Assembly: GCA_011390635.1 (NCBI GenBank)
Contig: JAABSA010000009.1
Location: 1-64,000 of the forward strand
Direction of reading: 5' to 3'
DNA: 64,000 bases
From: Desulfotignum sp.
GTDB taxonomy: Bacteria > Desulfobacterota > Desulfobacteria > Desulfobacterales > Desulfobacteraceae
Below the pieces are notes generated by a model. The model did not search any database. It was given only the letters and a program-made list of their open reading frames with translations, and was not told the DNA's origin. The translations under genes were made by a program, and so were the position numbers. The first letter of the stretch is position 1. Every line of letters begins with the position of its first letter. Below, piece by piece: positions 1 through 64,000 of the stretch.

Positions 1-244
1 TCTGCTGCAGGGTCTGGGAGGGGGCTGTTTGCAGAAAGGATGTATCTTCGTTCTTTTTCCACTCAACCAGGCATCCGGCCAGTTGGTTATATTACAGCAC
101 CCTTTCGGTTTTATCCAAGGAGTCTTTCTGCAAGGCGAGAGCCATATTCCAAACCTTACGGTTACACCCGGAGAATTGAAACAACAACTCTTCAATTTCC
201 GAATTGGTCTTGATCCTGAATTTATATGCCTTGCGAATGATCAT
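1..244 (-). pseudogene. tnpB: IS605-type tnpB, N-terminal part, interrupted by a stop
   Basis: Read on the minus strand from the ATG at 244-242, the frame begins MIIRKAYKFRI and continues with FSGCNRKVWNMAL, which is the N-terminus of IS200/IS605 OrfB (TnpB, the RNA-guided nuclease ancestral to Cas12). A TAA at 94-92 stops it at codon 51. The frame then resumes with YNQLAGCLVEWKK and runs off the left edge of the window, still matching the family. The stop is therefore a nonsense mutation in a once full-length gene. The gene diverges from tnpA at 283, the classic IS605 arrangement. The rest of the gene, its guide RNA and the left end lie outside the window. Confidence 0.75.
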
Positions 245-282
245 GTATGAATTTTATCCTTGGCCGATGGTATAGTCAAGGC

Positions 283-686
283 ATGATAAAAAAAATCCAG
301 ACATCCGAACCGGCAGACATTGTGTGTTCAACATGCACGTTCACCTGGTGTTTGTTCCCAAATACCGGAAAAAAGTTTTTGACCAAGATGCACTCCGGGC
401 TCTGGAACAGATATTTACCCATGTCCTTAACCAGTTCGAGGCTGAGTTGGTTGAATTCAATGGTGAAAGTGATCATGTGCATTTGCTGGTGAATTATCCA
501 CCAAAGGTCACGGTTTCAAAGATGGTAAACAGCCTGAAGGGGGTTTCATCCAGGAAATTACGCCAGCAGTTGCCTGAACTTTCACGAATCTATTGGAAAG
601 GGGTGCTCTGGTCACCTTCCTATTTTGCAAGCTCCTGTGGTGGAGCACCGCTGGATGTAATCAAACAGTATATCGAAGAGCAATAA
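283..686 (+). pseudogene. tnpA: IS200/IS605 TnpA transposase, frame broken near the start
   Basis: This is a Y1 HUH single-strand transposase. The body from 324 reads FNMHVHLVFVPKYRKKVF and contains HVHLLVNYPP, the HUH pair, plus the helix ending DVIKQYIEEQ. The family's N-terminus (KNPDIRTGRHCVF) is encoded at 288-326 in the same frame, but that frame has no ATG. The only suitable ATG, at 283, is out of frame. It is separated by a run of eight A residues at 288-295, and nine would restore MIKKNPDIRTGRH. The gene is either inactivated by one lost A, or expressed through slippage on the A run or from the GTG at 324. Length is near the family norm of about 135 residues. Confidence 0.8.
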
Positions 687-690
687 CGAT

Positions 691-736
691 CGGCCTAGTG
701 GCCGGGCGCCTTATATCCCCGACCTGAAGGAAGGGG
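691..736 (+). repeat. IS605-type right-end hairpins
   Basis: Two short hairpins follow the tnpA stop. One has arms CGGCC and GGCCG around TAGT at 691-704. The other is an imperfect stem CCCC-CCT/AGG-GGGG at 717-736, followed by TTTTACGGCG. IS200/IS605 elements have subterminal imperfect palindromes, not inverted repeats, and TnpA recognises them as single strands. Position and shape fit the element's right end. The exact cleavage site cannot be fixed from one copy. Confidence 0.5.
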
Positions 737-1614
737 TTTTACGGCGCTTTGGATAAAATTTTTCAAGCCATGAATTTTCAGCCTTAGATAATGATCCTTT
801 AATGGTGAAATAATCGGTACTGTCAGAAAATCAGACTAATCGTATGCCCCCGATTTGCGGCCATTTCAGCACCCCGGCAAGCCAAACGTATCGGAAATGC
901 AAAATTTTTTCGGAACATGCTCCTGGTTGAGTCTTTTCCGCAAAAGCGTTCCCAATTCCCGGCATATGTTCCAAACTCCTTTTCGAGAGGGACATTCCCC
1001 TGTTGGTAAATTTTGATGAGTTTCGGTGTCCATAATTCTCTACGGCCAATGAATACTCATGCAGTGGATAATCTTGACTGTTATCGATGGATGGAATTCC
1101 CCAACAAAACATTTTGGCTTTAATTGTAACCCCCCGCTGGACTTTTAATAATAGTCTGGGGTTTAAGATCCGCCGTTGATGGGATTTCGATTTTGATATA
1201 GTCCGTAGGGAGAAATTTGAAATTCCCCTCACAATGCTTCTGTTAGTGAATACTGTTTTAAAATTGGCTTGAGGGATCTATAATATTTGGTATTGGCAGT
1301 CTGTCTATGTGTTGAATGGAATGAATAACTTTGCAAACCATTTTAAATGGTGGTATAAACCTTCTCAATGATGTTTTTAACTATATTTCTAACAGAAATT
1401 GGAGAACAAGTTAAGGTTTTGATATATAGGATTAACGCAGAAAACCTATACGCCATAGCCCTTTCATTTCCTTGTTTTTTTGATAGGATCTGAAAAAAAT
1501 GAGGCACTACTCTTTTTCCAAGAGTTCGCTTGGAAAAAGTGGACTTTTCGGAGCAGTTGATCTGAATAGTTGTTCAAGGTTTCATCAGCAACAAAATATC
1601 GACATTTTTTTTAA
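737..1614. other. Gene-free, AT-rich stretch downstream of the IS
   Basis: No reading frame here has a convincing ribosome binding site or family resemblance. A minus-strand frame of 133 codons at 831-1232 matches nothing I recognise and has no RBS. The region may hold eroded mobile-element sequence. The only clear structure is the hairpin at 1512-1539. The stretch just before 1615 is probably the promoter region of the next gene, but no clear -35/-10 pair stands out. Confidence 0.5.
1512..1539. repeat. Perfect 11-bp hairpin upstream of the pseudo-ATPase/radical SAM gene
   Basis: Arms CTTTTTCCAAG (1512-1522) and CTTGGAAAAAG (1529-1539) pair perfectly around the 6-nt loop AGTTCG. No T-run follows, so it is not a canonical terminator. 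It lies about 75 bp before the start of the gene at 1615 and could be an operator, a leader structure or a mobile-element end. Confidence 0.6.
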
Positions 1615-3708
1615 ATGTATATTTTAGATTTACACTTCAAAAACGCTTGCAGAAACGGTAATGGCAGGCTCAGGTTCCCCAAATATAATGGACAAATAAG
1701 AAAATGGACTATTTTTTCGTCCGAGCCTTCCAAACTTGAACTACTTCGCTTTGTGGCGATAGCCTGTGGAGGGGTGAAGTTTTTACCGAAGCTGCCATTT
1801 CAATTTTTAGAACTATTAGATTTTCCTGAAATTCCGCTTCAATTGGAATTTGTTCTTGCACCCCATCCCGGCCAGGATTACGGTGAAAACCTTCCAGCAT
1901 GCTATGGCAGTGGTATTCAAATAAAATCTGGTCAACATCCCATCGCTTTTTGTAAAAAGATGGAATGTCTTCCTGCAGGTCTTTCCACACGAAAACCGGC
2001 TTTCGGTACGGGTAATTCATCTTATTTTATCCTCGGTTACGGCCATGACATCATACCACATAGGGGAACGGATGATTTTGATTTCCTGGATCCATTTTTC
2101 CGTATCACCCGTTTTCACACCTTGTTCAATAAATACGCCCACGTTACTGATCCTGTAGAATTCCTACATCGACTACGGTTCAAAATAGTACGAGCAGGCC
2201 GGTACCTTCCCACAAAGATACTGAAAATTTTAGACGATTTGTTCCAGGAAAATTTCGATATCGACATTGGTTCATGGTTTTACGATTCATCTGATTTTAA
2301 AAAAAAATGGGATCGGCTCCAGCCTTGGCAACGACGGGCAGTGCTAATTCCCCTGGACGTTGCCAGACACCTTTTGGATGCATTCCCCCAATCCAACAAT
2401 CCGACTGATAAACAGGGGATTATCCTTCTGGACCGGCCGGATCGGATCTGCATACCACGGATTTTTCCTAAATGGATCACTCTTATGGACCGCTTTCTGC
2501 CAAATATGCAGTTTATTGTAACTGTTTCCAAAAGTACGATTTCAAACTTTCCCGTAGAAGCTGACAGAAAACGGCTCGTCCTGCCCACAGGAAATAAAAA
2601 TAATGGAAAAGAAACTCCCAAAAAAATACCGCAACGATCTGTGTTGCTGATTCATTTGGATGGAAGGCTGCCCAATCTGGCGTTGATGAAACTCAGCAAG
2701 TATTTCAAAGAAAAGGGGCGCAACGTGGTCCTGGCCTGGGGAGCCCCAAAAATCAAGGGAGCAGGGGAGGTTTATGCCAGCTGTGTATATGCCATTCCAG
2801 CTTCTGCAAAAAAGGTAAAAATTCTTCGTAAGTATTATGGTAAGTCTCTTGTGATCGGAGGATCAGGCGTGGATTTGAACCTTAGGTTGGATACTGAAAT
2901 TGAAAAATTGCCTCCGGATTATAGTCTTTATCCAGAACTCGATGAGCGTGCAATGGGCTTTATCACCCGTGGATGTCCCAGTAGATGCCCTTTTTGCCTT
3001 GTTCCGGAAAAAGAGGGGAATGTTCACCAGGTCGCCACATTGAACGATTTACTAACCAATGGACAGAACAAATTGATTCTCCTGGATGATAACATTCTAT
3101 CGCATCCAGAATCAGGGAATTTTCTGGAAGAAATGGCATTGCGCGATGTTCAGGTCAATTTCACCCAAACTCTGGATATCCGTTTCCTGAACAAAGAAAA
3201 GATCAGGCTGATCCGCCGAATTAAGTGCAGCAACCTCAAATTCACACGAAGGGTATACCATTTCAGCCTCAACGACACCAGGAACATCGACTTATATAAG
3301 CGTAAATATCCTCTGCTCGGATTTACACGAAGAGATAATGTGGAATTTGTCTGCATGTATGGTTTCAATACCACCCTGGCCGAAGACGTAGAGCGATTTC
3401 GTTTTCTGCGGTCACTGCCGGGAGCCTATGTTTTTGTTCAACGTTATCAACCCATTCCTGGCGGGCCGCCACCCGATCTGGATAACTATTTTAATGGAGA
3501 TGTGGATACCCTCATTGAGGAACTCGTGACCATTGTTTTCACTCAAAACATGAAGAGCATGGAAGTATATTACCGTTGGTTGAGTAGAGAATATGCAAAG
3601 AAGTACGGTAAACTTCATAACGGTCTCGTTGACACGATTTTCAAGTACAATAGTCGGCAACAGAAAGGACGTTATCTTGCAACTCTTGCCGGTACGCGGA
3701 AGGAATAG
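1615..3708 (+). CDS. Pseudo-ATPase (RecF/PtuA-like) fused to a radical SAM domain
   Basis: This 697-residue protein has two parts. Residues 1 to about 320 follow the outline of a RecF/OLD/PtuA-like AAA ATPase: MYILDLHFKN start, WTIFSSEPSKLELLRFVAIA where WT-GxNGxGKT would be, the YFILGYG-DFDFLDPFFR block, IILLDRPD for Walker B, and QFIVTVSKS. The P-loop glycines and lysine and the Walker B glutamate are lost, so ATP hydrolysis is unlikely. From about 340, LIHLDGRLPNLALMKLS begins a degenerate B12-type domain. Then comes the radical SAM core with Cys454, Cys458 and Cys461 (CX3CX2C), which would hold a 4Fe-4S cluster and SAM. Substrate is unknown. The druA-like gene starts 28 bp downstream, so the two are probably co-transcribed. 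The start at 1615 is chosen because MYI is the usual ATPase N-terminus; the RBS is poor. Confidence 0.75.
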   Translation: MYILDLHFKNACRNGNGRLRFPKYNGQIRKWTIFSSEPSKLELLRFVAIACGGVKFLPKLPFQFLELLDFPEIPLQLEFVLAPHPGQDYGENLPACYGSGIQIKSGQHPIAFCKKMECLPAGLSTRKPAFGTGNSSYFILGYGHDIIPHRGTDDFDFLDPFFRITRFHTLFNKYAHVTDPVEFLHRLRFKIVRAGRYLPTKILKILDDLFQENFDIDIGSWFYDSSDFKKKWDRLQPWQRRAVLIPLDVARHLLDAFPQSNNPTDKQGIILLDRPDRICIPRIFPKWITLMDRFLPNMQFIVTVSKSTISNFPVEADRKRLVLPTGNKNNGKETPKKIPQRSVLLIHLDGRLPNLALMKLSKYFKEKGRNVVLAWGAPKIKGAGEVYASCVYAIPASAKKVKILRKYYGKSLVIGGSGVDLNLRLDTEIEKLPPDYSLYPELDERAMGFITRGCPSRCPFCLVPEKEGNVHQVATLNDLLTNGQNKLILLDDNILSHPESGNFLEEMALRDVQVNFTQTLDIRFLNKEKIRLIRRIKCSNLKFTRRVYHFSLNDTRNIDLYKRKYPLLGFTRRDNVEFVCMYGFNTTLAEDVERFRFLRSLPGAYVFVQRYQPIPGGPPPDLDNYFNGDVDTLIEELVTIVFTQNMKSMEVYYRWLSREYAKKYGKLHNGLVDTIFKYNSRQQKGRYLATLAGTRKE

Positions 3709-3736
3709 ACCTTAATTTTTGTAGGTGAGGATATTG

Positions 3737-5053
3737 ATGCAAGAAAATTTACCTGAAATTAGATGCACCAAAAAGGAAACAGAGGAACTCCAACAGATCG
3801 CCTGCAGCAGGACTGCCGTTGTTTGGCAGATCAAACGTGCAAAAATTATCCTGGGGGCATTGGCGGGCCGGACCGTTGATCAGCAGGTTCGCGACGTACG
3901 GGTGCCTCCTCAATCCATCATAAAATGTAGAAAAAAATTTGTTGAGCAGGGTCTAAAATATTTTAATCAGCCGGATAGGAAGCCCACTAATCGAGAGGCT
4001 GCCGTGGAAAAAATGCTTGCATTTCTCGAATGCTCCCCAACCACTGAAAACCGACTTTGGAACAAATTGACGGTACATTATATTGGATTAGATTTTACAG
4101 CCGCAGAGATAAGGAAAATCAGAACAATTATTGAAACCAATCCGCAATATAACCGCAAGGAAATAACACGGGAGGTTTGCCGTATTTTCGGGATATACCA
4201 GACGGATGGGCGACTGAAAACAACTGCAGTCGGCGGAATATTAAGGCGCATGGATATGGACAATATTATCACATTGCCATTCACGCCATTCGTCAGTTAT
4301 AACAAACACTCTCGGTCCTGTAATTTTGAAGTTCCCGAAACGCAGATAGTTTTTAAGCCGGAGGAGTTGAAGCAACTGCAATTCATTCCTGTAGCAAACA
4401 AAAGGGATTCTGACCTATGGAACGAGTTGGTCATGCGCTTCCATTATATAAAAGGCAGCAAACTATTCGGCAGGCAGATGAGATATCTTGTATACGGCGG
4501 GGAGCCGAGGCCGTCAGAAAAGAATCCAAAAGGAAGAAAGAAGAAAAAATCAGCAGCGGCAACCCCGTCAAAATATTCAATGGGTAGTTGGAAACCAAAA
4601 CATCCCAATCCGACGAGAGGAAAGCACCTCCTGGCGGTTCTCGGTTTCGGGGCCAGCTCATGGCGTTTGAGTTCCCGGGACGATTTTATCGGCTGGACAG
4701 AAAAGGAACGAATTGCCAACCTGAATCTGGTAGTAGGCAATGTTCGGTTTTTAATTCTGCCCTGGGTCAGGTCACATTGCCTGGCTTCACGAATCCTTGG
4801 AGGTATTGCTAAAAAACTTCCATTGGACTGGGAGGACCGGTATCACTTTAAGCCCATCCTGCTGGAAACTTTTGTTCAACTGGACCGCTTCACGGGCACC
4901 TGTTACCGTGCCGCTAACTGGCAACAAGTGGGAACAACTAAGGGCTACAGCTTGCGTGGCTACAAGGCGTGTAAAAGTATACCGGAAAAAGCTATTTTCC
5001 TGTACCCTCTTCGTAAAGATTTCCGAAAGATTCTGTGCACGTTACCGAAATGA
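3737..5053 (+). CDS. DruA-like DUF4338 protein with extra N-terminal helix-turn-helix
   Basis: This 438-residue protein has three parts. Residues about 25-75 (RAKIILGALAGRT through KFVEQGLKYFNQ) resemble the IS630-type helix-turn-helix. Residues about 125-185 (ITREVCRIFGI-DGRLK-GILRRMD) match the usual N-terminal domain of DruA proteins. Residues about 215-430 are DUF4338: WNELVMRFHYIKG, LAVLGFGASSWRL, RDDFIGWTEKERIANLNLVVGN, RFLILPWV, and FTGTCYRAANW. DruA is a component of the Druantia anti-phage system, but DUF4338 proteins also occur alone in many copies. No druB-E genes are here; the partner is the upstream radical SAM fusion. The ATG at 3737 has GGTGAGG six bases ahead, preferred over GTG 3725. 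C-terminus looks complete. Confidence 0.75.
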   Translation: MQENLPEIRCTKKETEELQQIACSRTAVVWQIKRAKIILGALAGRTVDQQVRDVRVPPQSIIKCRKKFVEQGLKYFNQPDRKPTNREAAVEKMLAFLECSPTTENRLWNKLTVHYIGLDFTAAEIRKIRTIIETNPQYNRKEITREVCRIFGIYQTDGRLKTTAVGGILRRMDMDNIITLPFTPFVSYNKHSRSCNFEVPETQIVFKPEELKQLQFIPVANKRDSDLWNELVMRFHYIKGSKLFGRQMRYLVYGGEPRPSEKNPKGRKKKKSAAATPSKYSMGSWKPKHPNPTRGKHLLAVLGFGASSWRLSSRDDFIGWTEKERIANLNLVVGNVRFLILPWVRSHCLASRILGGIAKKLPLDWEDRYHFKPILLETFVQLDRFTGTCYRAANWQQVGTTKGYSLRGYKACKSIPEKAIFLYPLRKDFRKILCTLPK

Positions 5054-5068
5054 ATTAAAGGGGATAAG

Positions 5069-5194
5069 TTTGTTATTGAAGAGCAGATATAAAAAATCCA
5101 GCGGATCAAACCAAAATGTTTGAGGCGAAGACTTTTTTCGTGACAGAGTCCGTCTTTTATGCAAATAAAAAACCCCGGACTATCCCTGTTATTG
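5069..5194 (+). repeat. Dispersed intergenic repeat, copy A
   Basis: A long copy of a degenerate element found seven times in the first 18.6 kb. Shared blocks in order are TTTGTTATTGA-GAGCAGATAT, GATCAAACC-A-ATGTTTG, GCGA-GAC, GTCCGT-TTTTATG, and CCCC-GACTATCCCTGTTATTG. It starts 15 bp after the druA-like stop codon. Confidence 0.65.
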
Positions 5195-5302
5195 AGCTGC
5201 TGCCTTGAAATAGGATGAGACGACAGCTGATAAAACGGTATTGCCAATCCGATATTTATGAATTAAGTTGCATGGATTTGAATAACCCATGGATGACCTC
5301 AA

Positions 5303-6463
5303 ATGAACAAAGCCGCCGTTCTTTTTATCCTGTCTGCCGCTGTGGGGGTGGCGATGATGGGACTTGGCATCATCTGGCCTTTGATTCCGGTTTATGCGGT
5401 GGAACTTGGGGCCGGGGGATTCCTGGTCGGACTCATCGTTGCCAGCTTCAACATTTCTAGAGTTCTTTTAAGCCCTTTCAGCGGAGCAATATCGGACAAA
5501 TGGGGTAGAAAACGGTTCATTGCATCCGGACTGTTGATCTACGCGATTCTTTCTGTTTTTTATGTGTTGCCGGAAAATGCGGAGACTCTGATCTTGATCA
5601 GGCTGCTCCACGGCATTGCCTCACTTCTGGTGGTGCCGGTGGCCATGGCTCTGACTGCGGACATTGCACCACCCCATAAACTGGGGCTTTACATGGGAAC
5701 ATTGAACATGGCCATTATGGTCGGTCTCGGTTTCGGCCCGGCCATGGGTGGCATTATCCGGGACACTCTCGGGTTTAACGCCGCTTTTTACATCATGGGT
5801 GGCCTGGCTCTTATCACCTCTCTGATGGTAGCGGTTTTTATCCCTGCGGACAAGACTCATCTCAGCGATATAAAAAGACCCAAACCATATCCTCTCAGAA
5901 AAATAATCGCCCACAGAACGGCCGCCGGCATACTTATAATGCGCTTTTTCGCCGCTTCAGGTCAAGGATCAGTGTACACCTTTCTGCCTATTTTGGCCAT
6001 GAAGATCAATCTGTCCAGTTCACAGGTCGGAATCATTTTGACCATGAATATCTTTTTTATTGCCTTTCTCCAGCGGATAAGTGGCAGACTGGCTGACCGG
6101 ATCAATCCCAAGCACCTAATCATCGCAGGCACCTTTGCCTCTGGCATAACGGTCCTGTTCATGCCCTTTGTTCAGGGATTCATCACAATTCTGACACTCA
6201 ATATCCTGATGGGAATGGCCAACGGTCTTTCTCTGCCCGGCGGACTGGTCATCACCGGTCGGCTGGGGCAGGCCATGGGGATGGCCTCTATTATGAGTCT
6301 CAACGACGCCGCCTGGGGGTTGGGGTTCATCGTCTCTCCCATCCTTTCCGGACTCATCCTCGACTGGATGGGCGTATCCTACGTCTTTATAATCGGCAGC
6401 TTCTTAATCCTTTTCGGCGGCGTTGCCGTGACCGTCTTTTTATGGGATTATGACAACTCGTAA
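5303..6463 (+). CDS. MFS transporter (drug-efflux type)
   Basis: This is a 386-residue, twelve-helix major facilitator superfamily permease of the inner membrane. The family signature between helices 2 and 3 is clear (GAISDKWGRKRF), and a weaker counterpart (SGRLADRINPK) sits in the second half. The arrangement and length fit proton-driven multidrug or metabolite exporters of the DHA1 type; the substrate cannot be inferred. It stands alone on the plus strand, with a repeat copy on either side (ending 5194 and starting 6515). The ATG at 5303 is preceded by a weak GGATG; an ATG at 5290 reads into a stop at once. Confidence 0.85.
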   Translation: MNKAAVLFILSAAVGVAMMGLGIIWPLIPVYAVELGAGGFLVGLIVASFNISRVLLSPFSGAISDKWGRKRFIASGLLIYAILSVFYVLPENAETLILIRLLHGIASLLVVPVAMALTADIAPPHKLGLYMGTLNMAIMVGLGFGPAMGGIIRDTLGFNAAFYIMGGLALITSLMVAVFIPADKTHLSDIKRPKPYPLRKIIAHRTAAGILIMRFFAASGQGSVYTFLPILAMKINLSSSQVGIILTMNIFFIAFLQRISGRLADRINPKHLIIAGTFASGITVLFMPFVQGFITILTLNILMGMANGLSLPGGLVITGRLGQAMGMASIMSLNDAAWGLGFIVSPILSGLILDWMGVSYVFIIGSFLILFGGVAVTVFLWDYDNS

Positions 6464-6514
6464 TGCTGCTTCATGATCGGTTGCATCCTGTCAACTTCTG
6501 GGAAAGACCCCGAT

Positions 6515-6568
6515 AGGGACGTTGGATTTTTTTTGTTAGATGACAACCACAGACTTTCTCTGTAACTC
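6515..6568 (+). repeat. Dispersed intergenic repeat, copy G (degenerate)
   Basis: The most eroded copy. TTTTTTTTGTTAGATGACAACC followed by CAGACTTTCTCTGTAA aligns with the distal half of copies B and E. It lies about 50 bp after the MFS gene stop. Membership in the family is less certain than for copies A, B, E and F. Confidence 0.4.
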
Positions 6569-6787
6569 ATTTCCGGGAGAATTTGTATGTTTAAAAAAAC
6601 ATGAAACAGCAGACATCACACTGCTTTTTATAATTACTGCACGTACCCGAGGCACGCAGCTGGCGTTTTATGAATTTTTATCAATAATGTAGCCACTGCT
6701 ACAGACAAGTGAATGACATTTATATATGATGCAGTTCAAAGCAGTCTCAAGGACCATCATACCAATAAATTAAAAGGAGATGCAATC

Positions 6788-7303
6788 ATGAAAGTATTGG
6801 TCACTTATTTCAGCCAGAGCGGCAACACGGAAAAAATTGCCAGAGCTATCTGCGAAGAAGCAGCCAAAGCCGGTGATGCGAATTTAAAGAAACTTGAAGA
6901 AATCACTCCTGATATGGCCGCAGAATATGATTGTATTTTCATGGGGTCGCCTCTGCACGCCGGAAGCCTGGCAGCCCCGGTAAAGGAATTTTTAGGCACT
7001 CTAAAGGCAACTTCCGGTCAGCAGATGGCAGGTTTTATTACCCACATGGCTCCTGCTTATCCGGAACAGGACATGGATGCCTTTGCAGAACCCATGAAAA
7101 CCGCATGCAAAGAAAAAGGAATCGAATACAGGGGCTGTTTTGACTGCCAGGGATTTTTGGAAGAAGCGATGCATGCACCTGTGCAGAAAAAACTTGCCCT
7201 TGATGATGAAAAGTGGGCAGCTATGGTCAAGCAGATGACCGGCCGTCCCAACCAGGAAGATGTGGACAATGCCAAAGCGTTCGTAAGGAGACTCTTTGCT
7301 TAA
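6788..7303 (+). CDS. Flavodoxin-family FMN protein
   Basis: A 171-residue flavodoxin-fold protein. The phosphate-binding loop is SQSGNTEKIA (residues about 9-18), after the beta-1 strand MKVLVTYF; the GSPLHAGS segment lies at the isoalloxazine site. It probably carries electrons or reduces a small substrate with bound FMN. The ATG at 6788 has a strong AAGGAG seven bases ahead, preferred over an upstream in-frame start at 6713. The Crp/Fnr regulator begins 82 bp downstream in the same direction, so the two may be linked functionally. Confidence 0.8.
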   Translation: MKVLVTYFSQSGNTEKIARAICEEAAKAGDANLKKLEEITPDMAAEYDCIFMGSPLHAGSLAAPVKEFLGTLKATSGQQMAGFITHMAPAYPEQDMDAFAEPMKTACKEKGIEYRGCFDCQGFLEEAMHAPVQKKLALDDEKWAAMVKQMTGRPNQEDVDNAKAFVRRLFA

Positions 7304-7385
7304 GCCGTAAAATCATGGATCAGTTCCTCTGTAAATGATATGTTGATGAACATAAAAGAATCATGTCTCGCATGAAAGGATTCCC

Positions 7386-8090
7386 ATGACTTGTTTATGC
7401 AAACAAATCGCAGGAAATGACATAGAGCTGTCTACGACTTGTATCGGCAATCTTTGGATATTTCAGGGTCTTGCCCCTGAAAATGTTCAGGCCCTTGCAA
7501 AAGAAGCATTGCGGAAAAAAATGAAAAAAGGGGATACCGTATTCATGCAGGGAGATACCGCCAACGAGGTGTTCCTCATAAAGGGGGGGCGCATTAAACT
7601 GACCAAGGTGCTGGAAGACGGAACCGAACTCATGCTGGACCTGAGAAAAGCCGGTGATTTTGTTGGTGAAAACATGTTCTCTGAAGAGGGCGAGTATCCG
7701 GTGAGTGCGGTCTGCATGGAAGATACATTGACATGCGGGTTCACCCGGAGCCAGTTTGAAGAACTGGTGCTTAACAATCCCACGGTCGGCCTCCAGGTGA
7801 TCAAAACCCTCAGTGAAAGGATTTCCTGGCTCACCACCCGGGTGGGTGATCTGGCAGTGACAAATATCGAAGCGCGTCTTTACAAGGTGCTTTGCAATGT
7901 TGCCAAAGAGCATGGAGAGAAAAGGCCCCAGGGGGTGATGATTCAATTTCCGCTGACTCACGAGGATCTCAGCTTTTTGATCGGTACACACAGGGTGACG
8001 GTTACACGGGCCATGAAAGCGCTCAAGGAAACGGGAAAAATTATTCTTGAAAACAGGCGGCTTATCCTGCCATCTTTGGCAGCCTCTTAA
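7386..8090 (+). CDS. Crp/Fnr-family transcriptional regulator
   Basis: A 234-residue regulator: cyclic-nucleotide-like sensor barrel (residues about 25-145; GDTVFMQGDTANEVFLIKGG and GDFVGENM), dimer helix, then a winged helix with LTHEDLSFLIGTHRVTVTRAMKAL as the recognition motif. Cysteines at positions 3, 5 and 19 precede the barrel. Fnr uses CX2CX5C plus a later cysteine for its oxygen-labile cluster; this CXC-X13-C pattern differs, so redox sensing is possible but unproven. The likely targets are the flavodoxin and redox genes around it. RBS AAAGGA precedes the ATG. Confidence 0.85.
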   Translation: MTCLCKQIAGNDIELSTTCIGNLWIFQGLAPENVQALAKEALRKKMKKGDTVFMQGDTANEVFLIKGGRIKLTKVLEDGTELMLDLRKAGDFVGENMFSEEGEYPVSAVCMEDTLTCGFTRSQFEELVLNNPTVGLQVIKTLSERISWLTTRVGDLAVTNIEARLYKVLCNVAKEHGEKRPQGVMIQFPLTHEDLSFLIGTHRVTVTRAMKALKETGKIILENRRLILPSLAAS

Positions 8091-8107
8091 TATAGGAGAT
8101 TTCAACT

Positions 8108-8344
8108 ATGACATATTTTTTTCCGACAACAGTTCCTGAAACCGCAATAGGGAGGCTTCAGAAAATTCCTATAAAATTCATCACAGCAAGATCCAGGAAC
8201 TAAAAGATCAGGGGTGTTCTGATGAAGAAATTTTCGAAGCCATCTGTCACGTCACTTTTCAATTTCATGGACCGGATGGCTGATGCAACCGGAGCTCCAG
8301 TTGAAGGTATGCAGGAGATGATTAGACAGGCGCAGAATCAATAA
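8108..8344 (+). pseudogene. Broken AhpD/carboxymuconolactone-decarboxylase-like gene
   Basis: A good RBS (TAGGAG) and ATG at 8108 open a frame that stops after 31 codons. In other frames the same stretch reads YKIHHSKIQELKDQGCSDEE and then TSLFNFMDRMADATGAPVEG, ending at TAA 8342-8344. Those pieces resemble the C-terminal half of AhpD-like (CMD family) proteins. Only about 79 codons remain, well below the usual 110-190, and at least two frameshifts are needed. It looks like a gene with an internal deletion and drift. It follows the Crp/Fnr gene by 17 bp, suggesting an old operon. Confidence 0.6.
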
Positions 8345-8450
8345 GTATCTGTCCGAATGAAGACCTGCTCCGCTTCTACCTGAAATAATAATTCGGGAGC
8401 CGGGACAGGCCACTTTTTTAAATCCTCAGACAATGTTAAGGAGAATCTTA

Positions 8451-9137
8451 ATGTCACCGCAAAATAAGATTGACGGGATAAGAGCCTGTGTGTTTGATGC
8501 CTACGGCACCCTTTTTGACGTTCATTCAGCTGTTGGGAAACACCGTGATCGGCTGGGAGAAAAGGCCGAACAGGTATCTGTGCTCTGGCGGACGAAACAG
8601 CTGGAGTACACTTGGTTGAGAAGCCTGATGAAACAACATGCCGATTTCTGGAAGGTCACCTTGGATGCTCTTGATTTTTCTTTTGACATGCACGGGATAG
8701 CCGACACAGATCTCAGGGATGATTTGATGAATGCATACCTGGGCCTGGACGCTTATCCGGAAGTGCCCGAAGTACTGTCTGTTTTAAAAGACAGGGGATT
8801 TAGACTGGCCATTCTATCCAATGGCACCCCGGCAATGCTTGATGCTGCGATAAAAAATTCAGGGATCGAAAACCTGATTGATGCTAATCTTTCCATTGAA
8901 GATGTTGGAATTTTCAAGCCGGACCCTAAAGTCTATCAACTGGCTTTGGATAAACTGTCTGTTCAGCCCGGAGAAATCATATTTCAATCCTCCAATGCCT
9001 GGGATGCGGCAGGGGCTTCAGCATTTGGATTTAATGTCGCCTGGGTTAACAGATTCGGTCAAAGCAAGGAACGGCTGCCCGGCAACCCGAATTTTGAAAT
9101 AAAAACCCTGATGGGGCTACCGGATCTGATCAATTGA
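8451..9137 (+). CDS. Haloacid dehalogenase, type II (HAD superfamily)
   Basis: A 228-residue HAD hydrolase. Motif I is FDAYGTLFD (nucleophile Asp), motif II ILSNGTP, and motif III/IV the KPDPKVYQLAL and SSNAWDAAGASAFGFNVAWVNR segments. The SSNAWD and VNR signatures are characteristic of (S)-2-haloacid dehalogenase, which hydrolyses 2-haloalkanoates to 2-hydroxyacids through an aspartyl ester. The natural substrate here is unknown. The ATG at 8451 has AAGGAG seven bases upstream; the in-frame ATG at 8433 lacks an RBS. Confidence 0.85.
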   Translation: MSPQNKIDGIRACVFDAYGTLFDVHSAVGKHRDRLGEKAEQVSVLWRTKQLEYTWLRSLMKQHADFWKVTLDALDFSFDMHGIADTDLRDDLMNAYLGLDAYPEVPEVLSVLKDRGFRLAILSNGTPAMLDAAIKNSGIENLIDANLSIEDVGIFKPDPKVYQLALDKLSVQPGEIIFQSSNAWDAAGASAFGFNVAWVNRFGQSKERLPGNPNFEIKTLMGLPDLIN

Positions 9138-9574
9138 CACAGCTTGTCAATGGCCTTGGCAGCGGTGAGGGTGGTATGCCGACTTAATCTATCAAAGTGG
9201 ACGTCGGCTTCTTTTGTTATTGATGAGCAGATATGTAGACTGGCAGATCAAACCGAGATGTTTGGAGCGAGGACAACTAGCGGGACAAGGTCCGTTTTAT
9301 GGGCGGATGATAATCCAAGATTATCACTGTTATTCATGTTTGGCATACAGCCGAAAAAATTTTTGAAAATATCATCAAACTCACGAACAAATCAATTCAT
9401 GAGTGTTGTTGTTTTTAATTTCGAAATTTTATTGCGACTGCTAAGAACCAATAAAGTTTCGCGTTTGTCCTATTCTTATGTTAAATAAATTGATTTGATA
9501 TTTTTAGTCAGTTATATTTTTGAATTTAGGGATCTTCTCTAAAACAATAGAATCTTAGCAAAGGAAAGGTAACC
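9138..9574. other. Gene-free interval containing repeat copy B
   Basis: A 114-codon frame at 9144-9488 runs straight through the repeat and has no RBS or family match, so I do not call it. The remainder is AT-rich and probably carries the promoter of the gene at 9575. Confidence 0.6.
9213..9334 (+). repeat. Dispersed intergenic repeat, copy B
   Basis: The best-preserved long copy. Blocks: TTTGTTATTGATGAGCAG, CTGGCAGATCAAACC, GAGATGTTTG, GCGAGGACAACTAG, GGGACAAGGTCCGTTTTATG, GCGGATGATAA and a final CACTGTTATT. GGAC and GTCC can form a short hairpin around AAG. It lies 75 bp after the haloacid dehalogenase stop. Confidence 0.7.
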
Positions 9575-10291
9575 ATGAAGATTTTAGCGGTATCAGGAAG
9601 TCCACGTATAGAAAAACGTTCATCGACACTTAAGCTTGTCAAAATGGTAGCAGAAAACACTGGGTGTGAGTATGATCTTGTTTCGCTCGCAGGTAAAAAA
9701 ATACATGGTTGCATGGGTTGCATGGGTTGTGCCGATGATAATATATGTAAGTTGAAAGATGATTTAACCCCCTTGAGGGACAAAATTGCAGAAGCGGATG
9801 CCTACATTCTTGGAGGCTGCAATTTCTTTTCCACTCTCAATGCAAGTATGCATTCTTTTTTGGAACGATGGTATCAATTTCGTCACAGAGAACAGAATGA
9901 ACTTTGGGGTAAACCCGCCGTAACGGTTTCAGTGGGAGGGGTGCAAACAGAACCGGTTGCTAAAATTCTTGAGCAGTTTTGTATGTATAATTTTATTCAG
10001 GTAGTAGATAGAGTTGAAGGCTTTGGCGCTGCCGGTTGTTTCTATTGTGGGTATGGGGAGACATGTAAAGTTGGAGCTATACATGCAGTACATGGAGATG
10101 GATTTAAAATTACGGAAGATAATACCCCTTGTGTGAGCAAGGATGCTGCATGCATGGAAAAAGCGTGTCAAACAGGAAAGAATCTCGGGAAAATTTTAAA
10201 AAATGGTCATGATAGAAGTAAGGCAGCCCAAGAGGTAAGAGAATCGCTGATGGCCAGAAGAGGATTTAAAAAAGAAGATAAAGCCCTTTAA
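9575..10291 (+). CDS. Iron-sulfur flavoprotein (Isf-like NADPH-dependent FMN reductase)
   Basis: A 238-residue flavodoxin-fold oxidoreductase. SGSPRIEKRSST is the FMN phosphate loop. Immediately after, at residues about 45-57, CMGCMGCADDNIC gives CX2CX2CX5C, the compact motif of archaeal and anaerobe Isf proteins that binds one 4Fe-4S cluster beside FMN. Such proteins act in electron transfer and oxygen or peroxide detoxification in strict anaerobes. More cysteines occur near the C-terminus (CFYCGYGETC), which could bind another metal. RBS AAAGGAAAGG precedes the ATG. A second Isf-like gene follows at 10495. Confidence 0.8.
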   Translation: MKILAVSGSPRIEKRSSTLKLVKMVAENTGCEYDLVSLAGKKIHGCMGCMGCADDNICKLKDDLTPLRDKIAEADAYILGGCNFFSTLNASMHSFLERWYQFRHREQNELWGKPAVTVSVGGVQTEPVAKILEQFCMYNFIQVVDRVEGFGAAGCFYCGYGETCKVGAIHAVHGDGFKITEDNTPCVSKDAACMEKACQTGKNLGKILKNGHDRSKAAQEVRESLMARRGFKKEDKAL

Positions 10292-10494
10292 AATAGAAGA
10301 GACAACCCCAATCAGAAAATTCGATTTATAAGAAATAGATGTGGACTACTATCAGTTGAAGATTGATTATCTGGTCAAAGATTCTCCAAGGCTATCCTTA
10401 GTAAAAGCTGTGAAAGGCTTGCATAGTGCAAAAAATTGATTAATTTAGAGAAACTATATTTTCCATTATAAAAATTAAATAAAGGAGACTAAAT

Positions 10495-11130
10495 TTGAAA
10501 GTTGTTGGATTTAACGGTAGCGCCAGAAAAAAAGGGAATACAGCATGTTCCATGAACACGGTTTTCACAGAATTGGAAAAAGCCGGTATTGAAACTGAAA
10601 TGATCCTGGTCGGTAAAGAAAAGATCCAGGGATGTATTGCTTGTCATGGCTGTGTAAAAAATCAAAATGAAGCCTGTACCATCGAAGACGATCCGGTAAA
10701 TGAATGGATTCAGAAAATTAAAGAGGCGGACGGTCTTCTGCTCGGCTCTCCAGTTCACTTTTCTGGTGTGGCCGGGACAATGAAATCCTTTCTTGACAGA
10801 GCCTTTTTCGTCTCTTCGGTAAACGGCGGCCTGTTCAGACATAAAGTCGGTGCCGCTGTTGCTGCTGTCAGGCGATCAGGAGGAATATCCACGATTGAGA
10901 CGCTTAATCATTATATCAACTACTCCGAAATGATTATGCCCTCTTCGAATTATTGGAACGTGGCCCATGGGTTTAACCCTGGAGAAATGGAGCAGGATGC
11001 TGAGGGTAAACAGATCATGGAAGTTTTAGGCAAAAATATGGCATGGATTATGAAGGTTATCGGATACGCGAAAGCGGAATTTCCGCCGCCAGAAACAGTT
11101 GCCAAAACCAAGACGAATTTCATCAGATAA
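10495..11130 (+). CDS. Iron-sulfur flavoprotein / FMN reductase family protein
   Basis: A 211-residue NADPH-dependent FMN reductase-fold protein. It begins MKVVGFNGSARKKGNT, the phosphate loop. Residues about 47-60 carry CIACHGCVKNQNEAC, CX2CX2CX6C, consistent with an Isf-type 4Fe-4S site. GSPVHFSGVAGTMKSFLDR is the usual FMN and dimer segment. The start is TTG at 10495, supported by an AAAGGAGA eight bases upstream. Its neighbour at 9575 is of the same class but not a close duplicate. Likely an anaerobic electron carrier or stress reductase. Confidence 0.8.
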   Translation: MKVVGFNGSARKKGNTACSMNTVFTELEKAGIETEMILVGKEKIQGCIACHGCVKNQNEACTIEDDPVNEWIQKIKEADGLLLGSPVHFSGVAGTMKSFLDRAFFVSSVNGGLFRHKVGAAVAAVRRSGGISTIETLNHYINYSEMIMPSSNYWNVAHGFNPGEMEQDAEGKQIMEVLGKNMAWIMKVIGYAKAEFPPPETVAKTKTNFIR

Positions 11131-11184
11131 TTTTGAAACTATGGCCTGCTGATCCTTCAATATTGAAAAAATGGAGAATATTAT

Positions 11185-11538
11185 ATGAGCAAACCCGTCC
11201 TTTATATGCTCAACACGTGGAATGATGCGCCTGATCAAGGACCCTTTTACTGCCCGGACTGCGGTATTGTAGAAGGATTTTTTATTTACAACCCGAAAAT
11301 TAGGGAACAGGTGAATATCATCCATGTTGATTTCCAACGGCCCCGGCCTGAAATCATTGAACAGCTGGGAGAAGAGAACCAAGGTTCTCCTGTGCTTATA
11401 CTGGCGGATGATTCCGTTTCCTTTGACGATATTAAAAAAAGCATGACCACCGGCAAGTTATTTATTGACGATGCCCTATCCATCTGTAACTTTCTGGGCC
11501 AGACATATAATGGGATACTGCCTCATCCGCAAGATTAA
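11185..11538 (+). CDS. DUF3088-type thioredoxin-like protein
   Basis: A small 117-residue protein. It has a FYCPDC (CX2C) pair at residues about 23-26, near the place of a thioredoxin active site, in a sequence that otherwise fits DUF3088 (DAPDQGPFYCPDCGIVEG, then SPVLILADD). Members resemble the glutathione-S-transferase/thioredoxin fold. A role in thiol redox is inferred only. It begins 54 bp after the Isf-like gene and probably shares its transcript. Confidence 0.6.
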   Translation: MSKPVLYMLNTWNDAPDQGPFYCPDCGIVEGFFIYNPKIREQVNIIHVDFQRPRPEIIEQLGEENQGSPVLILADDSVSFDDIKKSMTTGKLFIDDALSICNFLGQTYNGILPHPQD

Positions 11539-11694
11539 ATATCAGGAAAAAGGGAACGGATTTTTTTGATCCTCAAACTATCCCCTCCGACGGGCACTTT
11601 TTTTGGAATCGTCATTGTCCCGGTGCATGCTAAGATCCGTCGACAGGAGCTGCAACAACCGTCTCTTTATTATTGATGCAAAAAGGAGAAAACC

Positions 11695-12123
11695 ATGGAA
11701 AAAAAAGGCTTAACAGCACCATGTGGATTGGATTGTTTCAATTGTGACCTGTATGTAGAGAATCTAACAGACAAGTTGTCTGGATTGATACAGGAAAAAC
11801 TCGGCATTCCTGAACATGAAATTGCATGCCAGGGATGTAGGCAACAAGATGGGAAGCACTTTCATCTTGGTCCTGAAGGGTGCTCCACCCTTGATTGTGT
11901 TAAAAGGAAGGATGTTGATTTTTGCTTTAACTGTGATGATTTTCCATGTCTGTATCTTGCTCCTACTGCTGATGGTGCAGCCAGGTACCCGCATAACATG
12001 AAAATGTACAACCTTTGCCGAATAAAACAATTTGGGTTTGAAAAGTGGTTTAAAGAATCGGATATGATCCGTAAAAAGTATTTCACAGGGAAATTTGTTG
12101 TAGGCAGAGGACAAGAGGATTAG
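11695..12123 (+). CDS. DUF3795 cysteine-rich protein
   Basis: A 142-residue protein with many paired cysteines: APCGLDCFNCDLY at the N-terminus, ACQGCRQQDG, CSTLDCVKRKDVDFCFNCDDFPC. This CGxxCxxC plus CxxCxxFPC pattern is the mark of DUF3795, a zinc- or iron-sulfur-binding family of anaerobes with no established function. RBS AAAAAGGAGAAAACC precedes the ATG. It closes the plus-strand redox gene run that starts at 9575. Confidence 0.75.
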   Translation: MEKKGLTAPCGLDCFNCDLYVENLTDKLSGLIQEKLGIPEHEIACQGCRQQDGKHFHLGPEGCSTLDCVKRKDVDFCFNCDDFPCLYLAPTADGAARYPHNMKMYNLCRIKQFGFEKWFKESDMIRKKYFTGKFVVGRGQED

Positions 12124-12442
12124 AAGGCCCGTTTATCTTACCATCATTCAAAATGGTGTCAGTTTTTTTTGTTGGTGATCTGATGTATGAACTCTGGCAG
12201 GTCAGATCAACGTATCTGGGAGAAGGATTACTTTTAGGATAGAGTCCACTTTCTATGCGGATTAAACCCCAAAAAAACCATCCAGTGGCTCTATCAGATT
12301 ATTTCCAGCCGAAGTCTTATTTTCATTGGCATACCGTTCAATCCGTTGAATCATCAGAAAAGACTGTTCAACATTGGATAAAGATAATAATAAAACTGCA
12401 CCCAATTTGCCCCTATTGTTTGACATTTTGGGATTTTAAAAT
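12124..12442. other. Intergenic region with weak terminator and repeat copy C
   Basis: ACCAT (12140-12144) and ATGGT (12153-12157) form a short stem followed by eight T at 12163-12170, a weak terminator candidate for the DUF3795 gene. Repeat copy C follows. The rest is the downstream side of the minus-strand mttB-like gene; no gene is supported. Confidence 0.4.
12167..12272 (+). repeat. Dispersed intergenic repeat, copy C (degenerate)
   Basis: Recognisable blocks are TTTTGTTGGTGAT, CTCTGGCAGGTCAGATCAA, GTATCTGGGAGAAGGATTAC, AGAGTCCACTTTCTATGCGG and ATTAAACCCC, in the order and spacing of copies A and B. It has lost the terminal ATCCCTGTTATTG block. Confidence 0.5.
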
Positions 12443-13888
12443 CTACATATCAGCTTTGTTTGAGTTTATGACCATATCGTTTAACTGTGGGTAATAGTGT
12501 TTCTTTTTAGCAGCTTGCTTTATCATATCCTCCCAATGGTGAAACGAATCCACATTTTTCAATGTGTGATCAGCAGACTTTGGGTTACCCTTTTCGGCAA
12601 TTTCACGGATTCCTGAAAGGGCTTGATCGTCGCTCGGAAAATATAATGGCATCATGCCTTTATCTTTTGGGATTGCATCGAATACTTCCCTGGAACGTCT
12701 TTCACTCTCACAATCTTTTAATAATTTTTCAAGGCAGAAATAGTTAAGACTGCCTAAGGCGCCAATAGCGTGCCGTACAATATGCACCCCATATTTGCGT
12801 AATGTATTTCGGCTTAACTCTGACTCAATTATTGCCTGTGAATTCACATCGGATAAACTGGTACTCCCTCCGGTCTGAGCAGAAGGAAAATGTGTAATCC
12901 AGGTGTTGACCCGCGCCATGGCAGCATTGATAAATGTTTGATGGGGGGAACTGTAAGAAAGATTGCCGCCTGCCCCGGTAACACTTGGTATGCCGCAATG
13001 GATACAAGAAATACCCGGATTAACGGTTTGCGCCAAGACCATCATGAAAATAACCTGGGCATGATTCTGCGTCAGCAAAGCCTCAGGGCTTCCAGGGCCG
13101 GAGACGCCAGCAATCGTCTGGTCAATCAGTAAGAGGTTATTTCCAGTTCGTGCACTGCGTAAAAAAGGATCAACCATGTTGTTCATAGATGCCAAAGAGG
13201 CAATGAGGCTCGTACCGTCGAGCCAGTCCCCTTTGTCCTTGAAAAAAGCCACCTCGTCATCGCTCATCATGTTTGTTGTGATCATCTTGAGGCCTTGAAA
13301 ATTTTTCACCATCAGGTGAGCAACTTCAAAAAGAGAAATGCTCTTGTCACAGGCTACCGGCAAGCTAAACATCCCTACAACATCCTGGTGTTTACCCACC
13401 TCGAAGGCTATTTCTTCGTACTCTTTGCGGCTGGCCGGACGTAATTCATCATCACCGTTCCTTTTTAAAAATGGAGGCGTTGCACCGATACCAAATGTAT
13501 TCATTCCCGGATCTAAAGGCATTTCACGTGGTACTTGCGCAAGACAGTGGTCAATATAGTCTGGTTTCAAAGGTATAAACAGTGCTGTTTCGTTATCGAA
13601 ATCCACAGCATCCGCTTCCATAAGAAGATCCATAAGGATTTGATTCTCAGATATATTTACACCAATATCAGTAAGTACCTTTTTTGCGTTTTCGTCGATA
13701 CGCTGATAAATAGCCTTCTCTGAAATCAAATCGTTAATATCTTCCATCCGACATCGTGTTTTTTCAAGAATCGTTTCGTCGGTGGCATGCTGTAAGATAT
13801 CTTCATATATGGAATGAGCCTTCTCAAATTGAGCTTCGTTTTCCAAACGTATTCCCTCATTAAAGGTCTCTTCTATCTTTTTATTCAT
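12443..13888 (-). CDS. MttB-family (trimethylamine/betaine-type) methyltransferase without pyrrolysine
   Basis: A 481-residue member of the MttB superfamily, corrinoid-dependent methyltransferases that demethylate quaternary or tertiary amines. The central and C-terminal sections (FGIGATPPFLKRN, TIAGVSGPGSPEALLTQNHAQ, CIHCGIPSVTGAGGNLSYSSP, TGGSTSLSDVNSQAIIES) fit the TIM-barrel family. There is no in-frame TAG, so it is of the non-pyrrolysine (MtgB-like) group, whose known substrates include glycine betaine and related compounds. Residues 1-60 form an added helical, TPR-like N-terminus. Start at 13888 (GAGGG ahead) is preferred over 13924. No corrinoid protein or reductive activator is in the window. 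It diverges from the homocysteine methyltransferase at 14223. Confidence 0.7.
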   Translation of the reverse strand: MNKKIEETFNEGIRLENEAQFEKAHSIYEDILQHATDETILEKTRCRMEDINDLISEKAIYQRIDENAKKVLTDIGVNISENQILMDLLMEADAVDFDNETALFIPLKPDYIDHCLAQVPREMPLDPGMNTFGIGATPPFLKRNGDDELRPASRKEYEEIAFEVGKHQDVVGMFSLPVACDKSISLFEVAHLMVKNFQGLKMITTNMMSDDEVAFFKDKGDWLDGTSLIASLASMNNMVDPFLRSARTGNNLLLIDQTIAGVSGPGSPEALLTQNHAQVIFMMVLAQTVNPGISCIHCGIPSVTGAGGNLSYSSPHQTFINAAMARVNTWITHFPSAQTGGSTSLSDVNSQAIIESELSRNTLRKYGVHIVRHAIGALGSLNYFCLEKLLKDCESERRSREVFDAIPKDKGMMPLYFPSDDQALSGIREIAEKGNPKSADHTLKNVDSFHHWEDMIKQAAKKKHYYPQLNDMVINSNKADM

Positions 13889-14222
13889 TGCAGCCCTCAC
13901 TATTATATATTTAAGCATTGCCATTTTTTTTAACCGTTCAAGTAGATGAACCCATTGAAATGTTCACCTAATCGGTTCGTGATAACTAATTTGACCAGAG
14001 ATGGCAATGCTTATTTTCCTGCAACCGAAGCAAAGGAACTCCGTTTAAGCTTACCGAACCATAGAGGTATATGCTCTGCAGCCACAAATTTGAATATGCC
14101 AGGCAACAAATCCCTTAATACGACAGGCATCATATGCAAATTTGCCTGATCAAACTTTTTTGCTTTTGATAGAAAAAATGCTTTTTACTTGACTGGTCCT
14201 TTAATGTGCAACAAGATTAATT
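13889..14222. other. Divergent promoter region between methyltransferase genes
   Basis: About 330 bp separate the starts of the mttB-like gene (minus) and the homocysteine S-methyltransferase gene (plus). A 67-codon frame at 13946-14149 has no RBS or family. The region should carry both promoters; no strong consensus boxes or palindromes were seen. Confidence 0.5.
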
Positions 14223-15134
14223 ATGGATAAGAAAATAAATAAGAAAAATATCATTATTTTAGATGGTGGAACAGGTCGTGAATTAGAAGCACAAGGTGCT
14301 TCCATTGACCCACCATTATGGTCAGCGAATGCTTTTTACACCGACCCGGATATTGTAAAAAAAGTTCATAAATCATTTATTGCGGCTGGAGCGATGGTAA
14401 TAACAGCAAATACTTATACCATTACGCAATATCATCTAAGACATGCCAACAAATTAAACGACCAGCTTAAATTACTGAAACTTGCATACGAAAAGGCTCG
14501 CCAAGCTGTAAATGAAACGAATTCCAGTGTTCGAATTGCAGCCTCATTACCACCCTTAACTGAGTCTTATCGCGCAGATTTGGTGTTAGATGACGAACTG
14601 CTGGAACAAGAATACACATTGCTGATCAAACAAGCAGTAAAGCATCGGGTAGATATTTTATTGGGAGAGACTCTGAGTCGAGCGAAAGAAGCGGAAATCA
14701 TTGCCCGAATAGCCCAAAAAGCAAACATTCCTCTCTGGATAAGCTTTACTGTGAATGAAACGGGAAATCTTCGAAGCGGTGAAAACTTAAGGGACGTGGC
14801 TAAAGAATTATTACTAAATTATGGTGTAAAGACTTTATTGGTGAACTGTTCGACAATGCAAAATATTCACTTTAGCATCGATATTTTTCAAAAACTGGGG
14901 CAGGAATTCACTTTTCAATATGGTGCCTATGGAAATCGCTATAATGAAATCCGAAAAGATTATAAACTAACACTGAAATCAACTGTGATTAATGAGGAAA
15001 TATCACCTGCTCAATATATTGATGCCGTAAAATCATGGATTGAGAAAGGGTCATCTATTGTTGGCGGATGTTGCGGAATAGGCCCTGAATATATCAAAAG
15101 AATGGCTCAAAGATTCGTGACTGAGAGACAGTGA
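14223..15134 (+). CDS. Homocysteine S-methyltransferase family protein
   Basis: A 303-residue homocysteine-binding barrel. The family signature is visible: ILDGGTGRELEAQG at the start, LLGETLSRAKEA in the middle, and the zinc ligands, one in LLVNCS and the adjacent pair in VGGCCGIGPEY near the C-terminus. Members transfer methyl from S-methylmethionine, betaine or a methylcorrinoid to homocysteine, making methionine. The gene is AT-rich compared with the core genome and has a weak RBS, suggesting acquisition. Its divergence from the MttB-like gene hints at a shared methyl-group pathway. Confidence 0.8.
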   Translation: MDKKINKKNIIILDGGTGRELEAQGASIDPPLWSANAFYTDPDIVKKVHKSFIAAGAMVITANTYTITQYHLRHANKLNDQLKLLKLAYEKARQAVNETNSSVRIAASLPPLTESYRADLVLDDELLEQEYTLLIKQAVKHRVDILLGETLSRAKEAEIIARIAQKANIPLWISFTVNETGNLRSGENLRDVAKELLLNYGVKTLLVNCSTMQNIHFSIDIFQKLGQEFTFQYGAYGNRYNEIRKDYKLTLKSTVINEEISPAQYIDAVKSWIEKGSSIVGGCCGIGPEYIKRMAQRFVTERQ

Positions 15135-15199
15135 GGACTACTTGCACTGCTGGATCCACTTTTTGCAAGAATAAAAACAGCAGACTTTCCCTGTTATTG
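15132..15199 (+). repeat. Dispersed intergenic repeat, copy D (partial)
   Basis: Begins with GAGGACTACTTGCA exactly at the stop codon of the homocysteine methyltransferase gene and ends with CAGACTTTCCCTGTTATTGG. The proximal half of the element is missing. It sits between two convergent genes. Confidence 0.6.
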
Positions 15200-15284
15200 G
15201 TGATGGCAGTTGGAATCATATCTGTACATCTGTGCCAGCATTGCAATCGCCACATGACGCCCGTTTTATTGATCAAGTATTACG

Positions 15285-15881
15285 TCAGGCGATATGAAAC
15301 ACATCCCGAATGACTTTTGCTGCATATTCGCCCATCGCCCTATGCCCGGCTTTTGCAGCATGAACTCCATCTTCCAGATACAATGACATTTTTGCCGTAC
15401 CTTGATCATCTAAAAATAAACTATGAAAATCCAGTATGGGCACTTCCCATTGATCAGCCGAGGTTTTTAAGTTTTCTACCAGTTGATTGATCTGGGAAAA
15501 CAGATGTTCATACCCTTTCACCGGCGGCCTCCACTCTTGGGCGCTTGCTTTTTCAATCAGGAAGGGCAGAGGAAGGCCAACTATCGGGGCTATCCCATGG
15601 TATTTGGCCTGATTCACCATAGCTGACAAATTAGCCTGAATCAGATTCATATCCAAATCCCACCACAAATCGTTGGTTCCACCCATAAGTATAACGATAT
15701 GAGGTTGTTGCTGAACCACATCGTAAGATAATCGACTCAGCATACCTGCCGTCGTATCTCCGCCAATGCCATTATTTAAGACAGGGAGTCTAAGATTATG
15801 TTCCACAATGGCACTCCAGGTATACGCTCTCTCTATATCACTGCCCTCGGTAAGGCTGTCGCCATGACATATTATTTTCAT
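15285..15881 (-). CDS. GDSL/SGNH-family esterase
   Basis: A 198-residue SGNH hydrolase. The four blocks are present: GDSLTEG (catalytic Ser, block I), NGIGGDT (block II Gly), GGTNDL (block III Asn), and LEDGVHAAKAGH (block V Asp/His). Such enzymes hydrolyse acyl esters, thioesters or acetylated sugars. There is no signal peptide, so it is cytoplasmic. The ATG at 15881 has GGAG seven bases upstream and is preferred over longer starts. It lies 31 bp downstream of the flavodoxin gene, in an apparent operon. Confidence 0.85.
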   Translation of the reverse strand: MKIICHGDSLTEGSDIERAYTWSAIVEHNLRLPVLNNGIGGDTTAGMLSRLSYDVVQQQPHIVILMGGTNDLWWDLDMNLIQANLSAMVNQAKYHGIAPIVGLPLPFLIEKASAQEWRPPVKGYEHLFSQINQLVENLKTSADQWEVPILDFHSLFLDDQGTAKMSLYLEDGVHAAKAGHRAMGEYAAKVIRDVFHIA

Positions 15882-15912
15882 TGGGTTCTCCATTAGACAA
15901 AACACCTTTGGG

Positions 15913-16392
15913 TTAAAAAAGTTTTAACGCAAGTTCTCCCACTCTTTTCCCAAGCTGGAATGCGTTGGCATCCGTTTTCTCATCCGGCTTTCCCACACAG
16001 GATGTGCCATAATGACCTGTGGCAGACATGGGGTCTCCTATGATGATCATCCCGTAAATCATCAAGGCCTGAATGATAGACAACATTGTTGTTTCCTTTC
16101 CACCACTGGGGTCGCCAGATGTGGTAAATGCCGCCCCGATTTTGTTCTCCATTTTTTTTCTGGTGCTGACAAAATCATCGAATACTTTTTTCAACTGTGC
16201 TGCCATGGTTCCGAAATAAACTGGTGAACCCGCAATAATACCTGCCGCCTCAAGAAAATCATCCTTGGTCACATCCCTGGTATGTTTCAGCACACTATCT
16301 ACACCGTTAACGCTTTCAACCCCTTTTGCTATCTGTTCGGCAAGTCTTTTCGTATTTCCACCATTGGAATAATAAAGAACCAGAATCTTCAT
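15913..16392 (-). CDS. Flavodoxin/WrbA-like FMN protein
   Basis: A 159-residue flavodoxin-fold protein: MKILVLYYSNGGNTKRLAEQ contains the FMN phosphate loop, GSPVYFGTMAAQLKKVFDDF the loop at the flavin ring, and FTTSGDPSGGKETTMLS the third binding segment, as in WrbA-type NAD(P)H:quinone oxidoreductases. It is likely a cytoplasmic FMN reductase. The start at 16392 has AAAGGAG at good spacing; longer frames upstream do not. It is the fourth flavodoxin-fold gene in ten kilobases. Confidence 0.8.
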   Translation of the reverse strand: MKILVLYYSNGGNTKRLAEQIAKGVESVNGVDSVLKHTRDVTKDDFLEAAGIIAGSPVYFGTMAAQLKKVFDDFVSTRKKMENKIGAAFTTSGDPSGGKETTMLSIIQALMIYGMIIIGDPMSATGHYGTSCVGKPDEKTDANAFQLGKRVGELALKLF

Positions 16393-16480
16393 AATGTCAT
16401 CTCCTTTATCTCTTAAAATTATATCGTATGTCTCCCAATAATACACTTTCATTTATCATGGATCGCTCAAAAAGATATCA

Positions 16481-16888
16481 CTACCGCCAATTAAAATATT
16501 TTCCGGCCTTCAAACTGACCATGCATACAGTTATGCTCAATATCATTCCCCAGATGATATCCACCACAGTAACCAGAACCGGCCAGCCGTCAATGAGTGC
16601 AAGGTTTGTTAAATCATAGGTTCCATAGGTAAGGATACCAAATACAGCTGCCCGGAAAAGGCTTTCTTTTAAACCGGTTTCTTTCAATCCGGGTATTACA
16701 ACAAAAAACAATAAACCGGCAACAAACATCAGGTAGAAAATGATGGCTGCTGTCCAATTGGGGGAAGATGTCAGAATAAAGCCCAGTTGATCCTGATAAA
16801 AGTTTCGGGCTATAAAACTGAGCCATATCAGATCAGCGACAAGGAAAACTGATAATGCAACACCATATACTTTAAGATAATGAATCAT
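16481..16888 (-). CDS. DUF2177 four-helix membrane protein
   Basis: A 135-residue integral membrane protein with four predicted helices (VYGVALSVFLVADLIWLSFIA; AAIIFYLMFVAGLLFFVVIPG; SLFRAAVFGILTYGTYDLTN; PVLVTVVDIIWGMILSITVC). The DLIWL and GTYDLTNLA stretches are hallmarks of DUF2177, whose function is not known. It probably follows the DUF1499 gene (31 bp upstream) on one transcript. Confidence 0.75.
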   Translation of the reverse strand: MIHYLKVYGVALSVFLVADLIWLSFIARNFYQDQLGFILTSSPNWTAAIIFYLMFVAGLLFFVVIPGLKETGLKESLFRAAVFGILTYGTYDLTNLALIDGWPVLVTVVDIIWGMILSITVCMVSLKAGKYFNWR

Positions 16889-16919
16889 TTTCTATCCCTT
16901 TATGAGCTGATTCATCAAT

Positions 16920-17363
16920 CTATTTAAGAAATTCACTTCGAATCCGCTCAATTCGTTTTCGGTTTGCCCCAAGGTCGGAATATCCGATACGGGATGCGGA
17001 TCGGATATGGATGACCGACTCGCCTGATCTCTCTTTCGGAAAGTAAAACTCCACGTCATCGACAAATCGGAACAAAGCTGACGTAAACTCTGCTCGAATA
17101 TAATTTTCTTGAGCCGCTAAGATTTTTGCTCCTCTTTGGGAATCAAGTATCTGCAAGAGACGGACTCGGGCATCCTCCTGTGATCCTGTATAACGAAGAG
17201 GTTGAATATATTGTTTTTCACCAACGGCCTGACTGTTCACACAATTTGGTGTTTTCGGGCACGGCGCCAACTCTCCATTATTTATCCCCAGATCAGGAAC
17301 AGCCCCAACGCATCCGGTTAAAAAAATTAAGGTTACCAAACCAACTGCAATTTGTGTGTTCAA
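16920..17363 (-). CDS. DUF1499 lipoprotein
   Basis: A 147-residue secreted lipoprotein. Residues 1-18 form a signal peptide ending in the lipobox LTGC, so Cys18 would be lipidated. The mature part has the DUF1499 features: CPKTPNCVNSQAV near its start, and DDVEFYFPKE with IHIRSASRIGYSDLGANRKRIERIR at the end. DUF1499 proteins are envelope proteins of unknown function. The pairing with DUF2177 just downstream suggests an envelope role. Confidence 0.75.
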   Translation of the reverse strand: MNTQIAVGLVTLIFLTGCVGAVPDLGINNGELAPCPKTPNCVNSQAVGEKQYIQPLRYTGSQEDARVRLLQILDSQRGAKILAAQENYIRAEFTSALFRFVDDVEFYFPKERSGESVIHIRSASRIGYSDLGANRKRIERIRSEFLK

Positions 17364-17494
17364 TGCGTATTCTTCCTATATTTTAAATAATTGTCCACTA
17401 CGGGTCTGCTTGTCAAAAACTATAGCATGAATTCCGTATATTTTGTATCCATTTGAAAATTTGATTTTACCAGGCCTGCAAATTATTTTAATTG

Positions 17495-17560
17495 AGAGGA
17501 CTTATTGCAGGACAACGTCCGTTTTTTAGGCAGATGAAACCCCGAGACTATCCCTGTTAA
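17495..17560 (+). repeat. Dispersed intergenic repeat, copy E (distal half)
   Basis: Reads GAGGACTTATTGCAGGACAA, CGTCCGTTTTTTAGGCAGAT, GAAACCCCGAGACTATCCCT, GTTAA. GGAC and GTCC pair around AAC. Matches the second half of copy B and lacks the first half. Confidence 0.65.
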
Positions 17561-17721
17561 CCTATTTTCAGGAAATTTTTTTTCAGACAGAAATTGGAAA
17601 CGATTCTACCCTAAAAGACTTCTGTTGAAATGCCTGGGAGACGGCTGATACAGCCTTGGGAGCCGAAAAGCGGAAGCCGTTTTTAGATGCTTAGGAGTGA
17701 GGTATATTTTCAGAAACCAAT

Positions 17722-17774
17722 GCTATATACTCTTGCTGAATACATATCTGTGCTATATACTTCATATATATAGC
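17722..17774. promoter_or_regulatory. vapBC operator candidate
   Basis: A perfect inverted repeat GCTATATA (17752-17759) and TATATAGC (17767-17774), with a 7-bp spacer, lies 25 bp before vapB. The left half-site recurs as GCTATATAC at 17722-17730. VapB antitoxins usually bind such palindromes together with VapC to repress their own operon. Confidence 0.6.
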
Positions 17775-17799
17775 GAATTTGGTATAAGGAGATTGGGCT

Positions 17800-18033
17800 A
17801 TGGATGTAGGAACCGTTTTTGTTAATAATAGAACCCAAGCGGTGAGATTGCCGGTTGACAGCAGGTTTCCTGACGGTGTGAAAAAAGTTGTTGTGCGTAT
17901 CGTCGGTAAAGATCGTGTGCTTTCCCCGGTAGAAAATACATGGGACAGCTTTTTTCTTTCTGAGGATGGCGTGACCGATGATTTTATGCGGGAACGCGCT
18001 TCACAAGAACAATCAGAAAGGGAGTCTTTTTAA
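17800..18033 (+). CDS. vapB: VapB-type antitoxin
   Basis: A 77-residue antitoxin. The N-terminal MDVGTVFVNNRTQAVRLPVD is the AbrB/SpoVT-like swapped-hairpin DNA-binding domain typical of VapB. The C-terminal tail (SFFLSEDGVTDDFMRERASQ) would wrap the VapC active site. RBS AAGGAGA at 17786 supports the ATG. It overlaps vapC by one base (TAATG). It probably represses its own promoter through the palindrome at 17752-17774. Confidence 0.85.
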   Translation: MDVGTVFVNNRTQAVRLPVDSRFPDGVKKVVVRIVGKDRVLSPVENTWDSFFLSEDGVTDDFMRERASQEQSERESF

Positions 18034-18440
18034 TGCTGAAATATATGCTGGACACCAACATAGTTATTTATGTTATTAAACGCCGCCCAATCGAAGCCTT
18101 AGAGATCTTCAATGCTCATGCAGGGCAAATGTGTATCAGCTCAATCACATTGGCCGAACTCTTACACGGGGTTGAAAAAAGCTCTATGGTGTCCCATAAC
18201 CTACGCAAAGTTGAGGACTTTGTATCCCGTTTGGAGGTTTTGCCTTATGACGACAATGCCGCTGCCCACTATGGAAATATCAGAGCGGATTTAGAAAAAA
18301 AAGGCACCCCCGTAGGGGTCAATGACCTACACATTGCTGGTCATGCCCGAAGTGAATCTTTGATCCTGGTCACCAACAACATGCGTGAGTTTGTGAGAGT
18401 TGAGGGCTTGCGTTTGGAAAATTGGATTAAAAAAGAATAG
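18033..18440 (+). CDS. vapC: VapC-type PIN-domain ribonuclease toxin
   Basis: A 135-residue PIN-domain protein. The metal-binding acids are present: MLDTN (first Asp), SITLAELLHG (Glu), and the NDLHIAGHARS segment (Asp), followed by LVTNNMREF, which completes the PIN core. VapC toxins cleave initiator tRNA or the 23S rRNA sarcin-ricin loop; the target here is not predictable. One-base overlap with vapB indicates translational coupling. It marks the end of the accessory zone; repeat copy F follows. Confidence 0.9.
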   Translation: MLKYMLDTNIVIYVIKRRPIEALEIFNAHAGQMCISSITLAELLHGVEKSSMVSHNLRKVEDFVSRLEVLPYDDNAAAHYGNIRADLEKKGTPVGVNDLHIAGHARSESLILVTNNMREFVRVEGLRLENWIKKE

Positions 18441-18860
18441 GGATAAGGGATTACAAAGCGATCAATCTGAGGTGTTGCGGTGCGGACTACCTACAAGACA
18501 AGTTCCGTTTTTTTAAATGGATGAGGACTCCAGACTATCCCTGTTCAAACGCTCTTCTGTATCGCTTTAAGGCCAGGCTAACAGTCAATATAGTGCAGCA
18601 AATCTTAATTCCATGAAAATTAACCATAGTTTTGATTATGAAATCTGCCAGAGCTCAAACTAATTTGCAACTATCATTGATTCCTTTATGTTCAAGCAAA
18701 ATCCCAATATCATTGATAGTTATTTCCACTGGTGATTGAAAAATCTATGTATGTCTGGTACCGGGTACTGAATCCTGAAACATCTTTGACTCTGTTTGAA
18801 AAATGAGAATACGTCATAGATTTTCAAGCAGAACAATGCAGATATGTCATGCACGGCATG
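18441..18860. other. Gene-free interval at the accessory/core boundary
   Basis: Holds repeat copy F right after vapC, then about 300 bp of AT-rich sequence without a supported frame, RBS or clear structure. Confidence 0.6.
18458..18546 (+). repeat. Dispersed intergenic repeat, copy F
   Basis: Blocks: GATCAATCTGAGGTGTT, GCGGACTAC, AAGACAAGTTCCGTTTTTTT, ATGGATGAGGACTCC and AGACTATCCCTGTT. These match copy B from its GATCAAACC block onward. It begins 18 bp after the vapC stop. It is the last copy in the window. Confidence 0.65.
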
Positions 18861-19778
18861 TCACATGCTGCCGGTCAGGGTCTTGATTTTGTTACATGCG
18901 GTCATCTCCTCCAGCCAGTTTCGGGGAACCGCTTCCAGTCCGTGATGGATGCCAAGGATAAAACCGCACAAAATTCCCCTGGCTGAAGAATCACCGCCGG
19001 CCATGATATTTTCGATCAATGCGGTTTTCAGGTCTTCCGGATACCGGGCGATCAGGTGAATGGTGCCGGGCAGGGCCTCTGTTATGTCACAGGCCTGACC
19101 GAAACCGGAGATGGCCTGTGGGGTCTCTTTTTCAGCACTGGCAAGGCCTTTGTCCACCAGGTCTGCGATGGGAGATTCGGACGGCAGCTGTTCTGCTGCG
19201 GATCGGATGGCGGCGGCCGGGCCTGATCCGTTGGCGGTTTCCAGGGCAGCCAGGGCAAAGAAGCGGGCGGTTTCCAGGACAAAGGGATGGTTGTGGGTCA
19301 TGGCGGTCTGCTGCCGGGCACAATCGATGAACGCGTCGGCATCGTGGGCGTAGAACAGGGCCAGGGGCACCATGCGGGCAGCCCCTCCGAGATCGGTGGA
19401 GTCTGATCCGGCTTTTGACGGTGATCTGCCTGCCTGGAAACCTGCCAGGGTTTTTTTGGTGGCCCCGTCCAGGTATCCGTCATAATTGTCAAACAGGGCC
19501 TGCCATTGGGCGGCAAAATCCGCCAGGTCAAAGCCGTTGCAGTGACCCAAAGATTCCAGCAACACCAGCATCTGGTCACCGTAATGGGTAAAGTCCCCTT
19601 TTTGTCTGTTTTTGTGAAACATGGCGATTTCAGGGGCTGTCAGAGTGTCCAGGCGGCCGTACCGCTCCTTTATCCGGGATACATCATACACCCAGTGAAC
19701 GCTCAGGGCCAGGGCATCTGCGGCAAACGCGGCCATGACACCGGGCAGCATTTTTTGATGAATGGCGGTCTTGTTCAT
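18861..19778 (-). CDS. ADP-ribosylglycohydrolase-family protein
   Basis: A 305-residue all-alpha protein of the ADP-ribosylglycohydrolase (DraG/ARH) family. The N-terminal GVMAAFAADALALSVHWVYD and C-terminal IMAGGDSSARGILCGFILGIHHG correspond to the two metal-binding blocks; in classical DraG the latter reads GGDTDT, so some magnesium ligands differ. Known members remove ADP-ribose from proteins, but this subgroup, common in deltaproteobacteria and gammaproteobacteria, has no established substrate. The ATG at 19778 follows GGAGG. It lies downstream of the radical SAM gene on the same strand. Confidence 0.7.
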   Translation of the reverse strand: MNKTAIHQKMLPGVMAAFAADALALSVHWVYDVSRIKERYGRLDTLTAPEIAMFHKNRQKGDFTHYGDQMLVLLESLGHCNGFDLADFAAQWQALFDNYDGYLDGATKKTLAGFQAGRSPSKAGSDSTDLGGAARMVPLALFYAHDADAFIDCARQQTAMTHNHPFVLETARFFALAALETANGSGPAAAIRSAAEQLPSESPIADLVDKGLASAEKETPQAISGFGQACDITEALPGTIHLIARYPEDLKTALIENIMAGGDSSARGILCGFILGIHHGLEAVPRNWLEEMTACNKIKTLTGSM

Positions 19779-19913
19779 TTTGTTCCTCCTTTGGATTGCG
19801 GTATGGGAATGTGGGAACACTAAAGCAATTTTGACCCATCCTGCAGCGGTTTTCAAGAAAAAACTGTGCCGGTCCCTTATGCAGCCGGGGGTACAATACG
19901 GCATTACCTCATG

Positions 19914-21218
19914 CTACAGCCGCTGGATGATATACAGAAACATGGGCAGACGGCTGACAGTCTTCAGCCGGTAGAAATCATAGAGCACTTCTCTGGAGGG
20001 TTTGGCAAATGCCAGGGGGGACAGGTACACACTTCCCTTGGGCAGGGAATGGGTGATGCGGTGCCGGACCAGGTCCAGGAGTGCCCGGGTGTGGTCCGGG
20101 GGCAGCTGGTCATCCATGACAAAATTGCCGGTCATTTCAATGCGGGCAAAGGCCTGGTTGATGGACTGCATCTTATCGAATGCCAGGCCCACCTTGCGGG
20201 CGGTGACGGGTTTTCCCAAGTGCTCCAGGGTGGCCGAATCAAAGGATTCCAGGCCGATGTTGATGAAAGTGTCAAAGGGCAGGGCATTTAAGGAGTCAAA
20301 CAGGTGCGGGTCAGCATCGAGCAGGGAATCCACGCTGCCGAACAGATACAGCCGGGGGTGTTTCATGTAGCTGCGTGCAAACCCGAACCGGTCATAACTT
20401 TGCCTGGCAGCTGATACAATCAGGTCTGCCGGCGCGTTCAGGGTATCATGCTCTCCTAAAAAAAGGGCGTTGTAGTTCACCAGGTCTTTGCCGTACAGGT
20501 GTGCCAGGTCCCGTATCTGTCTTTGGATATCCTCCGGAGAGCGGGGGGTGAACGGTTTTTTGTTTTTCACCTTGCAGAACCGGCATTTGTACAGGCATCC
20601 GTCGGCAATGGTCAACGGGATCACATTGTAGTCCGAATGCCTGGCATCCGGCGGCAGCACCGTGGTTCTGGCGCCGCAGATTTCAAACAGGGTTTGGGCT
20701 TTATTCTCCAGATCTGTTTTTGTGATGCGCTTCACCTGCCTGAGCCATTCAGCAATACGGGCGGGCATGTCAGGCCGGCTGTCCGGCAGGGCTGCCAGCA
20801 GTTCGGGCCAGTTTTGACAGATTTTTGCGACTTCCGGTTCTTCAAAGGGCCGGCCTCCCAGCAGCGAATTGGTGGGGTAGGTGAAATTGGGCAGGTAATA
20901 CTCACCAATGGCTTCAAACACCCCGGCATATCCGCCGCTGGAATAGTAGATCCAGTCATTGCCCACGGTGCGCTTGAGCCATTCCGAGGGATGGAGCCAG
21001 TGCCGGGTTTTGGATCTGGCATGCCGGATTTCATGGTTCAGGTTGAATTCCAGTATCATCTCCCGGGTCTCCAGGCGGGAAAAAATGCCGTATTTCACCG
21101 GATAACTGATCTTGGCATACTCATTATTTTCCCGGACATTCAGGAAGATGGAAAGATCATCGGATAGAAAGGCTGTTTCCGGATGTGTTATCTCAAAAGG
21201 ATCGTTCAACTGAAGCAA
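19914..21218 (-). CDS. Radical SAM protein of unknown function
   Basis: A 434-residue protein. Residues 1 to about 200 form an N-terminal domain without a known match. The radical SAM barrel follows, with DGCLYKCRFCKVK (CX3CX2C) for the 4Fe-4S cluster and SAM, FLGEHDTLNA as the GGE-type motif, and INIGLESFDSATLEHLGKP, the helix typical of Elp3/MiaB-like barrels. The start codon seems to be TTG at 21218; the RBS is poor, so the true start may differ. It diverges from the DUF3524 gene. Confidence 0.75.
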   Translation of the reverse strand: MLQLNDPFEITHPETAFLSDDLSIFLNVRENNEYAKISYPVKYGIFSRLETREMILEFNLNHEIRHARSKTRHWLHPSEWLKRTVGNDWIYYSSGGYAGVFEAIGEYYLPNFTYPTNSLLGGRPFEEPEVAKICQNWPELLAALPDSRPDMPARIAEWLRQVKRITKTDLENKAQTLFEICGARTTVLPPDARHSDYNVIPLTIADGCLYKCRFCKVKNKKPFTPRSPEDIQRQIRDLAHLYGKDLVNYNALFLGEHDTLNAPADLIVSAARQSYDRFGFARSYMKHPRLYLFGSVDSLLDADPHLFDSLNALPFDTFINIGLESFDSATLEHLGKPVTARKVGLAFDKMQSINQAFARIEMTGNFVMDDQLPPDHTRALLDLVRHRITHSLPKGSVYLSPLAFAKPSREVLYDFYRLKTVSRLPMFLYIIQRL

Positions 21219-21436
21219 AAGCGACTCTAACCTGTTTTATTGTTTATCCATGGGTGCCGCATTCAAGCCTGGACATCCCGCAAAAACCAAGTATTCATAC
21301 TATAATTTTCTTCGGTTTCATAGCAATGGTTTTTTTTGATTGATTGCCCCCATGATCCGGATGCTGGTATTGACCCATCCCCATAAAACAGGTAATACAG
21401 GGCCTGAATAAAAAACAGACACAAAGGTGGACAACA

Positions 21437-22567
21437 GTGAAAGTGTTATTTCTGGAACCCTTTTTCGGCGGATCCCACCAGGATTTTGCCACAGGTTTTA
21501 CAGCCCATTCCCGGCATGATGTTACCCTGAAGACCCTGCCGGCCAGTTCCTGGAAATGGCGTATGCGGGGAGCAGCCCTGGCGTTTTTGCAGAAGATAAA
21601 AGATATTGCTTCCTATGACCTGGTGTTTGCCACAGACATGATGAATGTTGCAGATTTTCTGGCACTGGCAGGACCTTCCCGGCCGCCCCTGGTATTGTAC
21701 TTTCATGAAAACCAGCTGTCTTATCCCCTTTCTCCCAGGGAAAAAAAGACAGCACCGGATGTGGATCTGGGGTTGATCAATATCACCTCTGCCCTGGCTG
21801 CTGACCAGGTGTTGTTCAACTCTGCATTTCATTTGCACGCATTTGAAAAAGAGGCCCGGAAACTGATAAAACAGATGCCGGTGCCCCGTCCGTCAGGAAT
21901 GGTCGACCGGATTTTACAAAAAAGCCGTGTGATGTATCCAGGATGCCGGTTTCCCGCAGAACCGGTTTCTGTTATGCCGGAGCCGTCAGATTCGCCATTG
22001 ATTATATGGAACCACCGGTGGGAGTATGACAAAAAGCCAGAGGTTTTTTTCCGTGTGCTTGGCAGGCTCAGGGACAAAGGGGTGCCATTTTCTCTGGCTG
22101 TCATGGGAGAGCGGTATGATATGTATCCTGCGGTGTTTGACAGGGCGAAACAAACCTTTGCCGACCAGATAAAAGTATTCGGGTATGTCTCGGGTCGGGC
22201 TGCGTATCAGGCCTGGCTGGCCCGGGGCAGTGTGGTGGTTTCCACTGCCATCCAGGAGAATTTCGGCATTTCGGTGGTGGAAGCGGTGCGGTTCGGCTGC
22301 TTTCCCCTGCTGCCCAGGAGGCTTTCTTATCCGGAGATCATGCCGGAAAAATTTCATCCTGACATTCTGTACCGGTCTGAAACCCAGCTTGTGGAAAAAC
22401 TGGCATACCATCTTTTACACCCCAGGGCCGGTCAGCCGCTGCAAAAAGCGCTAAAAGATCATGTGCAGCAGTTTTCCTGGGAAATACTGGTGGCGCAGTA
22501 TGACAGTATACTGGAAAACCTTCAGAAAAAAAGGATCACTCCCTGGGCTGCTGCATGCAAATCGTGA
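21437..22567 (+). CDS. DUF3524 glycosyltransferase, tRNA-queuosine mannosyltransferase family
   Basis: A 376-residue GT-B glycosyltransferase. The N-terminal MKVLFLEPFFGGSHQDFATGF, then LYFHENQLSYP, are signatures of DUF3524. The C-terminal part has IWNHRWEYDKKPEVFFRVL and the nucleotide-sugar segment STAIQENFGISVVEAV. The human relative GTDC1 is the queuosine-tRNA-Asp mannosyltransferase, so this protein may mannosylate queuosine in tRNA; that is inference by homology. The start is GTG at 21437, with AAGGTGG upstream. Confidence 0.75.
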   Translation: MKVLFLEPFFGGSHQDFATGFTAHSRHDVTLKTLPASSWKWRMRGAALAFLQKIKDIASYDLVFATDMMNVADFLALAGPSRPPLVLYFHENQLSYPLSPREKKTAPDVDLGLINITSALAADQVLFNSAFHLHAFEKEARKLIKQMPVPRPSGMVDRILQKSRVMYPGCRFPAEPVSVMPEPSDSPLIIWNHRWEYDKKPEVFFRVLGRLRDKGVPFSLAVMGERYDMYPAVFDRAKQTFADQIKVFGYVSGRAAYQAWLARGSVVVSTAIQENFGISVVEAVRFGCFPLLPRRLSYPEIMPEKFHPDILYRSETQLVEKLAYHLLHPRAGQPLQKALKDHVQQFSWEILVAQYDSILENLQKKRITPWAAACKS

Positions 22568-22613
22568 CATCCAGTTGACAGGGTATCGTGCCTTCTGCAA
22601 AGGCCTTCATCCG

Positions 22614-22629
22614 CCCCAGATCTCTGGGG
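22614..22629 (+). terminator. Short hairpin after the DUF3524 gene
   Basis: CCCCAG (22614-22619) and CTGGGG (22624-22629) pair around ATCT, followed by CTTTG. The T-run is weak, so termination is uncertain. Confidence 0.35.
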
Positions 22630-22802
22630 CTTTGACAGTTCTGGTGCAGGGGGTGCACGGGCTTGTATAAGATGCCGGATCTAAAGGCAGATATCCTGGA
22701 ATCGATCATTGTCTGTCTTGATATATCTGTTAATTTGCGGTATAGGTGAGTGTGAATTTTTCATCCCCATTGTTGAGAAAAAAAAGCGGTAACAAAGCTG
22801 CC

Positions 22803-24044
22803 ATGAACAGATTTTTTTTTCTGCCCTGTATCTTCACTGTTTTTTTTGTAGGGTTTTCTCTGGCCGGTGCATCAGCCCTCACCCCTGAAGAGGTGCTGGT
22901 TGTGGCCAACATGAATGCCGCAAAAAGCAAAGGGCTGGCTGCTTATTATATGGAAAAACGTCAGATTCCACCGGAAAACCTGGTGTTATTGTTCATTACC
23001 GATAAGGAGCAGTGTTCCAGGGAGGAATATGAAGAAAAAATTGTTCCCCCCATCCGTCGAGCGCTGGCTGCCAATCCTGATCTCCGTGCCATTGTGACCG
23101 TTTTCGGGGTACCATTGAAGATTGTCTCCCCCGGGCATACACAAGAAGAACAAAAGCAGTTGGACCGTATGACCCTTGCAAAAAACCAGTTGAAAGACCA
23201 GTTGTCTGCGGCAGAGGCTGAAAACAGTGATCCGGATATCATAAAACAAAAAAAACAGCAGTTATCGAAACTGGAACAAAAGATTTCCCGTCATATCCGC
23301 CAACTGGATAAGGGCGCGTCATTGGATTCTGAATTGATGCTGATAAAAAAAGAAGAGTATCCGCTCAATTTTTGGGTGCCCAATCCATATTATCTGGGAT
23401 TTGCCAACCGCAGCATGTCTGTAGAAAAAGAAGATGTCATAATGGTCAGCCGTCTGGATGCGGCGGATGATACAATTGTAAGGCGCATCATTGATGACAG
23501 TATTGAGGCCGAAATCCTGGGCCTAAAAGGGTCTGCATATTTTGATGCCAGGTGGAAAGACCCTGGTGATAAAAAAAAGACCGGCTATGGTCTGTATGAC
23601 GGTTCCATCCACAGGGCCGCTGAAAAAGTATCCCGGAAAACACCAATGGGCGTGGTGGTAAATGATGAGAATGCATTGTTCCAGAAGGGGGACAGCCTGG
23701 ATACAGCCCTTTACTGCGGATGGTACAGCCTGGCAAGGTATGTGGATGCCTTTGTCTGGCAAAAGGGATCGGTGGGGTTTCACATTGCCAGTTCAGAATG
23801 CGCAACATTGAAAAATGAGAACAGCCAGGTCTGGTGTAAAAAAATGTTGGACAATGGTATTGCAGCCACCATCGGTCCTGTCGGCGAGCCGTATGTTCAG
23901 GCGTTTCCGTTGCCTGAGATTTTCTTTGATTTTCTGGTGGAAGGGTATTTAAGTCTGGCAGAATCCTATCTGGTCAGCCTGCCGTATCTGTCCTGGAAAA
24001 TGGTTCTGGTGGGTGACCCCCTTTACCGGGTGAATATACAATAA
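22803..24044 (+). CDS. TIGR03790-family exported protein
   Basis: A 413-residue protein that begins with a signal peptide (MNRFFFLPCIFTVFFVGFSL, cleaved near AGASA). The mature part, TPEEVLVVANMNAAKSKGLA, YYMEKRQIPPENLV, VTVFGVPLKI and MVLVGDPLYRV, is characteristic of TIGR03790, a family of unknown function found in deltaproteobacteria and planctomycetes. Residues about 120-170 form an inserted charged coiled-coil. An upstream GTG at 22746 is possible, but the signal peptide fits the ATG at 22803. Its stop codon abuts the next ATG, implying translational coupling with the patatin gene. Confidence 0.7.
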   Translation: MNRFFFLPCIFTVFFVGFSLAGASALTPEEVLVVANMNAAKSKGLAAYYMEKRQIPPENLVLLFITDKEQCSREEYEEKIVPPIRRALAANPDLRAIVTVFGVPLKIVSPGHTQEEQKQLDRMTLAKNQLKDQLSAAEAENSDPDIIKQKKQQLSKLEQKISRHIRQLDKGASLDSELMLIKKEEYPLNFWVPNPYYLGFANRSMSVEKEDVIMVSRLDAADDTIVRRIIDDSIEAEILGLKGSAYFDARWKDPGDKKKTGYGLYDGSIHRAAEKVSRKTPMGVVVNDENALFQKGDSLDTALYCGWYSLARYVDAFVWQKGSVGFHIASSECATLKNENSQVWCKKMLDNGIAATIGPVGEPYVQAFPLPEIFFDFLVEGYLSLAESYLVSLPYLSWKMVLVGDPLYRVNIQ

Positions 24045-26030
24045 ATGAAACATCATGGCCCCCATATGGATCTGGAACATTTTTTGAAAAAAACGCCTCT
24101 GTTTTCTTCTGTTCCGGATGCACAGATCAGAAAAATCGCAGATTTTTTTCATGTTGCAACGTTCCAGAAGGATACCATCATTTTTGAGCAGGGCGACCCC
24201 AGTGATGCCATGTACATCATCTATTCAGGGGCGGTATTCATTTATGCCCGAAAATTGCAAAATCACGATCAGGCCATTATTCAAATCGAGCTTGGGCGGG
24301 GAGATTTTTTTGGGGAAATGGCCCTTTTGTCGGAACTTCCCCGGACAGCCGGTGCAAAAGTGACCCTGGATGCGACATTGTTCTGCCTGAAAAAAAAGGA
24401 TTTTCATACCCTTTTGGTGCAAAACAGGCATATCGGGTTGTTTTTGAGCCGCCTGTATGCCAGACGGCTTTCCTTTGGCGCTGCTGAAGGAGCTGTGAAG
24501 ACAACCCCGGTTTTTTATACACTCTGTGCAACTGATCCGGACCTGGGATTGTCACATTTTCTGTATTCCATGTCCTATCATATTGCAACGGAATCATACA
24601 AAAAAGTGCTGGTGGTGGAGCCCTATCTTTCACTTGAAATCATAATGGAAAAATTTGATCTCTCCCCCATTTCCTGTCCGGACAGATCTCTTTATCAGCT
24701 GCTGCCTCCCCAAATATATTCATCCGGTGATATCAAATGGTTTAGTCATGCATCAGGGTTTTGTGTTCTACAGGTCAACAAGGGATTTAATGAGCAGCTG
24801 ATCCCGGTTCTGTCCTGCCTGATGGAAAATTTAAAAATGCAGTATGATCTGGTTGTCTTCAGTCTGGGGCATTATCTGGGCCGGTTTGCCCGGCAGGCGG
24901 TCAGGCTGTGTGATAAAAATCTGTTGATTATCAACAATACACCCTCTGCCCTGCCCGGGGTAAAAGACAAACTGTCCATTCTGGAAGATATTGCAGGCGT
25001 AGGCCTTGACCGGGTCCGGGTGGGTGTCAGCCATCTTTGCGGCACCATAGGCATTCCCAGGGAAAGCCTGAAGAAGACACTGAACCTGTCTGAAACCCCG
25101 CAAATCTGGGTGGAAAAATCCGATAAAGCCATAAAAGACCAGATTGATACAGAAAAACGGTTCCCTGTGAAAGGTGCCAGGGCCATTGCAAGGGAGCTTG
25201 CCGGTGTCAGGATCGGTCTGGCTCTCGGGGCAGGGGCGGCCAGAGGATGGTCCCATATCGGGGTGATCAAAGTGCTGCAACAGGAGGGTATTCACATTGA
25301 TATGATCGCCGGCACCAGTATGGGGGCACTGGTGGGGGCAATTTTTGCCGCAAAAGGATCGGTGGATCACCTGGTAGAAAGTACCATAGACCGTTTTGAA
25401 CGACGGTCCCAGGTGCGGCATAAAATATTTGATTACACCCTGCCCCTGTATGGTTTTTTACGGGGCAAAAAAGCCATGAATCTGGTGGCACATGCCATTG
25501 ATCATGCGGATTTTATGGATCTGTTGATCCCTACTTATGTTGTGGGGGTTGATATCCTAAAGGGAGAAGAGGTGCTTTTTGAAACCGGTGATGTGGCAAT
25601 GGCTGTCCGGGCCAGTCTTTCTGTGCCTGCGCTATTTGCACCCATCCGGTATGATGGCCGGTGGATGGTGGATGGCGGGCTTCTCAATCCGGTGCCGGTC
25701 AATATACTGGAACAAAAAGGGGCGGATAAAATTATTGCCGTGTGTGTGGAAAGTCCCCATGTAAATGCGGCACAGACCCTGCGTTCTCCCAGTATTATGC
25801 AGGTGATTGCACGGACCATTTCCATTGTCCATGGCCGTGCCACCAGCGGCTTTGTTAAAAAATCAGATGTGGTGGTGTACCCGGATGTTCAGGGTTTTGC
25901 CTGGGATGATTTTCATAAAGGAAAGGTATTGATGCAAAGAGGAGAGGCCGCCTGTAGAAGCAGGATACAGGAGATCCGGGCATTGGTTCAGGGCCCTTCC
26001 ATGCAAACAATGAACCGGTTGGGCAGGTGA
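24045..26030 (+). CDS. cNMP-binding / MinD-like / patatin phospholipase (NTE family)
   Basis: A 661-residue three-domain protein. Residues about 8-140: cyclic-nucleotide-like barrel (LFSSVPDAQIRKIADFF, GDFFGEMALLSELPR). About 155-370: a MinD/CpaE-like fold without a usable P-loop (VLVVEPYLSLEI, YDLVVFSLGHYL). About 385-650: patatin lipase with GAGAARGW (oxyanion hole), GTSMG (catalytic Ser) and DGG (Asp of the dyad). It probably deacylates phospholipids at the inner membrane under nucleotide control. ATG 24045 directly follows the previous stop; ATG 24066 is an alternative. Confidence 0.85.
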   Translation: MKHHGPHMDLEHFLKKTPLFSSVPDAQIRKIADFFHVATFQKDTIIFEQGDPSDAMYIIYSGAVFIYARKLQNHDQAIIQIELGRGDFFGEMALLSELPRTAGAKVTLDATLFCLKKKDFHTLLVQNRHIGLFLSRLYARRLSFGAAEGAVKTTPVFYTLCATDPDLGLSHFLYSMSYHIATESYKKVLVVEPYLSLEIIMEKFDLSPISCPDRSLYQLLPPQIYSSGDIKWFSHASGFCVLQVNKGFNEQLIPVLSCLMENLKMQYDLVVFSLGHYLGRFARQAVRLCDKNLLIINNTPSALPGVKDKLSILEDIAGVGLDRVRVGVSHLCGTIGIPRESLKKTLNLSETPQIWVEKSDKAIKDQIDTEKRFPVKGARAIARELAGVRIGLALGAGAARGWSHIGVIKVLQQEGIHIDMIAGTSMGALVGAIFAAKGSVDHLVESTIDRFERRSQVRHKIFDYTLPLYGFLRGKKAMNLVAHAIDHADFMDLLIPTYVVGVDILKGEEVLFETGDVAMAVRASLSVPALFAPIRYDGRWMVDGGLLNPVPVNILEQKGADKIIAVCVESPHVNAAQTLRSPSIMQVIARTISIVHGRATSGFVKKSDVVVYPDVQGFAWDDFHKGKVLMQRGEAACRSRIQEIRALVQGPSMQTMNRLGR

Positions 26031-26085
26031 GCGCTTTTGGACACTGGCCCGGAATTTTTTTTCAAAAATATGCAAATGGATCTGA

Positions 26086-27234
26086 TTACAGATTGTTTAA
26101 AAAGGAAAGATCTTTTGTCTGGGTGTGCTTTGTTCCTATGGAAAGCACCTCCACCCGTTTGTCAGGCAGCTGTCGATAGTAAATCCGTCCTTTGTATGCA
26201 AAGATAACTTCAAATACGGTCTCACGGTTTTTTTTACCGAAAACTTTTCGCTTGACCGGCACCAGGCCCGGGTCCTGATTGAGCTGGTGGATCACTTCTT
26301 CGGCTTTCAATTGCAGTTCAGCAGTCAGTCCGGCAAACCCATCCACCGCTTTTGCGTGAATCGCACTGTTTTTGTACAAGGTGGTGAACCGTTTTTGAAA
26401 AAGTTCCGCCTCTTTTGTTTTTTCCCTGCGGGTCTTCAGTCTGCCTGTTTCAAACTGCTGGATTTTTTCGCTTAATTCTTCAATGACCTGCCGCTGCTCC
26501 TGTTGCCGCTCCAGGTTTGCCTGGAGCTTTTCTTCCAGGTTGATGATTTCCTGGATCATCTCATCTTCATTGACGGAAGCCCGTTTTTGTTCCCCTTCAA
26601 AGTGGTGTTTCACCTGATCAAGTTCAGATGACAATACCTGCTGTTCATGATGAAGAGACACCATTTTTTCTTTGTAATCTTTTTCCAGCTGCTGGAGATG
26701 TCTGATTTCCTGCTGCTGGCTTTGGGTATCCTGGACTGACTGTTTTGCACCAATGCGATAATAATAAAAGAAGATACCGAGCGAGGCCAGGATGTAAACG
26801 CTGAGTATCATGCCGGAGAGAAAACGGGCGTGTTCAATTGACAAATCAGACTCCAGCACCAGGCCCTGGCTCAGAAGCTGGTAGTTTCGGGCGGCAGTTT
26901 CAATGGGGGCTATCTGTACGTCCTGGTCATCCATGTCAAAGCCTCCGGGATATAATATGGTTCCCTCCCGGGTCGTAACCGTGACTTTCATTCGTATGCC
27001 CCATCTGGGAAAATTTTTGTCCATCAAATAGGTGTTGATGTTGCGGTTCACAGCCTGTTCGATTTTGCGGGTGCCGTTTAAAAGGGGTTCACTGTCACCG
27101 ATATAGATTTCTTGAAGTTGTCTTTTAAAGGTGGTTTGCAGGTGCTTTTCCAGTACCTGGATTGTGAGAATATAAAGGATCGGGGGCAGCAGAATGCACA
27201 GGATCAGAATTTTAAATGGAAAATATTTTATCAT
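26086..27234 (-). CDS. Membrane coiled-coil protein, function unknown
   Basis: A 382-residue protein with a sensor-like layout. A first helix (residues about 7-25), a periplasmic segment (about 26-145) containing VTTREGTILYPGG, a second helix (about 147-165, SVYILASLGIFFYYY), then a long coiled coil (about 170-300). The last 60 residues, FGKKNRETVFEVIFAYKGRI, YYRQLPDKRVEVLSIGTKHT, have the strand pattern of a RelE/ParE-type fold. No kinase, GGDEF or HAMP domain is visible. It is the last gene of a three-gene envelope operon, 3 bp after the beta-barrel gene. Confidence 0.6.
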   Translation of the reverse strand: MIKYFPFKILILCILLPPILYILTIQVLEKHLQTTFKRQLQEIYIGDSEPLLNGTRKIEQAVNRNINTYLMDKNFPRWGIRMKVTVTTREGTILYPGGFDMDDQDVQIAPIETAARNYQLLSQGLVLESDLSIEHARFLSGMILSVYILASLGIFFYYYRIGAKQSVQDTQSQQQEIRHLQQLEKDYKEKMVSLHHEQQVLSSELDQVKHHFEGEQKRASVNEDEMIQEIINLEEKLQANLERQQEQRQVIEELSEKIQQFETGRLKTRREKTKEAELFQKRFTTLYKNSAIHAKAVDGFAGLTAELQLKAEEVIHQLNQDPGLVPVKRKVFGKKNRETVFEVIFAYKGRIYYRQLPDKRVEVLSIGTKHTQTKDLSFLNNL

Positions 27235-27237
27235 TTG

Positions 27238-29043
27238 TCAGAATCGGTAAGACACATCAAAAAATAATTGGTCGTTGTCATCAAATCTTCCAAGCCAGGT
27301 ATCATCATCACCATAAAACATATTGGCACCTATGACCAGTTCAAGATTTTTAATATAGGTATGTCTGATGCGGGGGGAAAGGTACCAGGAATTGTCGCTG
27401 AGGGTTACGGAATATATCATGGATGCCTCTATCCAGTCAAAGAAGATGTTCCGGCTGATCTCTCCAAAAACAGAGTAGTTGTTTTTTTCAAAATAGAGGG
27501 TATCAGAGGTATATCCGGATATATATCTGTGGGCGAACTGCATGTTGATATAGATATCTGAAAAAGTGGTATAATCCGCACCCAGCACATAGGTGAATGT
27601 GGCATTTTGTGATGAGTTCAAAGAGGATGTGAGAAAAGATTCATTTTCATACCACGCAGCCTCTCCCCGGAGTCCGATATCGGACAAGGTGGTTTCAAAT
27701 TCAAATCCCAGGACATTGGTTCGCTTGAATTCCACCTCTATGGCTTCATCGGTGAACACAGCCGTGGCCAGGGCGGAATTGAGATTGTCCTGTGTCATAC
27801 TGCCGTCAACGGTGAGGTTTTTTACAGGGAAACTTTTAAAATAGGGCAGGTCTTCGGTGGTATGGTGCCAGGATACACCAACATCCCAGTTTTTCAGGGT
27901 GGTGGTAAGCCGCAGGCCGAATTCGGCCTCTGTATCCGGGTCCTGTTCATGGACAACCATGCCGTCAACATAATTTTTGAGTGTTTGGGGAACAGGTGAG
28001 GAGATAATCTCTTTTTTGAGATGGGGAAAAACAGCCCAGTCCGTTCCAAAATAGTCCAGTTCGGATTTTTCAAAAAACGGGATAAAGACACCCTCAAGGG
28101 TAAATCTGTCAAACAGCAGTTTCGCATTTGCCATCCACACCGGTTGTTTTGTTTCGTCATAATCCGGGAGAATGAATTCTCTGAAGTCTGACGGGTTGAT
28201 GGTATCCACAGGACTCATCTGGTCAGCTTTTCCCCAGCGGATGATCTGTTTGCCAATGGAAAAATCAATAAAATTATTGGTATGGAGAAACACTGCTTCA
28301 TGAAGATCCAGGGTGTAATCATCTGTTTGATTATTGCTTCCAAAGTAGAGGTAATCGGACAATACGGAAACCCTGGCAGCATTTTTATATTTGGATTCAA
28401 TGAGGATACGGTTTTTTAGATGGGTGTTGTTTTCAATGCGGTCATCTTTTTTTGTATCCATGGAGGATCTGATCTGTACGATGCCGGACAGGCGCAGGTC
28501 GGACCTTTTTTCCCTGGGGCCGGTATTTTCAAAAATATCTTTGACAACAGGGTCTTCAAAAAGATACACCGATTCTTGAGAATCAAAAGAAGTCTTATCA
28601 ACACCCGGGGTTTTCGGTTTGGCAGGGGGAAAAACAGTGATGCTGAGTTTCTGGTTTTCCTTGGTTTCGGCTGGGGTGATTGCATACTGGTATGGAATAT
28701 CTGCCATGATATCCAAAACAACCCGCACCGTATCTTTCTGATTCTGTTCAGCCCTGACGGATGTGATCATATTTCCTTGGATTTGTTTGTTGATGCGCAC
28801 CTCGGGGATAAATGCATCGTTGATATCTATAACTATCCGTTCTGGTGAATGGAGAATAAAGGCATTTGTTTCAGAACGTTTTGTCAAAAACACGACAACC
28901 GTTTCCGCTTTTGCTTTTTTATCAAAATCAATGGATAATACTTTATTTGCCGGCATACAATAGCCTTTTTCTGAGAGCAAACCCATTGAAATGGTAGATA
29001 AAAGAATCACCAGGCAGGTGGTGACCGTATTTTTTGCTGACAT
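27238..29043 (-). CDS. AMIN-domain outer-membrane beta-barrel protein (DUF1302-like)
   Basis: A 601-residue exported protein. A signal peptide covers residues 1-30. Residues about 35-145 fit an AMIN domain (VVVFLTKRSETNAF, SPERIVIDINDAF, VRVVLDIM), known to bind peptidoglycan or localise envelope machines. From about 180 to the end is a series of amphipathic strands closing with FFDVSYRF, the C-terminal aromatic signal of outer-membrane barrels. IGKQIIRWGKADQMSPVDTI is characteristic of DUF1302-type barrels. It is preceded by the LolA-like gene, a common pairing with lipid or lipoprotein export. Confidence 0.7.
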   Translation of the reverse strand: MSAKNTVTTCLVILLSTISMGLLSEKGYCMPANKVLSIDFDKKAKAETVVVFLTKRSETNAFILHSPERIVIDINDAFIPEVRINKQIQGNMITSVRAEQNQKDTVRVVLDIMADIPYQYAITPAETKENQKLSITVFPPAKPKTPGVDKTSFDSQESVYLFEDPVVKDIFENTGPREKRSDLRLSGIVQIRSSMDTKKDDRIENNTHLKNRILIESKYKNAARVSVLSDYLYFGSNNQTDDYTLDLHEAVFLHTNNFIDFSIGKQIIRWGKADQMSPVDTINPSDFREFILPDYDETKQPVWMANAKLLFDRFTLEGVFIPFFEKSELDYFGTDWAVFPHLKKEIISSPVPQTLKNYVDGMVVHEQDPDTEAEFGLRLTTTLKNWDVGVSWHHTTEDLPYFKSFPVKNLTVDGSMTQDNLNSALATAVFTDEAIEVEFKRTNVLGFEFETTLSDIGLRGEAAWYENESFLTSSLNSSQNATFTYVLGADYTTFSDIYINMQFAHRYISGYTSDTLYFEKNNYSVFGEISRNIFFDWIEASMIYSVTLSDNSWYLSPRIRHTYIKNLELVIGANMFYGDDDTWLGRFDDNDQLFFDVSYRF

Positions 29044-29095
29044 TGCCGGCTCCTTTGAAACAGTTTATTTCAAGAGAAGCAAAAAACATACCGAA

Positions 29096-29875
29096 TCAGT
29101 AGTTTTCCAGGCGGTTTCTGGAGATATCTTCCGTATCAATGTCGGTATTGTATAAAACATCATCTGTTTTTATATATGTCTGGTGGTCCCTTTCATGGTC
29201 CTCCATGCTGATGATAAGCTCGGTCCAGATATTTTGCATTTTTTCAAGTTTCAGCACCCTGTAGGTTTTGATGTGGTTTCCTTTGTGGTCAAAATATTTT
29301 ACAAAAACCGGGACCAGTGACGATTTGTCAACCAGGCTTTTTGTCAGGCCGTACTGGGACTGAACCTCCTCTTTGGGCCGGGTTTCCAGAACATGGCAGA
29401 CAATTCCTTCAATGGTTTCGGTTCCGGTGATTTCATATGTATAATCGTCAACCGGGTGACGTTCCATGTCTTCGTATGTAAAATCACTGTTCACAAACCT
29501 GTGGGATTTCTGGGAAGTGACGATCCGCCGGGTCCTTCTCAGGGCCGGAAGAAAAAGAAACTGTTCTGTTTCCCATCCTGGTTTTTCTATGGTCAAAAAC
29601 CCGGTGCCGGCAATATCAGCGGGATAGGTAAACCTGATAATCTGACGTTCACGTTCGTTTTCCCGGATTCGTTTGTTGGTAAACTGCCGGACACGTTTGT
29701 TTCCATTTTTGTCCACAAGAACCATCTGGGCTTCCAGAACAGAATTATCTCCTCTGTCCCGGTGAAAAATATTGCTGGCCAGCTGTTCTCCCGTGATGTC
29801 GCCTGAACCGGCATATACAGGCAGGTATGTTATCCCGAACATGCAGGCCCAGAAAATCAAAACAAAGTGTTTCAA
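29096..29875 (-). CDS. Outer-membrane lipoprotein-sorting protein (LolA-like)
   Basis: A 259-residue periplasmic protein with a signal peptide (residues 1-22, ending VYAGS). The mature part fits the LolA-like family: MVLVDKNGNKRVRQFTNKRI, RFTYPADIAGTGFLTIEKPG, QFLFLPALRRTRRIV, FTYEDMERHPVDDYTYE. Such proteins are usually encoded beside RND-type exporters and beta-barrels and are thought to carry lipids. It is the first gene of the operon with 27238 and 26086; no RND transporter is present. Confidence 0.75.
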   Translation of the reverse strand: MKHFVLIFWACMFGITYLPVYAGSGDITGEQLASNIFHRDRGDNSVLEAQMVLVDKNGNKRVRQFTNKRIRENERERQIIRFTYPADIAGTGFLTIEKPGWETEQFLFLPALRRTRRIVTSQKSHRFVNSDFTYEDMERHPVDDYTYEITGTETIEGIVCHVLETRPKEEVQSQYGLTKSLVDKSSLVPVFVKYFDHKGNHIKTYRVLKLEKMQNIWTELIISMEDHERDHQTYIKTDDVLYNTDIDTEDISRNRLENY

Positions 29876-30061
29876 GGTATCCCCCTTTTTTTGTGGTTTT
29901 AAAAATAGTTGTAATCAGTTTCTTGCGTTGTCAGATGTTTGACGCAGTTCACAGGGGCTTGTTATTAATATGCGGAATACAGTTATTTGTCAATTTGAAA
30001 TCCATATCCCTGCAGGGCAGCCTTATGTAAAAAAAAATATTGCCGGGCGTATTTGTTTTAC

Positions 30062-30106
30062 TTGACACCGGATGGGTGGGTGGTAATATTATGATCAAAT
30101 GATCAA
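30062..30106 (+). promoter_or_regulatory. Promoter and tandem operator of the DUF134 gene
   Basis: TTGACA (30062-30067), a 16-bp spacer, and TAATAT (30084-30089) form a good sigma-70 promoter. Directly behind the -10 box, ATGATCAA occurs twice in tandem (30091-30098 and 30099-30106), covering the expected start point. This is a likely operator, possibly for the DUF134 protein itself. Confidence 0.65.
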
Positions 30107-30120
30107 AACTGGAGACAATC

Positions 30121-30483
30121 ATGCCACGACCCAAAAGACCCAGGCGTATTGGTGTACCACCGCAGGTTACTGAATTTTATCCCCGGGGAACAGACCGGAA
30201 CACAGAGGTGATTTTGTCATTGGAGGAGTTTGAGGCAGTCAGGCTGATTGATTATGACGGTCTGGATCAGGGACAGGCAGCGGAAACCATGCATGTTTCC
30301 CGGCAGACGGTGGGCAGGGTTTTACGGGCCGGGCGGTTTAAGCTGTCCAAAGCGGTGGTGGAGGGATGCCGCCTGAGACTTTCGGGCGGGTGTTACCAGA
30401 TTGATGAAAACAGGCCAGGCCGGGGCCGGCAGCGCCGCCGAAGGGGCGGAGGCTGCGGCGGGCCCGGACCGGGCAGACCATAA
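30121..30483 (+). CDS. DUF134 helix-turn-helix protein
   Basis: A 120-residue DUF134 protein: MPRPKRPRRIGVPPQVTEFY at the start, LSLEEFEAVRLIDYDGLDQG, then the sigma-70-region-4-like helix-turn-helix AAETMHVSRQTVGRVLRAGR. The tail is rich in Arg and Gly and carries a cysteine (GGGCGGPG). Such proteins are putative DNA-binding regulators, often beside iron-sulfur or nitrogenase-cofactor-like (NifX) and DUF5320 genes in anaerobes. Here DUF5320 follows after 20 bp. Possibly autoregulatory through the ATGATCAA repeats upstream. Confidence 0.8.
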   Translation: MPRPKRPRRIGVPPQVTEFYPRGTDRNTEVILSLEEFEAVRLIDYDGLDQGQAAETMHVSRQTVGRVLRAGRFKLSKAVVEGCRLRLSGGCYQIDENRPGRGRQRRRRGGGCGGPGPGRP

Positions 30484-30503
30484 TACCAAAAAAAGGAGGT
30501 ATC

Positions 30504-30791
30504 ATGCCAGGATTCAATAGAAGAGGACCAGAGAATCAGGGACCCATGACAGGTGGTGGACGAGGCTTTTGTACAGGCGCTGTAGACCCCTTTCGGCCGG
30601 TTGGTGCCGGATATGCCGCAGGATATGGCAGGGGCCGGGGCAGAGGCAGAGGCCAGAGTTTCTTTGGCGGCAGGGGATTTGGCCGCATGGGACAGGGGCA
30701 GGCAGTTTATGAAACCCAGGATGACCTGCAGATGCGGGCTAAATGGCTGGAAACGGAACTGGCCGCGGTTAAACAGCAGTTGAAGGAATAA
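30504..30791 (+). CDS. DUF5320 glycine-rich small protein
   Basis: A 95-residue protein: MPGFNRRGPENQGPMTGGGR and GFCTG at the start, a Gly-Arg run (GYGRGRGRGRGQSFFGGRGF), and a C-terminal helix with a short coiled coil (LQMRAKWLETELAAVKQQLKE). This is the DUF5320 layout, a family of unknown role in anaerobes commonly paired with DUF134. RBS AAAGGAGG supports the start. Confidence 0.75.
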   Translation: MPGFNRRGPENQGPMTGGGRGFCTGAVDPFRPVGAGYAAGYGRGRGRGRGQSFFGGRGFGRMGQGQAVYETQDDLQMRAKWLETELAAVKQQLKE

Positions 30792-30802
30792 TTGTGCCAA
30801 AA

Positions 30803-30840
30803 GACCCGGGTGGGTTATTGTCTTCCATCCGGGTCAGCAT
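30803..30840 (+). terminator. Rho-independent terminator after DUF5320
   Basis: GACCCGGGTGG (30803-30813) pairs with CCATCCGGGTC (30825-30835) apart from one G-T pair; AGCATTTTA follows. The stem is strong, but the T-run is short. Confidence 0.5.
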
Positions 30841-30936
30841 TTTACTTGTCTGTGCAGCTGTGGTATAGGATCTTTCTGTGATATGAAATCAGATTGATGA
30901 AATACAAAAAAATATTTCCGGGCAGGGAACACAGAC

Positions 30937-31950
30937 ATGACATTCAATATTGCGATCAATGGATACGGCCGCATTGGCCGGTGTGTGGCCAGGGCGTTGT
31001 ACGAATCAGAGCGGTTTTACAGGATGTTGAATCTTGTTGCCATCAATGAAATCGCCTGTTCCGACACCATTTTTCATTTGACCCGGCATGATTCCACCCA
31101 TGGCCGGTTTCCGGGAAAAGTTGACAAAAAAGGTGCGGGAATGATCATCGGCGCTGATTTTATTCACCTGTTCCAGGAAAAGAATATTGTCAACCTTCCC
31201 TGGAAGGATCTCTCAGTGGATGCGGTTCTGGACTGCACCGGCGTGTACCAGGACAGGGAATCTGCTGAACTTCATCTGCTTTCCGGTGCAAGAAAGGTGA
31301 TTTACTCCCATCCTGCCAAAGATGAGATGGATGCCACCATTGTATACGGGATTAATCACATGGATCTGAAAAAAGACCACACGGTTATTTCCAATGCTTC
31401 CTGCACCACCAACTGTCTGATTCCCATCCTGCACATCCTGGATACCCGTCTGGGAATCGAAAGTGGTGTTACCACCACCATCCACTCGGCCATGCATGAC
31501 CAGCCCGTTATTGATGCCTATAACAAGGATCTGCGAAAGACCAGGTCCGCCCTGCACTCCATAATTCCGGTGTCCACTTCTCTGGCCAAAGGCATTGCCA
31601 GGATCCTGCCCCACATGGCCGGCAGGTTTGAAACCCTGGCGATCCGGGTGCCTACCATCAATGTCTCCATCATGGATATCACGGTGCTGGTGAAAACCGA
31701 TACCAATGCCGGGACAGTCAATGATTTGCTCATCAAGGCTTCTGAAAATAATTTATCAGGGATACTGGGGGTGAGTGACGAGCAGCTGGTTTCCTGTGAT
31801 TTCAACCATGACCCCAGGTCCGCCGTCATTGATCTGCCCCAGACCCGGGTGTCCGGCAGACGTCTGGTCAAGATCCAGGCCTGGTTCGATAATGAATGGG
31901 GGTATGCCAACCGTATGCTGGATACCACCATTGCTGCACTTACCGCATGA
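30937..31950 (+). CDS. epd: Erythrose-4-phosphate / glyceraldehyde-3-phosphate dehydrogenase
   Basis: A 337-residue NAD-dependent aldehyde dehydrogenase of the GAPDH fold. The Rossmann start is INGYGRIGR; the active-site cysteine is in SNASCTTNC with the partner His in HSAMHDQPVIDAY. The text SAMHDQ-VIDAYN-DLRKTRSA-SIIPVSTSLA resembles Epd (erythrose-4-phosphate dehydrogenase, pyridoxal-phosphate synthesis) more closely than classic GapA. Without a second GAPDH gene in view I cannot say which reaction dominates. It converges on cooC, whose end is 42 bp away, with no obvious terminator between. Confidence 0.8.
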   Translation: MTFNIAINGYGRIGRCVARALYESERFYRMLNLVAINEIACSDTIFHLTRHDSTHGRFPGKVDKKGAGMIIGADFIHLFQEKNIVNLPWKDLSVDAVLDCTGVYQDRESAELHLLSGARKVIYSHPAKDEMDATIVYGINHMDLKKDHTVISNASCTTNCLIPILHILDTRLGIESGVTTTIHSAMHDQPVIDAYNKDLRKTRSALHSIIPVSTSLAKGIARILPHMAGRFETLAIRVPTINVSIMDITVLVKTDTNAGTVNDLLIKASENNLSGILGVSDEQLVSCDFNHDPRSAVIDLPQTRVSGRRLVKIQAWFDNEWGYANRMLDTTIAALTA

Positions 31951-31991
31951 GACCGGCAGGTGATGCACTGCTTGGGTTTTGGGGCAGGGCA

Positions 31992-32777
31992 TTATTGCGG
32001 ATGCATTGCCAGTAATTTTCTGGTGATGGCTTTGACTTCTTCGGGAATATTATCCGGATTATCAAAGGGCCGGGTGCCTTCCCGGTCAGCCAGGATAATT
32101 TCATCCATCTCCGGCAGAAATCCAAGGATATTGTAATCAGACATGGTTTCCTGGATCAATGCCTTGTCTGCTTCAGAGGTTACCCGGTTTCCCAGAATGA
32201 GAATATTCTTAATGCCGATGTCCCGGCCAAGTTTGCGGATTCTATCGGCTGCCACCCGGCTGCGTTTGCCTGGATTCACCACCACCACCAGGGCATCCAC
32301 AGACCCGGAAGTGGCCCGTCCAAGATGCTCCACCCCTGCCTCCATGTCCATGACCACCACTTCGTTGCGGGCCAGGACCAGATGGTTCATCAGGGCCTTT
32401 AAAATCGTACTTTCAGGGCAGATACAGCCCGAACCCCCCTGCTGCACGGTTCCCATCACCAGCAGCTTTACCCTGTCTTTTTCCAGGGAAAACCGGTCCG
32501 GAATATCATCCACTTTTGGGTTGAGGGTGAAAAACCCCCCCATGGTACCGGGGGTGGCTCCGGTACGTTCGGCAATGAGATCCGATAGTTGCGCCACAGG
32601 GGTTATGGGTCTGGTTTCATCAATGCCCAGAGCCGCGGCCAGGTTGGCAACCGGATCAGCATCTATGGCAATTACGCTGGTTTTTTTATCAAGGGCTGCC
32701 AATGTCCTGGCGATGAGTGCCGTGACGGTGGTTTTTCCCACCCCGCCTTTACCGCCGAATGCCAGTTTTAAACTCAT
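31992..32777 (-). CDS. cooC: CODH nickel-insertion ATPase CooC/AcsF
   Basis: A 261-residue MinD-type ATPase. The deviant P-loop GGKGGVGKTT lies at residues 8-17, and GSGCICPES carries the CXC pair that binds metal at the dimer interface. CooC-type proteins use ATP to mature the nickel-iron-sulfur centre of CO dehydrogenase or acetyl-CoA synthase. It is the last gene of the acs operon. RBS TTGGAGA precedes the ATG. Confidence 0.9.
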   Translation of the reverse strand: MSLKLAFGGKGGVGKTTVTALIARTLAALDKKTSVIAIDADPVANLAAALGIDETRPITPVAQLSDLIAERTGATPGTMGGFFTLNPKVDDIPDRFSLEKDRVKLLVMGTVQQGGSGCICPESTILKALMNHLVLARNEVVVMDMEAGVEHLGRATSGSVDALVVVVNPGKRSRVAADRIRKLGRDIGIKNILILGNRVTSEADKALIQETMSDYNILGFLPEMDEIILADREGTRPFDNPDNIPEEVKAITRKLLAMHPQ

Positions 32778-32799
32778 AAAATTTTCTCCAAATCAAGGT

Positions 32800-33096
32800 T
32801 CAGCCCAGAGGCTTGAGGATCTGTCCTGCTTCATCCATAATAAATACCTGGTGGCCGGCTTTTCTTGCTGTATCAATGATGTCTTCTTCAATAACCGCAT
32901 GGATGTCATATTTTTCCGTGAACAAATCCTTGGGCAGCAGTTGAAAACAGGATTTTGCATCCTGCTTGGTCTTGAATACCGGCAGAAATTTTTCTTTGGT
33001 TTTTTCATCACTGAATCCCAATATTTTCTCGGATGCAGTTTCGGGATTTTGAACAATCACGTAATACCAGTTGTCAGAAATACTTATATCATCCAT
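32800..33096 (-). CDS. Small conserved-looking protein of the acs operon
   Basis: A 98-residue, acidic, soluble protein with no recognised motif. It has no cysteine cluster (only one Cys), no signal and no membrane helix. The text VFKTKQDAKSCFQLLPKD and YDIHAVIEEDIIDTARK suggests a small alpha/beta domain vaguely like SseB. It sits between acsE and cooC in the same direction, 22 bp before cooC, so it is likely co-expressed with the CODH/ACS genes. It may be an accessory or assembly factor; function unknown. Confidence 0.6.
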   Translation of the reverse strand: MDDISISDNWYYVIVQNPETASEKILGFSDEKTKEKFLPVFKTKQDAKSCFQLLPKDLFTEKYDIHAVIEEDIIDTARKAGHQVFIMDEAGQILKPLG

Positions 33097-33203
33097 ATGG
33101 TCAGTCCGTTTTTTTCAGGGTTTATTAATCTCAATATAAGCGCAAATTGCACAAAATAAAGGCAAGAACAACAAAGAAAAATTTTGTTTGCCAGGTTGAA
33201 ATT

Positions 33204-33240
33204 ACAAAGCCCCTGTACGGTTCTGTAACAGGGGCTTTGT
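33204..33240. terminator. Perfect 13-bp hairpin between acsE and the small ORF
   Basis: ACAAAGCCCCTGT (33204-33216) and ACAGGGGCTTTGT (33228-33240) pair perfectly around an 11-nt loop. On the minus transcript the stem is followed by AATTTC, not a U-run. It is more likely an intercistronic or partial attenuation structure than a full terminator. Confidence 0.65.
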
Positions 33241-33263
33241 ATAAAAAACAAAATGATGAAAAA

Positions 33264-34178
33264 CTATATTTCAAGCCATGAATCAGAGTAAAGGGTTTCA
33301 CCCATGATGACTTTATAGGTTTTGGCGTAATCTTGCATTTCCTTGTCAAGACTTGCAATGTCGGGTTGATTGCCGTCCATCATGCCCCAGATCAGATCCA
33401 CGATATCCTGGCGTTTGCCTTTGGCAATGGCGGTCAATTGCTTGTCAAGGGGATCTGAAATGACCGATTTCATACCGTTTTTCCACAGCATGACCATGTA
33501 AGTCTGGTTCAGAATCGGCCGTAAATGTTCGGGCGGGCCATTGGAAATGTTGGACAATCCGCAGGTGGATTTGGCACCCGGCGCGATTTCCTCTAACATC
33601 ATCTGGAAATTGAGCAGGCTCATGAGCTGCTGCTGCTGGATGTTCACCGGTGTTACAATGCCGTCCACCCAGATTTTTTCATTGGGGATCCCGGCTTCAT
33701 TGGCAAAATAGATCAGTTCCACTGCCAGGGCGGCCCGCTCATTTTCATCCCTGGGAAGACCATCTGGTCCCCACATCAGGGCAACAAAGTCCGCATCATA
33801 CTGGGCAGCCATGGGCACCATTTTTTCATACCGTTCCGGTCTGGCCATGATGGAGTTGATAATATGGGGGGCATCGGCGGGTTTACACACTTTGAGACCG
33901 GCCTCAATGGCATCGATATTGGATGAGTCCAGCAGCAGCGGCATGCCCGGGACAGCTTCCTGGACCACATTGACCACCCAGGGCATCAGCTCTGTGCCGA
34001 ATTTTTTGGCAGGTCCTAGATTAATATCAATGTAGTCCATACCCAGCTCCTTCTGGCGCAGGACCTCTTCTTGAATGGGTACAGGGTTGCGCTTGGCCGG
34101 ATCGGATTCCTTGAACTCTTTTCCGATCACCCGGGAAATGACGTTCAGGCTTTCACCAAATAGAATCATGTTTTCCAT
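33264..34178 (-). CDS. acsE: Methyltetrahydrofolate:corrinoid/iron-sulfur protein methyltransferase
   Basis: A 304-residue TIM barrel of the pterin-binding family. ESLNVISR at the start, DYIDINLGP, LLLDSSN, and STCGLSNISNGPP with the conserved asparagine match AcsE. It moves the methyl group from N5-methyltetrahydrofolate to the cobalt of the AcsCD corrinoid protein, linking the folate branch to acetyl-CoA synthesis. Length agrees with the family, about 262 in Moorella plus an extension here of about 40. It follows acsC after 91 bp, which contain a hairpin. Confidence 0.9.
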   Translation of the reverse strand: MENMILFGESLNVISRVIGKEFKESDPAKRNPVPIQEEVLRQKELGMDYIDINLGPAKKFGTELMPWVVNVVQEAVPGMPLLLDSSNIDAIEAGLKVCKPADAPHIINSIMARPERYEKMVPMAAQYDADFVALMWGPDGLPRDENERAALAVELIYFANEAGIPNEKIWVDGIVTPVNIQQQQLMSLLNFQMMLEEIAPGAKSTCGLSNISNGPPEHLRPILNQTYMVMLWKNGMKSVISDPLDKQLTAIAKGKRQDIVDLIWGMMDGNQPDIASLDKEMQDYAKTYKVIMGETLYSDSWLEI

Positions 34179-34232
34179 GTTCTTATCCTTTTATTATTGT
34201 AAGATTGACATCTCAAGGTTGACAAGGGATAA

Positions 34233-34260
34233 GCCGGGACAGAAAAACCTCTGTCCCGGC
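34233..34260. repeat. Intercistronic hairpin between acsC and acsE
   Basis: GCCGGGACAG (34233-34242) and CTGTCCCGGC (34251-34260), perfect 10-bp arms with an 8-nt loop. It lies just after the acsC stop in the transcript sense. No U-run follows in the minus direction, so read-through with mRNA stabilisation is plausible. Confidence 0.6.
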
Positions 34261-34269
34261 GGTTGCGTA

Positions 34270-35613
34270 TTATTTTTTTGATTTCAGGAAGGCAGGCAGA
34301 TGGGCTGCTTCCCTGGGACCCACGGTGATGGTCCAGCCGGGCAGCTCTTCTTCAACATCCCCGGCAATGGCAGCAGCGTAACCCGGGATGATCAGTTCCG
34401 TATGTTTGACTTTGTCCATGATACCGCATTTTTTCACGAACACACCTACATCATCGCCGCCGAATTTACCGGCAGCCCAGGCGGTGAGTACTGACAGGCC
34501 TTCGGAATCCTTGATGAGCAGCCATGCCGGCACTTTGCTTGCCTCGATTTCACCGGACACGATAAAATAGGTCAAGGCAAAGTTGGTGGTGACCAGCACC
34601 GGTGAATTCTCATCCGGGTTGTTGATCTCAAAAATGCCTTCCGTAACCGTCATGGGCCGCTGGGGATCGGTGAAGATATTGAGCCGCTCCAGCAACAGCG
34701 GGAACAAAGATTCTGTGGTAAAATCCGATAACACCACGATGCCGCCGTATTTGGCGACAAACATGGCTGCAATAAGCGTTTCCATATCCAGGTTGGAGGC
34801 CATTTCACAGGGAAAGGTGATGGTGGGGAACCCCAGGGCCTTGTTGCCGGCTTTGAGCGCAGCCCGTCGGATGGCCACCTGGTCTTCCAGGGCCTGTTTG
34901 ATTTCCCTTGAACCCGGATCAATGACCAGGTCCTTGAGGCCCATGCCCGTCAGTTTTTCTGTCAGCGGAATCAACGCTTCCACAGAATCTGCTTTCACAG
35001 CCAGGGGCAGGTCGGCTTCTTTGGCCAGGGCACCGAATTCATCTGCATTGGCTTCAGTGGCCGCGTAAAGCAACGGTCGTTTGAATCCGGCCGCTTCTAT
35101 ACCCGCTTTCATCACTGCCGCATCTTCTGTCATGAGCACCAGATTGAATTCTGATTCAGTGGCGATTTTTTTTGCCACAGCAGCAAATGCATCAGCACCT
35201 TTGCCGGCATCCTTTACCACCAGCAGTTCCGGCCGCAGGTTCAGGCCCACTCTTTCATACTGGAATGCATTATAGGTTTTCAAGGTAGTGTCAAGGGCTG
35301 CAAGATCTGTATCAGATGCCACGGTGGCTGCCAGGACAGTGGGGTTGAAAAAGGTTTTTTCATGCCTGTAAAGCACGGTTTCACCGCCGGTGGCGGTTTT
35401 ACGAATCCCTTTTCCCAAGGTTACGGGACGGATGGGCGGGGCAGAGGCTTCCGCCAGCTGTTCTTTTGCCTCATCAGACACATAGGGGCAGCTGTCCAGC
35501 TCAGCTTTTCCCGAAGCCAGATTCATTGCAAATGCAAGACAGGTGGGAACCCCGCACTCCTTGCAATTGGTCTTGGGAAGGAGTTTGAATATCTGTATAC
35601 CGGTTAATGCCAT
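34270..35613 (-). CDS. acsC: Corrinoid/iron-sulfur protein, large (gamma) subunit
   Basis: A 447-residue protein. The N-terminal cluster motif TNCKECGVPTCLAFAMNLAS with a later CPY gives CX2CX4CX16C, the 4Fe-4S site that reductively activates cobalt. A TIM barrel follows, and the C-terminal part (GYAAAIAGDVEEELPGWTIT, VGPREA) is the corrinoid-binding segment. With AcsD it accepts methyl from AcsE and donates it to AcsB. RBS AAGGAGA is well placed. Confidence 0.92.
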   Translation of the reverse strand: MALTGIQIFKLLPKTNCKECGVPTCLAFAMNLASGKAELDSCPYVSDEAKEQLAEASAPPIRPVTLGKGIRKTATGGETVLYRHEKTFFNPTVLAATVASDTDLAALDTTLKTYNAFQYERVGLNLRPELLVVKDAGKGADAFAAVAKKIATESEFNLVLMTEDAAVMKAGIEAAGFKRPLLYAATEANADEFGALAKEADLPLAVKADSVEALIPLTEKLTGMGLKDLVIDPGSREIKQALEDQVAIRRAALKAGNKALGFPTITFPCEMASNLDMETLIAAMFVAKYGGIVVLSDFTTESLFPLLLERLNIFTDPQRPMTVTEGIFEINNPDENSPVLVTTNFALTYFIVSGEIEASKVPAWLLIKDSEGLSVLTAWAAGKFGGDDVGVFVKKCGIMDKVKHTELIIPGYAAAIAGDVEEELPGWTITVGPREAAHLPAFLKSKK

Positions 35614-35649
35614 GTTAGTCTCCTTAAAAGTTTATACAACCATATGGTC

Positions 35650-35692
35650 AAGGCGGGGCAGATTGATATCTGGTGGAATACTGCCCCGCCTT
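35650..35692. repeat. Intercistronic hairpin between acsB and acsC
   Basis: AAGGCGGGGCAG (35650-35661) and CTGCCCCGCCTT (35681-35692), perfect 12-bp arms around a 19-nt loop. On the minus transcript it is followed by GACCATATGG, so no terminator T-run. Likely a transcript-processing or stability element. Confidence 0.65.
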
Positions 35693-35701
35693 TGTATTAG
35701 T

Positions 35702-37915
35702 CTATCCCACTATGGGGTCCATATTCAGGGCCGGGTGGCCTTTTTCCTGGAGAAAGGAAAGAATCTCCTCTTCTGTTGTGCCAACAGTTTCATCGGCGAT
35801 CATGTCAAACAGATTGGGAACACCCATTTCTTCACCCCGGGCAACAATCCGGTCTTTGAGCTCTTCTTTGAGCATCTTGGGCATCCAGACCATCCGCAGC
35901 AGACCGCCGTCGCCAACGATAAATTTACCCTGGGTGATGTTGTGTTTTGAATGGCCCACAAATCCGGGAGATGAAGCCCCGCCGCCCATGACGCCGGCCA
36001 GAGTGGTGAACTTCATACCACATGGTGTTTCGCCAGTGTAGTCGCGGCCAACGGTCATCACCCCGTTGCAGGAGGGCAGCAGGGCTGCAATACATTCGCA
36101 GCATCCGCAGGTGGTCATGGGATCATGCACCATGGAGTAAAAGTTGTAATGGGTGACAGCACCCCTGGATGCCTTGTATACGAAATCATTCACCCCTTTC
36201 CACTGTCCCAGCTTGGGATCCAGGCATTCACCTTTTTCTATGGGCTGGTTGGGGCCGGTGGGATTGATTTCATAGGAGGCCTTGCAGTCCATCCAGTTGT
36301 AGGCACCGCACAGACCGGTTCTTTCCGGGGATACCGAACATACATGGCTGGGGGCAAAGGACTGGCACAGGGTACAGGAGTAGTATGTCTCAACATCTTC
36401 ATCCCGCATGTTGTCAACCCGGGCATCCCGCGCCAGGTAATTTTCTCTGGCGGTGGCCGTCATCTTGTCCACATCTTCTTTTTTGGTGTACAGGGTGACC
36501 TGAACCTTGTCCACGATCTTGTTGAAGTCCTGGTGGAACTTGGCATGGAGCACCACACCGATATCCTTGAGGGTGAATCCCTTTTCAATGGCTGCCTTGG
36601 AGATTCGCACCCAGGAGATATCCCGCTGTCCAATGTGCATGATGCCCTGGATATAGTTGATCAGATGGTGGATCTGCCGTTCCATGATGGGTTCGAAATC
36701 ATCCTGGAACTCCCTTCCTGCAATCTGGACAAAAATTCCCAGGGGAAAGGTGCCGCCTTCCTTGATATCGGAAATATCCGGGCCGATGATTTCCACTTTG
36801 CCATCTTCAATGGCATTCATGTCCGCCATTTTTACAAGCTCGGTGCACTGGGTTTTTCCGCCGCCACACTGGGCATACAGATCCGCTCCCCTGACACGCT
36901 CTCCTTCATAGGCCGGGCCGAATGCGCAGGGAATATCGATTTCAGAGACCTGGACCTTGAGTCCTCTGACTTCCACCGATTTCTGGACCATATCTTCATG
37001 GGCCACCGGTGCCACCACATGCTCATAGGTACAGATACCAGTGGGCAGAATTTCAGGAATTTCCGTGTCTGCAATGGTGGGAAAACCCCAGTTGACACAA
37101 CCGGCAGCCGCAACCCCCCATTCGGTTCCCACATCCCCCAGGGCGTTTACAAACGCAAATACCCGGTCTTTGTTGTATTTAAGGATGGTTTTAAAATCAC
37201 CGGGTTTTACACCGCCGAATGCCATGGCTGCTCTGTTGGCAAACCCCAGGGCAAAGACTGCTGAGGAAATATCCGGGCCAAACGGCACGATACGGGTGTT
37301 CCACCCGATCTGCATACCGGCATCCAGGCATTGCTGGATCAGGGTTTTGCCATTGTGGTTGGCGGCACAGAAAATATACAGAGAACGTTTCTGATAGTCT
37401 TCCACAATCATCTTGGCGATCTCTTTATTGGGTGCGGCTCCCACCATTGCGGCAAATCCAGGTGCGGACCCGTCCACAAACTCCACCCCGCGTTTTCGTA
37501 AGATGGTATCATCGGCTGCCCCTACCCAGAGTTTGCCGTTTTCAATGTCCGGGTCTTCCTGGGCAATATAGAAATCAGGGTCATTTAGATAGCGCAGGGC
37601 TTCTTTGACTTCATAGGAAATGATACCTGCCATACCTGCATCCAGAAGTGGCCCCAAGTACGGGAGCCAGTTTTTCAGTTTGATATGGGGGGGTAACAGG
37701 CCCCTGGCAAATTCCATGGGCTTTTTCAAATCTTCCAGGGTTTCACATTTCAACCCGGTCAGAGAATAGATGACCGGCAGGTAATACGCAGTGTTGGGAA
37801 ATCCAATTTTTGTACTGGCATCGTAGGTCTGAAGTGCTTTTTCAAGTTCACCTTCCACCTGTGCAACCACTTTGTAGCCACCCTGAATGGCAGCAAATGC
37901 GATTAATTTAGACAT
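35702..37915 (-). CDS. acsB: Acetyl-CoA synthase (CO-methylating), beta subunit
   Basis: A 737-residue enzyme that forms acetyl-CoA from CO, a methyl group and CoA at the nickel-containing A-cluster. Cluster ligands are visible in YYSCTLCQSFAPSHVC, then GLCGAYNWMDC, and the later CGCCECIAALLPSCNG. Length matches the bacterial family (about 730). In sulfate reducers it can run in either direction. The upstream gene is cooS with an 85-bp gap; RBS GAAGGAGG. Confidence 0.95.
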   Translation of the reverse strand: MSKLIAFAAIQGGYKVVAQVEGELEKALQTYDASTKIGFPNTAYYLPVIYSLTGLKCETLEDLKKPMEFARGLLPPHIKLKNWLPYLGPLLDAGMAGIISYEVKEALRYLNDPDFYIAQEDPDIENGKLWVGAADDTILRKRGVEFVDGSAPGFAAMVGAAPNKEIAKMIVEDYQKRSLYIFCAANHNGKTLIQQCLDAGMQIGWNTRIVPFGPDISSAVFALGFANRAAMAFGGVKPGDFKTILKYNKDRVFAFVNALGDVGTEWGVAAAGCVNWGFPTIADTEIPEILPTGICTYEHVVAPVAHEDMVQKSVEVRGLKVQVSEIDIPCAFGPAYEGERVRGADLYAQCGGGKTQCTELVKMADMNAIEDGKVEIIGPDISDIKEGGTFPLGIFVQIAGREFQDDFEPIMERQIHHLINYIQGIMHIGQRDISWVRISKAAIEKGFTLKDIGVVLHAKFHQDFNKIVDKVQVTLYTKKEDVDKMTATARENYLARDARVDNMRDEDVETYYSCTLCQSFAPSHVCSVSPERTGLCGAYNWMDCKASYEINPTGPNQPIEKGECLDPKLGQWKGVNDFVYKASRGAVTHYNFYSMVHDPMTTCGCCECIAALLPSCNGVMTVGRDYTGETPCGMKFTTLAGVMGGGASSPGFVGHSKHNITQGKFIVGDGGLLRMVWMPKMLKEELKDRIVARGEEMGVPNLFDMIADETVGTTEEEILSFLQEKGHPALNMDPIVG

Positions 37916-38000
37916 ATTTTTTCTTTCCTCCTTCGTTGAGGATTTATTGTAATTATCTGTTCACTGTTGTTGTATCACACATCCTGATTTCTTCGGCGTA

Positions 38001-40028
38001 TCAGGCTTCCAGTTGCTGACGGTCGGCCATATCCATCAATACGCGCTCTCTGGCTTTGTCAATGCCCAGTGCTTTTCTTTTCTTGTCGATGTGGGCGATC
38101 ATAAGATGGGCATGTTTGATGGGATCAGGTTCCACATCCCATTTGCCGCCGTAAATGCCTTCCAGTTCCTTGGAAATATAATCATGGAACACCGGGGCAC
38201 CGGAAGTGGGCAGGGTACCGCCGAAGACTGTGTACACACCTGAGCTGACAAAATAATGGCCAATGGATATGGCTTTTTCACTCATCCATTCAGGGGCGGA
38301 GCCGGCTGCCGGAATATCGGCAAGATCGGTTCCCAGGCCGCCTGCCTTGATGACTTCCGTGGCTGCCAGAAGGATTCTGGAGTTGTCCACACAGGATCCC
38401 AGGTGGAGGACCGGAGGAATGCCCACTGTTTCACAGATTTCCGCCAGGCCGGGACCGCAGTATACCTGGGCCGCCTCAGGCGTGAGCAGGCCGTGGATGG
38501 CGGCGGTAATGCCGTCGCAGCCCGTGGTGAGCACCAGGACATCGTTCTTGATCAGTTCCTTGATCACCTTGATATGCATTTCATTGTGGCGGGACCGGGC
38601 ATTGTTGCAGCCCACCACCCCGGCAAGCCCCCGGATGCGGCCGTTGATGATGTTGTCGTTCAGGGTGTAGTAGGTGCCCCTGAAGGTGCCGCCCAGATGG
38701 TACTGGATCGATTCCACCCCGAAACCGGCGATCTGGGTGGCCTTGTAATGGGGAATCATGACATCGGATCCCCGGTTTTTGAAGTTGTCTATGGCCATTT
38801 TCACGATGCGTTTGGCATCTTCCAGGGCATAGTGTTCATTGAACTCGATGTGGATGACATTGTCCTGTTCCATTCTGGCGATGGGATGGGTGGTGATGAG
38901 CTTGGTGTGGAAACATTTGGCCACATTGGCCAGGTTCTGCATCACGCACTGGATGTCCACCACCATGGCATCACAGGCACCGGTGATGATGGCCAGCTCC
39001 TGCTGAAGAAAATTGCCTGCTGTGGGAATGCCGTGTCTCTGGAGCATTTCATTGGCGGTACAGCAAATGCCCCCCAGCTGGATGCCGGCTGCGCCCTTTT
39101 CCTTGGCATAATTGACCATTTCTTCGGACTGTGCCACCGCCACAATAACTTCTGAAAGTACCGGTTCATGGCCGTGGACAATGATATTTACATGGTCTGC
39201 TTTCATGATGCCAAGGTTGGCTTCAGACTGCAGCGGGGTGGGGGTGCCGAAGAGCACATCCTGCAGATCGGTGGCCAGCATGGAACCGCCCCATCCGTCA
39301 GCCAGAGATGCCCGGGTGCATTGTTTGATAAGGTTTTTGTAATCCTGGTCCACGCCCATGTGGGTTCTGTGCATGATCTCCACGATTTCTCTGTCAATGT
39401 TTCTGGGAAGTACGCCCTGTTTTTTCCATTTTTCATAATTGGATTTGGGTGCCCGTTTGAGATACAGCAACTCCCCTTCTGGTTTACCCCATTCATTAAG
39501 GGCCACTTCAGCCACTTCCAGGGCAATTTCATCAATGTCTCTGTCCTTGGTTTCCCCGTCTTCTTCCACGGTGATGGCAACATTCAGGTGGGGGGCAATG
39601 GCCAAAAGTTTCTGGGTGTCCTTGATCTGGTAGGCTTCAGTCTCTTTTTTGGCCGCAGACATGAACACTTCCGCCACGCAACGACCGTGGTCGGAGTGGG
39701 CCGCAGCGCCGGCAGCAACCATTCTGGCAAAGTTTCTGGCTGCAATGGTGTTGGGTGTGGCACCGCACAGACCTTTTCTGGTATCTTCGCCTTCAATCCC
39801 GCCCTTGGGAAGGGGCAGCCGGCAGGGGCCCATGGCGCAGTTTTTACAGCAGATACCCTGGATGCCGATGTTACAGGGTTTCATGGTCACTGCCCGGTCA
39901 AAAATGGTTTCAACCCCGAGCTTGTGGGATCTGACAATCATTTCCTGGGTGGATATTTCATATGATGCTTCAATGGGATCAGCCAGTTTGGGTTCTTTGG
40001 CTGTTTTTTCTTTTTTTACTTCTGCCAT
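38001..40028 (-). CDS. cooS: Carbon monoxide dehydrogenase catalytic subunit
   Basis: A 675-residue CODH that interconverts CO and CO2 at the nickel-iron C-cluster. The B/D-cluster cysteines lie near residue 55 (CNIGIQGICCKNC, GPCRLP). C-cluster ligands appear in IIVHGHEP, GICCTANE, GVVGCNNARS, TTGCDGI and LGSCVDNSR. This is the acsA position in acetogen operons. RBS GGAGGAACCTCTG precedes the ATG. Confidence 0.95.
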   Translation of the reverse strand: MAEVKKEKTAKEPKLADPIEASYEISTQEMIVRSHKLGVETIFDRAVTMKPCNIGIQGICCKNCAMGPCRLPLPKGGIEGEDTRKGLCGATPNTIAARNFARMVAAGAAAHSDHGRCVAEVFMSAAKKETEAYQIKDTQKLLAIAPHLNVAITVEEDGETKDRDIDEIALEVAEVALNEWGKPEGELLYLKRAPKSNYEKWKKQGVLPRNIDREIVEIMHRTHMGVDQDYKNLIKQCTRASLADGWGGSMLATDLQDVLFGTPTPLQSEANLGIMKADHVNIIVHGHEPVLSEVIVAVAQSEEMVNYAKEKGAAGIQLGGICCTANEMLQRHGIPTAGNFLQQELAIITGACDAMVVDIQCVMQNLANVAKCFHTKLITTHPIARMEQDNVIHIEFNEHYALEDAKRIVKMAIDNFKNRGSDVMIPHYKATQIAGFGVESIQYHLGGTFRGTYYTLNDNIINGRIRGLAGVVGCNNARSRHNEMHIKVIKELIKNDVLVLTTGCDGITAAIHGLLTPEAAQVYCGPGLAEICETVGIPPVLHLGSCVDNSRILLAATEVIKAGGLGTDLADIPAAGSAPEWMSEKAISIGHYFVSSGVYTVFGGTLPTSGAPVFHDYISKELEGIYGGKWDVEPDPIKHAHLMIAHIDKKRKALGIDKARERVLMDMADRQQLEA

Positions 40029-40103
40029 CAGAGGTTCCTCCTCTTATTATTTTTGGTGTAATCTGCTGCCCGGCAGTATTGATCCGAGAGCAGTTGGTTG
40101 CGG

Positions 40104-41657
40104 TTAAACCGCACGTTTGTGAATACGGTTAAGGTTTTCAATGATTTTTTCAAGCTGGTTTTTCTGGATTTTGGCTGCGGTCATGGGGACTGCTTTTTTG
40201 GGTGCTGCTTCTGTTTTGTGTTTGGCCATTTCAGCCGCTCTTTTGTCCCGCAGGGCCTGTTCTTCAGCTTCCAGTTTGGCTGCAGCATCCTTTTGCGCTT
40301 TTTTCTCGGCTTTCATTTTTGCAGCAGCAGCTGCCTGTTCATCCGCCTTGGCTTTTGCGTCGGCCCGGGCTTTTGCCTCAGCATCTGCCACAGCTTTTGC
40401 CTGTGCATCCGCTTTTGCTTTTGCTTCGGCATCTGCCTTGGCTTTTGCTTCCGCTTCAGGGTCTTTGGCTGGTGTTGTTTCTTTGGCTGCAGGTTCAGGG
40501 GCTGCTTCTGCCTTGGGTGCTGGTTTTGCCTCTGCCTTGGGTGCCGGTGCAGCCGTTTTTGCTTCTTCTTTTTTGACCGGCGCCGCTTTTTTGACCGGGG
40601 CTTTCTTTTTTTCTTCTTCAATGGTCAGGTCCGGTGCCGGAGCCATGGCAGCGAAATCAATATCTACATCATCCAGCTGTTTGGTGATGGGGGCAATCTC
40701 CATGGCGGAACCGCCGCCGGACGCAAGTTCAATGAATGCTTTGACCAGTTTGATGGATTCAGGATGGCGCATGATCAGGATACTGGAACCGGACATGAGG
40801 TAGGATACCGCACCCACAGCTTCCATGAGAATGGCCCGGCGCTCCGGGTCACCCAGTTCGGGCGCTTCTTCAACCGGCTGTTTGGCTTCCTTGCATTTCC
40901 ACACCTCATTGCCCAGGTTGTTGATCATGGGATTCTGGAGTTTGTCATCCCCCTGGGTCATGGCTGCCTGGGTCAGACGTTCCATAACAGAGTATGAATA
41001 TTCCAGGCCATATCCCAGCCCTCCTGTGGTGGGATCCACGATTACCTTGTCCAGGGAAACCCCTAAGTTTTCCAGCAGGATATTCACCTGTTTGGCCAGG
41101 TTGACGTCAATGGGGGAAGAGGAAATGATGGTGTGTCCATATCCCATGGCCGCAGCACCGATCGACTTGTGGTTTTTTTCCTCCACCGGTCCCAGGACCA
41201 GGTTGTGACCGTCACACACCTCACATATTTTTTTGAGGACCTCAGCATCCTTGGCCGGTACGGCGCAGCCCCAGACAATCAGGGGCACATCAATGGCCTC
41301 ACTGACTTTTTTAACGGTCTTTGCCGCATCATCCGGGCCGGCATCCTTGTCGTTCGGATCGGTGCTTTTAAGTTGAAGTACAATGGCCTGTGCCTTGTAT
41401 TCTTCCACACATTTTTTGGCCCAGGCCACCGGATCACCCAGTACGTCCTTAAATGGTGCTTTGGCGGCTTCCGGCCAGTCTTCGGGCTCCATGTCCCAGA
41501 TTTCCATGGCAATGACAGGTTTGTTGGGCATATCACCTTCGAACTGATAGAAAGGATAGCTTGTCTGTCCGCCGACGGTAAGGGCGGTATCACCTTTTCC
41601 AATGGTGATACCTTTGATGGTGCCGGCATAGGTTTCTTTGGTTATTTCGAATCCCAC
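40104..41657 (-). CDS. acsD: Corrinoid/iron-sulfur protein, small (delta) subunit, with long Ala/Lys tail
   Basis: A 517-residue protein. Residues 1 to about 345 are the AcsD TIM barrel (YPFYQFEGDMPNKPVIAMEI, DPTTGGLGYGLEYSYSVMER, MRHPESIKLVKAFIEL), partner of AcsC. From about 347 to 490 is a low-complexity segment of Ala, Lys, Glu and Pro with EAKAKADAEAKAKADAQAKA repeats, probably a long helix like that of TolA. A short conserved-looking helix ends the protein (QKNQLEKIIENLNRIHKRAV). Moorella AcsD is about 320 residues, so the tail is an addition. The start codon is GTG, with AGGAGG in front. It is the first gene of the operon. Confidence 0.9.
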   Translation of the reverse strand: MGFEITKETYAGTIKGITIGKGDTALTVGGQTSYPFYQFEGDMPNKPVIAMEIWDMEPEDWPEAAKAPFKDVLGDPVAWAKKCVEEYKAQAIVLQLKSTDPNDKDAGPDDAAKTVKKVSEAIDVPLIVWGCAVPAKDAEVLKKICEVCDGHNLVLGPVEEKNHKSIGAAAMGYGHTIISSSPIDVNLAKQVNILLENLGVSLDKVIVDPTTGGLGYGLEYSYSVMERLTQAAMTQGDDKLQNPMINNLGNEVWKCKEAKQPVEEAPELGDPERRAILMEAVGAVSYLMSGSSILIMRHPESIKLVKAFIELASGGGSAMEIAPITKQLDDVDIDFAAMAPAPDLTIEEEKKKAPVKKAAPVKKEEAKTAAPAPKAEAKPAPKAEAAPEPAAKETTPAKDPEAEAKAKADAEAKAKADAQAKAVADAEAKARADAKAKADEQAAAAAKMKAEKKAQKDAAAKLEAEEQALRDKRAAEMAKHKTEAAPKKAVPMTAAKIQKNQLEKIIENLNRIHKRAV

Positions 41658-42421
41658 GGTTACCTCCTAAATATTTAAAATGGTTATGAGTTGGAAGGGG
41701 CTGCGATTAATACGGTGCGGCATTATCAAGAAAGGGTGAATGGAAACGGGAATGACGAAGTTATATGCCTGGCTGCTCACTTTCCGTCGTCTGCCCATTT
41801 GCCACACCCTGGATTACAGGTTAATAATATTGATAACCGCATATGATTTATAATTTGTACCCTTTTTTGTCAATAGATGATTGAATTTATTACACTGGAT
41901 GGAATGATATTGAATTTCTTTTGTTTTTAAATGGTTAGACAATCAATGAAATCCCAGTGCTCATTTTGAATCGGATTTAATTTATAAATTATAATCGTAC
42001 TGGCGATATTTTTTGTGGTTCTCCTATGAGACAATAAACCAGTATTTTTGCAGATGCATACGATTGTTTTATGGTTATATCATTATTGTAAAGAAAAATA
42101 TTGCTTTTTTCATGAAAATATATGATTGTTTTTCAGATTTTCAGAATAGAACATTATTGTTTATAACGCCACGGGATGAACCTGAATTTTGCAGATTTTA
42201 TAAATTAATGATACGGCTGATCCCCCAGAGTCCAAAAAATATTTTGTAAAATATAATCACCGTGTGAAAACTATTGATTTTTTACGTTTATTTATATAGT
42301 TAGGTACACTAACAGGACAGACATACCAAAAAACCTCTGGTAATAATAAGCGTAAGGCTTTGTTTTATATTATTTTTTATTATCGGCTCGTTCAGAGTCC
42401 ACATCAACAAAGGAGTAAATC
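41658..42421. other. Divergent control region between acsD and fhs
   Basis: About 760 bp, strongly AT-rich from 41830 to 42390, separate two divergent carbon-core operons. A 78-codon frame at 42013-42249 has no RBS or family and is not called. Long 5' leaders are likely for both operons. Apart from the acsD promoter candidate below, no clear palindromes were seen. Confidence 0.6.
41847..41873 (-). promoter_or_regulatory. acsD operon promoter candidate
   Basis: On the minus strand TTGACA (41873-41868) and TATAAA (41852-41847) with a 15-bp spacer, about 190 nt before the acsD GTG. The spacer is a little short, and the surrounding AT content makes chance matches possible. Confidence 0.4.
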
Positions 42422-44197
42422 ATGGCACTAGATCCAACCAAACACCAGGATTGGGAAATTGCACAAGACGCAGAAAAATCCATGCTCAAAATTTATGAGA
42501 TCGCTGAAAAACTGGGATTGACTGAAGAAGAACTGCTGCCCCAGGGTCACTACATCGGTAAAATCGATTTTAAAAAAGTCATGGAACGTCTGAAAGACAA
42601 ACCCAATGGAAAGTACATTGATGTCACCGCCATTTCTCCCACTCCCCTGGGAGAAGGAAAATCCACATCTTCCATGGGGCTTGTCCAGGGTCTGGGGAAA
42701 CTGGGCAAAAAGGTGTGTGCGGCCATACGTCAGCCCTCGGGCGGTCCCACCATGAACATCAAGGGATCGGCTGCCGGCGGCGGTCTGGCCCAGTGTATCC
42801 CCTTGACCCCGTTTTCTTTGGGATTCACCGGTGATATCAATGCCATCATGAATGCCCACAACCTGGCCATGGTGGCGCTTACCTCCCGGCTGCAGCATGA
42901 AAGAAACTACACCGATGAGCAGCTGGAAAGACTGTCCGGCATGAAACGCCTGGACATCGACCCCACCAACGTGGAAATGGGCTGGGTCATTGATTTCTGC
43001 TGCCAGGCCCTGCGCAACATCATCATCGGTATTGACGGAGTCAACGGCAAGGCGGATGGTTACATGATGAAATCCAAATTCGGTATTGCCGTATCATCCG
43101 AAGTCATGGCCATCCTTTCTTTGGCCAACGACCTGAAAGATATGCGTGAAAGAATGGGCAAAATCGTTGTGGCGTACACCAAAAAAGGCAAACCCGTGAC
43201 CACCGAGGATCTTCAAGTGGCCGGTGCCATGACCGCATGGATGGTGGATGCACTGAATCCGTCCTTAATGCAGACCCTGGAAGGCCAGCCGGTTATCGTG
43301 CATGCAGGACCTTTTGCCAACATCGCCATCGGCCAGAGTTCCATCATTGCTGACAAGGTCGGCCTGAAACTGGCGGATTACCATGTGACCGAGTCCGGTT
43401 TCGGTGCTGATATCGGGTTTGAAAAATTCTGGAACCTCAAATGCCGTTATTCAGGTCTCAAGCCTGACTGTGCAGTTGTTGTCGCCACCATCCGTGCCCT
43501 GAAATGTCATGGCGGAGCACCCGTGCCTGTGCCGGGAAAAGCCATGCCCGAAGAATATTCCACGGAAAATGTCGACTGGGTTGCCAAAGGTTGTGACAAC
43601 CTCATCCACCATATCCGAAACGTCAGAAAAGCCGGTATTTCTCCGGTGGTCTGCATTAACGCTTTCTACAGTGACACGGATGCGGAAATTGCCAAGGTCA
43701 GAGAGCTGTGTGAAGCAGAAGGTGCCAGGGTAGCCCTGTCCCGTCACTGGGAAAAAGGGGGTGACGGTGCCATTGAATTTGCCGAAGCGGTGATTGAGGC
43801 GTGTGAAGAAAAAACAGAGTTCAAATTCCTCTATGAACTGGACATGCCCATCAAACAGAGAATCGAACTGATTGCCAAAGAAGTGTATGGTGCTGACGGT
43901 GTTGATTATTCTGCGGAAGCGGAAAAATCCCTTGTCAGAATCCAGGCCGATCCTGAACTGGCCGGACTGGGCATGTGCATGGTGAAAACCCATCTGTCTT
44001 TGTCTGACAACCCTGCCCTCAAAGGGGTACCCAAGGGATGGCGCCTGACCATCCGCGAGGTTTTGACCTATGGCGGTGCAGGCTTTATCGTTCCTGTGGC
44101 AGGGGCCATCAGCCTGATGCCGGGTACCGGCTCCAACCCGGCATTCAAACGGGTGGATGTGGATGTGGAAACCGGTAAGGTGGAAGGTGTATTCTAA
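42422..44197 (+). CDS. fhs: Formate-tetrahydrofolate ligase
   Basis: A 591-residue enzyme that makes 10-formyltetrahydrofolate from formate, ATP and tetrahydrofolate, the first folate step of the Wood-Ljungdahl methyl branch. The P-loop region [14 protein letters not shown] and the folate-site stretch [19 protein letters not shown] are diagnostic. RBS AAAGGAG seven bases ahead of the ATG. It is divergent from acsD and upstream of folD. It could also serve formate release in the oxidative direction. Confidence 0.95.
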
Positions 44198-44292
44198 CGC
44201 GGGAAACCCGCAATCCAAAAACCTCTCCTCCTCATCTTGTTTTTTTGACTGGAACGGAGGAGTAAGGAACGAATACCTGTAAATCGATTCCA

Positions 44293-44365
44293 TGTGTACA
44301 CACAGGTGAAACCCAATTCCGTAACCGGTGTCTGAACCGGAACTTCCGGCCAGTAACGGTTACGG
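44293..44365 (+). promoter_or_regulatory. Structured leader between fhs and folD
   Basis: A 10-bp palindrome TGTGTACACA (44293-44302) is followed by a long stem: CCGTAACCG (44319-44327) pairs with CGGTTACGG (44357-44365), and an inner CCGG/CCGG hairpin sits inside. A smaller hairpin (GCGGG/CCCGC, 44199-44211) follows the fhs stop. The 200-nt gap is unusual in this compact region. Confidence 0.5.
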
Positions 44366-44398
44366 ATCAACCCGTATGAAATTTCAGGAGGAAAAAAT

Positions 44399-45289
44399 AT
44401 GACAGCGCAAATTATCAGCGGCACTGAAATCAGAAAGACTATCCTTGCGGAAATCAAAGAGGAAGTCGATCAGATGAAACAAAAACACGGCAAGGTTCCC
44501 GGCCTTGTGACCATTCTTGTAGGCTCTTCGCCGGCTTCCATCAGCTATGTGACCTTGAAGGTCAAAACAGCCATCAGTCTGGGCTTCCATGAAATCCAGG
44601 ATGACCAGCCCGAAGATATTTCGGAAAAAGATCTGCTGGCATTGATTGACAAATACAACAATGATCCCGATATCCACGGCATTCTGGTGCAGCTGCCGCT
44701 GCCCAAGCACATTGATGACAAAAAAGTGCTCAATGCCATCAACCCGGACAAGGATGTGGATGCGTTTCACCCGGTGAACGTGGGAAGGTTGATGATCGGT
44801 GGTGATGAAGTTAAATTTCTTCCCTGCACCCCGGCCGGAATCCAGGAAATGATCATTCGATCCGGCACGGAAACCTCCGGTGCGGAAGTGGTGGTGGTGG
44901 GCCGCTCCAATATCGTTGGCAAGCCCATTGCCATGATGATGGCCCAGAAAGGTGTGGGTGCTAATGCAACCGTTACCATTGTGCACACCCGGACCAAAGA
45001 TCTGGCCTCCCACTGCAAACGGGCGGATATCCTCATTGTAGCGGCCGGTGTGCCGGATCTGGTGAAACCCGAATGGATCAAACCCGGTGCCACGGTGATT
45101 GATGTGGGTGTCAACCGGGTGGGTATGAATGAACAAACCGGAAAAGCCATCCTCAAAGGAGATGTGGATTTTGATGCGGCCAAGGAAATCGCCGGCAAGA
45201 TCACCCCGGTTCCCGGTGGTGTGGGCCCCATGACCATTGCCATGCTCATGAAAAATACCCTCAGGTCTGCCCAGCTGAGCCTGCAGTAA
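44399..45289 (+). CDS. folD: Methylenetetrahydrofolate dehydrogenase/cyclohydrolase
   Basis: A 296-residue bifunctional enzyme that converts 10-formyl- to 5,10-methylenetetrahydrofolate with NAD(P)H. Signatures: SPASISYVTLKVKTAISLGF (with the cyclohydrolase Tyr-Lys pair, YVTLKVK), GILVQLPLPKHID, VVVVGRSNIVGKP (Rossmann), and TPVPGGVGPMTIAMLM. RBS CAGGAGGAAAAAAT. It completes the fhs-folD pair; metF is not in the window. Confidence 0.95.
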   Translation: MTAQIISGTEIRKTILAEIKEEVDQMKQKHGKVPGLVTILVGSSPASISYVTLKVKTAISLGFHEIQDDQPEDISEKDLLALIDKYNNDPDIHGILVQLPLPKHIDDKKVLNAINPDKDVDAFHPVNVGRLMIGGDEVKFLPCTPAGIQEMIIRSGTETSGAEVVVVGRSNIVGKPIAMMMAQKGVGANATVTIVHTRTKDLASHCKRADILIVAAGVPDLVKPEWIKPGATVIDVGVNRVGMNEQTGKAILKGDVDFDAAKEIAGKITPVPGGVGPMTIAMLMKNTLRSAQLSLQ

Positions 45290-45322
45290 GCCTGAATCCA
45301 TATATGCGACTGGTATATCCTG

Positions 45323-45364
45323 CTGCCGGGGATGGATGGTTTCCTCCCCGGCAGTTTGCGTTTT
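45323..45364 (+). terminator. Terminator after folD
   Basis: CTGCCGGGGA (45323-45332) and TCCCCGGCAG (45345-45354) pair perfectly around 12 nt and are followed by TTTGCGTTTT. It ends the fhs-folD unit. Confidence 0.75.
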
Positions 45365-45434
45365 CCCGGGCAAGCATACCGTATCAGTATAAGGAGGTGC
45401 GGTCTACAAGGCTGCGCTTTTGTACAGGAAAAAA

Positions 45435-45692
45435 ATGATCATAAAAACAGATAGCGGCAATACCATTGACACAGCGGACATGAGCCCGGAAGAGCGGCAT
45501 GTGCTCCAGAAATTATTTGCCTGGAACACCCTGGTGGAATCCGTGGACCAGTTCCGGCAAAAAAAAGACCAGGCCCTGGCAGCCGGATGGAACAATTCCG
45601 GGCCGATCCGGGAAACCCGGGTCCTGACCCGGGTGATCCGGCAAATGGAAAACCAGGTCCGGCTCCGATTGAAAACCCGGAAACCAGAATGA
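45435..45692 (+). CDS. Small protein of unknown function
   Basis: An 85-residue, soluble, mostly helical, basic protein (MIIKTDSGNTIDTADMSPEE, ending RLRLKTRKPE). It has no cysteines, signal or known motif. AGGAAAAAA before the ATG at 45435 is a fair RBS; a TTG at 45420 would add five residues. It lies between the folD terminator and the end of hrpA, so it has its own transcript. Codon use resembles its neighbours. Confidence 0.5.
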   Translation: MIIKTDSGNTIDTADMSPEERHVLQKLFAWNTLVESVDQFRQKKDQALAAGWNNSGPIRETRVLTRVIRQMENQVRLRLKTRKPE

Positions 45693-45785
45693 CTGTCTTC
45701 ATGGGCCTGGTTCAGGAGAAAATGTGACTCACCTGTCCAAAACAGATTGTCTGTTCAAAGGGGTTTGCCTGCCGGCGGCTGTGGC

Positions 45786-48700
45786 TCAGAGCATGGTGGA
45801 CAGGGCCATCAATTCTTTGTCCAAAATTTTGGCTGACACCTTGACAGCGGTTTTCAGTTCCTGGGCAAAGATGGAAATTTTGTATTCTTCCAACAGCCAG
45901 AAAAAATCCTCCACCTTTTGTGCTTTTTCAGGAGTTGTTTTCTCAGACAACGCAGAAAGCTGACGTGACAGGTGGTGCTGATACCGTTTGAGCAGCTGTG
46001 CCTTGTCCGTTTCTTTGACCGGGTTGTCCGCCCCCCGCTGGGCCCGTATTCTGATACAGGCCACATACCGTGACAGGTGCCTGATTCTTTCCAGATTGTA
46101 CAAGGACAAAAAATGGGGGGGCACCAGGTTTTTCAATTCTTCAAACAGAAGGGTGAGAATCTTGCTTGCCAGGGGTTTGTTCTGGTATCTTAATGACAAA
46201 GACTGGATTAGAGAAAAACAGTCTGTATACGCCTGTCCTACTGCCTGAATGTCTTTTAAAATCTCTTGGGTTTTGTGATAAAGTGCGGGCCTGATTGTCT
46301 GGATATGGGCTTCAAATGCAGCCTTGGTCCGGATGTTTTTTTCAAACAGTTCCCTGATGATACAGGTGTAGACCGCCTGCTGGAAAGGGCCCTGGCCATT
46401 GAAATAGGGGGCGGTCTGTTTGAGGCCTGCCATGGTGCGGATATCTTTTTTGATTGTCGTAAAATCCCTTGGAAACTGTATTTCATAGAGTCGTCGAACG
46501 CCCTGTACATGGGCAGTATCAGCAGCGTTCCGGCACGTGAACAACCGCAGGCTTACGCTACTGCCTTCAATGGTCAGTCCCGGATACACTTTTCCGGTGA
46601 ACCCGTCCGGTTCCGGGAGTACAATTTCTTTTGAAAGGTCCGGGAAAGACCATTCTTTGATAACCGTGTGTTCATGGGCTTTGCAGGCCCGGTCAAAGGC
46701 GGTTGTATCGGTTTTGGGCCGGGTGGCGGGAAACTGGCGCAGAATTGCCGGATCACGCAGAGAGGTGATTTCTTTGTCCTGGTGGTCCCTGATGGAGATG
46801 CGCATTTTCAAATGGGCAGGCAGGTTTTCATCAGACCACACAGTGGCCGGGATGGTAAACCCATAGTGTCGCTGGATAAAGATAGACAACTGGGAAAATA
46901 ATGGGGAATCATCTGATGACAGATTTTTGGCGATGCGGGCCGCTTTTTCCTGGACCGGCACCAGCCGGACACGGTATTTTTTGGGCAGGCCTTTGATGAG
47001 GGCGGCGATTTTTTCTTCAAACAGCCCGGGCACCAGTTTTTCCAGGGCGGTTTCCCGTAGCCGGCCGGCCGTGTCAGCCGGTACCTTCACAGTGACCCCG
47101 TCAGTTTCATCTCCGGGATTGAATTGATACGAAAGCGCAAAATTGCCCTGTTGGGTATTCAAGACATCCGGAAACAGAGCCAGTTGGGATTCATCCACCA
47201 TGTTTTTTTCCAGATCCTGTCTGGTCATGCGCAAAAAATGATCATCTTTCTGATCTTTCAGGAATCTGGCAAAGGTTTTGATATTATAAAAAGGCTTTGG
47301 CAGCCGGGCGCGGTAGAATTGGAAAATATCCTCCCGGGTTACCAGGATATCGCGCTTGCGGGTTTTATGTTCCAGCTCTTCCAATTGCTGGATCAGGTTC
47401 TGGTTGTGGTCCATAAAGGCGAATTTCTGGTGGATTTCTCCTTCCACCAGGGCCTTGCGTATGAAAATATCACCGGCTTCCACAGGATTGATCTTTCCAT
47501 AGGCCACAGCCCTGCCGGCGACAATGATCAGGCCGAACAAAGATACTTGCTCTGTGGCCATCACCCGGCCCTGTTTTTTCTCCCAGTGGGGCTCAAACCA
47601 GGTGCGGGTGCAAAGCTCTTTGCCGATCTCTTCCAGCCATTCAGGATCGATATTGGCTACCCCTCTGGCAAAGAGCTGGCTGGTTTTGACAAATTCTGAT
47701 GCCACAATCCAGGGTCCGGCCTTGTCAAACAAACCCGAGCCGGGAAAGATCATCATCTGCTGGCCTTTGGCGGCTGTATAGATGTTTTTTTCTTTTTTAT
47801 GGGCGATATGGGACAGGTATCCTGCCAGCAGTGATTTGTGCAGGGCTATATATAAAGGTCCTCCGATGTCGTGTTCTTTGGACTTGAGCTTGCCACTGCC
47901 CGGCAAGTGGGCAAACGGGGTGAAATTGGAAAAACCGTGTTCCTTAAGCTGGCGCTGGATCTGGTTGTGAATGTCCAGCCATTCTCTGATGCGTTTGAAT
48001 GACAAAAAGCTGTCGGTGCAGAATTGCCGCAGTTTTGTCCGGGAACTGGATTTTTTTTCTGCTTCCCTGTAGGCGTTCCATATATTCAACAACGTTACAA
48101 AATCCGAAGTGGGATCCTTGAATTTGGCATGCTGCTGGTCTGCGGCCGCCGCTTTTTCCGCGGGCCGCTGACGGACATCGGCAATGGCAAGGGCTGCTGC
48201 AATGACAAGGGCTTCGGCCAGGCAGTTGTGATGTTGGGCTTCAATGAGGATCCGGGACAACTTGGGGTCCACCGGGAGGCCTGCCATGATCCTGCCCACC
48301 CGGGTCAGTTCATAGGAGCGTTTTTTTTCTTTTTCTGATTTTTTTTCCTGGATGGCCCCCAGTTCCACCAGGGTATCAAACCCGTCTTTAATGCTTTTGG
48401 CAGCAGGAGGATCAATAAAAGGAAAACGTTGTACATCTCCCAGGTTCAAGGAGATCATGCGCAGAATCACTTCCGCCAGGTTGCTTCGCAAAATTTCAGG
48501 GGCAGTAAAAAACGGACGGCCGTTGAAATCATCTTCATCATACAGCCGAATGCACACCCCGTTTTCCACCCGTCCGCACCGGCCTAAACGCTGGTTGGCA
48601 GAACTCTGGGAGATAGCCTGTACCGGCAAAGAGGTGGTGCGGGTTCTGGGGGAATAACTGGGAATTCGTGCCAGCCCTGTGTCGATCACATATTTGATGC

Positions 48701-49667
48701 CGGGAATGGTCAAAGAGGTTTCCGCCACATTGGTGGATATGATGATTTTGCGGCCAGGGGTTCGGGAAAATACGCTGGCCTGCTCTTTACCGGACAGTCT
48801 GGCAAAAAGCGGCAATACCGTAACCCCGGGATACTGTCTGCCCCGGATCAGCTCCATGGTCTCACCGATGTCCTGTTCCGTGGGCATGAAGATCAGCATA
48901 TCTCCTGATCTTGTCCTGGACAAAAGAGAAAGGGCCGCATCAGCAGCTGCCTCCACATATCCCTGGTCTTCCGGGCTCTGCTTTTCTCCGGTTTCCGCCA
49001 GGATAGGCTGATATATGGTTTCCACCGGAAACATCCGGCCGGATACTTCAATGATGGGTGCCTGGTCAAAGGCATTGGAAAATTTTTTGGTATCAATGGT
49101 GGCTGAGGTGATGATAAGTTTGAGATTTTTGCGTTTTTGAACCAAACGGCGCAGTATTCCCAGGGTAAAATCAATGTTCAGGCTTCTTTCATGGGCCTCA
49201 TCCACGATAATGGTGTCATACCGTTTCAAATACCGGTCCTGCTGGGTTTCCGCCAGCAGAATACCATCGGTCATCAGTTTGATGCATGCACCGGCCGGGG
49301 CTTTGTCATCAAACCGGATCTTGTATCCCACAGACTGCCCCAAAGGCTCTCCCAGTTCAAAGGCAATGCGTTTGGCAACATTCACAGCAGCTATGCGCCG
49401 GGGCTGGGTGCAACCGATCATTCCCTGAATGCCGCAACCGGCTGCCAGGCAGCATTTGGGAATCTGGGTGGTCTTGCCGGACCCGGTTTCTCCGGAAATG
49501 ATCACCACCTGGTTGTTTTTTATGGCATGGATAATTTCCTCTTTTTTCCCTGTGATGGGCAGATCCGGCATAAAGTGCAGGTGCGACGGCCGGTGTAACC
49601 GGGTCTGCACCTGTTTTTTTTTTAGTGGCACATTTTTTGGTTTTTTGCCGGGTTTTTCTTTTTGCAT
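45786..49667 (-). CDS. hrpA: ATP-dependent RNA helicase HrpA
   Basis: A 1293-residue DEAH-box helicase. Motif I is GETGSGKTT (near residue 60), motif II DEAH in IIVDEAHERSLNIDF, motif III SATI, motif VI QRLGRCGR. The helicase-associated domains follow, and a long C-terminal part fits the DUF3418 region of HrpA. Length agrees with Escherichia coli HrpA (1300). It acts in mRNA processing and in rescue of stalled ribosomes. It stands alone, preceded by a 310-bp gap. Confidence 0.92.
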   Translation of the reverse strand: MQKEKPGKKPKNVPLKKKQVQTRLHRPSHLHFMPDLPITGKKEEIIHAIKNNQVVIISGETGSGKTTQIPKCCLAAGCGIQGMIGCTQPRRIAAVNVAKRIAFELGEPLGQSVGYKIRFDDKAPAGACIKLMTDGILLAETQQDRYLKRYDTIIVDEAHERSLNIDFTLGILRRLVQKRKNLKLIITSATIDTKKFSNAFDQAPIIEVSGRMFPVETIYQPILAETGEKQSPEDQGYVEAAADAALSLLSRTRSGDMLIFMPTEQDIGETMELIRGRQYPGVTVLPLFARLSGKEQASVFSRTPGRKIIISTNVAETSLTIPGIKYVIDTGLARIPSYSPRTRTTSLPVQAISQSSANQRLGRCGRVENGVCIRLYDEDDFNGRPFFTAPEILRSNLAEVILRMISLNLGDVQRFPFIDPPAAKSIKDGFDTLVELGAIQEKKSEKEKKRSYELTRVGRIMAGLPVDPKLSRILIEAQHHNCLAEALVIAAALAIADVRQRPAEKAAAADQQHAKFKDPTSDFVTLLNIWNAYREAEKKSSSRTKLRQFCTDSFLSFKRIREWLDIHNQIQRQLKEHGFSNFTPFAHLPGSGKLKSKEHDIGGPLYIALHKSLLAGYLSHIAHKKEKNIYTAAKGQQMMIFPGSGLFDKAGPWIVASEFVKTSQLFARGVANIDPEWLEEIGKELCTRTWFEPHWEKKQGRVMATEQVSLFGLIIVAGRAVAYGKINPVEAGDIFIRKALVEGEIHQKFAFMDHNQNLIQQLEELEHKTRKRDILVTREDIFQFYRARLPKPFYNIKTFARFLKDQKDDHFLRMTRQDLEKNMVDESQLALFPDVLNTQQGNFALSYQFNPGDETDGVTVKVPADTAGRLRETALEKLVPGLFEEKIAALIKGLPKKYRVRLVPVQEKAARIAKNLSSDDSPLFSQLSIFIQRHYGFTIPATVWSDENLPAHLKMRISIRDHQDKEITSLRDPAILRQFPATRPKTDTTAFDRACKAHEHTVIKEWSFPDLSKEIVLPEPDGFTGKVYPGLTIEGSSVSLRLFTCRNAADTAHVQGVRRLYEIQFPRDFTTIKKDIRTMAGLKQTAPYFNGQGPFQQAVYTCIIRELFEKNIRTKAAFEAHIQTIRPALYHKTQEILKDIQAVGQAYTDCFSLIQSLSLRYQNKPLASKILTLLFEELKNLVPPHFLSLYNLERIRHLSRYVACIRIRAQRGADNPVKETDKAQLLKRYQHHLSRQLSALSEKTTPEKAQKVEDFFWLLEEYKISIFAQELKTAVKVSAKILDKELMALSTML

Positions 49668-50010
49668 AGCTTCGGGAATAAGGCCTTGGTGTTATGTATC
49701 ATAATATCTGTGTAATACTAGCACAGAGACAGAAAATGTCAAATTCTTAACCTGTAGATGGATATTTGCCATGAGAGCATCAGTTTTGGCATCGTTCCAT
49801 CAGAGTCCTGGTTACAGGTCCGCCGGGATCATGATAGAATGCAATCCATTATGGCAAAAATTCAGGGCTGAGGGCAATTTTTCTTGACATGGTTTCCAGA
49901 ATAAGAGAAAAAGGAAGGTGCTATAAAATAAGGGTATTAATAAACAGGGGATAGCATAAGACCAAATCGCTTTAACCATGAATCCACAAGACAGGGGGGA
50001 AATGAATAGT
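49668..50010. other. Divergent region between hrpA and the selenoprotein gene
   Basis: No gene is supported. A TTGACA occurs at about 49884, roughly 125 bp before the selenoprotein start, without a convincing -10 box at the usual distance. A strong RBS (GGGGGG at 49994-49999) precedes 50011. Confidence 0.45.
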
Positions 50011-51330
50011 ATGACAGAGAATGCGATTAAGATCGGGGGCGCCAGAAAAAGCGTCTTTAAAGATAAGGTAATGAAGCTTCTGCCCGAGGGCGGAAATCTG
50101 AATGCCTGCCTCACATGCGGTGCATGTGCATCAGGCTGTCCTGCCACAGGGCTTGAGGGAATGGATCCCAGAAAATTCCTTCGTATGGCAGCCCTGGGCA
50201 TGGACGAAGAAATTTTAACCAGCAACTGGGTATGGATGTGCTCCATGTGCACCCGGTGCATGTATGTCTGCCCCATGCAGATCAACATTCCCCAGCTGGT
50301 GTTCAATGCCAGGGCCACCTGGAAAAAAGAGGACAAACCCAAAGGTATCATTGGTTCCTGTGACATGGCCTTGAAAAATGACACCTGTTCCGCAATGGGT
50401 GCCAATGAAGAAGATTTTCAGTTTGTTGTGGAGGATGTGCTGGAAGAATACCGGGAAGCCCAGCCGGAATTTGCTGACATGACAGCAGATGTCAACCGGG
50501 AAGGGGCCTATTACTTTTTGAACCAGAACTCCAGGGAACCGGTTACCGAGCCCGATGAAATGGTCCCCTTATGGAAAATCATGCACCTGGCCGGGGCGGA
50601 CTGGACCTACGGCACCAAGGGATGGGCTGCGGAAAACTATTGCCTGTTCTCAGCGGATAACGAAAACTGGGAGAAAATTGTCAGAACCAAGGTGAAGGCG
50701 GTGGAGGATCTGGACTGCAAGGTCTGGCTCAACACCGAGTGAGGGCACGAACTCTTCGCAGTCCTGGCAGGACTGAAAAAATTCAATATCCCTTACAATT
50801 TTGAAATCAAATCCATTATTCAATTATATGCCCAGTGGATCAAAGAAGGCAAACTCAAACCCTCTTCAGACTGGAACAAGGAACGCCAGATCAAATTTAC
50901 GGTCCAGGATCCCTGCCAGCTGGTGAGAAAGACTCTGGGGGACCCGGTGGCAGAAGATCTGCGGTATGTGGTCAGGGCGGTTGTGGGGGAAGAAAATTTC
51001 ATTGACATGACACCCAACCGGTCCAACAACTTCTGCTGCGGCGGCGGCGGTGGATATCTGCAATCGGGGTTTCAGGAGCAGCGCCGGGCCTACGGCCAGA
51101 CCAAGGCCAACCAGATTCTGGCCACCAAGGCAAGCTACTGCATCACCCCGTGCCACAACTGCCATGCCCAGGTCCATGACATGTCCGAAGTCAATGACCA
51201 TGCCTGGGAAACCGTTCATCTGTGGACCCTGCTGTGCCTGTCCCTTGGCGTTCTGGGCCCCAACGAACGGGAATATCTGGGGGATGACCTCAAGGAAGTG
51301 GATGTGTTTCACCCGGAATCCGCCATGTAA
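50011..51330 (+). CDS. Hdr-like iron-sulfur oxidoreductase, selenoprotein (UGA = Sec at residue 244)
   Basis: A 439-residue protein read through an in-frame TGA at 50740-50742. Residues about 33-90: two ferredoxin-type motifs (CLTCGACASGCP and CSMCTRCMYVCP). Residues about 235-420: an HdrB/GlpC-type CCG domain, with NNFCCGGGGG and CITPCHNC. The TGA falls in LNTE-U-GHELFA, where relatives have Cys (ECGH). A stop is unlikely because the same frame continues for 195 codons with full homology. A stem-loop downstream of the TGA (50759-50775) fits a bacterial SECIS. Likely role: electron transfer or thiol/disulfide chemistry linked to sulfate-reducer energy metabolism. Start 50011 is chosen for RBS spacing; 49978 and 50002 are alternatives. 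Confidence 0.85.
50759..50775 (+). promoter_or_regulatory. bSECIS-like hairpin
   Basis: CAGTCCT (50759-50765) pairs with AGGACTG (50769-50775) around GGC. The loop guanines lie 24-25 nt after the UGA, within the range reported for bacterial SECIS elements, which need a short stem and a G in the apical loop to bind SelB. Confidence 0.75.
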
Positions 51331-51422
51331 TATCAGATTGGGGTCAGGTATGGCTTATGGGAGTGAAAAACAATTAAGCCAGGCCTGACCACACTGACGT
51401 GGATTGCCGGTCATACCTATAC

Positions 51423-51460
51423 ACCCGGCAGGGCAATAAAAAGTCCCTGCCGGGTTTTTT
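51423..51460 (+). terminator. Terminator after the selenoprotein gene
   Basis: ACCCGGCAGGG (51423-51433) and CCCTGCCGGGT (51445-51455) pair perfectly and run into TTTTTT. A textbook intrinsic terminator. Confidence 0.9.
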
Positions 51461-51504
51461 ATCTGTTTGCCTCAGCTCTGTAACTGTGATATGAAAATTG
51501 GATT

Positions 51505-52263
51505 ATGACGCAGATTATCAGCATAGCCAACCAAAAGGGCGGTGTCGGCAAGACCACCACAGCCGTCAATCTGTCCGCTGCCCTGGCCATGCTGGGGAAA
51601 AAAATATTGCTGGTGGATTGTGATTCCCAAGCCAATGCCACCACCGGCCTGGGAATTGAAAAGCCTGCCCTGGAAGCCTCCCTCTACCACGGGCTCATAG
51701 GTGAAGCAGACATCGCAGATCTTATGGTCTCCACCATGCTGCCCAAATTGACCATTGTGCCGTCCAGTGTGGATCTCATCGGATTTGAGATCGAAATGGT
51801 GTCTGCGCCCCGGCGGGAAGCCAGATTGAAACAGCTTCTGGTGCCGGTAGCGGACCAATTTGATTTTATTTTTATTGATTGCCCTCCGGCATTGAGTTTA
51901 TTAACACTCAACGCATTTGTGGCATCCCATTCCGTGCTGATCCCCCTCCAGAGCGAATTTTTTGCACTGGAAGGGCTTGGACAGCTGCTGGATACCATCA
52001 AGCGGGTCAAGTCATCGTTCAATTCCAAACTCAAGATCAACGGCATCCTTTTAACCATGTTCGACCGGCGCACCAACCTGGCCCAGAACGTGGTGGAGGA
52101 TGCCAGACAATACTTCAAAGACCTGGTGTTCAAAACCAAAATACCGCGGAATGTAAAACTGGGGGAAGCCCCCAGTTATGGTCTGCCGGTTGTGTTATAT
52201 GATAAGCAGTCACAGGGATCTAAAAGTTATATGGCGTTTGCCAGGGAGCTGCTGAAGCGATGA
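51505..52263 (+). CDS. parA: Chromosome-partitioning ATPase ParA/Soj
   Basis: A 252-residue Walker ATPase. KGGVGKTTTAVNL is the deviant P-loop; VDCDSQANATTGLG and FIFIDCPPALSLLTLNAF are the ParA motifs. Short, without an N-terminal helix-turn-helix, it is of the chromosomal Soj type. It moves ParB-parS complexes to segregate origins. It overlaps parB by four bases (ATGA). No parS-like site was found in the window. Confidence 0.92.
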   Translation: MTQIISIANQKGGVGKTTTAVNLSAALAMLGKKILLVDCDSQANATTGLGIEKPALEASLYHGLIGEADIADLMVSTMLPKLTIVPSSVDLIGFEIEMVSAPRREARLKQLLVPVADQFDFIFIDCPPALSLLTLNAFVASHSVLIPLQSEFFALEGLGQLLDTIKRVKSSFNSKLKINGILLTMFDRRTNLAQNVVEDARQYFKDLVFKTKIPRNVKLGEAPSYGLPVVLYDKQSQGSKSYMAFARELLKR

Positions 52264-53135
52264 TGAACAAAAAAAAGAAACATACGGGTCTTGGCAGGGG
52301 AATTTCTGCACTTATTCCGGATTTCGACATGGATACCCCGAAAACCAAAGCTGATTTTTTCATGTGCCCGGTGGGGGATATCACCCCCAACCGGTATCAG
52401 CCCCGAACGGTTTTCAAAGAAGAAGAACTGATCCGTCTGCGGGATTCCATTGCCCAGCAGGGCGTGCTTCAGCCTTTGCTGGTGCGTAATGTCGACGGGG
52501 CCTATGAACTTGTTGCCGGCGAGCGGCGCCTGCGGGCGGCCAGGGCAGCCAACCAGACCCATGTGCCGGTGGTGGTAAAAGATCTGACCGATGAACAGGT
52601 TCTTGAGGTCTCCATCATTGAAAATATCCAGCGGGCGAATCTGAATGTACTGGAAGAAGCAGATGCCTATTTCAGGCTTATTGATGAATTTGGATACACC
52701 CAGGAAAAAGTGGCCCGGAAGATCGGTAAAAACCGTTCCACAATTGCCAATCTGCTCCGTTTGCGGGGGTTGCCGGATAAAATTAAACAAAGTCTGCTGG
52801 CTGATGAAATTTCCATGGGCCATGCCCGGGCTCTGTTGGGCGGGGGATCTGAAGAAAACCAGCTGTCTTTGTTTGATCAGGTGATCAACCGAAGTCTGTC
52901 TGTGCGGAAAACAGAACAGCTGGTGAACCAGTCCAAACTGACTGGTATAAAACCGGCCCAAACATTGTCGGTGCATGAGCAGGCGTTTCTGGAAAATACC
53001 TCCAGCCGGATTTCCCATCATATCCAGTCCCCGGTGAAGATACGCAAGAACGGGGAAAAGGGACGGATTGAAATCAATTTCACATCCCAAACTGAATTTT
53101 CCCGCCTGGTGGATCTGTTGAGCAATCTTTCATGA
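52260..53135 (+). CDS. parB: Chromosome-partitioning protein ParB
   Basis: A 291-residue CTP-dependent DNA clamp. GLGRGISALIP at the N-terminus is the ParA-stimulating peptide. NRYQPRTVF, then ELVAGERRLRAARAA (GERRxRA, CTP-binding), ENIQRANLNVLEEA, and the helix-turn-helix YTQEKVARKIGKNRSTIANLLRL. The C-terminal dimer domain ends at LLSNLS. Translationally coupled to parA. Confidence 0.92.
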   Translation: MMNKKKKHTGLGRGISALIPDFDMDTPKTKADFFMCPVGDITPNRYQPRTVFKEEELIRLRDSIAQQGVLQPLLVRNVDGAYELVAGERRLRAARAANQTHVPVVVKDLTDEQVLEVSIIENIQRANLNVLEEADAYFRLIDEFGYTQEKVARKIGKNRSTIANLLRLRGLPDKIKQSLLADEISMGHARALLGGGSEENQLSLFDQVINRSLSVRKTEQLVNQSKLTGIKPAQTLSVHEQAFLENTSSRISHHIQSPVKIRKNGEKGRIEINFTSQTEFSRLVDLLSNLS

Positions 53136-53148
53136 GAATTGCCGGTAC

Positions 53149-54861
53149 ATGAGAATTACCATTGCAAAAACCGCAGGCTTTTGCATGGGGGTCCGCCGGG
53201 CCGTAGATATGGTACTGGATGCCGCCAACCGGTCTGAGGTGCCGATTTTCACCTATGGCCCTTTGATTCACAATCCCCAGGTATTGCAAATGCTGGAAAC
53301 CCGCGGGATTTTCCGCATGGACACCATCCCTGATAAAGGGGAGGGCATTGTGCTGATACGGGCCCACGGGGTTCCACCGAAGGATGAAGATTCCCTGAAA
53401 AAAGCCGGGTTTACCGTTATCAATGCCACCTGTCCCCGGGTGGTGAGGGTTCAGGTGATTATCAACCGATATGCTGAAAACGGATATGCAACCATCATCA
53501 TCGGAGATAAAAACCATCCCGAGGTAACAGGACTTTTGGGATATGCCCGGGGCAACGGGCATGCGGTGACTGCCATGGACCAGCTGCAGGACCTGCCGGT
53601 TTTTGAAAATGCAGTGGTGGTCGCTCAGACAACCCAGAACACAGCCTTTTATGAGGAAATCAAGGCATGGTGTGCTGAACATCGGCCCCATTACAAACTC
53701 TTTGATACCATATGCGGGTCCACGGAAAGACGTCAGCAGGAGGTCAGACAGCTTGCCGAAACCCATGATGCCGTTATTGTGGTGGGGGGCAGACAAAGCG
53801 GCAATACACAACGCCTGGCCCAGGTGGCAGCCGAAACCCGCAACCGGGCCATCCACATCGAGGATGTGTCGGAAATCGATTTTAATGCGTTGGCCGACAC
53901 CAGGTCCATCGCCATTACTGCCGGGGCATCCACCCCCAACTGGATCATCACGGATACCTGTGCACGGGTTGCCCGGCATCTTCAGCATCAGCGCCCGCTT
54001 GCAGGCTTCATGGCCAGAACCCAGGATTTTTTACTCAACACCAACATTCTGCTTGCATTGGGAGCCGGCAGCCTGACCTATGCCTGCTCCGTGCTGCAAA
54101 AATTATCCCATACACTGGTGCATGCAGCCATTGCCATGCTGTATGTATTATCCATGCAGATACTCAATAATATCTTTGCTATTAAGTCAGATACCTACAA
54201 CCGTCCGGACAGGGCCGCATTTTATAAAAAACACCGCACATCCATGGCTGCACTGGCCCTGTTTTCAGGTGCGGCAGGGCTGTTTCTTGCATCTAAAACC
54301 GGGGTGATGTCATTTTTCATCCTCCTGGTGATGAGTCTGTTGGGTCTTGCCTATAATCTGAAGATTATTCCCGGGGGATTTTGTAAAAAACCTATCCGGC
54401 GGATTAAGGATATTCCCGGATCCAAAACCATTCTGATCACCATGGCATGGGGAATCGTTACCAGTATTCTGCCTTCTGTTGAAAATAACAGCCCTTTGGC
54501 ATGGATGGCTGTGGCGTTTGTCTTTTCCACGGGCCTGGTGTTTGCCCGTACGGCGTTTTTTGATATCCTGGCCATTCAGGGAGACCGTATTGCAGGCAGG
54601 GAAACCCTTCCCATCCTCCTGGGGGAGAAAAAAAGTTTTTTTCTGATCCGGTATATCCTGGTGTCCATTATCGTTCTGCTCGGCGGTGCCTGCCTGGCTG
54701 GTCTGTCATTTTTCAGTGCATTCGTGCTTGCGTTGATACCTGTTTTCATGCTTTTATTGATGAGTTCCTTTGAAGAAAAACGGCAGAAATCCGGAGTACA
54801 GGTTGAAATTCTAATTGAATCTTCATTTCTTCTGACCGGGATGCTGGCAGCATTGATCTGA
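53149..54861 (+). CDS. ispH: IspH-UbiA fusion protein
   Basis: A 570-residue protein. Residues 1 to about 285 are IspH, the iron-sulfur reductase making IPP and DMAPP from HMBPP; three cluster cysteines appear in GFCMGV, NATCPRV and TICGST. Residues about 290-570 are a UbiA-like membrane prenyltransferase with about eight helices. Its second acidic motif is intact (FFDILAIQGDRIAGRETLP), but the first reads NNIFAIKSD, with two aspartates of NDxxDxxxD replaced. The fusion would link isoprenoid precursor supply to a membrane prenyl transfer (quinone or similar). It starts 13 bp after parB and ends 17 bp before the FapA gene. Confidence 0.85.
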   Translation: MRITIAKTAGFCMGVRRAVDMVLDAANRSEVPIFTYGPLIHNPQVLQMLETRGIFRMDTIPDKGEGIVLIRAHGVPPKDEDSLKKAGFTVINATCPRVVRVQVIINRYAENGYATIIIGDKNHPEVTGLLGYARGNGHAVTAMDQLQDLPVFENAVVVAQTTQNTAFYEEIKAWCAEHRPHYKLFDTICGSTERRQQEVRQLAETHDAVIVVGGRQSGNTQRLAQVAAETRNRAIHIEDVSEIDFNALADTRSIAITAGASTPNWIITDTCARVARHLQHQRPLAGFMARTQDFLLNTNILLALGAGSLTYACSVLQKLSHTLVHAAIAMLYVLSMQILNNIFAIKSDTYNRPDRAAFYKKHRTSMAALALFSGAAGLFLASKTGVMSFFILLVMSLLGLAYNLKIIPGGFCKKPIRRIKDIPGSKTILITMAWGIVTSILPSVENNSPLAWMAVAFVFSTGLVFARTAFFDILAIQGDRIAGRETLPILLGEKKSFFLIRYILVSIIVLLGGACLAGLSFFSAFVLALIPVFMLLLMSSFEEKRQKSGVQVEILIESSFLLTGMLAALI

Positions 54862-54878
54862 CATAAAGGGAAAAAACC

Positions 54879-57023
54879 ATGACAAAAGAATCTGATCTTC
54901 ATCCGGTATCTCCCATGATCGGGTTGCTGGCTGTGAAAAATAAATTGATTACGCAGGCAGAGCTTGAAAAAGGACTGGACCAGTGCAAGGAATCCGATGA
55001 TGTGGCTGACTGTCTGAAACAATACCTGCTTTCCTGTGAATTGGTATCAGCCCAGAATATCCAGCGTCTGTCCCTGGCTGCCAGGGCCCTTGACATACGG
55101 AAAAAAGAATTTCGGTTTGGTGCCATTGCCGTTCAAAAGCAAATTATTAACCAGGGGGTGCTGCAACTGGTCCTGGAAGAGCAGGAATCAGATATGAAAA
55201 ATGGTGTCAAGCCCCGTCTCATCGGGGATATGCTGGTGGAATCCTGCATGATGACCGAACGGCAGCGGGATTATATTTTGAAAATGCAAAACCGGAGACA
55301 CCGGCCGCAAAAGCCGGCCGAAACGGTGTCAGATACCATCGCTTCCAGCAAGGCCTCAACGGATCAACCCCTGTCCGGCCAGGACCAGCAAGAACCGGTC
55401 ACTGAAAAACACAGCCCGCCTGCCATGATGGAACCCGAAGTTTTGGATAATGGTATCCGTCTGCAGTTGGCAGGGGATTATATGGGGGCTTTTTTGACAA
55501 AAACCGCAGATTTCAATCCGGATGTGACGGTTTCCGATATCAGGGATGCCCTTGCTGAAAAAGGGATCGTATCCGGTATCGTTTCTGATGAAATGATGAA
55601 CGGGTTTATCCAGTCCAGCGGATTTAAAACCAAGGCTTTCCGGGTAGCCAAAGGCATTCGTCCCATACAGGGAAAAGATGCAAGCGTTTCCTTTTTTTTT
55701 AATACTGACTACCTTGGTGCCGGCGGGCTGGATGCTGATGGTAATATTGATTTCAAGCAGCGGGGAAGTGTTCCCCATGTCCAGGCAGGGACCGTTCTTG
55801 CGGAAAAAATACCCATGGTGGAATCCAGGCCGGGGCACAATATTTTTGGCGATAATATTGAGGCGGCGTCCGGCAATGATATTCCGCTGCGTTTTGGTAA
55901 TGGGGTTAAATTGTCTGAAGACGGGTTGAAGGTCCTTGCAGATGTTACCGGATTTCCCAAATTTTCCCTGTCCGGGGTAATTTTTGTTCACGAGGAATAC
56001 ATAACAGAGGGGGATGTGGACTATGAAACCGGTCATATCGAATATGCCGGCAATGTCAAAGTGAGCGGGTGTATCAAAGCCGGGTTCCGGGTAAAGGGAA
56101 ATGATATTACCTGTGTGGAACTGGATGGCGGTATTGTAACGGCAGACGGCAATGTTACCGTCACAGGCGGTATCAATGAAGCAACAATCTATGCCAAAGG
56201 GAATGTCACTGCTAAATTCATTCATAAATCCGAGATCATCTGCATGGGCAATGTCCATGTCACCAAGGAGATCGTGGATGCTGCCATTGAATGTTCCGGT
56301 GCGTGCATCATTGAGAGCGGCAAACTCATCTCCTCTCACATAAGCGCCAAGATGGGCATGACAGCCCGGGATATAGGAACCCAGACCGCGGCAGCCTGTG
56401 TGGTACAAGTGGGACAGGATGCATTTTATGAAAAGGAAATAAAAAATATCCAGAACAGAATCACGCAGTTGAAAGAGAAGATTGCGGCCCAGGAAGAAAA
56501 AAAGATCCGGTTAAAGGAACAGAATATAGAACTGCAGAAGCATATCACAAAACTGGCCCATATTCAGGACCGGTCCCAGCTGGATATGGACAGACTCAAT
56601 AAGGAAATGAATGATCTGCAATCCCGCCCAGATCAACCAGATGCCATAGCGGAACTCCGACAGCAGATTGAACAGCTTCATACGACTGCAAAGAACGCTG
56701 AAAAACAGCTTGATCAGAGTTTTGATAAGTCTGAAGCCATTGAATCATCCATTGACGGCATTGAAAAGCAGTGTAAAATTCTTGATGACCATCTGCTGGA
56801 TGTGCTGGAGGAAAAAAAGAACCTGACCCGGTGGTCCACGGAAAATCCGGGAAATCCTGTGGTCAAGGTTGATGGCAGCATCCAGCCCGGGACCATTATC
56901 AAGGGAAAGCAAAGTGATATGGTGGTCAGGGAGCTGGCCCGCCGTGTAAAGATCATGGAAGTCCTCAAGGCGGGCAGTGATGAGGCCCATCAAATCTATG
57001 AATTGCAGGTAACAAACACTTAG
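54879..57023 (+). CDS. FapA/DUF342 polymer-forming-like protein
   Basis: A 714-residue protein. An N-terminal helical part (about 1-140, with NKLITQAELEKGL and MTERQRDYILKMQ repeats, like PilZ/type IV pilus-adjacent adaptor domains), then the DUF342 (FapA) core, about 180-480, with the beta-helix repeat EEYITEGDVDYETGHIEYAG, NVKVSGCIKAGFRVKGNDI. A coiled coil (about 500-620) follows. The family is cytoplasmic and of uncertain role, perhaps in cell polarity or envelope regulation. It is the last gene of the parAB operon; AAAGGG precedes the ATG. Confidence 0.75.
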   Translation: MTKESDLHPVSPMIGLLAVKNKLITQAELEKGLDQCKESDDVADCLKQYLLSCELVSAQNIQRLSLAARALDIRKKEFRFGAIAVQKQIINQGVLQLVLEEQESDMKNGVKPRLIGDMLVESCMMTERQRDYILKMQNRRHRPQKPAETVSDTIASSKASTDQPLSGQDQQEPVTEKHSPPAMMEPEVLDNGIRLQLAGDYMGAFLTKTADFNPDVTVSDIRDALAEKGIVSGIVSDEMMNGFIQSSGFKTKAFRVAKGIRPIQGKDASVSFFFNTDYLGAGGLDADGNIDFKQRGSVPHVQAGTVLAEKIPMVESRPGHNIFGDNIEAASGNDIPLRFGNGVKLSEDGLKVLADVTGFPKFSLSGVIFVHEEYITEGDVDYETGHIEYAGNVKVSGCIKAGFRVKGNDITCVELDGGIVTADGNVTVTGGINEATIYAKGNVTAKFIHKSEIICMGNVHVTKEIVDAAIECSGACIIESGKLISSHISAKMGMTARDIGTQTAAACVVQVGQDAFYEKEIKNIQNRITQLKEKIAAQEEKKIRLKEQNIELQKHITKLAHIQDRSQLDMDRLNKEMNDLQSRPDQPDAIAELRQQIEQLHTTAKNAEKQLDQSFDKSEAIESSIDGIEKQCKILDDHLLDVLEEKKNLTRWSTENPGNPVVKVDGSIQPGTIIKGKQSDMVVRELARRVKIMEVLKAGSDEAHQIYELQVTNT

Positions 57024-57035
57024 AACCAATACCGG

Positions 57036-57917
57036 TCAGGACAGCAGCCGCTCAATTTTCTTGTCTTTTTCCTGCCATAACTGGTTGAGCCACTGGCAGA
57101 ACCTGTCCCTGAAGTCCGGATCATTGAAATAATCTCCTTTCAGCTGCCATCCCACATCCAATACATGGAAATCCACGATTATTTTCCGGGTTCCGCCGGA
57201 AATAAACGACCAGAAGCTGGGTACCCGGCCGGGATACACGATGGTGACATCAATGATCTTGTTCAGATATTCGCCCATGGAACCCAGCACAAAGGCAATG
57301 CCGCCGGCTTTGGGGGTCAGCAGATGGGAAAAGGATGAATTTCGGGCTTTTTGCGGGGTGTACCTGGTACCTTCCACAAAATTCATGATGGAAACCGGAA
57401 TATATTTGAATTTTTGACAGGCCTTTTTTGTACTTGCCAGGTCTTTGCCCTTGAGGTGGGGATGTCTGACCAGAAAATCTTTGGGATACCGTTTCATAAA
57501 GGGAAAGTCCAGGGCCCACCAGGCAAGTCCTAAAAACGGGACCCAGATCAGTTCTTTTTTTAAAAAAAACTTGAGCATGGGAATCTTTTTGTTCAATGTT
57601 TTCTGGAGTACCAGGATATCCACCCAGGACTGGTGGTTGGATAAAACCAGGTACCATTCTTTGGGATTGAGCTGTTCAAGTCCCCGGATATCCCAGTCAA
57701 TGCGGCAGAACAGGTCCGTGGTCAAGGAGTTGATGTGAATCCACAGGCCGGCAATGGCCACAAGCATTCTGTCCAGGACCACCACCGCCGGCTGAAAGGG
57801 AAGGATAAACTTGAACAGGGATAACAGAATCAGCGGCACCGTGAGAACAATGGTGTTGATGAGGTAAATCATAAAGGACAATACCCCTTTGAGGGGAGGG
57901 GGCAGAAAAGAAAACAT
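57036..57917 (-). CDS. 1-acylglycerol-3-phosphate acyltransferase family protein
   Basis: A 293-residue membrane acyltransferase of the PlsC superfamily. Block I is NHQSWVD (HX4D), block III FVEGTR, and block IV is the VTIVYPG segment. A membrane segment lies at residues about 15-45. The text is closest to the YihG/acyltransferase type that acylates lysophosphatidate with fatty acyl-CoA or acyl-ACP. It follows the sigma-54 activator by 8 bp and is probably co-transcribed, near the lipid synthase gene at 59635, which suggests a shared lipid pathway. Confidence 0.8.
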   Translation of the reverse strand: MFSFLPPPLKGVLSFMIYLINTIVLTVPLILLSLFKFILPFQPAVVVLDRMLVAIAGLWIHINSLTTDLFCRIDWDIRGLEQLNPKEWYLVLSNHQSWVDILVLQKTLNKKIPMLKFFLKKELIWVPFLGLAWWALDFPFMKRYPKDFLVRHPHLKGKDLASTKKACQKFKYIPVSIMNFVEGTRYTPQKARNSSFSHLLTPKAGGIAFVLGSMGEYLNKIIDVTIVYPGRVPSFWSFISGGTRKIIVDFHVLDVGWQLKGDYFNDPDFRDRFCQWLNQLWQEKDKKIERLLS

Positions 57918-57925
57918 GGGCCTCC

Positions 57926-59404
57926 TTAGGTGTTTTGGCGGTTCATGATATATTTTTTCACAGTACGTCTGTCCAGGCCGGTCTTCTGGGCCACTTTTTC
58001 ATAGGTGCCGAGGCTGTCGTACAAAAGGGTGCAGTATCCGGACAGCAGATCGGCAACCGGCAAATCCTGTGACCGTATCCCCTGGCACAGAAAATGTGAC
58101 AGAGATGGATCGGCTTGTTCCTGTTTGCCCAGATAGTCCCTCCTGAGCAGCACGCTTCTGACGCATTGCTCAAGTTCTCTGACATTTCCCGGCCAGCTAT
58201 AATGGTTTCCCAGGCGGCGGTCAATAATTCTTTTGACTTTGGCAATAATTTTTTGGGAACTGAGGCCGGTCATGCGGTGAATGGTGAAATCCAGCAGGCC
58301 GTCCAATTCTGACGGATCCTGCTGGATCCGGGTGCGCAGGGGCGGCACATCGATGATGTCCGAGCAGAGCCGGTAATAAAAATCTTCTCTGAAGATCTTT
58401 CCGCCCATGATATCCTTGCGGGGCCGGTTGGTGGCGGCAATGACCCGGCCATTGAAACGGGATGTGCCATGGGCCCCCACCGGGGTAAAGGTTCTTTCCT
58501 GCAGCACCCGCAGCAGTTTTACCTGGATATGGCCGGGGATTTCCCCGATTTCATCCAGCAGAATCGCCCCATGGGGACTGCACCGGTCCAGCACCCCCTG
58601 GTAATCCTCCACAGCTCCGGTAAACGCCCCTTTGGTGTGGCCGAACAGTTCAGATTCCAAAAGGGTTTCCGGATACTGGGACAGGTTCAGGGAAGAAAAT
58701 GTCCGGGTAAAGCTTTCAAAAAAACAGCCGCGTTTCTCATCAAAGGGAATAAACCCGCTCATGCCGATGGCTTTGGCGGCAGTTCCTTTGCCCGTGCCGG
58801 TTTCTCCTAAAAGCAGGGTGGAAAAATCCTCCATTTTGTTCCACAGATGCTGGTCATACAGTCCGATATTATAGGTGAACACATTGTACCAGAGGTGTTT
58901 TTTGAATGTTTTCATGCATTGGCTGCTTCCAACCAGGGTTTTGGAGATAAAGTAAAACGCCCGGCGCAGCTGGAAAGACAGGGCAAAATAATGGAAAAAG
59001 GTCTCAGGGGAAAATCCCTTTTCCATTGCCATCTGCCGGGCATCTTCCACAAAAGGTACGGGCACGGAATCATCCCGGGCCACAATCTGGTCCTGGATCA
59101 ACTGGTCGAACCGGTCCCGGAATTTATGGAAAATATCAAACAGATACACCACCCGCAGTATTTCCCGGTCTTCACCGGTGTAATGGTTGATGTTCTCCCT
59201 GTTCTGCCGTGTCAGTCTGCGCAGCTGCCGGTCTACTTCAAAAACGCACATATCCTTGCTTTCCCTGCGGGTCGCAGAGGGAAACAACCCGGCTATTTTC
59301 TGGTCCAGGCGTTCTCGTAACTTGCTGAAGGGATTGGCAAATGCCGCGTTGTAAACGGTTTTAAAAAAATGGCGCTCTTGTTGTGTCAATACCGCTTTTT
59401 TCAT
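57926..59404 (-). CDS. Sigma-54-dependent transcriptional activator
   Basis: A 492-residue regulator. Residues 1 to about 185 are an unassigned helical sensor domain with no receiver or GAF signature. The AAA+ domain (about 190-430) has the P-loop GETGTGKG, the sigma-54 loop GAFTGA, AILLDEIGE (Walker B) and the arginine-finger block FREDFYYRL. The Fis-type helix-turn-helix is at the end (YEKVAQKTGLDRRTVKKYI). Divergent from the megasynthase, with a candidate sigma-54 promoter between them. The ATG at 59404 has GGAG; an earlier start at 59443 is possible. Confidence 0.85.
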   Translation of the reverse strand: MKKAVLTQQERHFFKTVYNAAFANPFSKLRERLDQKIAGLFPSATRRESKDMCVFEVDRQLRRLTRQNRENINHYTGEDREILRVVYLFDIFHKFRDRFDQLIQDQIVARDDSVPVPFVEDARQMAMEKGFSPETFFHYFALSFQLRRAFYFISKTLVGSSQCMKTFKKHLWYNVFTYNIGLYDQHLWNKMEDFSTLLLGETGTGKGTAAKAIGMSGFIPFDEKRGCFFESFTRTFSSLNLSQYPETLLESELFGHTKGAFTGAVEDYQGVLDRCSPHGAILLDEIGEIPGHIQVKLLRVLQERTFTPVGAHGTSRFNGRVIAATNRPRKDIMGGKIFREDFYYRLCSDIIDVPPLRTRIQQDPSELDGLLDFTIHRMTGLSSQKIIAKVKRIIDRRLGNHYSWPGNVRELEQCVRSVLLRRDYLGKQEQADPSLSHFLCQGIRSQDLPVADLLSGYCTLLYDSLGTYEKVAQKTGLDRRTVKKYIMNRQNT

Positions 59405-59520
59405 GATCAGCTCCATGGCAGGGTAATGGGCATTTTTGTACAAGCACTGTTCAAAAAATGCAATAAAAATATAACAACCATGGCGGATTCATTGCGGGGT
59501 AAAATATAAAAAACCATAAA

Positions 59521-59564
59521 ATCAACTAGTTGATACCGGAAGATCCTGTGGCATGATTCTTGAT
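59521..59564 (+). promoter_or_regulatory. Sigma-54 promoter and palindromic activator site
   Basis: A perfect 14-bp palindrome ATCAACTAGTTGAT (59521-59534) precedes TGGCATG-ATTC-TTGAT (59549-59564). This matches the -24/-12 consensus with GG and TG at the right spacing; only the final C of the -12 GC is replaced by A. The start codon is about 70 bp downstream. The neighbouring activator is the natural candidate to bind the palindrome. Confidence 0.6.
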
Positions 59565-59634
59565 ATGGTTATCAGGGATACGCTTTTTTTACACCAAATT
59601 TCGTAAAACCAAGATCCCGAAATGGAGATGCACC

Positions 59635-62600
59635 ATGATAACAAGAATATTACAGGCCAGACTGCCGTTGATGATTTATACCCCGGTCAAGGTGTTTGAC
59701 ATTCAATATTGTAACGCCATCTATGCAGCAGGAGCCCTGCCGGTATTTGACACCGAATTTTTAACCAGGGATGATATTTTACAGAAAACGGTATTATTGT
59801 CCAAAGAAAACATCAGTTTTGGTCTGCGGTTTGCCCGTGCGGATCATGAGCTGCTGGCGGCATTGGAAAAAGAGCAGATATCCAATCTGGATGTGCTGGT
59901 GCTGCCGGTATCAAAAACCAGTGACGTGCCCTTGAAAATACCTATGGGAGATACAAAGCTGCTGCTGGAAATCAAGGATATCGGTCTTACAGATATGATT
60001 GCCAAAGCCGACCCCCATGCTCTGGTTCTGAAAGGCAATGAAGCTGCCGGCCAGGTGTCGAAATATTCTTCTTTTATTCTCCTGCAGTGGTATTTGAAAA
60101 ACCAGGACCGGCCGGTGTTCATCCATGGCGGGGTAGGCCGGTACACGGGTGCCGGCATGCTTGCGGCAGGGGCATCGGGTTTTGTCATGGATACCCAGGT
60201 GCTGCTGGCCAATGAAGCACCGGTATCACCGGCTTTTAAGAATCTGCTGGCCATGGTTGAAGAAGGTGATTCCACAGAGATCAGCATCCAGGACAAGCAG
60301 GTATTCCGGGTGTTTGCAAAACTGGGCACCAAAATTGTCAAAGAATTGAAACAGCAGGCTGTTCTGCTGGGGGCCGGCGATGATGGCGAACAAAAACTGT
60401 ATGAGCGCATATCCAGTGAAATTGTTGCCCTGGACAACCCGGATGCACCATTTGTGCAATCGCTCTTTTACATGGGTCAGGACGGGCTGTTTGCCAGAAA
60501 TTTTGTACAAAATTCCCATACATTATCTGAAATCATCCATGAATTTTTCACCACCATCGGCAAAAATCTGGACCATGTGGATCAGTTTGACCCGGTGACG
60601 GAACATTCCGCCTTTGCCCGGAATCAGAATACCCGCCTGCCCCTGATCCAGGGACCCATGGCCAATATTTCGGACAACCCTGATTTTGCCGCACAGGTGC
60701 TGGAAGCCGGGGCCCTGCCTTTTTTTGCCGTGGGGTCTCTGCCGGCATCTTTAGCGGATGACATGCTGTCCAGAGGCCATGCAAAAGTGCCCAACTGCGG
60801 GGCCGGCCTGGTGGGGATAGAAGCCTTTAATCCCATGGTGCACAAGCATCTGGACATGGTCAAAAAATACAAGATTCCCTATGCCCTGTTTGCCGGAGGG
60901 ATTCCTTCCCAGGTACGGGATCTGGAAGCAGCCGGCACCAGAACCTATCTGCACACCCCGTCGGTTCCCATGATGGAGAATGCCATAAAAAGCGGGTGTG
61001 TCCGGTTTATTTTTGAAGGGGGAGAAGCAGGGGGCCATGTGGGATTTTTGTCCTCTCTGGTGCTCTGGGAAGCAGCCATTGAAAGGCTGGTTGCCAAAAA
61101 CCAGGATCTGTCCAAACTGTCACTGGTGTTTGCAGGTGGGATTTCCACCTGTTTTGCTTCGTTTTTTATTTCCGGTATGACCTCGTTTCTGGCGGCCAAA
61201 GGGGCGTGTATCGGCATGCAGGTGGGAACCGCTTATCTGTTTTCCAAAGAGATCGTGGACACCAAAAGTGTCACAAAACAATACCAGGATATCATCATTG
61301 AAAAAGATGAAACCGTGGTCATCGGCAAGAGCCTGGGACTGGCATCCCGCACCGCACCCACAGAATTTGCCAAAATGATGAAAGAACTGGAAGACTCCAT
61401 GATCCGGGAAAATGTCAGCCTGGATGAACGCAAACGGGCCTTTGAAAAGAAAAATATCGGGTCTCTGCTTATCGGTGCCAAAGGGTTTTTACCCGATTTC
61501 AAACGGCCGGGAAAAGAACATTATATCTGGTTCAAGGATGAAGAACACCGGGAAAAAGGCAATTTTCTGGTGGGAGACAGCCTGGCTTTTTTCAAAACCA
61601 ACGTCACCATAAAAGAGATTCATGATACCTATTTCACAGCAAAATCCCGGCTGTTTCACCACCTGAACCAGCTGGAGATCTTTTCAAGTTCCCAAAATAA
61701 AATCCAGGATGAAATTGCCGTGGTGGGCATGGGGTGTACCCTGCCGGATGCAGATACGCCTGAGGCTTTCTGGGAAAATATTTTACACAAACGCTATTCC
61801 ATAAAACAGATGCCCGATGACCGGTTCGACCATGCACTGTATTACAGTCCGGACCGGAATGCGGAAGACAAAACCTATACCACCCTGGCAGGTTTTGTGG
61901 ATCATTTTGCATTTGATTTCGAGCGGTTCGGATATGCGCCTGACAAGGCAAAACGGTTGTCACGCAGCCAGCAGATGGTGTTGACAACTGCATACAAGGC
62001 GGTTGAAAGTGCAGCCCTTCTGGATGAAAACGATCATTTGATCTGTGAAGATCCCCAGAAAACCGCTGTTGTGATCGCCACATGCCTGTCCAATGAACTG
62101 GGCAACACCCTTCAGCTCAAATACTGGTTTCCCCAGCTGGTGTCCATGATGGAAAAAACCCCGGCCTATGCAGCCCTGTCGGAAGAAGACAGACAGCACA
62201 TCCGCCAGGCACTTCAGGATGGCCTGGAAGGGGAGAACAAGGGATACGACCCGGTCCACGGCATGCTGTTGAACATTGAAGCCTCCCGAATTGCAAGACA
62301 TTTGGGGGTTCGCGGGGCCAATTATGTGGTGGATGCCGCCTGTGCCTCCTCTGTGACCGCCGTGGATGCTGCAGTGGGAGAACTGCTGTCCGGGGAGCAT
62401 GACCAGGTGATAGTGGGCGGGGTGAACACCCATCTGGCACCGGAATCTTTTATCGGATTCGCCAAAATGGGCACCCTGTCTGCAAAAGGATCATATCCAT
62501 TTGACCAGCGGGCTGACGGATTTGTCCTGGGAGAAGGATCTGTGGTATTTGTGCTCAAGCGCATGAAAGATGCCATCCGGGACAAGAACAAGATATTTGG

Positions 62601-64000
62601 CGTCATCAACGGCATCGGATCATCTTCCGACGGCCGGGGCAAGGCCATCGCCGCTCCTAATCCCAAGGGCCAGGTCCTCAGTGTCCAGCGCTGTTTTGAA
62701 CATGCCAGATCCGGTATCAGGCCCGAAGATATCGGATTTATCGAAGCCCACGGCACCTCCACCACCATCGGGGATGCGGCTGAACTGGAAACGTTGAACA
62801 CCTGGTACAAAAACAGCCATGCCGGTATCTCCTCCATTAAATCCCAGATCGGGCATCTGTTGGGTGCGGCCGGGGCTGCCGGTTTTTTAAAGGCCCTTCT
62901 GGCGGTAAACAAGGGTATCCAGCCGCCCAACGGGCAGTTTGAAACCCTTTCCAAAAACCATGATATGACAGGATCATCATTGTTTATTGTCAAGGACCCG
63001 GTAAAATGGGAGCGGTCTGACAACGCTCCCCGGAGGGCTGCAGTGTCATCCTATGGATTCGGGGGTATCAACTACCATATGGTGGTGCAGGAAATGACGT
63101 CCCGGTACCATGCCCTGCCCCGGGATATTTTCACGGATCCATCCTATGATTTTAATGATGACCGAATTGTGGTAGCAGGTCTCGGGGTATTTCTGCCCGG
63201 GGCCAGAAACACGGAAGAATTCTGGGAAAAACTGTCATCCGGTGAAAAACAGCTGTCCTATCTGGGAGAAGATCATTTTGACAATGATGCCTATGCAGCT
63301 TTTCCCAAAAACTCCATATACCGGCTGCCCAAAGTCAAGGCGGGGATTGTCAAAGATTTTCATTTCAACAATCTCAAATACCGGATGCCCCCCACCATGG
63401 TCAAATCCATTGAACGGGCCCAGATTTTCGGGCTGGAAGCAGCAGACGAAGCCCTGAAAGCTTCCGGCCTGTTGTCGGTGAACGGTGCACCCCCTAAAAC
63501 CGGTGTCATCCTGGGTACCATTTCCGGAGACCGCCAGAGCAAAAATATCATCCGGGTGAGAAAACAGTTTATCGCCAATGCCATCACCGCCTGTGACACG
63601 GTGGACAAAACCGCCTCCCGGGCGGTGGCAGACGAACTGGTGAACGCGATCCGGGAAACCATCCCTGAAAACAATGAAGACACCACCCCGGGGCTGTTGT
63701 CCAACATCATTTCCGGCCGCATTGCCAACCATTTCGGGCTTAATGGTGCCAATTACGTTATTGATGCCTCGTGCGCATCGGCCACCATTGCCATCAGAAA
63801 TGCAGCCCGGGCATTACAGCACAAGGACCTTGATTTTGTACTGGCCGGTGGCGTGGACTGCAACCTGTATCCTGCCGTACTCATGGCTTTCAAGCGCCTG
63901 GGGCTGTTGTCTGAAGGAGATTGCCATTTCTTTGATTCCAGGGCAGACGGATATGTCATGGGAGAAGGGGCTGCCATCCATGTGCTCACCACCTTGAAAA
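59635..64000 (+). CDS. Pfa-like polyketide/secondary-lipid megasynthase, N-terminal part
   Basis: The open frame runs at least 1455 codons and leaves the window. Order: two tandem nitropropane-dioxygenase/PfaD-like barrels (about 1-330 from MITRILQARLPLMIYTPVKV; about 335-620 from RLPLIQGPMANIS, with GGEAGGHVG as the flavin-loop), then ketosynthase 1 (about 690-1150; active Cys903 in DAACASS, EAHGTST, SIKSQIGHL), then ketosynthase 2 (from about 1175; Cys1380 in DASCASA). Pfa-like synthases of this shape occur in Desulfobacterium and Desulfatibacillum and make unusual lipids; having enoyl-reductase barrels at the N-terminus is unlike PfaA. RBS ATGGAGA precedes the ATG. Upstream sigma-54 signals suggest regulated expression. 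Confidence 0.85.
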   Translation, partial: MITRILQARLPLMIYTPVKVFDIQYCNAIYAAGALPVFDTEFLTRDDILQKTVLLSKENISFGLRFARADHELLAALEKEQISNLDVLVLPVSKTSDVPLKIPMGDTKLLLEIKDIGLTDMIAKADPHALVLKGNEAAGQVSKYSSFILLQWYLKNQDRPVFIHGGVGRYTGAGMLAAGASGFVMDTQVLLANEAPVSPAFKNLLAMVEEGDSTEISIQDKQVFRVFAKLGTKIVKELKQQAVLLGAGDDGEQKLYERISSEIVALDNPDAPFVQSLFYMGQDGLFARNFVQNSHTLSEIIHEFFTTIGKNLDHVDQFDPVTEHSAFARNQNTRLPLIQGPMANISDNPDFAAQVLEAGALPFFAVGSLPASLADDMLSRGHAKVPNCGAGLVGIEAFNPMVHKHLDMVKKYKIPYALFAGGIPSQVRDLEAAGTRTYLHTPSVPMMENAIKSGCVRFIFEGGEAGGHVGFLSSLVLWEAAIERLVAKNQDLSKLSLVFAGGISTCFASFFISGMTSFLAAKGACIGMQVGTAYLFSKEIVDTKSVTKQYQDIIIEKDETVVIGKSLGLASRTAPTEFAKMMKELEDSMIRENVSLDERKRAFEKKNIGSLLIGAKGFLPDFKRPGKEHYIWFKDEEHREKGNFLVGDSLAFFKTNVTIKEIHDTYFTAKSRLFHHLNQLEIFSSSQNKIQDEIAVVGMGCTLPDADTPEAFWENILHKRYSIKQMPDDRFDHALYYSPDRNAEDKTYTTLAGFVDHFAFDFERFGYAPDKAKRLSRSQQMVLTTAYKAVESAALLDENDHLICEDPQKTAVVIATCLSNELGNTLQLKYWFPQLVSMMEKTPAYAALSEEDRQHIRQALQDGLEGENKGYDPVHGMLLNIEASRIARHLGVRGANYVVDAACASSVTAVDAAVGELLSGEHDQVIVGGVNTHLAPESFIGFAKMGTLSAKGSYPFDQRADGFVLGEGSVVFVLKRMKDAIRDKNKIFGVINGIGSSSDGRGKAIAAPNPKGQVLSVQRCFEHARSGIRPEDIGFIEAHGTSTTIGDAAELETLNTWYKNSHAGISSIKSQIGHLLGAAGAAGFLKALLAVNKGIQPPNGQFETLSKNHDMTGSSLFIVKDPVKWERSDNAPRRAAVSSYGFGGINYHMVVQEMTSRYHALPRDIFTDPSYDFNDDRIVVAGLGVFLPGARNTEEFWEKLSSGEKQLSYLGEDHFDNDAYAAFPKNSIYRLPKVKAGIVKDFHFNNLKYRMPPTMVKSIERAQIFGLEAADEALKASGLLSVNGAPPKTGVILGTISGDRQSKNIIRVRKQFIANAITACDTVDKTASRAVADELVNAIRETIPENNEDTTPGLLSNIISGRIANHFGLNGANYVIDASCASATIAIRNAARALQHKDLDFVLAGGVDCNLYPAVLMAFKRLGLLSEGDCHFFDSRADGYVMGEGAAIHVLTTLK

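What the first reader, a model, noticed from the sequence alone, without database searches (positions are those of the whole stretch)
1615..5053. Two-gene unit: pseudo-ATPase/radical-SAM fusion with a DruA-like partner
The first gene joins an OLD/PtuA-like ATPase scaffold, with both Walker motifs eroded, to a radical SAM domain that keeps its CX3CX2C cluster. The second, 28 bp later, carries DUF4338, the defining domain of DruA in Druantia. Neither Druantia's DruE helicase nor DruB-D is present, and PtuA's HNH partner is absent. ATPase-type and DUF4338 domains are both linked to anti-phage defence, and the locus lies in an accessory zone beside an IS. I infer a candidate undescribed defence or mobile module in which the ATPase fold serves as a scaffold for SAM chemistry.
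Basis: partly seen in the sequence, partly recalled or inferred. Interest (0 to 1): 0.82.

Follow-up and report, generated by a model that had tools for sequence, protein, structure and literature searches.

The report
Dead-ATPase radical-SAM gene with Mom-like partner
A patchily spread, two-gene bacterial unit pairs a dead defence-type ATPase fused to a radical-SAM enzyme with a protein that resembles the enzyme phage Mu uses to chemically mark its DNA, and it may be an undescribed nucleic-acid modification system.

Summary
Gene A (1615-3708, 697 aa) is a real fusion: residues 1-320 fold like PtuA of Septu/retrons (Z 20.7), residues 340-660 like MiaB/MgmA-type radical-SAM enzymes (Z about 15). 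In 17 of 17 full-length family members (window included) Walker A, signature, Walker B-Glu and switch-His motifs are missing while CX3CX2C is invariant. The radical-SAM half belongs to phage family phrog_9298 (1.4e-49). Gene B (GTG 3725 or ATG 3737 to 5053) is a helix-turn-helix plus DUF4338. New here: DUF4338 looks related to Mom, the GNAT-fold DNA-modifying enzyme of phage Mu. Mom is B's best PDB fold match; 14 of 20 places hit by Pfam's Mom profile are DUF4338 places; Mom's H58, Y59, R111, S124, Y159 and N163 align with positions kept in 29-30 of 30 DUF4338 proteins. B follows A, whole, frameshifted or as a remnant, in 11 of 22 assessable loci and is absent in 11. Both genes show dN/dS near 0.3 and are patchy (2 of 13 congeneric genomes). 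Best reading: a mobile or dispensable nucleic-acid-modification unit on a dead PtuA scaffold. Anti-phage function is possible but unshown. It is neither Druantia nor Septu.

The parts
1615..3708 (+). gene A: pseudo-PtuA ATPase / radical-SAM fusion, 697 aa
   Evidence: ORF; 17 full-length family members aligned end to end, window included; dN/dS 0.29 against L002
1615..2574 (+). A residues 1-320: PtuA-type ABC ATPase fold without Walker A, signature, Walker B Glu or switch His
   Evidence: structure match to 8eea_D Z 20.7; motif table 17 of 17; profile match to PtuA 2.4e-8
2632..3594 (+). A residues 340-660: radical-SAM half
   Evidence: MgmA/MiaB/RimO/TsrM Z 14-15; phrog_9298 1.4e-49
2974..2997 (+). 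CX3CX2C cluster motif, residues 454-461
   Evidence: 17 of 17
3725..5053 (+). gene B: HTH plus DUF4338 (Mom-like GNAT), 442 aa from GTG 3725 or 438 aa from ATG 3737
   Evidence: PF14236 8e-35; 8 proteins next to A aligned; dN/dS 0.32
3725..4039 (+). B residues 1-105: helix-turn-helix region resembling the IS630/HTH_29 type
   Evidence: NF033545 0.0012, HTH_29 0.021, both below cut-off; helical in the model
4355..5035 (+). B residues 211-437: GNAT-like core, best match phage Mu Mom; H240, Y241, R341, S355, Y394, N398
   Evidence: 8bv8_A Z 10.3 on a model of modest confidence; residue correspondence
5069..5193 (+). intergenic repeat at the 3' end of the unit; homology to the L002 copy stops here

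Best explanation
A mobile or dispensable two-gene unit for chemical modification of nucleic acid, most likely DNA bases. B binds DNA through its N-terminal helix-turn-helix and modifies a base with its Mom-like acyltransferase domain. A uses a catalytically dead PtuA-type domain as an ATP-independent scaffold or nucleic-acid clamp that presents a radical-SAM domain, which acts on the same target (installing, or further processing, the modification). The mark would protect the element or its host from restriction, or serve as the self-mark of a defence. Shown by computation: the PtuA and radical-SAM folds of A, the missing ATPase motifs, the intact cluster motif, the alignment of B's family to Mom residues, linkage, and selection. 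Inferred: that B has Mom-type activity, that both act on nucleic acid, that they act together, the order of the chemistry, and the benefit.
For: A residues 1-320 match PtuA above all else, Z 20.7; the first 21 rows are chains of Septu or retron complexes. ATPase motifs lost but fold kept in 17 of 17. The radical-SAM half matches MiaB/RimO/MgmA-type modifiers, tied at Z 14-15, and belongs to phrog_9298; partial-length relatives lie in 14 phage and 9 plasmid records, in one phage among RecT, helicase and DNA-methyltransferase genes. B's best PDB match is Mom, Z 10.3 against 9.1 or less for the other rows. The Pfam Mom profile rang in 20 places; 14 coincide with DUF4338 places, 4 of them over the curated cut-off. 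Mom H58, Y59, R111, S124, Y159 and N163 align with DUF4338 positions kept in 29-30 of 30; S124A is the inactive mutant in the PDB title. B, intact, frameshifted or remnant, follows A in 11 of 22 loci. A and B distances correlate, r 0.77, the best of 720 permutations, 6 taxa. dN/dS about 0.3 for both. The B-type N-terminal extension is found in 1 of 48 fetched DUF4338 loci not next to A, and that one is a decayed copy. Precedent: a GNAT coupled with an ABC ATPase predicted to acylate a DNA base (PMC7824862, passage read).
Against: B and its 7 relatives draw no Mom hit in Pfam (limit E = 5, though HMMER's filters drop most weak hits). hhalign of shallow DUF4338 and Mom profiles gave only 1.9% and 7.9% probability, and a DUF4338 profile found none of 7 Mom proteins. 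The joint alignment puts both families in one MAFFT run and has no shuffled control. The GNAT part of B's model is of low confidence, 10-residue blocks of pLDDT 34-80. The Foldseek viral search listed no protein named Mom among the 50 rows shown. Mom's D149 falls on Q or E in B's family. A occurs without B in 11 of 22 loci, so A must work alone there or with something else. The MiaB, TsrM and AprD4 rows are tied, so the radical-SAM substrate is not told by fold. No DxHxxG cobalamin motif in 17 of 17.
Confidence: 0.42

Rival explanations
1. A Septu-like anti-phage system in which the PtuA scaffold has swapped its HNH nuclease partner for a radical-SAM effector, possibly acting on tRNA. PtuA systems cleave tRNA-Tyr and the radical-SAM half resembles the tRNA modifier MiaB. 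B would be the regulator or self-marking enzyme.
For: PtuA is the best fold match of residues 1-320. Septu and retron-Eco7 PtuAB cleave tRNA-Tyr (PMC13096335, passages). A PtuA-like ATPase occurs with other effectors in ptuXYZ (PMC11980606, passages). MiaB is among the best radical-SAM fold matches, and its two sequences are the only non-PtuA hits of the A profile against PDB up to E 0.01. BREX genes lie about 2 kb from A in L085 and a type I methyltransferase about 4 kb away in L019.
Against: In a canonical Septu the Walker A/B residues are essential (PMC13096335); here those motifs are gone in 17 of 17. No HNH family was found in the 10 flanking ORFs of seven loci scanned with Pfam; other neighbours were seen only through lists capped at 25 families. 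The Pfam families shown most often there are response regulators, histidine kinases and transporters; no matched control.
Confidence: 0.25
2. A selfish or transposon-derived module: B is a domesticated transposon-borne DUF4338 gene and A a mobile-element passenger, kept because they protect or help move the element rather than the host.
For: DUF4338 genes lie in multicopy elements with IS66-type transposase (G303 three copies with a 22-bp inverted match at the ends, G416 two copies) and are fused to IS4/Tn5-, IS701- and ISAs1-type transposases; these cases were picked, not drawn at random. B's N-terminus weakly resembles the IS630 helix-turn-helix. The unit sits beside a local repeat and in different flanks in two congeners. 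Decayed copies of A or B: L008, L009, L015, L018, L087.
Against: No terminal inverted repeats were found for the A+B unit itself, and neither A nor B matches a transposase family over cut-off. Only one match to A in its genome. Radical-SAM chemistry is not explained.
Confidence: 0.22
3. A small-molecule or peptide-modifying enzyme pair (natural-product type), with the dead ATPase as a structural domain.
For: TsrM, CysS and AprD4 (named from the PDB titles; their natural-product roles are recalled) tie with MiaB in the fold comparison. In L013 and L014 A has no B and appears to be followed by a dihydrofolate reductase gene.
Against: Neighbours differ from locus to locus. The closest profile family of the radical-SAM half is a phage family. 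A precursor peptide or biosynthetic cluster was not searched for systematically.
Confidence: 0.08

Closest known systems
Septu PtuA / retron Ec78 (Eco7) PtuA
   Same: fold of residues 1-320, Z 20.7, rmsd 3.5, 281 aligned; profile match over residues 232-307
   Different: no Walker A, signature, Walker B Glu or switch His in 17 of 17; the alignment ends at PtuA residue 364 of a 456-residue chain (8eea_D) and a radical-SAM domain follows in A; no HNH partner adjacent in the window
Druantia DruA (DUF4338, PF14236)
   Same: B carries PF14236, 8e-35
   Different: PADLOC DruA match is marginal, 0.00024, residues 301-334; B has an N-terminal HTH extension; no DruE beside it (the one MZB/PF09369 ORF found in the genome is on contig C21, 1045 aa)
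Phage Mu Mom (PF25680)
   Same: best PDB fold match of B; aligned H58, Y59, R111, S124, Y159, N163; the Mom profile also hits DUF4338 proteins
   Different: B's own sequence gives no Mom hit; D149 falls on Q/E in B's family; added HTH; a radical-SAM partner
Phage radical-SAM family phrog_9298
   Same: A residues 343-613, 1.4e-49
   Different: the five phage and plasmid proteins looked at are standalone, 300-343 aa; the fusion to a PtuA-type domain was seen only in A and its relatives, as far as examined
GNAT + ABC-ATPase DNA-modification system predicted by Iyer et al. 2013 (ref. 136 of PMC7824862)
   Different: no radical SAM in that passage; the 2013 paper itself is not held, so family identity was not tested

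Membership tests
Septu | PtuA with working ATPase motifs | tested here: not met
   0 of 17 have GxxxxGK[ST] in the first 90 residues; no DE Walker B in the table
Septu | PtuA fold | tested here: met
   Z 20.7 to 8eea_D
Septu | HNH nuclease PtuB beside PtuA | tested here: not met
   in the window A's neighbours are an IS200-type transposase, an ORF without a family, and B, then an MFS transporter; other loci only partly tested
Druantia | DruE helicase in the locus | tested here: not met
   PF09369, given for DruE in PMC7251935 (passage), is found once in the genome, on C21; no ORF over 700 aa in the window's first 20 kb. A DruE without that domain elsewhere would be missed
Druantia | DUF4338 protein | tested here: met
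   PF14236 8e-35
Mom family (PF25680) | Pfam gathering score | tested here: not met
   B and its 7 relatives: no Mom hit; 4 other DUF4338 places pass it
Mom family (PF25680) | fold and active-site residues of Mom | tested here: inconclusive
   best fold match Z 10.3 but on a low-confidence model; residues aligned except D149
radical SAM superfamily | CX3CX2C and fold | tested here: met
   17 of 17; Z about 15 to solved members
radical SAM superfamily, cobalamin-dependent class | DxHxxG cobalamin motif | tested here: not met
   0 of 17 within residues 336-420 of each protein
prokaryotic viperin (pVip) | match to the pVip profile | tested here: inconclusive
   A's PADLOC rows up to E 1 do not include pVip

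The most novel reading that the evidence does not exclude
A new kind of nucleic-acid hypermodification system in which a Mom-like acyltransferase (B) and a radical-SAM enzyme borne on a dead Septu scaffold (A) jointly build a modified base. By the same homology, DruA of Druantia would be a Mom-type base-modifying enzyme.
Probability: 0.22. Interest if true: 0.87.

Novelty: new variant of a known kind. Interest (0 to 1): 0.62.

Why it matters
A family of dead PtuA-type ATPases with a conserved enzyme attached would show that the Septu scaffold can be reused without ATP hydrolysis to present a different chemistry. The link between DUF4338 and Mom would give DruA, listed as of unknown function in the one paper table seen here, a concrete and testable activity, and would fit the finding of the domain on transposons, much as Mom is carried by phage Mu. 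The unit is small enough to test directly in a laboratory strain.

Tried and rejected
Terminal inverted repeats: a search between 500-bp flanks of nine A+B units (only 72 bp held on the right of L016) gave short matches without a shared pattern; a 13-of-14 inverted match around 1151 and 5170 in the window is 9 bp long in L002 and was not seen in the other seven. Rfam: no family up to E 1 in window 1-20000. Viral contigs: 52 pattern hits from two peptide patterns, none a relative of A. Full-length A in phages or plasmids: 0 records cover 80% of the query; B in phages: no match; B in plasmids: 2 records. PDB sequence search with the B profile: one hit at E 0.22, taken as chance. Papers: PtuA + radical SAM + Septu 0 papers; DUF4338 3 papers. 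Searches were looked at as listings; no title or abstract start shown there links DUF4338 to Mom or PtuA to radical SAM. That speaks only of these searches of an open-licence library. The mad2 hit next to A in L005 was rejected as defence evidence because Pfam calls the gene PCMT. The cassette-array idea for the local repeats was left open: no RYYYAAC/GTTRRRY cores were seen by eye. Reports of gaps between A and B: one search used A stop positions entered by hand; against two of eight were off (L006 by 2 bp, L016 by 6 bp); the range in the full report is the corrected one.
Full report
Observation. The window is contig C98, bases 1-64000, of a 4.09-Mb, 98-contig genome. B can start at GTG 3725 or at ATG 3737; the latter has a GGTGAGG stretch before it and gives the 28-bp gap reported.

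Gene A. By sequence alone the N-terminal half gives marginal PtuA matches (PADLOC 1.2e-7; PDB 0.0031) and the C-terminal half a sub-threshold Radical_SAM match (0.0097). A scan of genome contigs gave 20 related loci. Seventeen full-length proteins, window included, align end to end with 60% mean column identity; L015 was left out because of an internal stop at residue 23. A profile of the 17 hits PtuA chains of the PDB at 2.4e-8 and MiaB at 0.0014. The AlphaFold model (pLDDT 84, pTM 0.53) matches PtuA over residues 1-320 (8eea_D Z 20.7, rmsd 3.5, 281 aligned; the first 21 rows are chains of Septu or retron complexes) and MgmA, MiaB, RimO, AprD4 and TsrM over about 340-680 (Z 14-15, tied). In the motif table 0 of 17 have Walker A (by pattern, first 90 residues). 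By reading the table, none has a DE Walker B, and the signature stretch and the switch histidine are replaced. CX3CX2C is present in 17 of 17. Three further cysteines, 279, 538 and 580, are kept in 16 of 17; whether 538 and 580, in the radical-SAM half, have a role is open. [quoted passage not shown] phrog_9298, a phage radical-SAM family, matches residues 343-613 at 1.4e-49. Partial-length relatives of the radical-SAM half at 23-36% identity lie in 14 phage and 9 plasmid records.

Gene B. PF14236 (DruA/DUF4338) at 8e-35 with weak N-terminal matches to IS630-type helix-turn-helix. Eight proteins next to A align. One paper calls DUF4338 a GNAT domain (PMC10853773, passage read). B's model is of modest confidence (pLDDT 66.7; 10-residue blocks of 34-80 in the GNAT part), yet its best match among the 999 PDB chains aligned is phage Mu Mom (Z 10.3, rmsd 3.6, 154 aligned, 18% identity); the next row has Z 9.1 (the tool warns that best values of 7-8 are common). 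Independently, the Pfam Mom profile run over 297 genomes of the phylum rang in 20 places; 14 of these overlap DUF4338 places found with the B profile, 4 of them over Pfam's own cut-off. In a joint alignment of 30 DUF4338 proteins (8 of B's family, 22 others) with 7 Mom-family proteins, Mom H58, Y59, R111, S124, Y159 and N163 fall on positions kept in 30, 29, 30, 30, 30 and 30 of 30; S124A is the inactive mutant named in the PDB title. D149 falls on D/E/Q (15/9/6). Against this: hhalign of these shallow sets was weak (1.9% and 7.9%), a DUF4338 profile found none of the 7 Mom proteins, and a Mom profile found 1 of 30 DUF4338 proteins, at 2.1e-5. B's family does not reach Mom in Pfam, a Foldseek search of viral models showed no protein named Mom in its 50 rows, and no shuffled control was run on the joint alignment. 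I take the kinship of DUF4338 with Mom as likely, and B's activity as inferred. The Mom family is described as transferring an acyl group to N6 of adenine (PMC7824862, passage read).

Linkage. Assessable means enough sequence after A. L003, L086 and L087 are set aside for contig ends; L025 and L083 repeat L002 and L018 and are not counted. That leaves 22: the window, L002, L004-L021, L084 and L085. B follows A, intact or frameshifted, in 9 (window, L002, L005, L006, L008, L011, L012, L015, L016) and as a short remnant in 2 (L009; L018, reversed-sequence control empty). It is absent in 11 (L004, L007, L010, L013, L014, L017, L019, L020, L021, L084, L085). L013, L014 and L017 are close relatives, so these are not all independent. 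With the start codons I chose, A and B range from an overlap of about 53 bp to a gap of 64 bp. On the A tree the presence of B needs at least 4 changes; that tree was run before L018's remnant was found, so L018 counted as lacking B, L020 and L021 were not in it, and 10 of its 22 inner branches are well supported. A and B identities correlate (r 0.77; only the true order of 720 reaches it; 6 taxa, L002 left out as a near copy and L015 lacking an A row in the alignment). B's N-terminal extension appears in 1 of 48 fetched DUF4338 loci away from A, a decayed copy in NaphS2 (a few of the 48 are the same place fetched twice, and the upstream sequence held is short). In 16 A-bearing genomes searched with the B profile, no gene matching the profile from start to end was listed.

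Selection, patchiness and mobility. Against the 90% identical L002 copy, dN/dS is 0.29 for A (N-half 0.41, C-half 0.19) and 0.32 for B. Full-length A is in 2 of 13 congeneric and 2 of 86 family genomes, own genome included; 3 more of the 86 match only in the radical-SAM half. A match at E 1e-60 or better is in 6 of 395 genomes of the phylum, own included. The A tree places records titled as different phyla near each other, but many of its inner branches are unresolved and most rows are metagenome bins. The 91.5% identity between window and L002 covers 1050-5189 only, after which L002 continues with what is window 11157: the unit lies in different flanks in two congeners. No inverted ends were found. 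DUF4338 proteins as such were in 46 of 395 genomes. Five cases were looked at closely, chosen for being multicopy, long or annotated as transposase: two lie in repeated elements with an IS66-type transposase (G303: 2.48 kb, three copies, 22-bp inverted match at the ends, transposase match below the model's cut-off; G416: 2.39 kb, two copies, over it) and three are fused to IS4/Tn5-, IS701- or ISAs1-type transposases. A sixth, in a Thiodictyon plasmid, is a separate gene near IS and integrase genes.

Neighbourhood. Of 134 neighbour ORFs in 20 loci, 129 were scanned; only the 25 most frequent of 152 PADLOC and of 139 Pfam families were shown. Traced defence genes: BrxA, BrxC and PglX starting about 2 kb from A in L085 and a type I methyltransferase about 4 kb away in L019; a GajB-like helicase in L016 and a candidate-defence profile (PDC-S60) in L009 are weaker. 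AbiE-type and other type I restriction hits exist in the set, but I did not trace them to loci. The Pfam families shown most often are response regulators, histidine kinases, MFS transporters and other ordinary genes. No matched control was run, so enrichment is not claimed.

Reading. The missing ATPase motifs speak against a canonical Septu mechanism, in which Walker residues are essential (PMC13096335, passages). The absence of a DruE candidate beside B speaks against Druantia. A GNAT coupled to an ABC ATPase has a published predicted parallel (PMC7824862, passage). I therefore favour a nucleic-acid-modification unit, with a tRNA-directed Septu offshoot and a selfish transposon-derived module as the main rivals. 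None of these functions has been tested.

Noticed in passing
window 5069-5193, about 6500-6566, 9213-9334, 15130-15197, 17496-17559, 18480-18547: A same-strand family of intergenic repeats of about 62-125 bp ending near AGACTATCCCTGTT separates unrelated genes. In the genome 4 of 6 matches with at most one mismatch are in this contig; a congener has a similar repeat in the neighbouring region. It looks like a cassette array without canonical attC cores.
   Followed up: partly
L088-L092 (genomes G303, G416), L093, L094, L045: DUF4338 (DruA) genes ride as passengers in multicopy elements with IS66-type transposases and are fused to IS4/Tn5-, IS701- and ISAs1-type transposases.
   Followed up: partly
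DUF4338 loci: Pfam's Mom profile (PF25680) recognises DUF4338 proteins, in 4 places over its cut-off: the two Pfam families look related.
   Followed up: yes
L013, L017: Both contigs are titled Akkermansia muciniphila, but the genomes they lie in are 7.3 and 5.8 Mb, and L013's A gene is nearly the same as that of a Pedosphaera bin, L014; the names look doubtful.
   Followed up: no
window 1058-1163: A stretch left of the unit recurs at 91% near the end of contig C61 and partly, at 78%, in C7; a dispersed repeat of unknown kind.
   Followed up: partly
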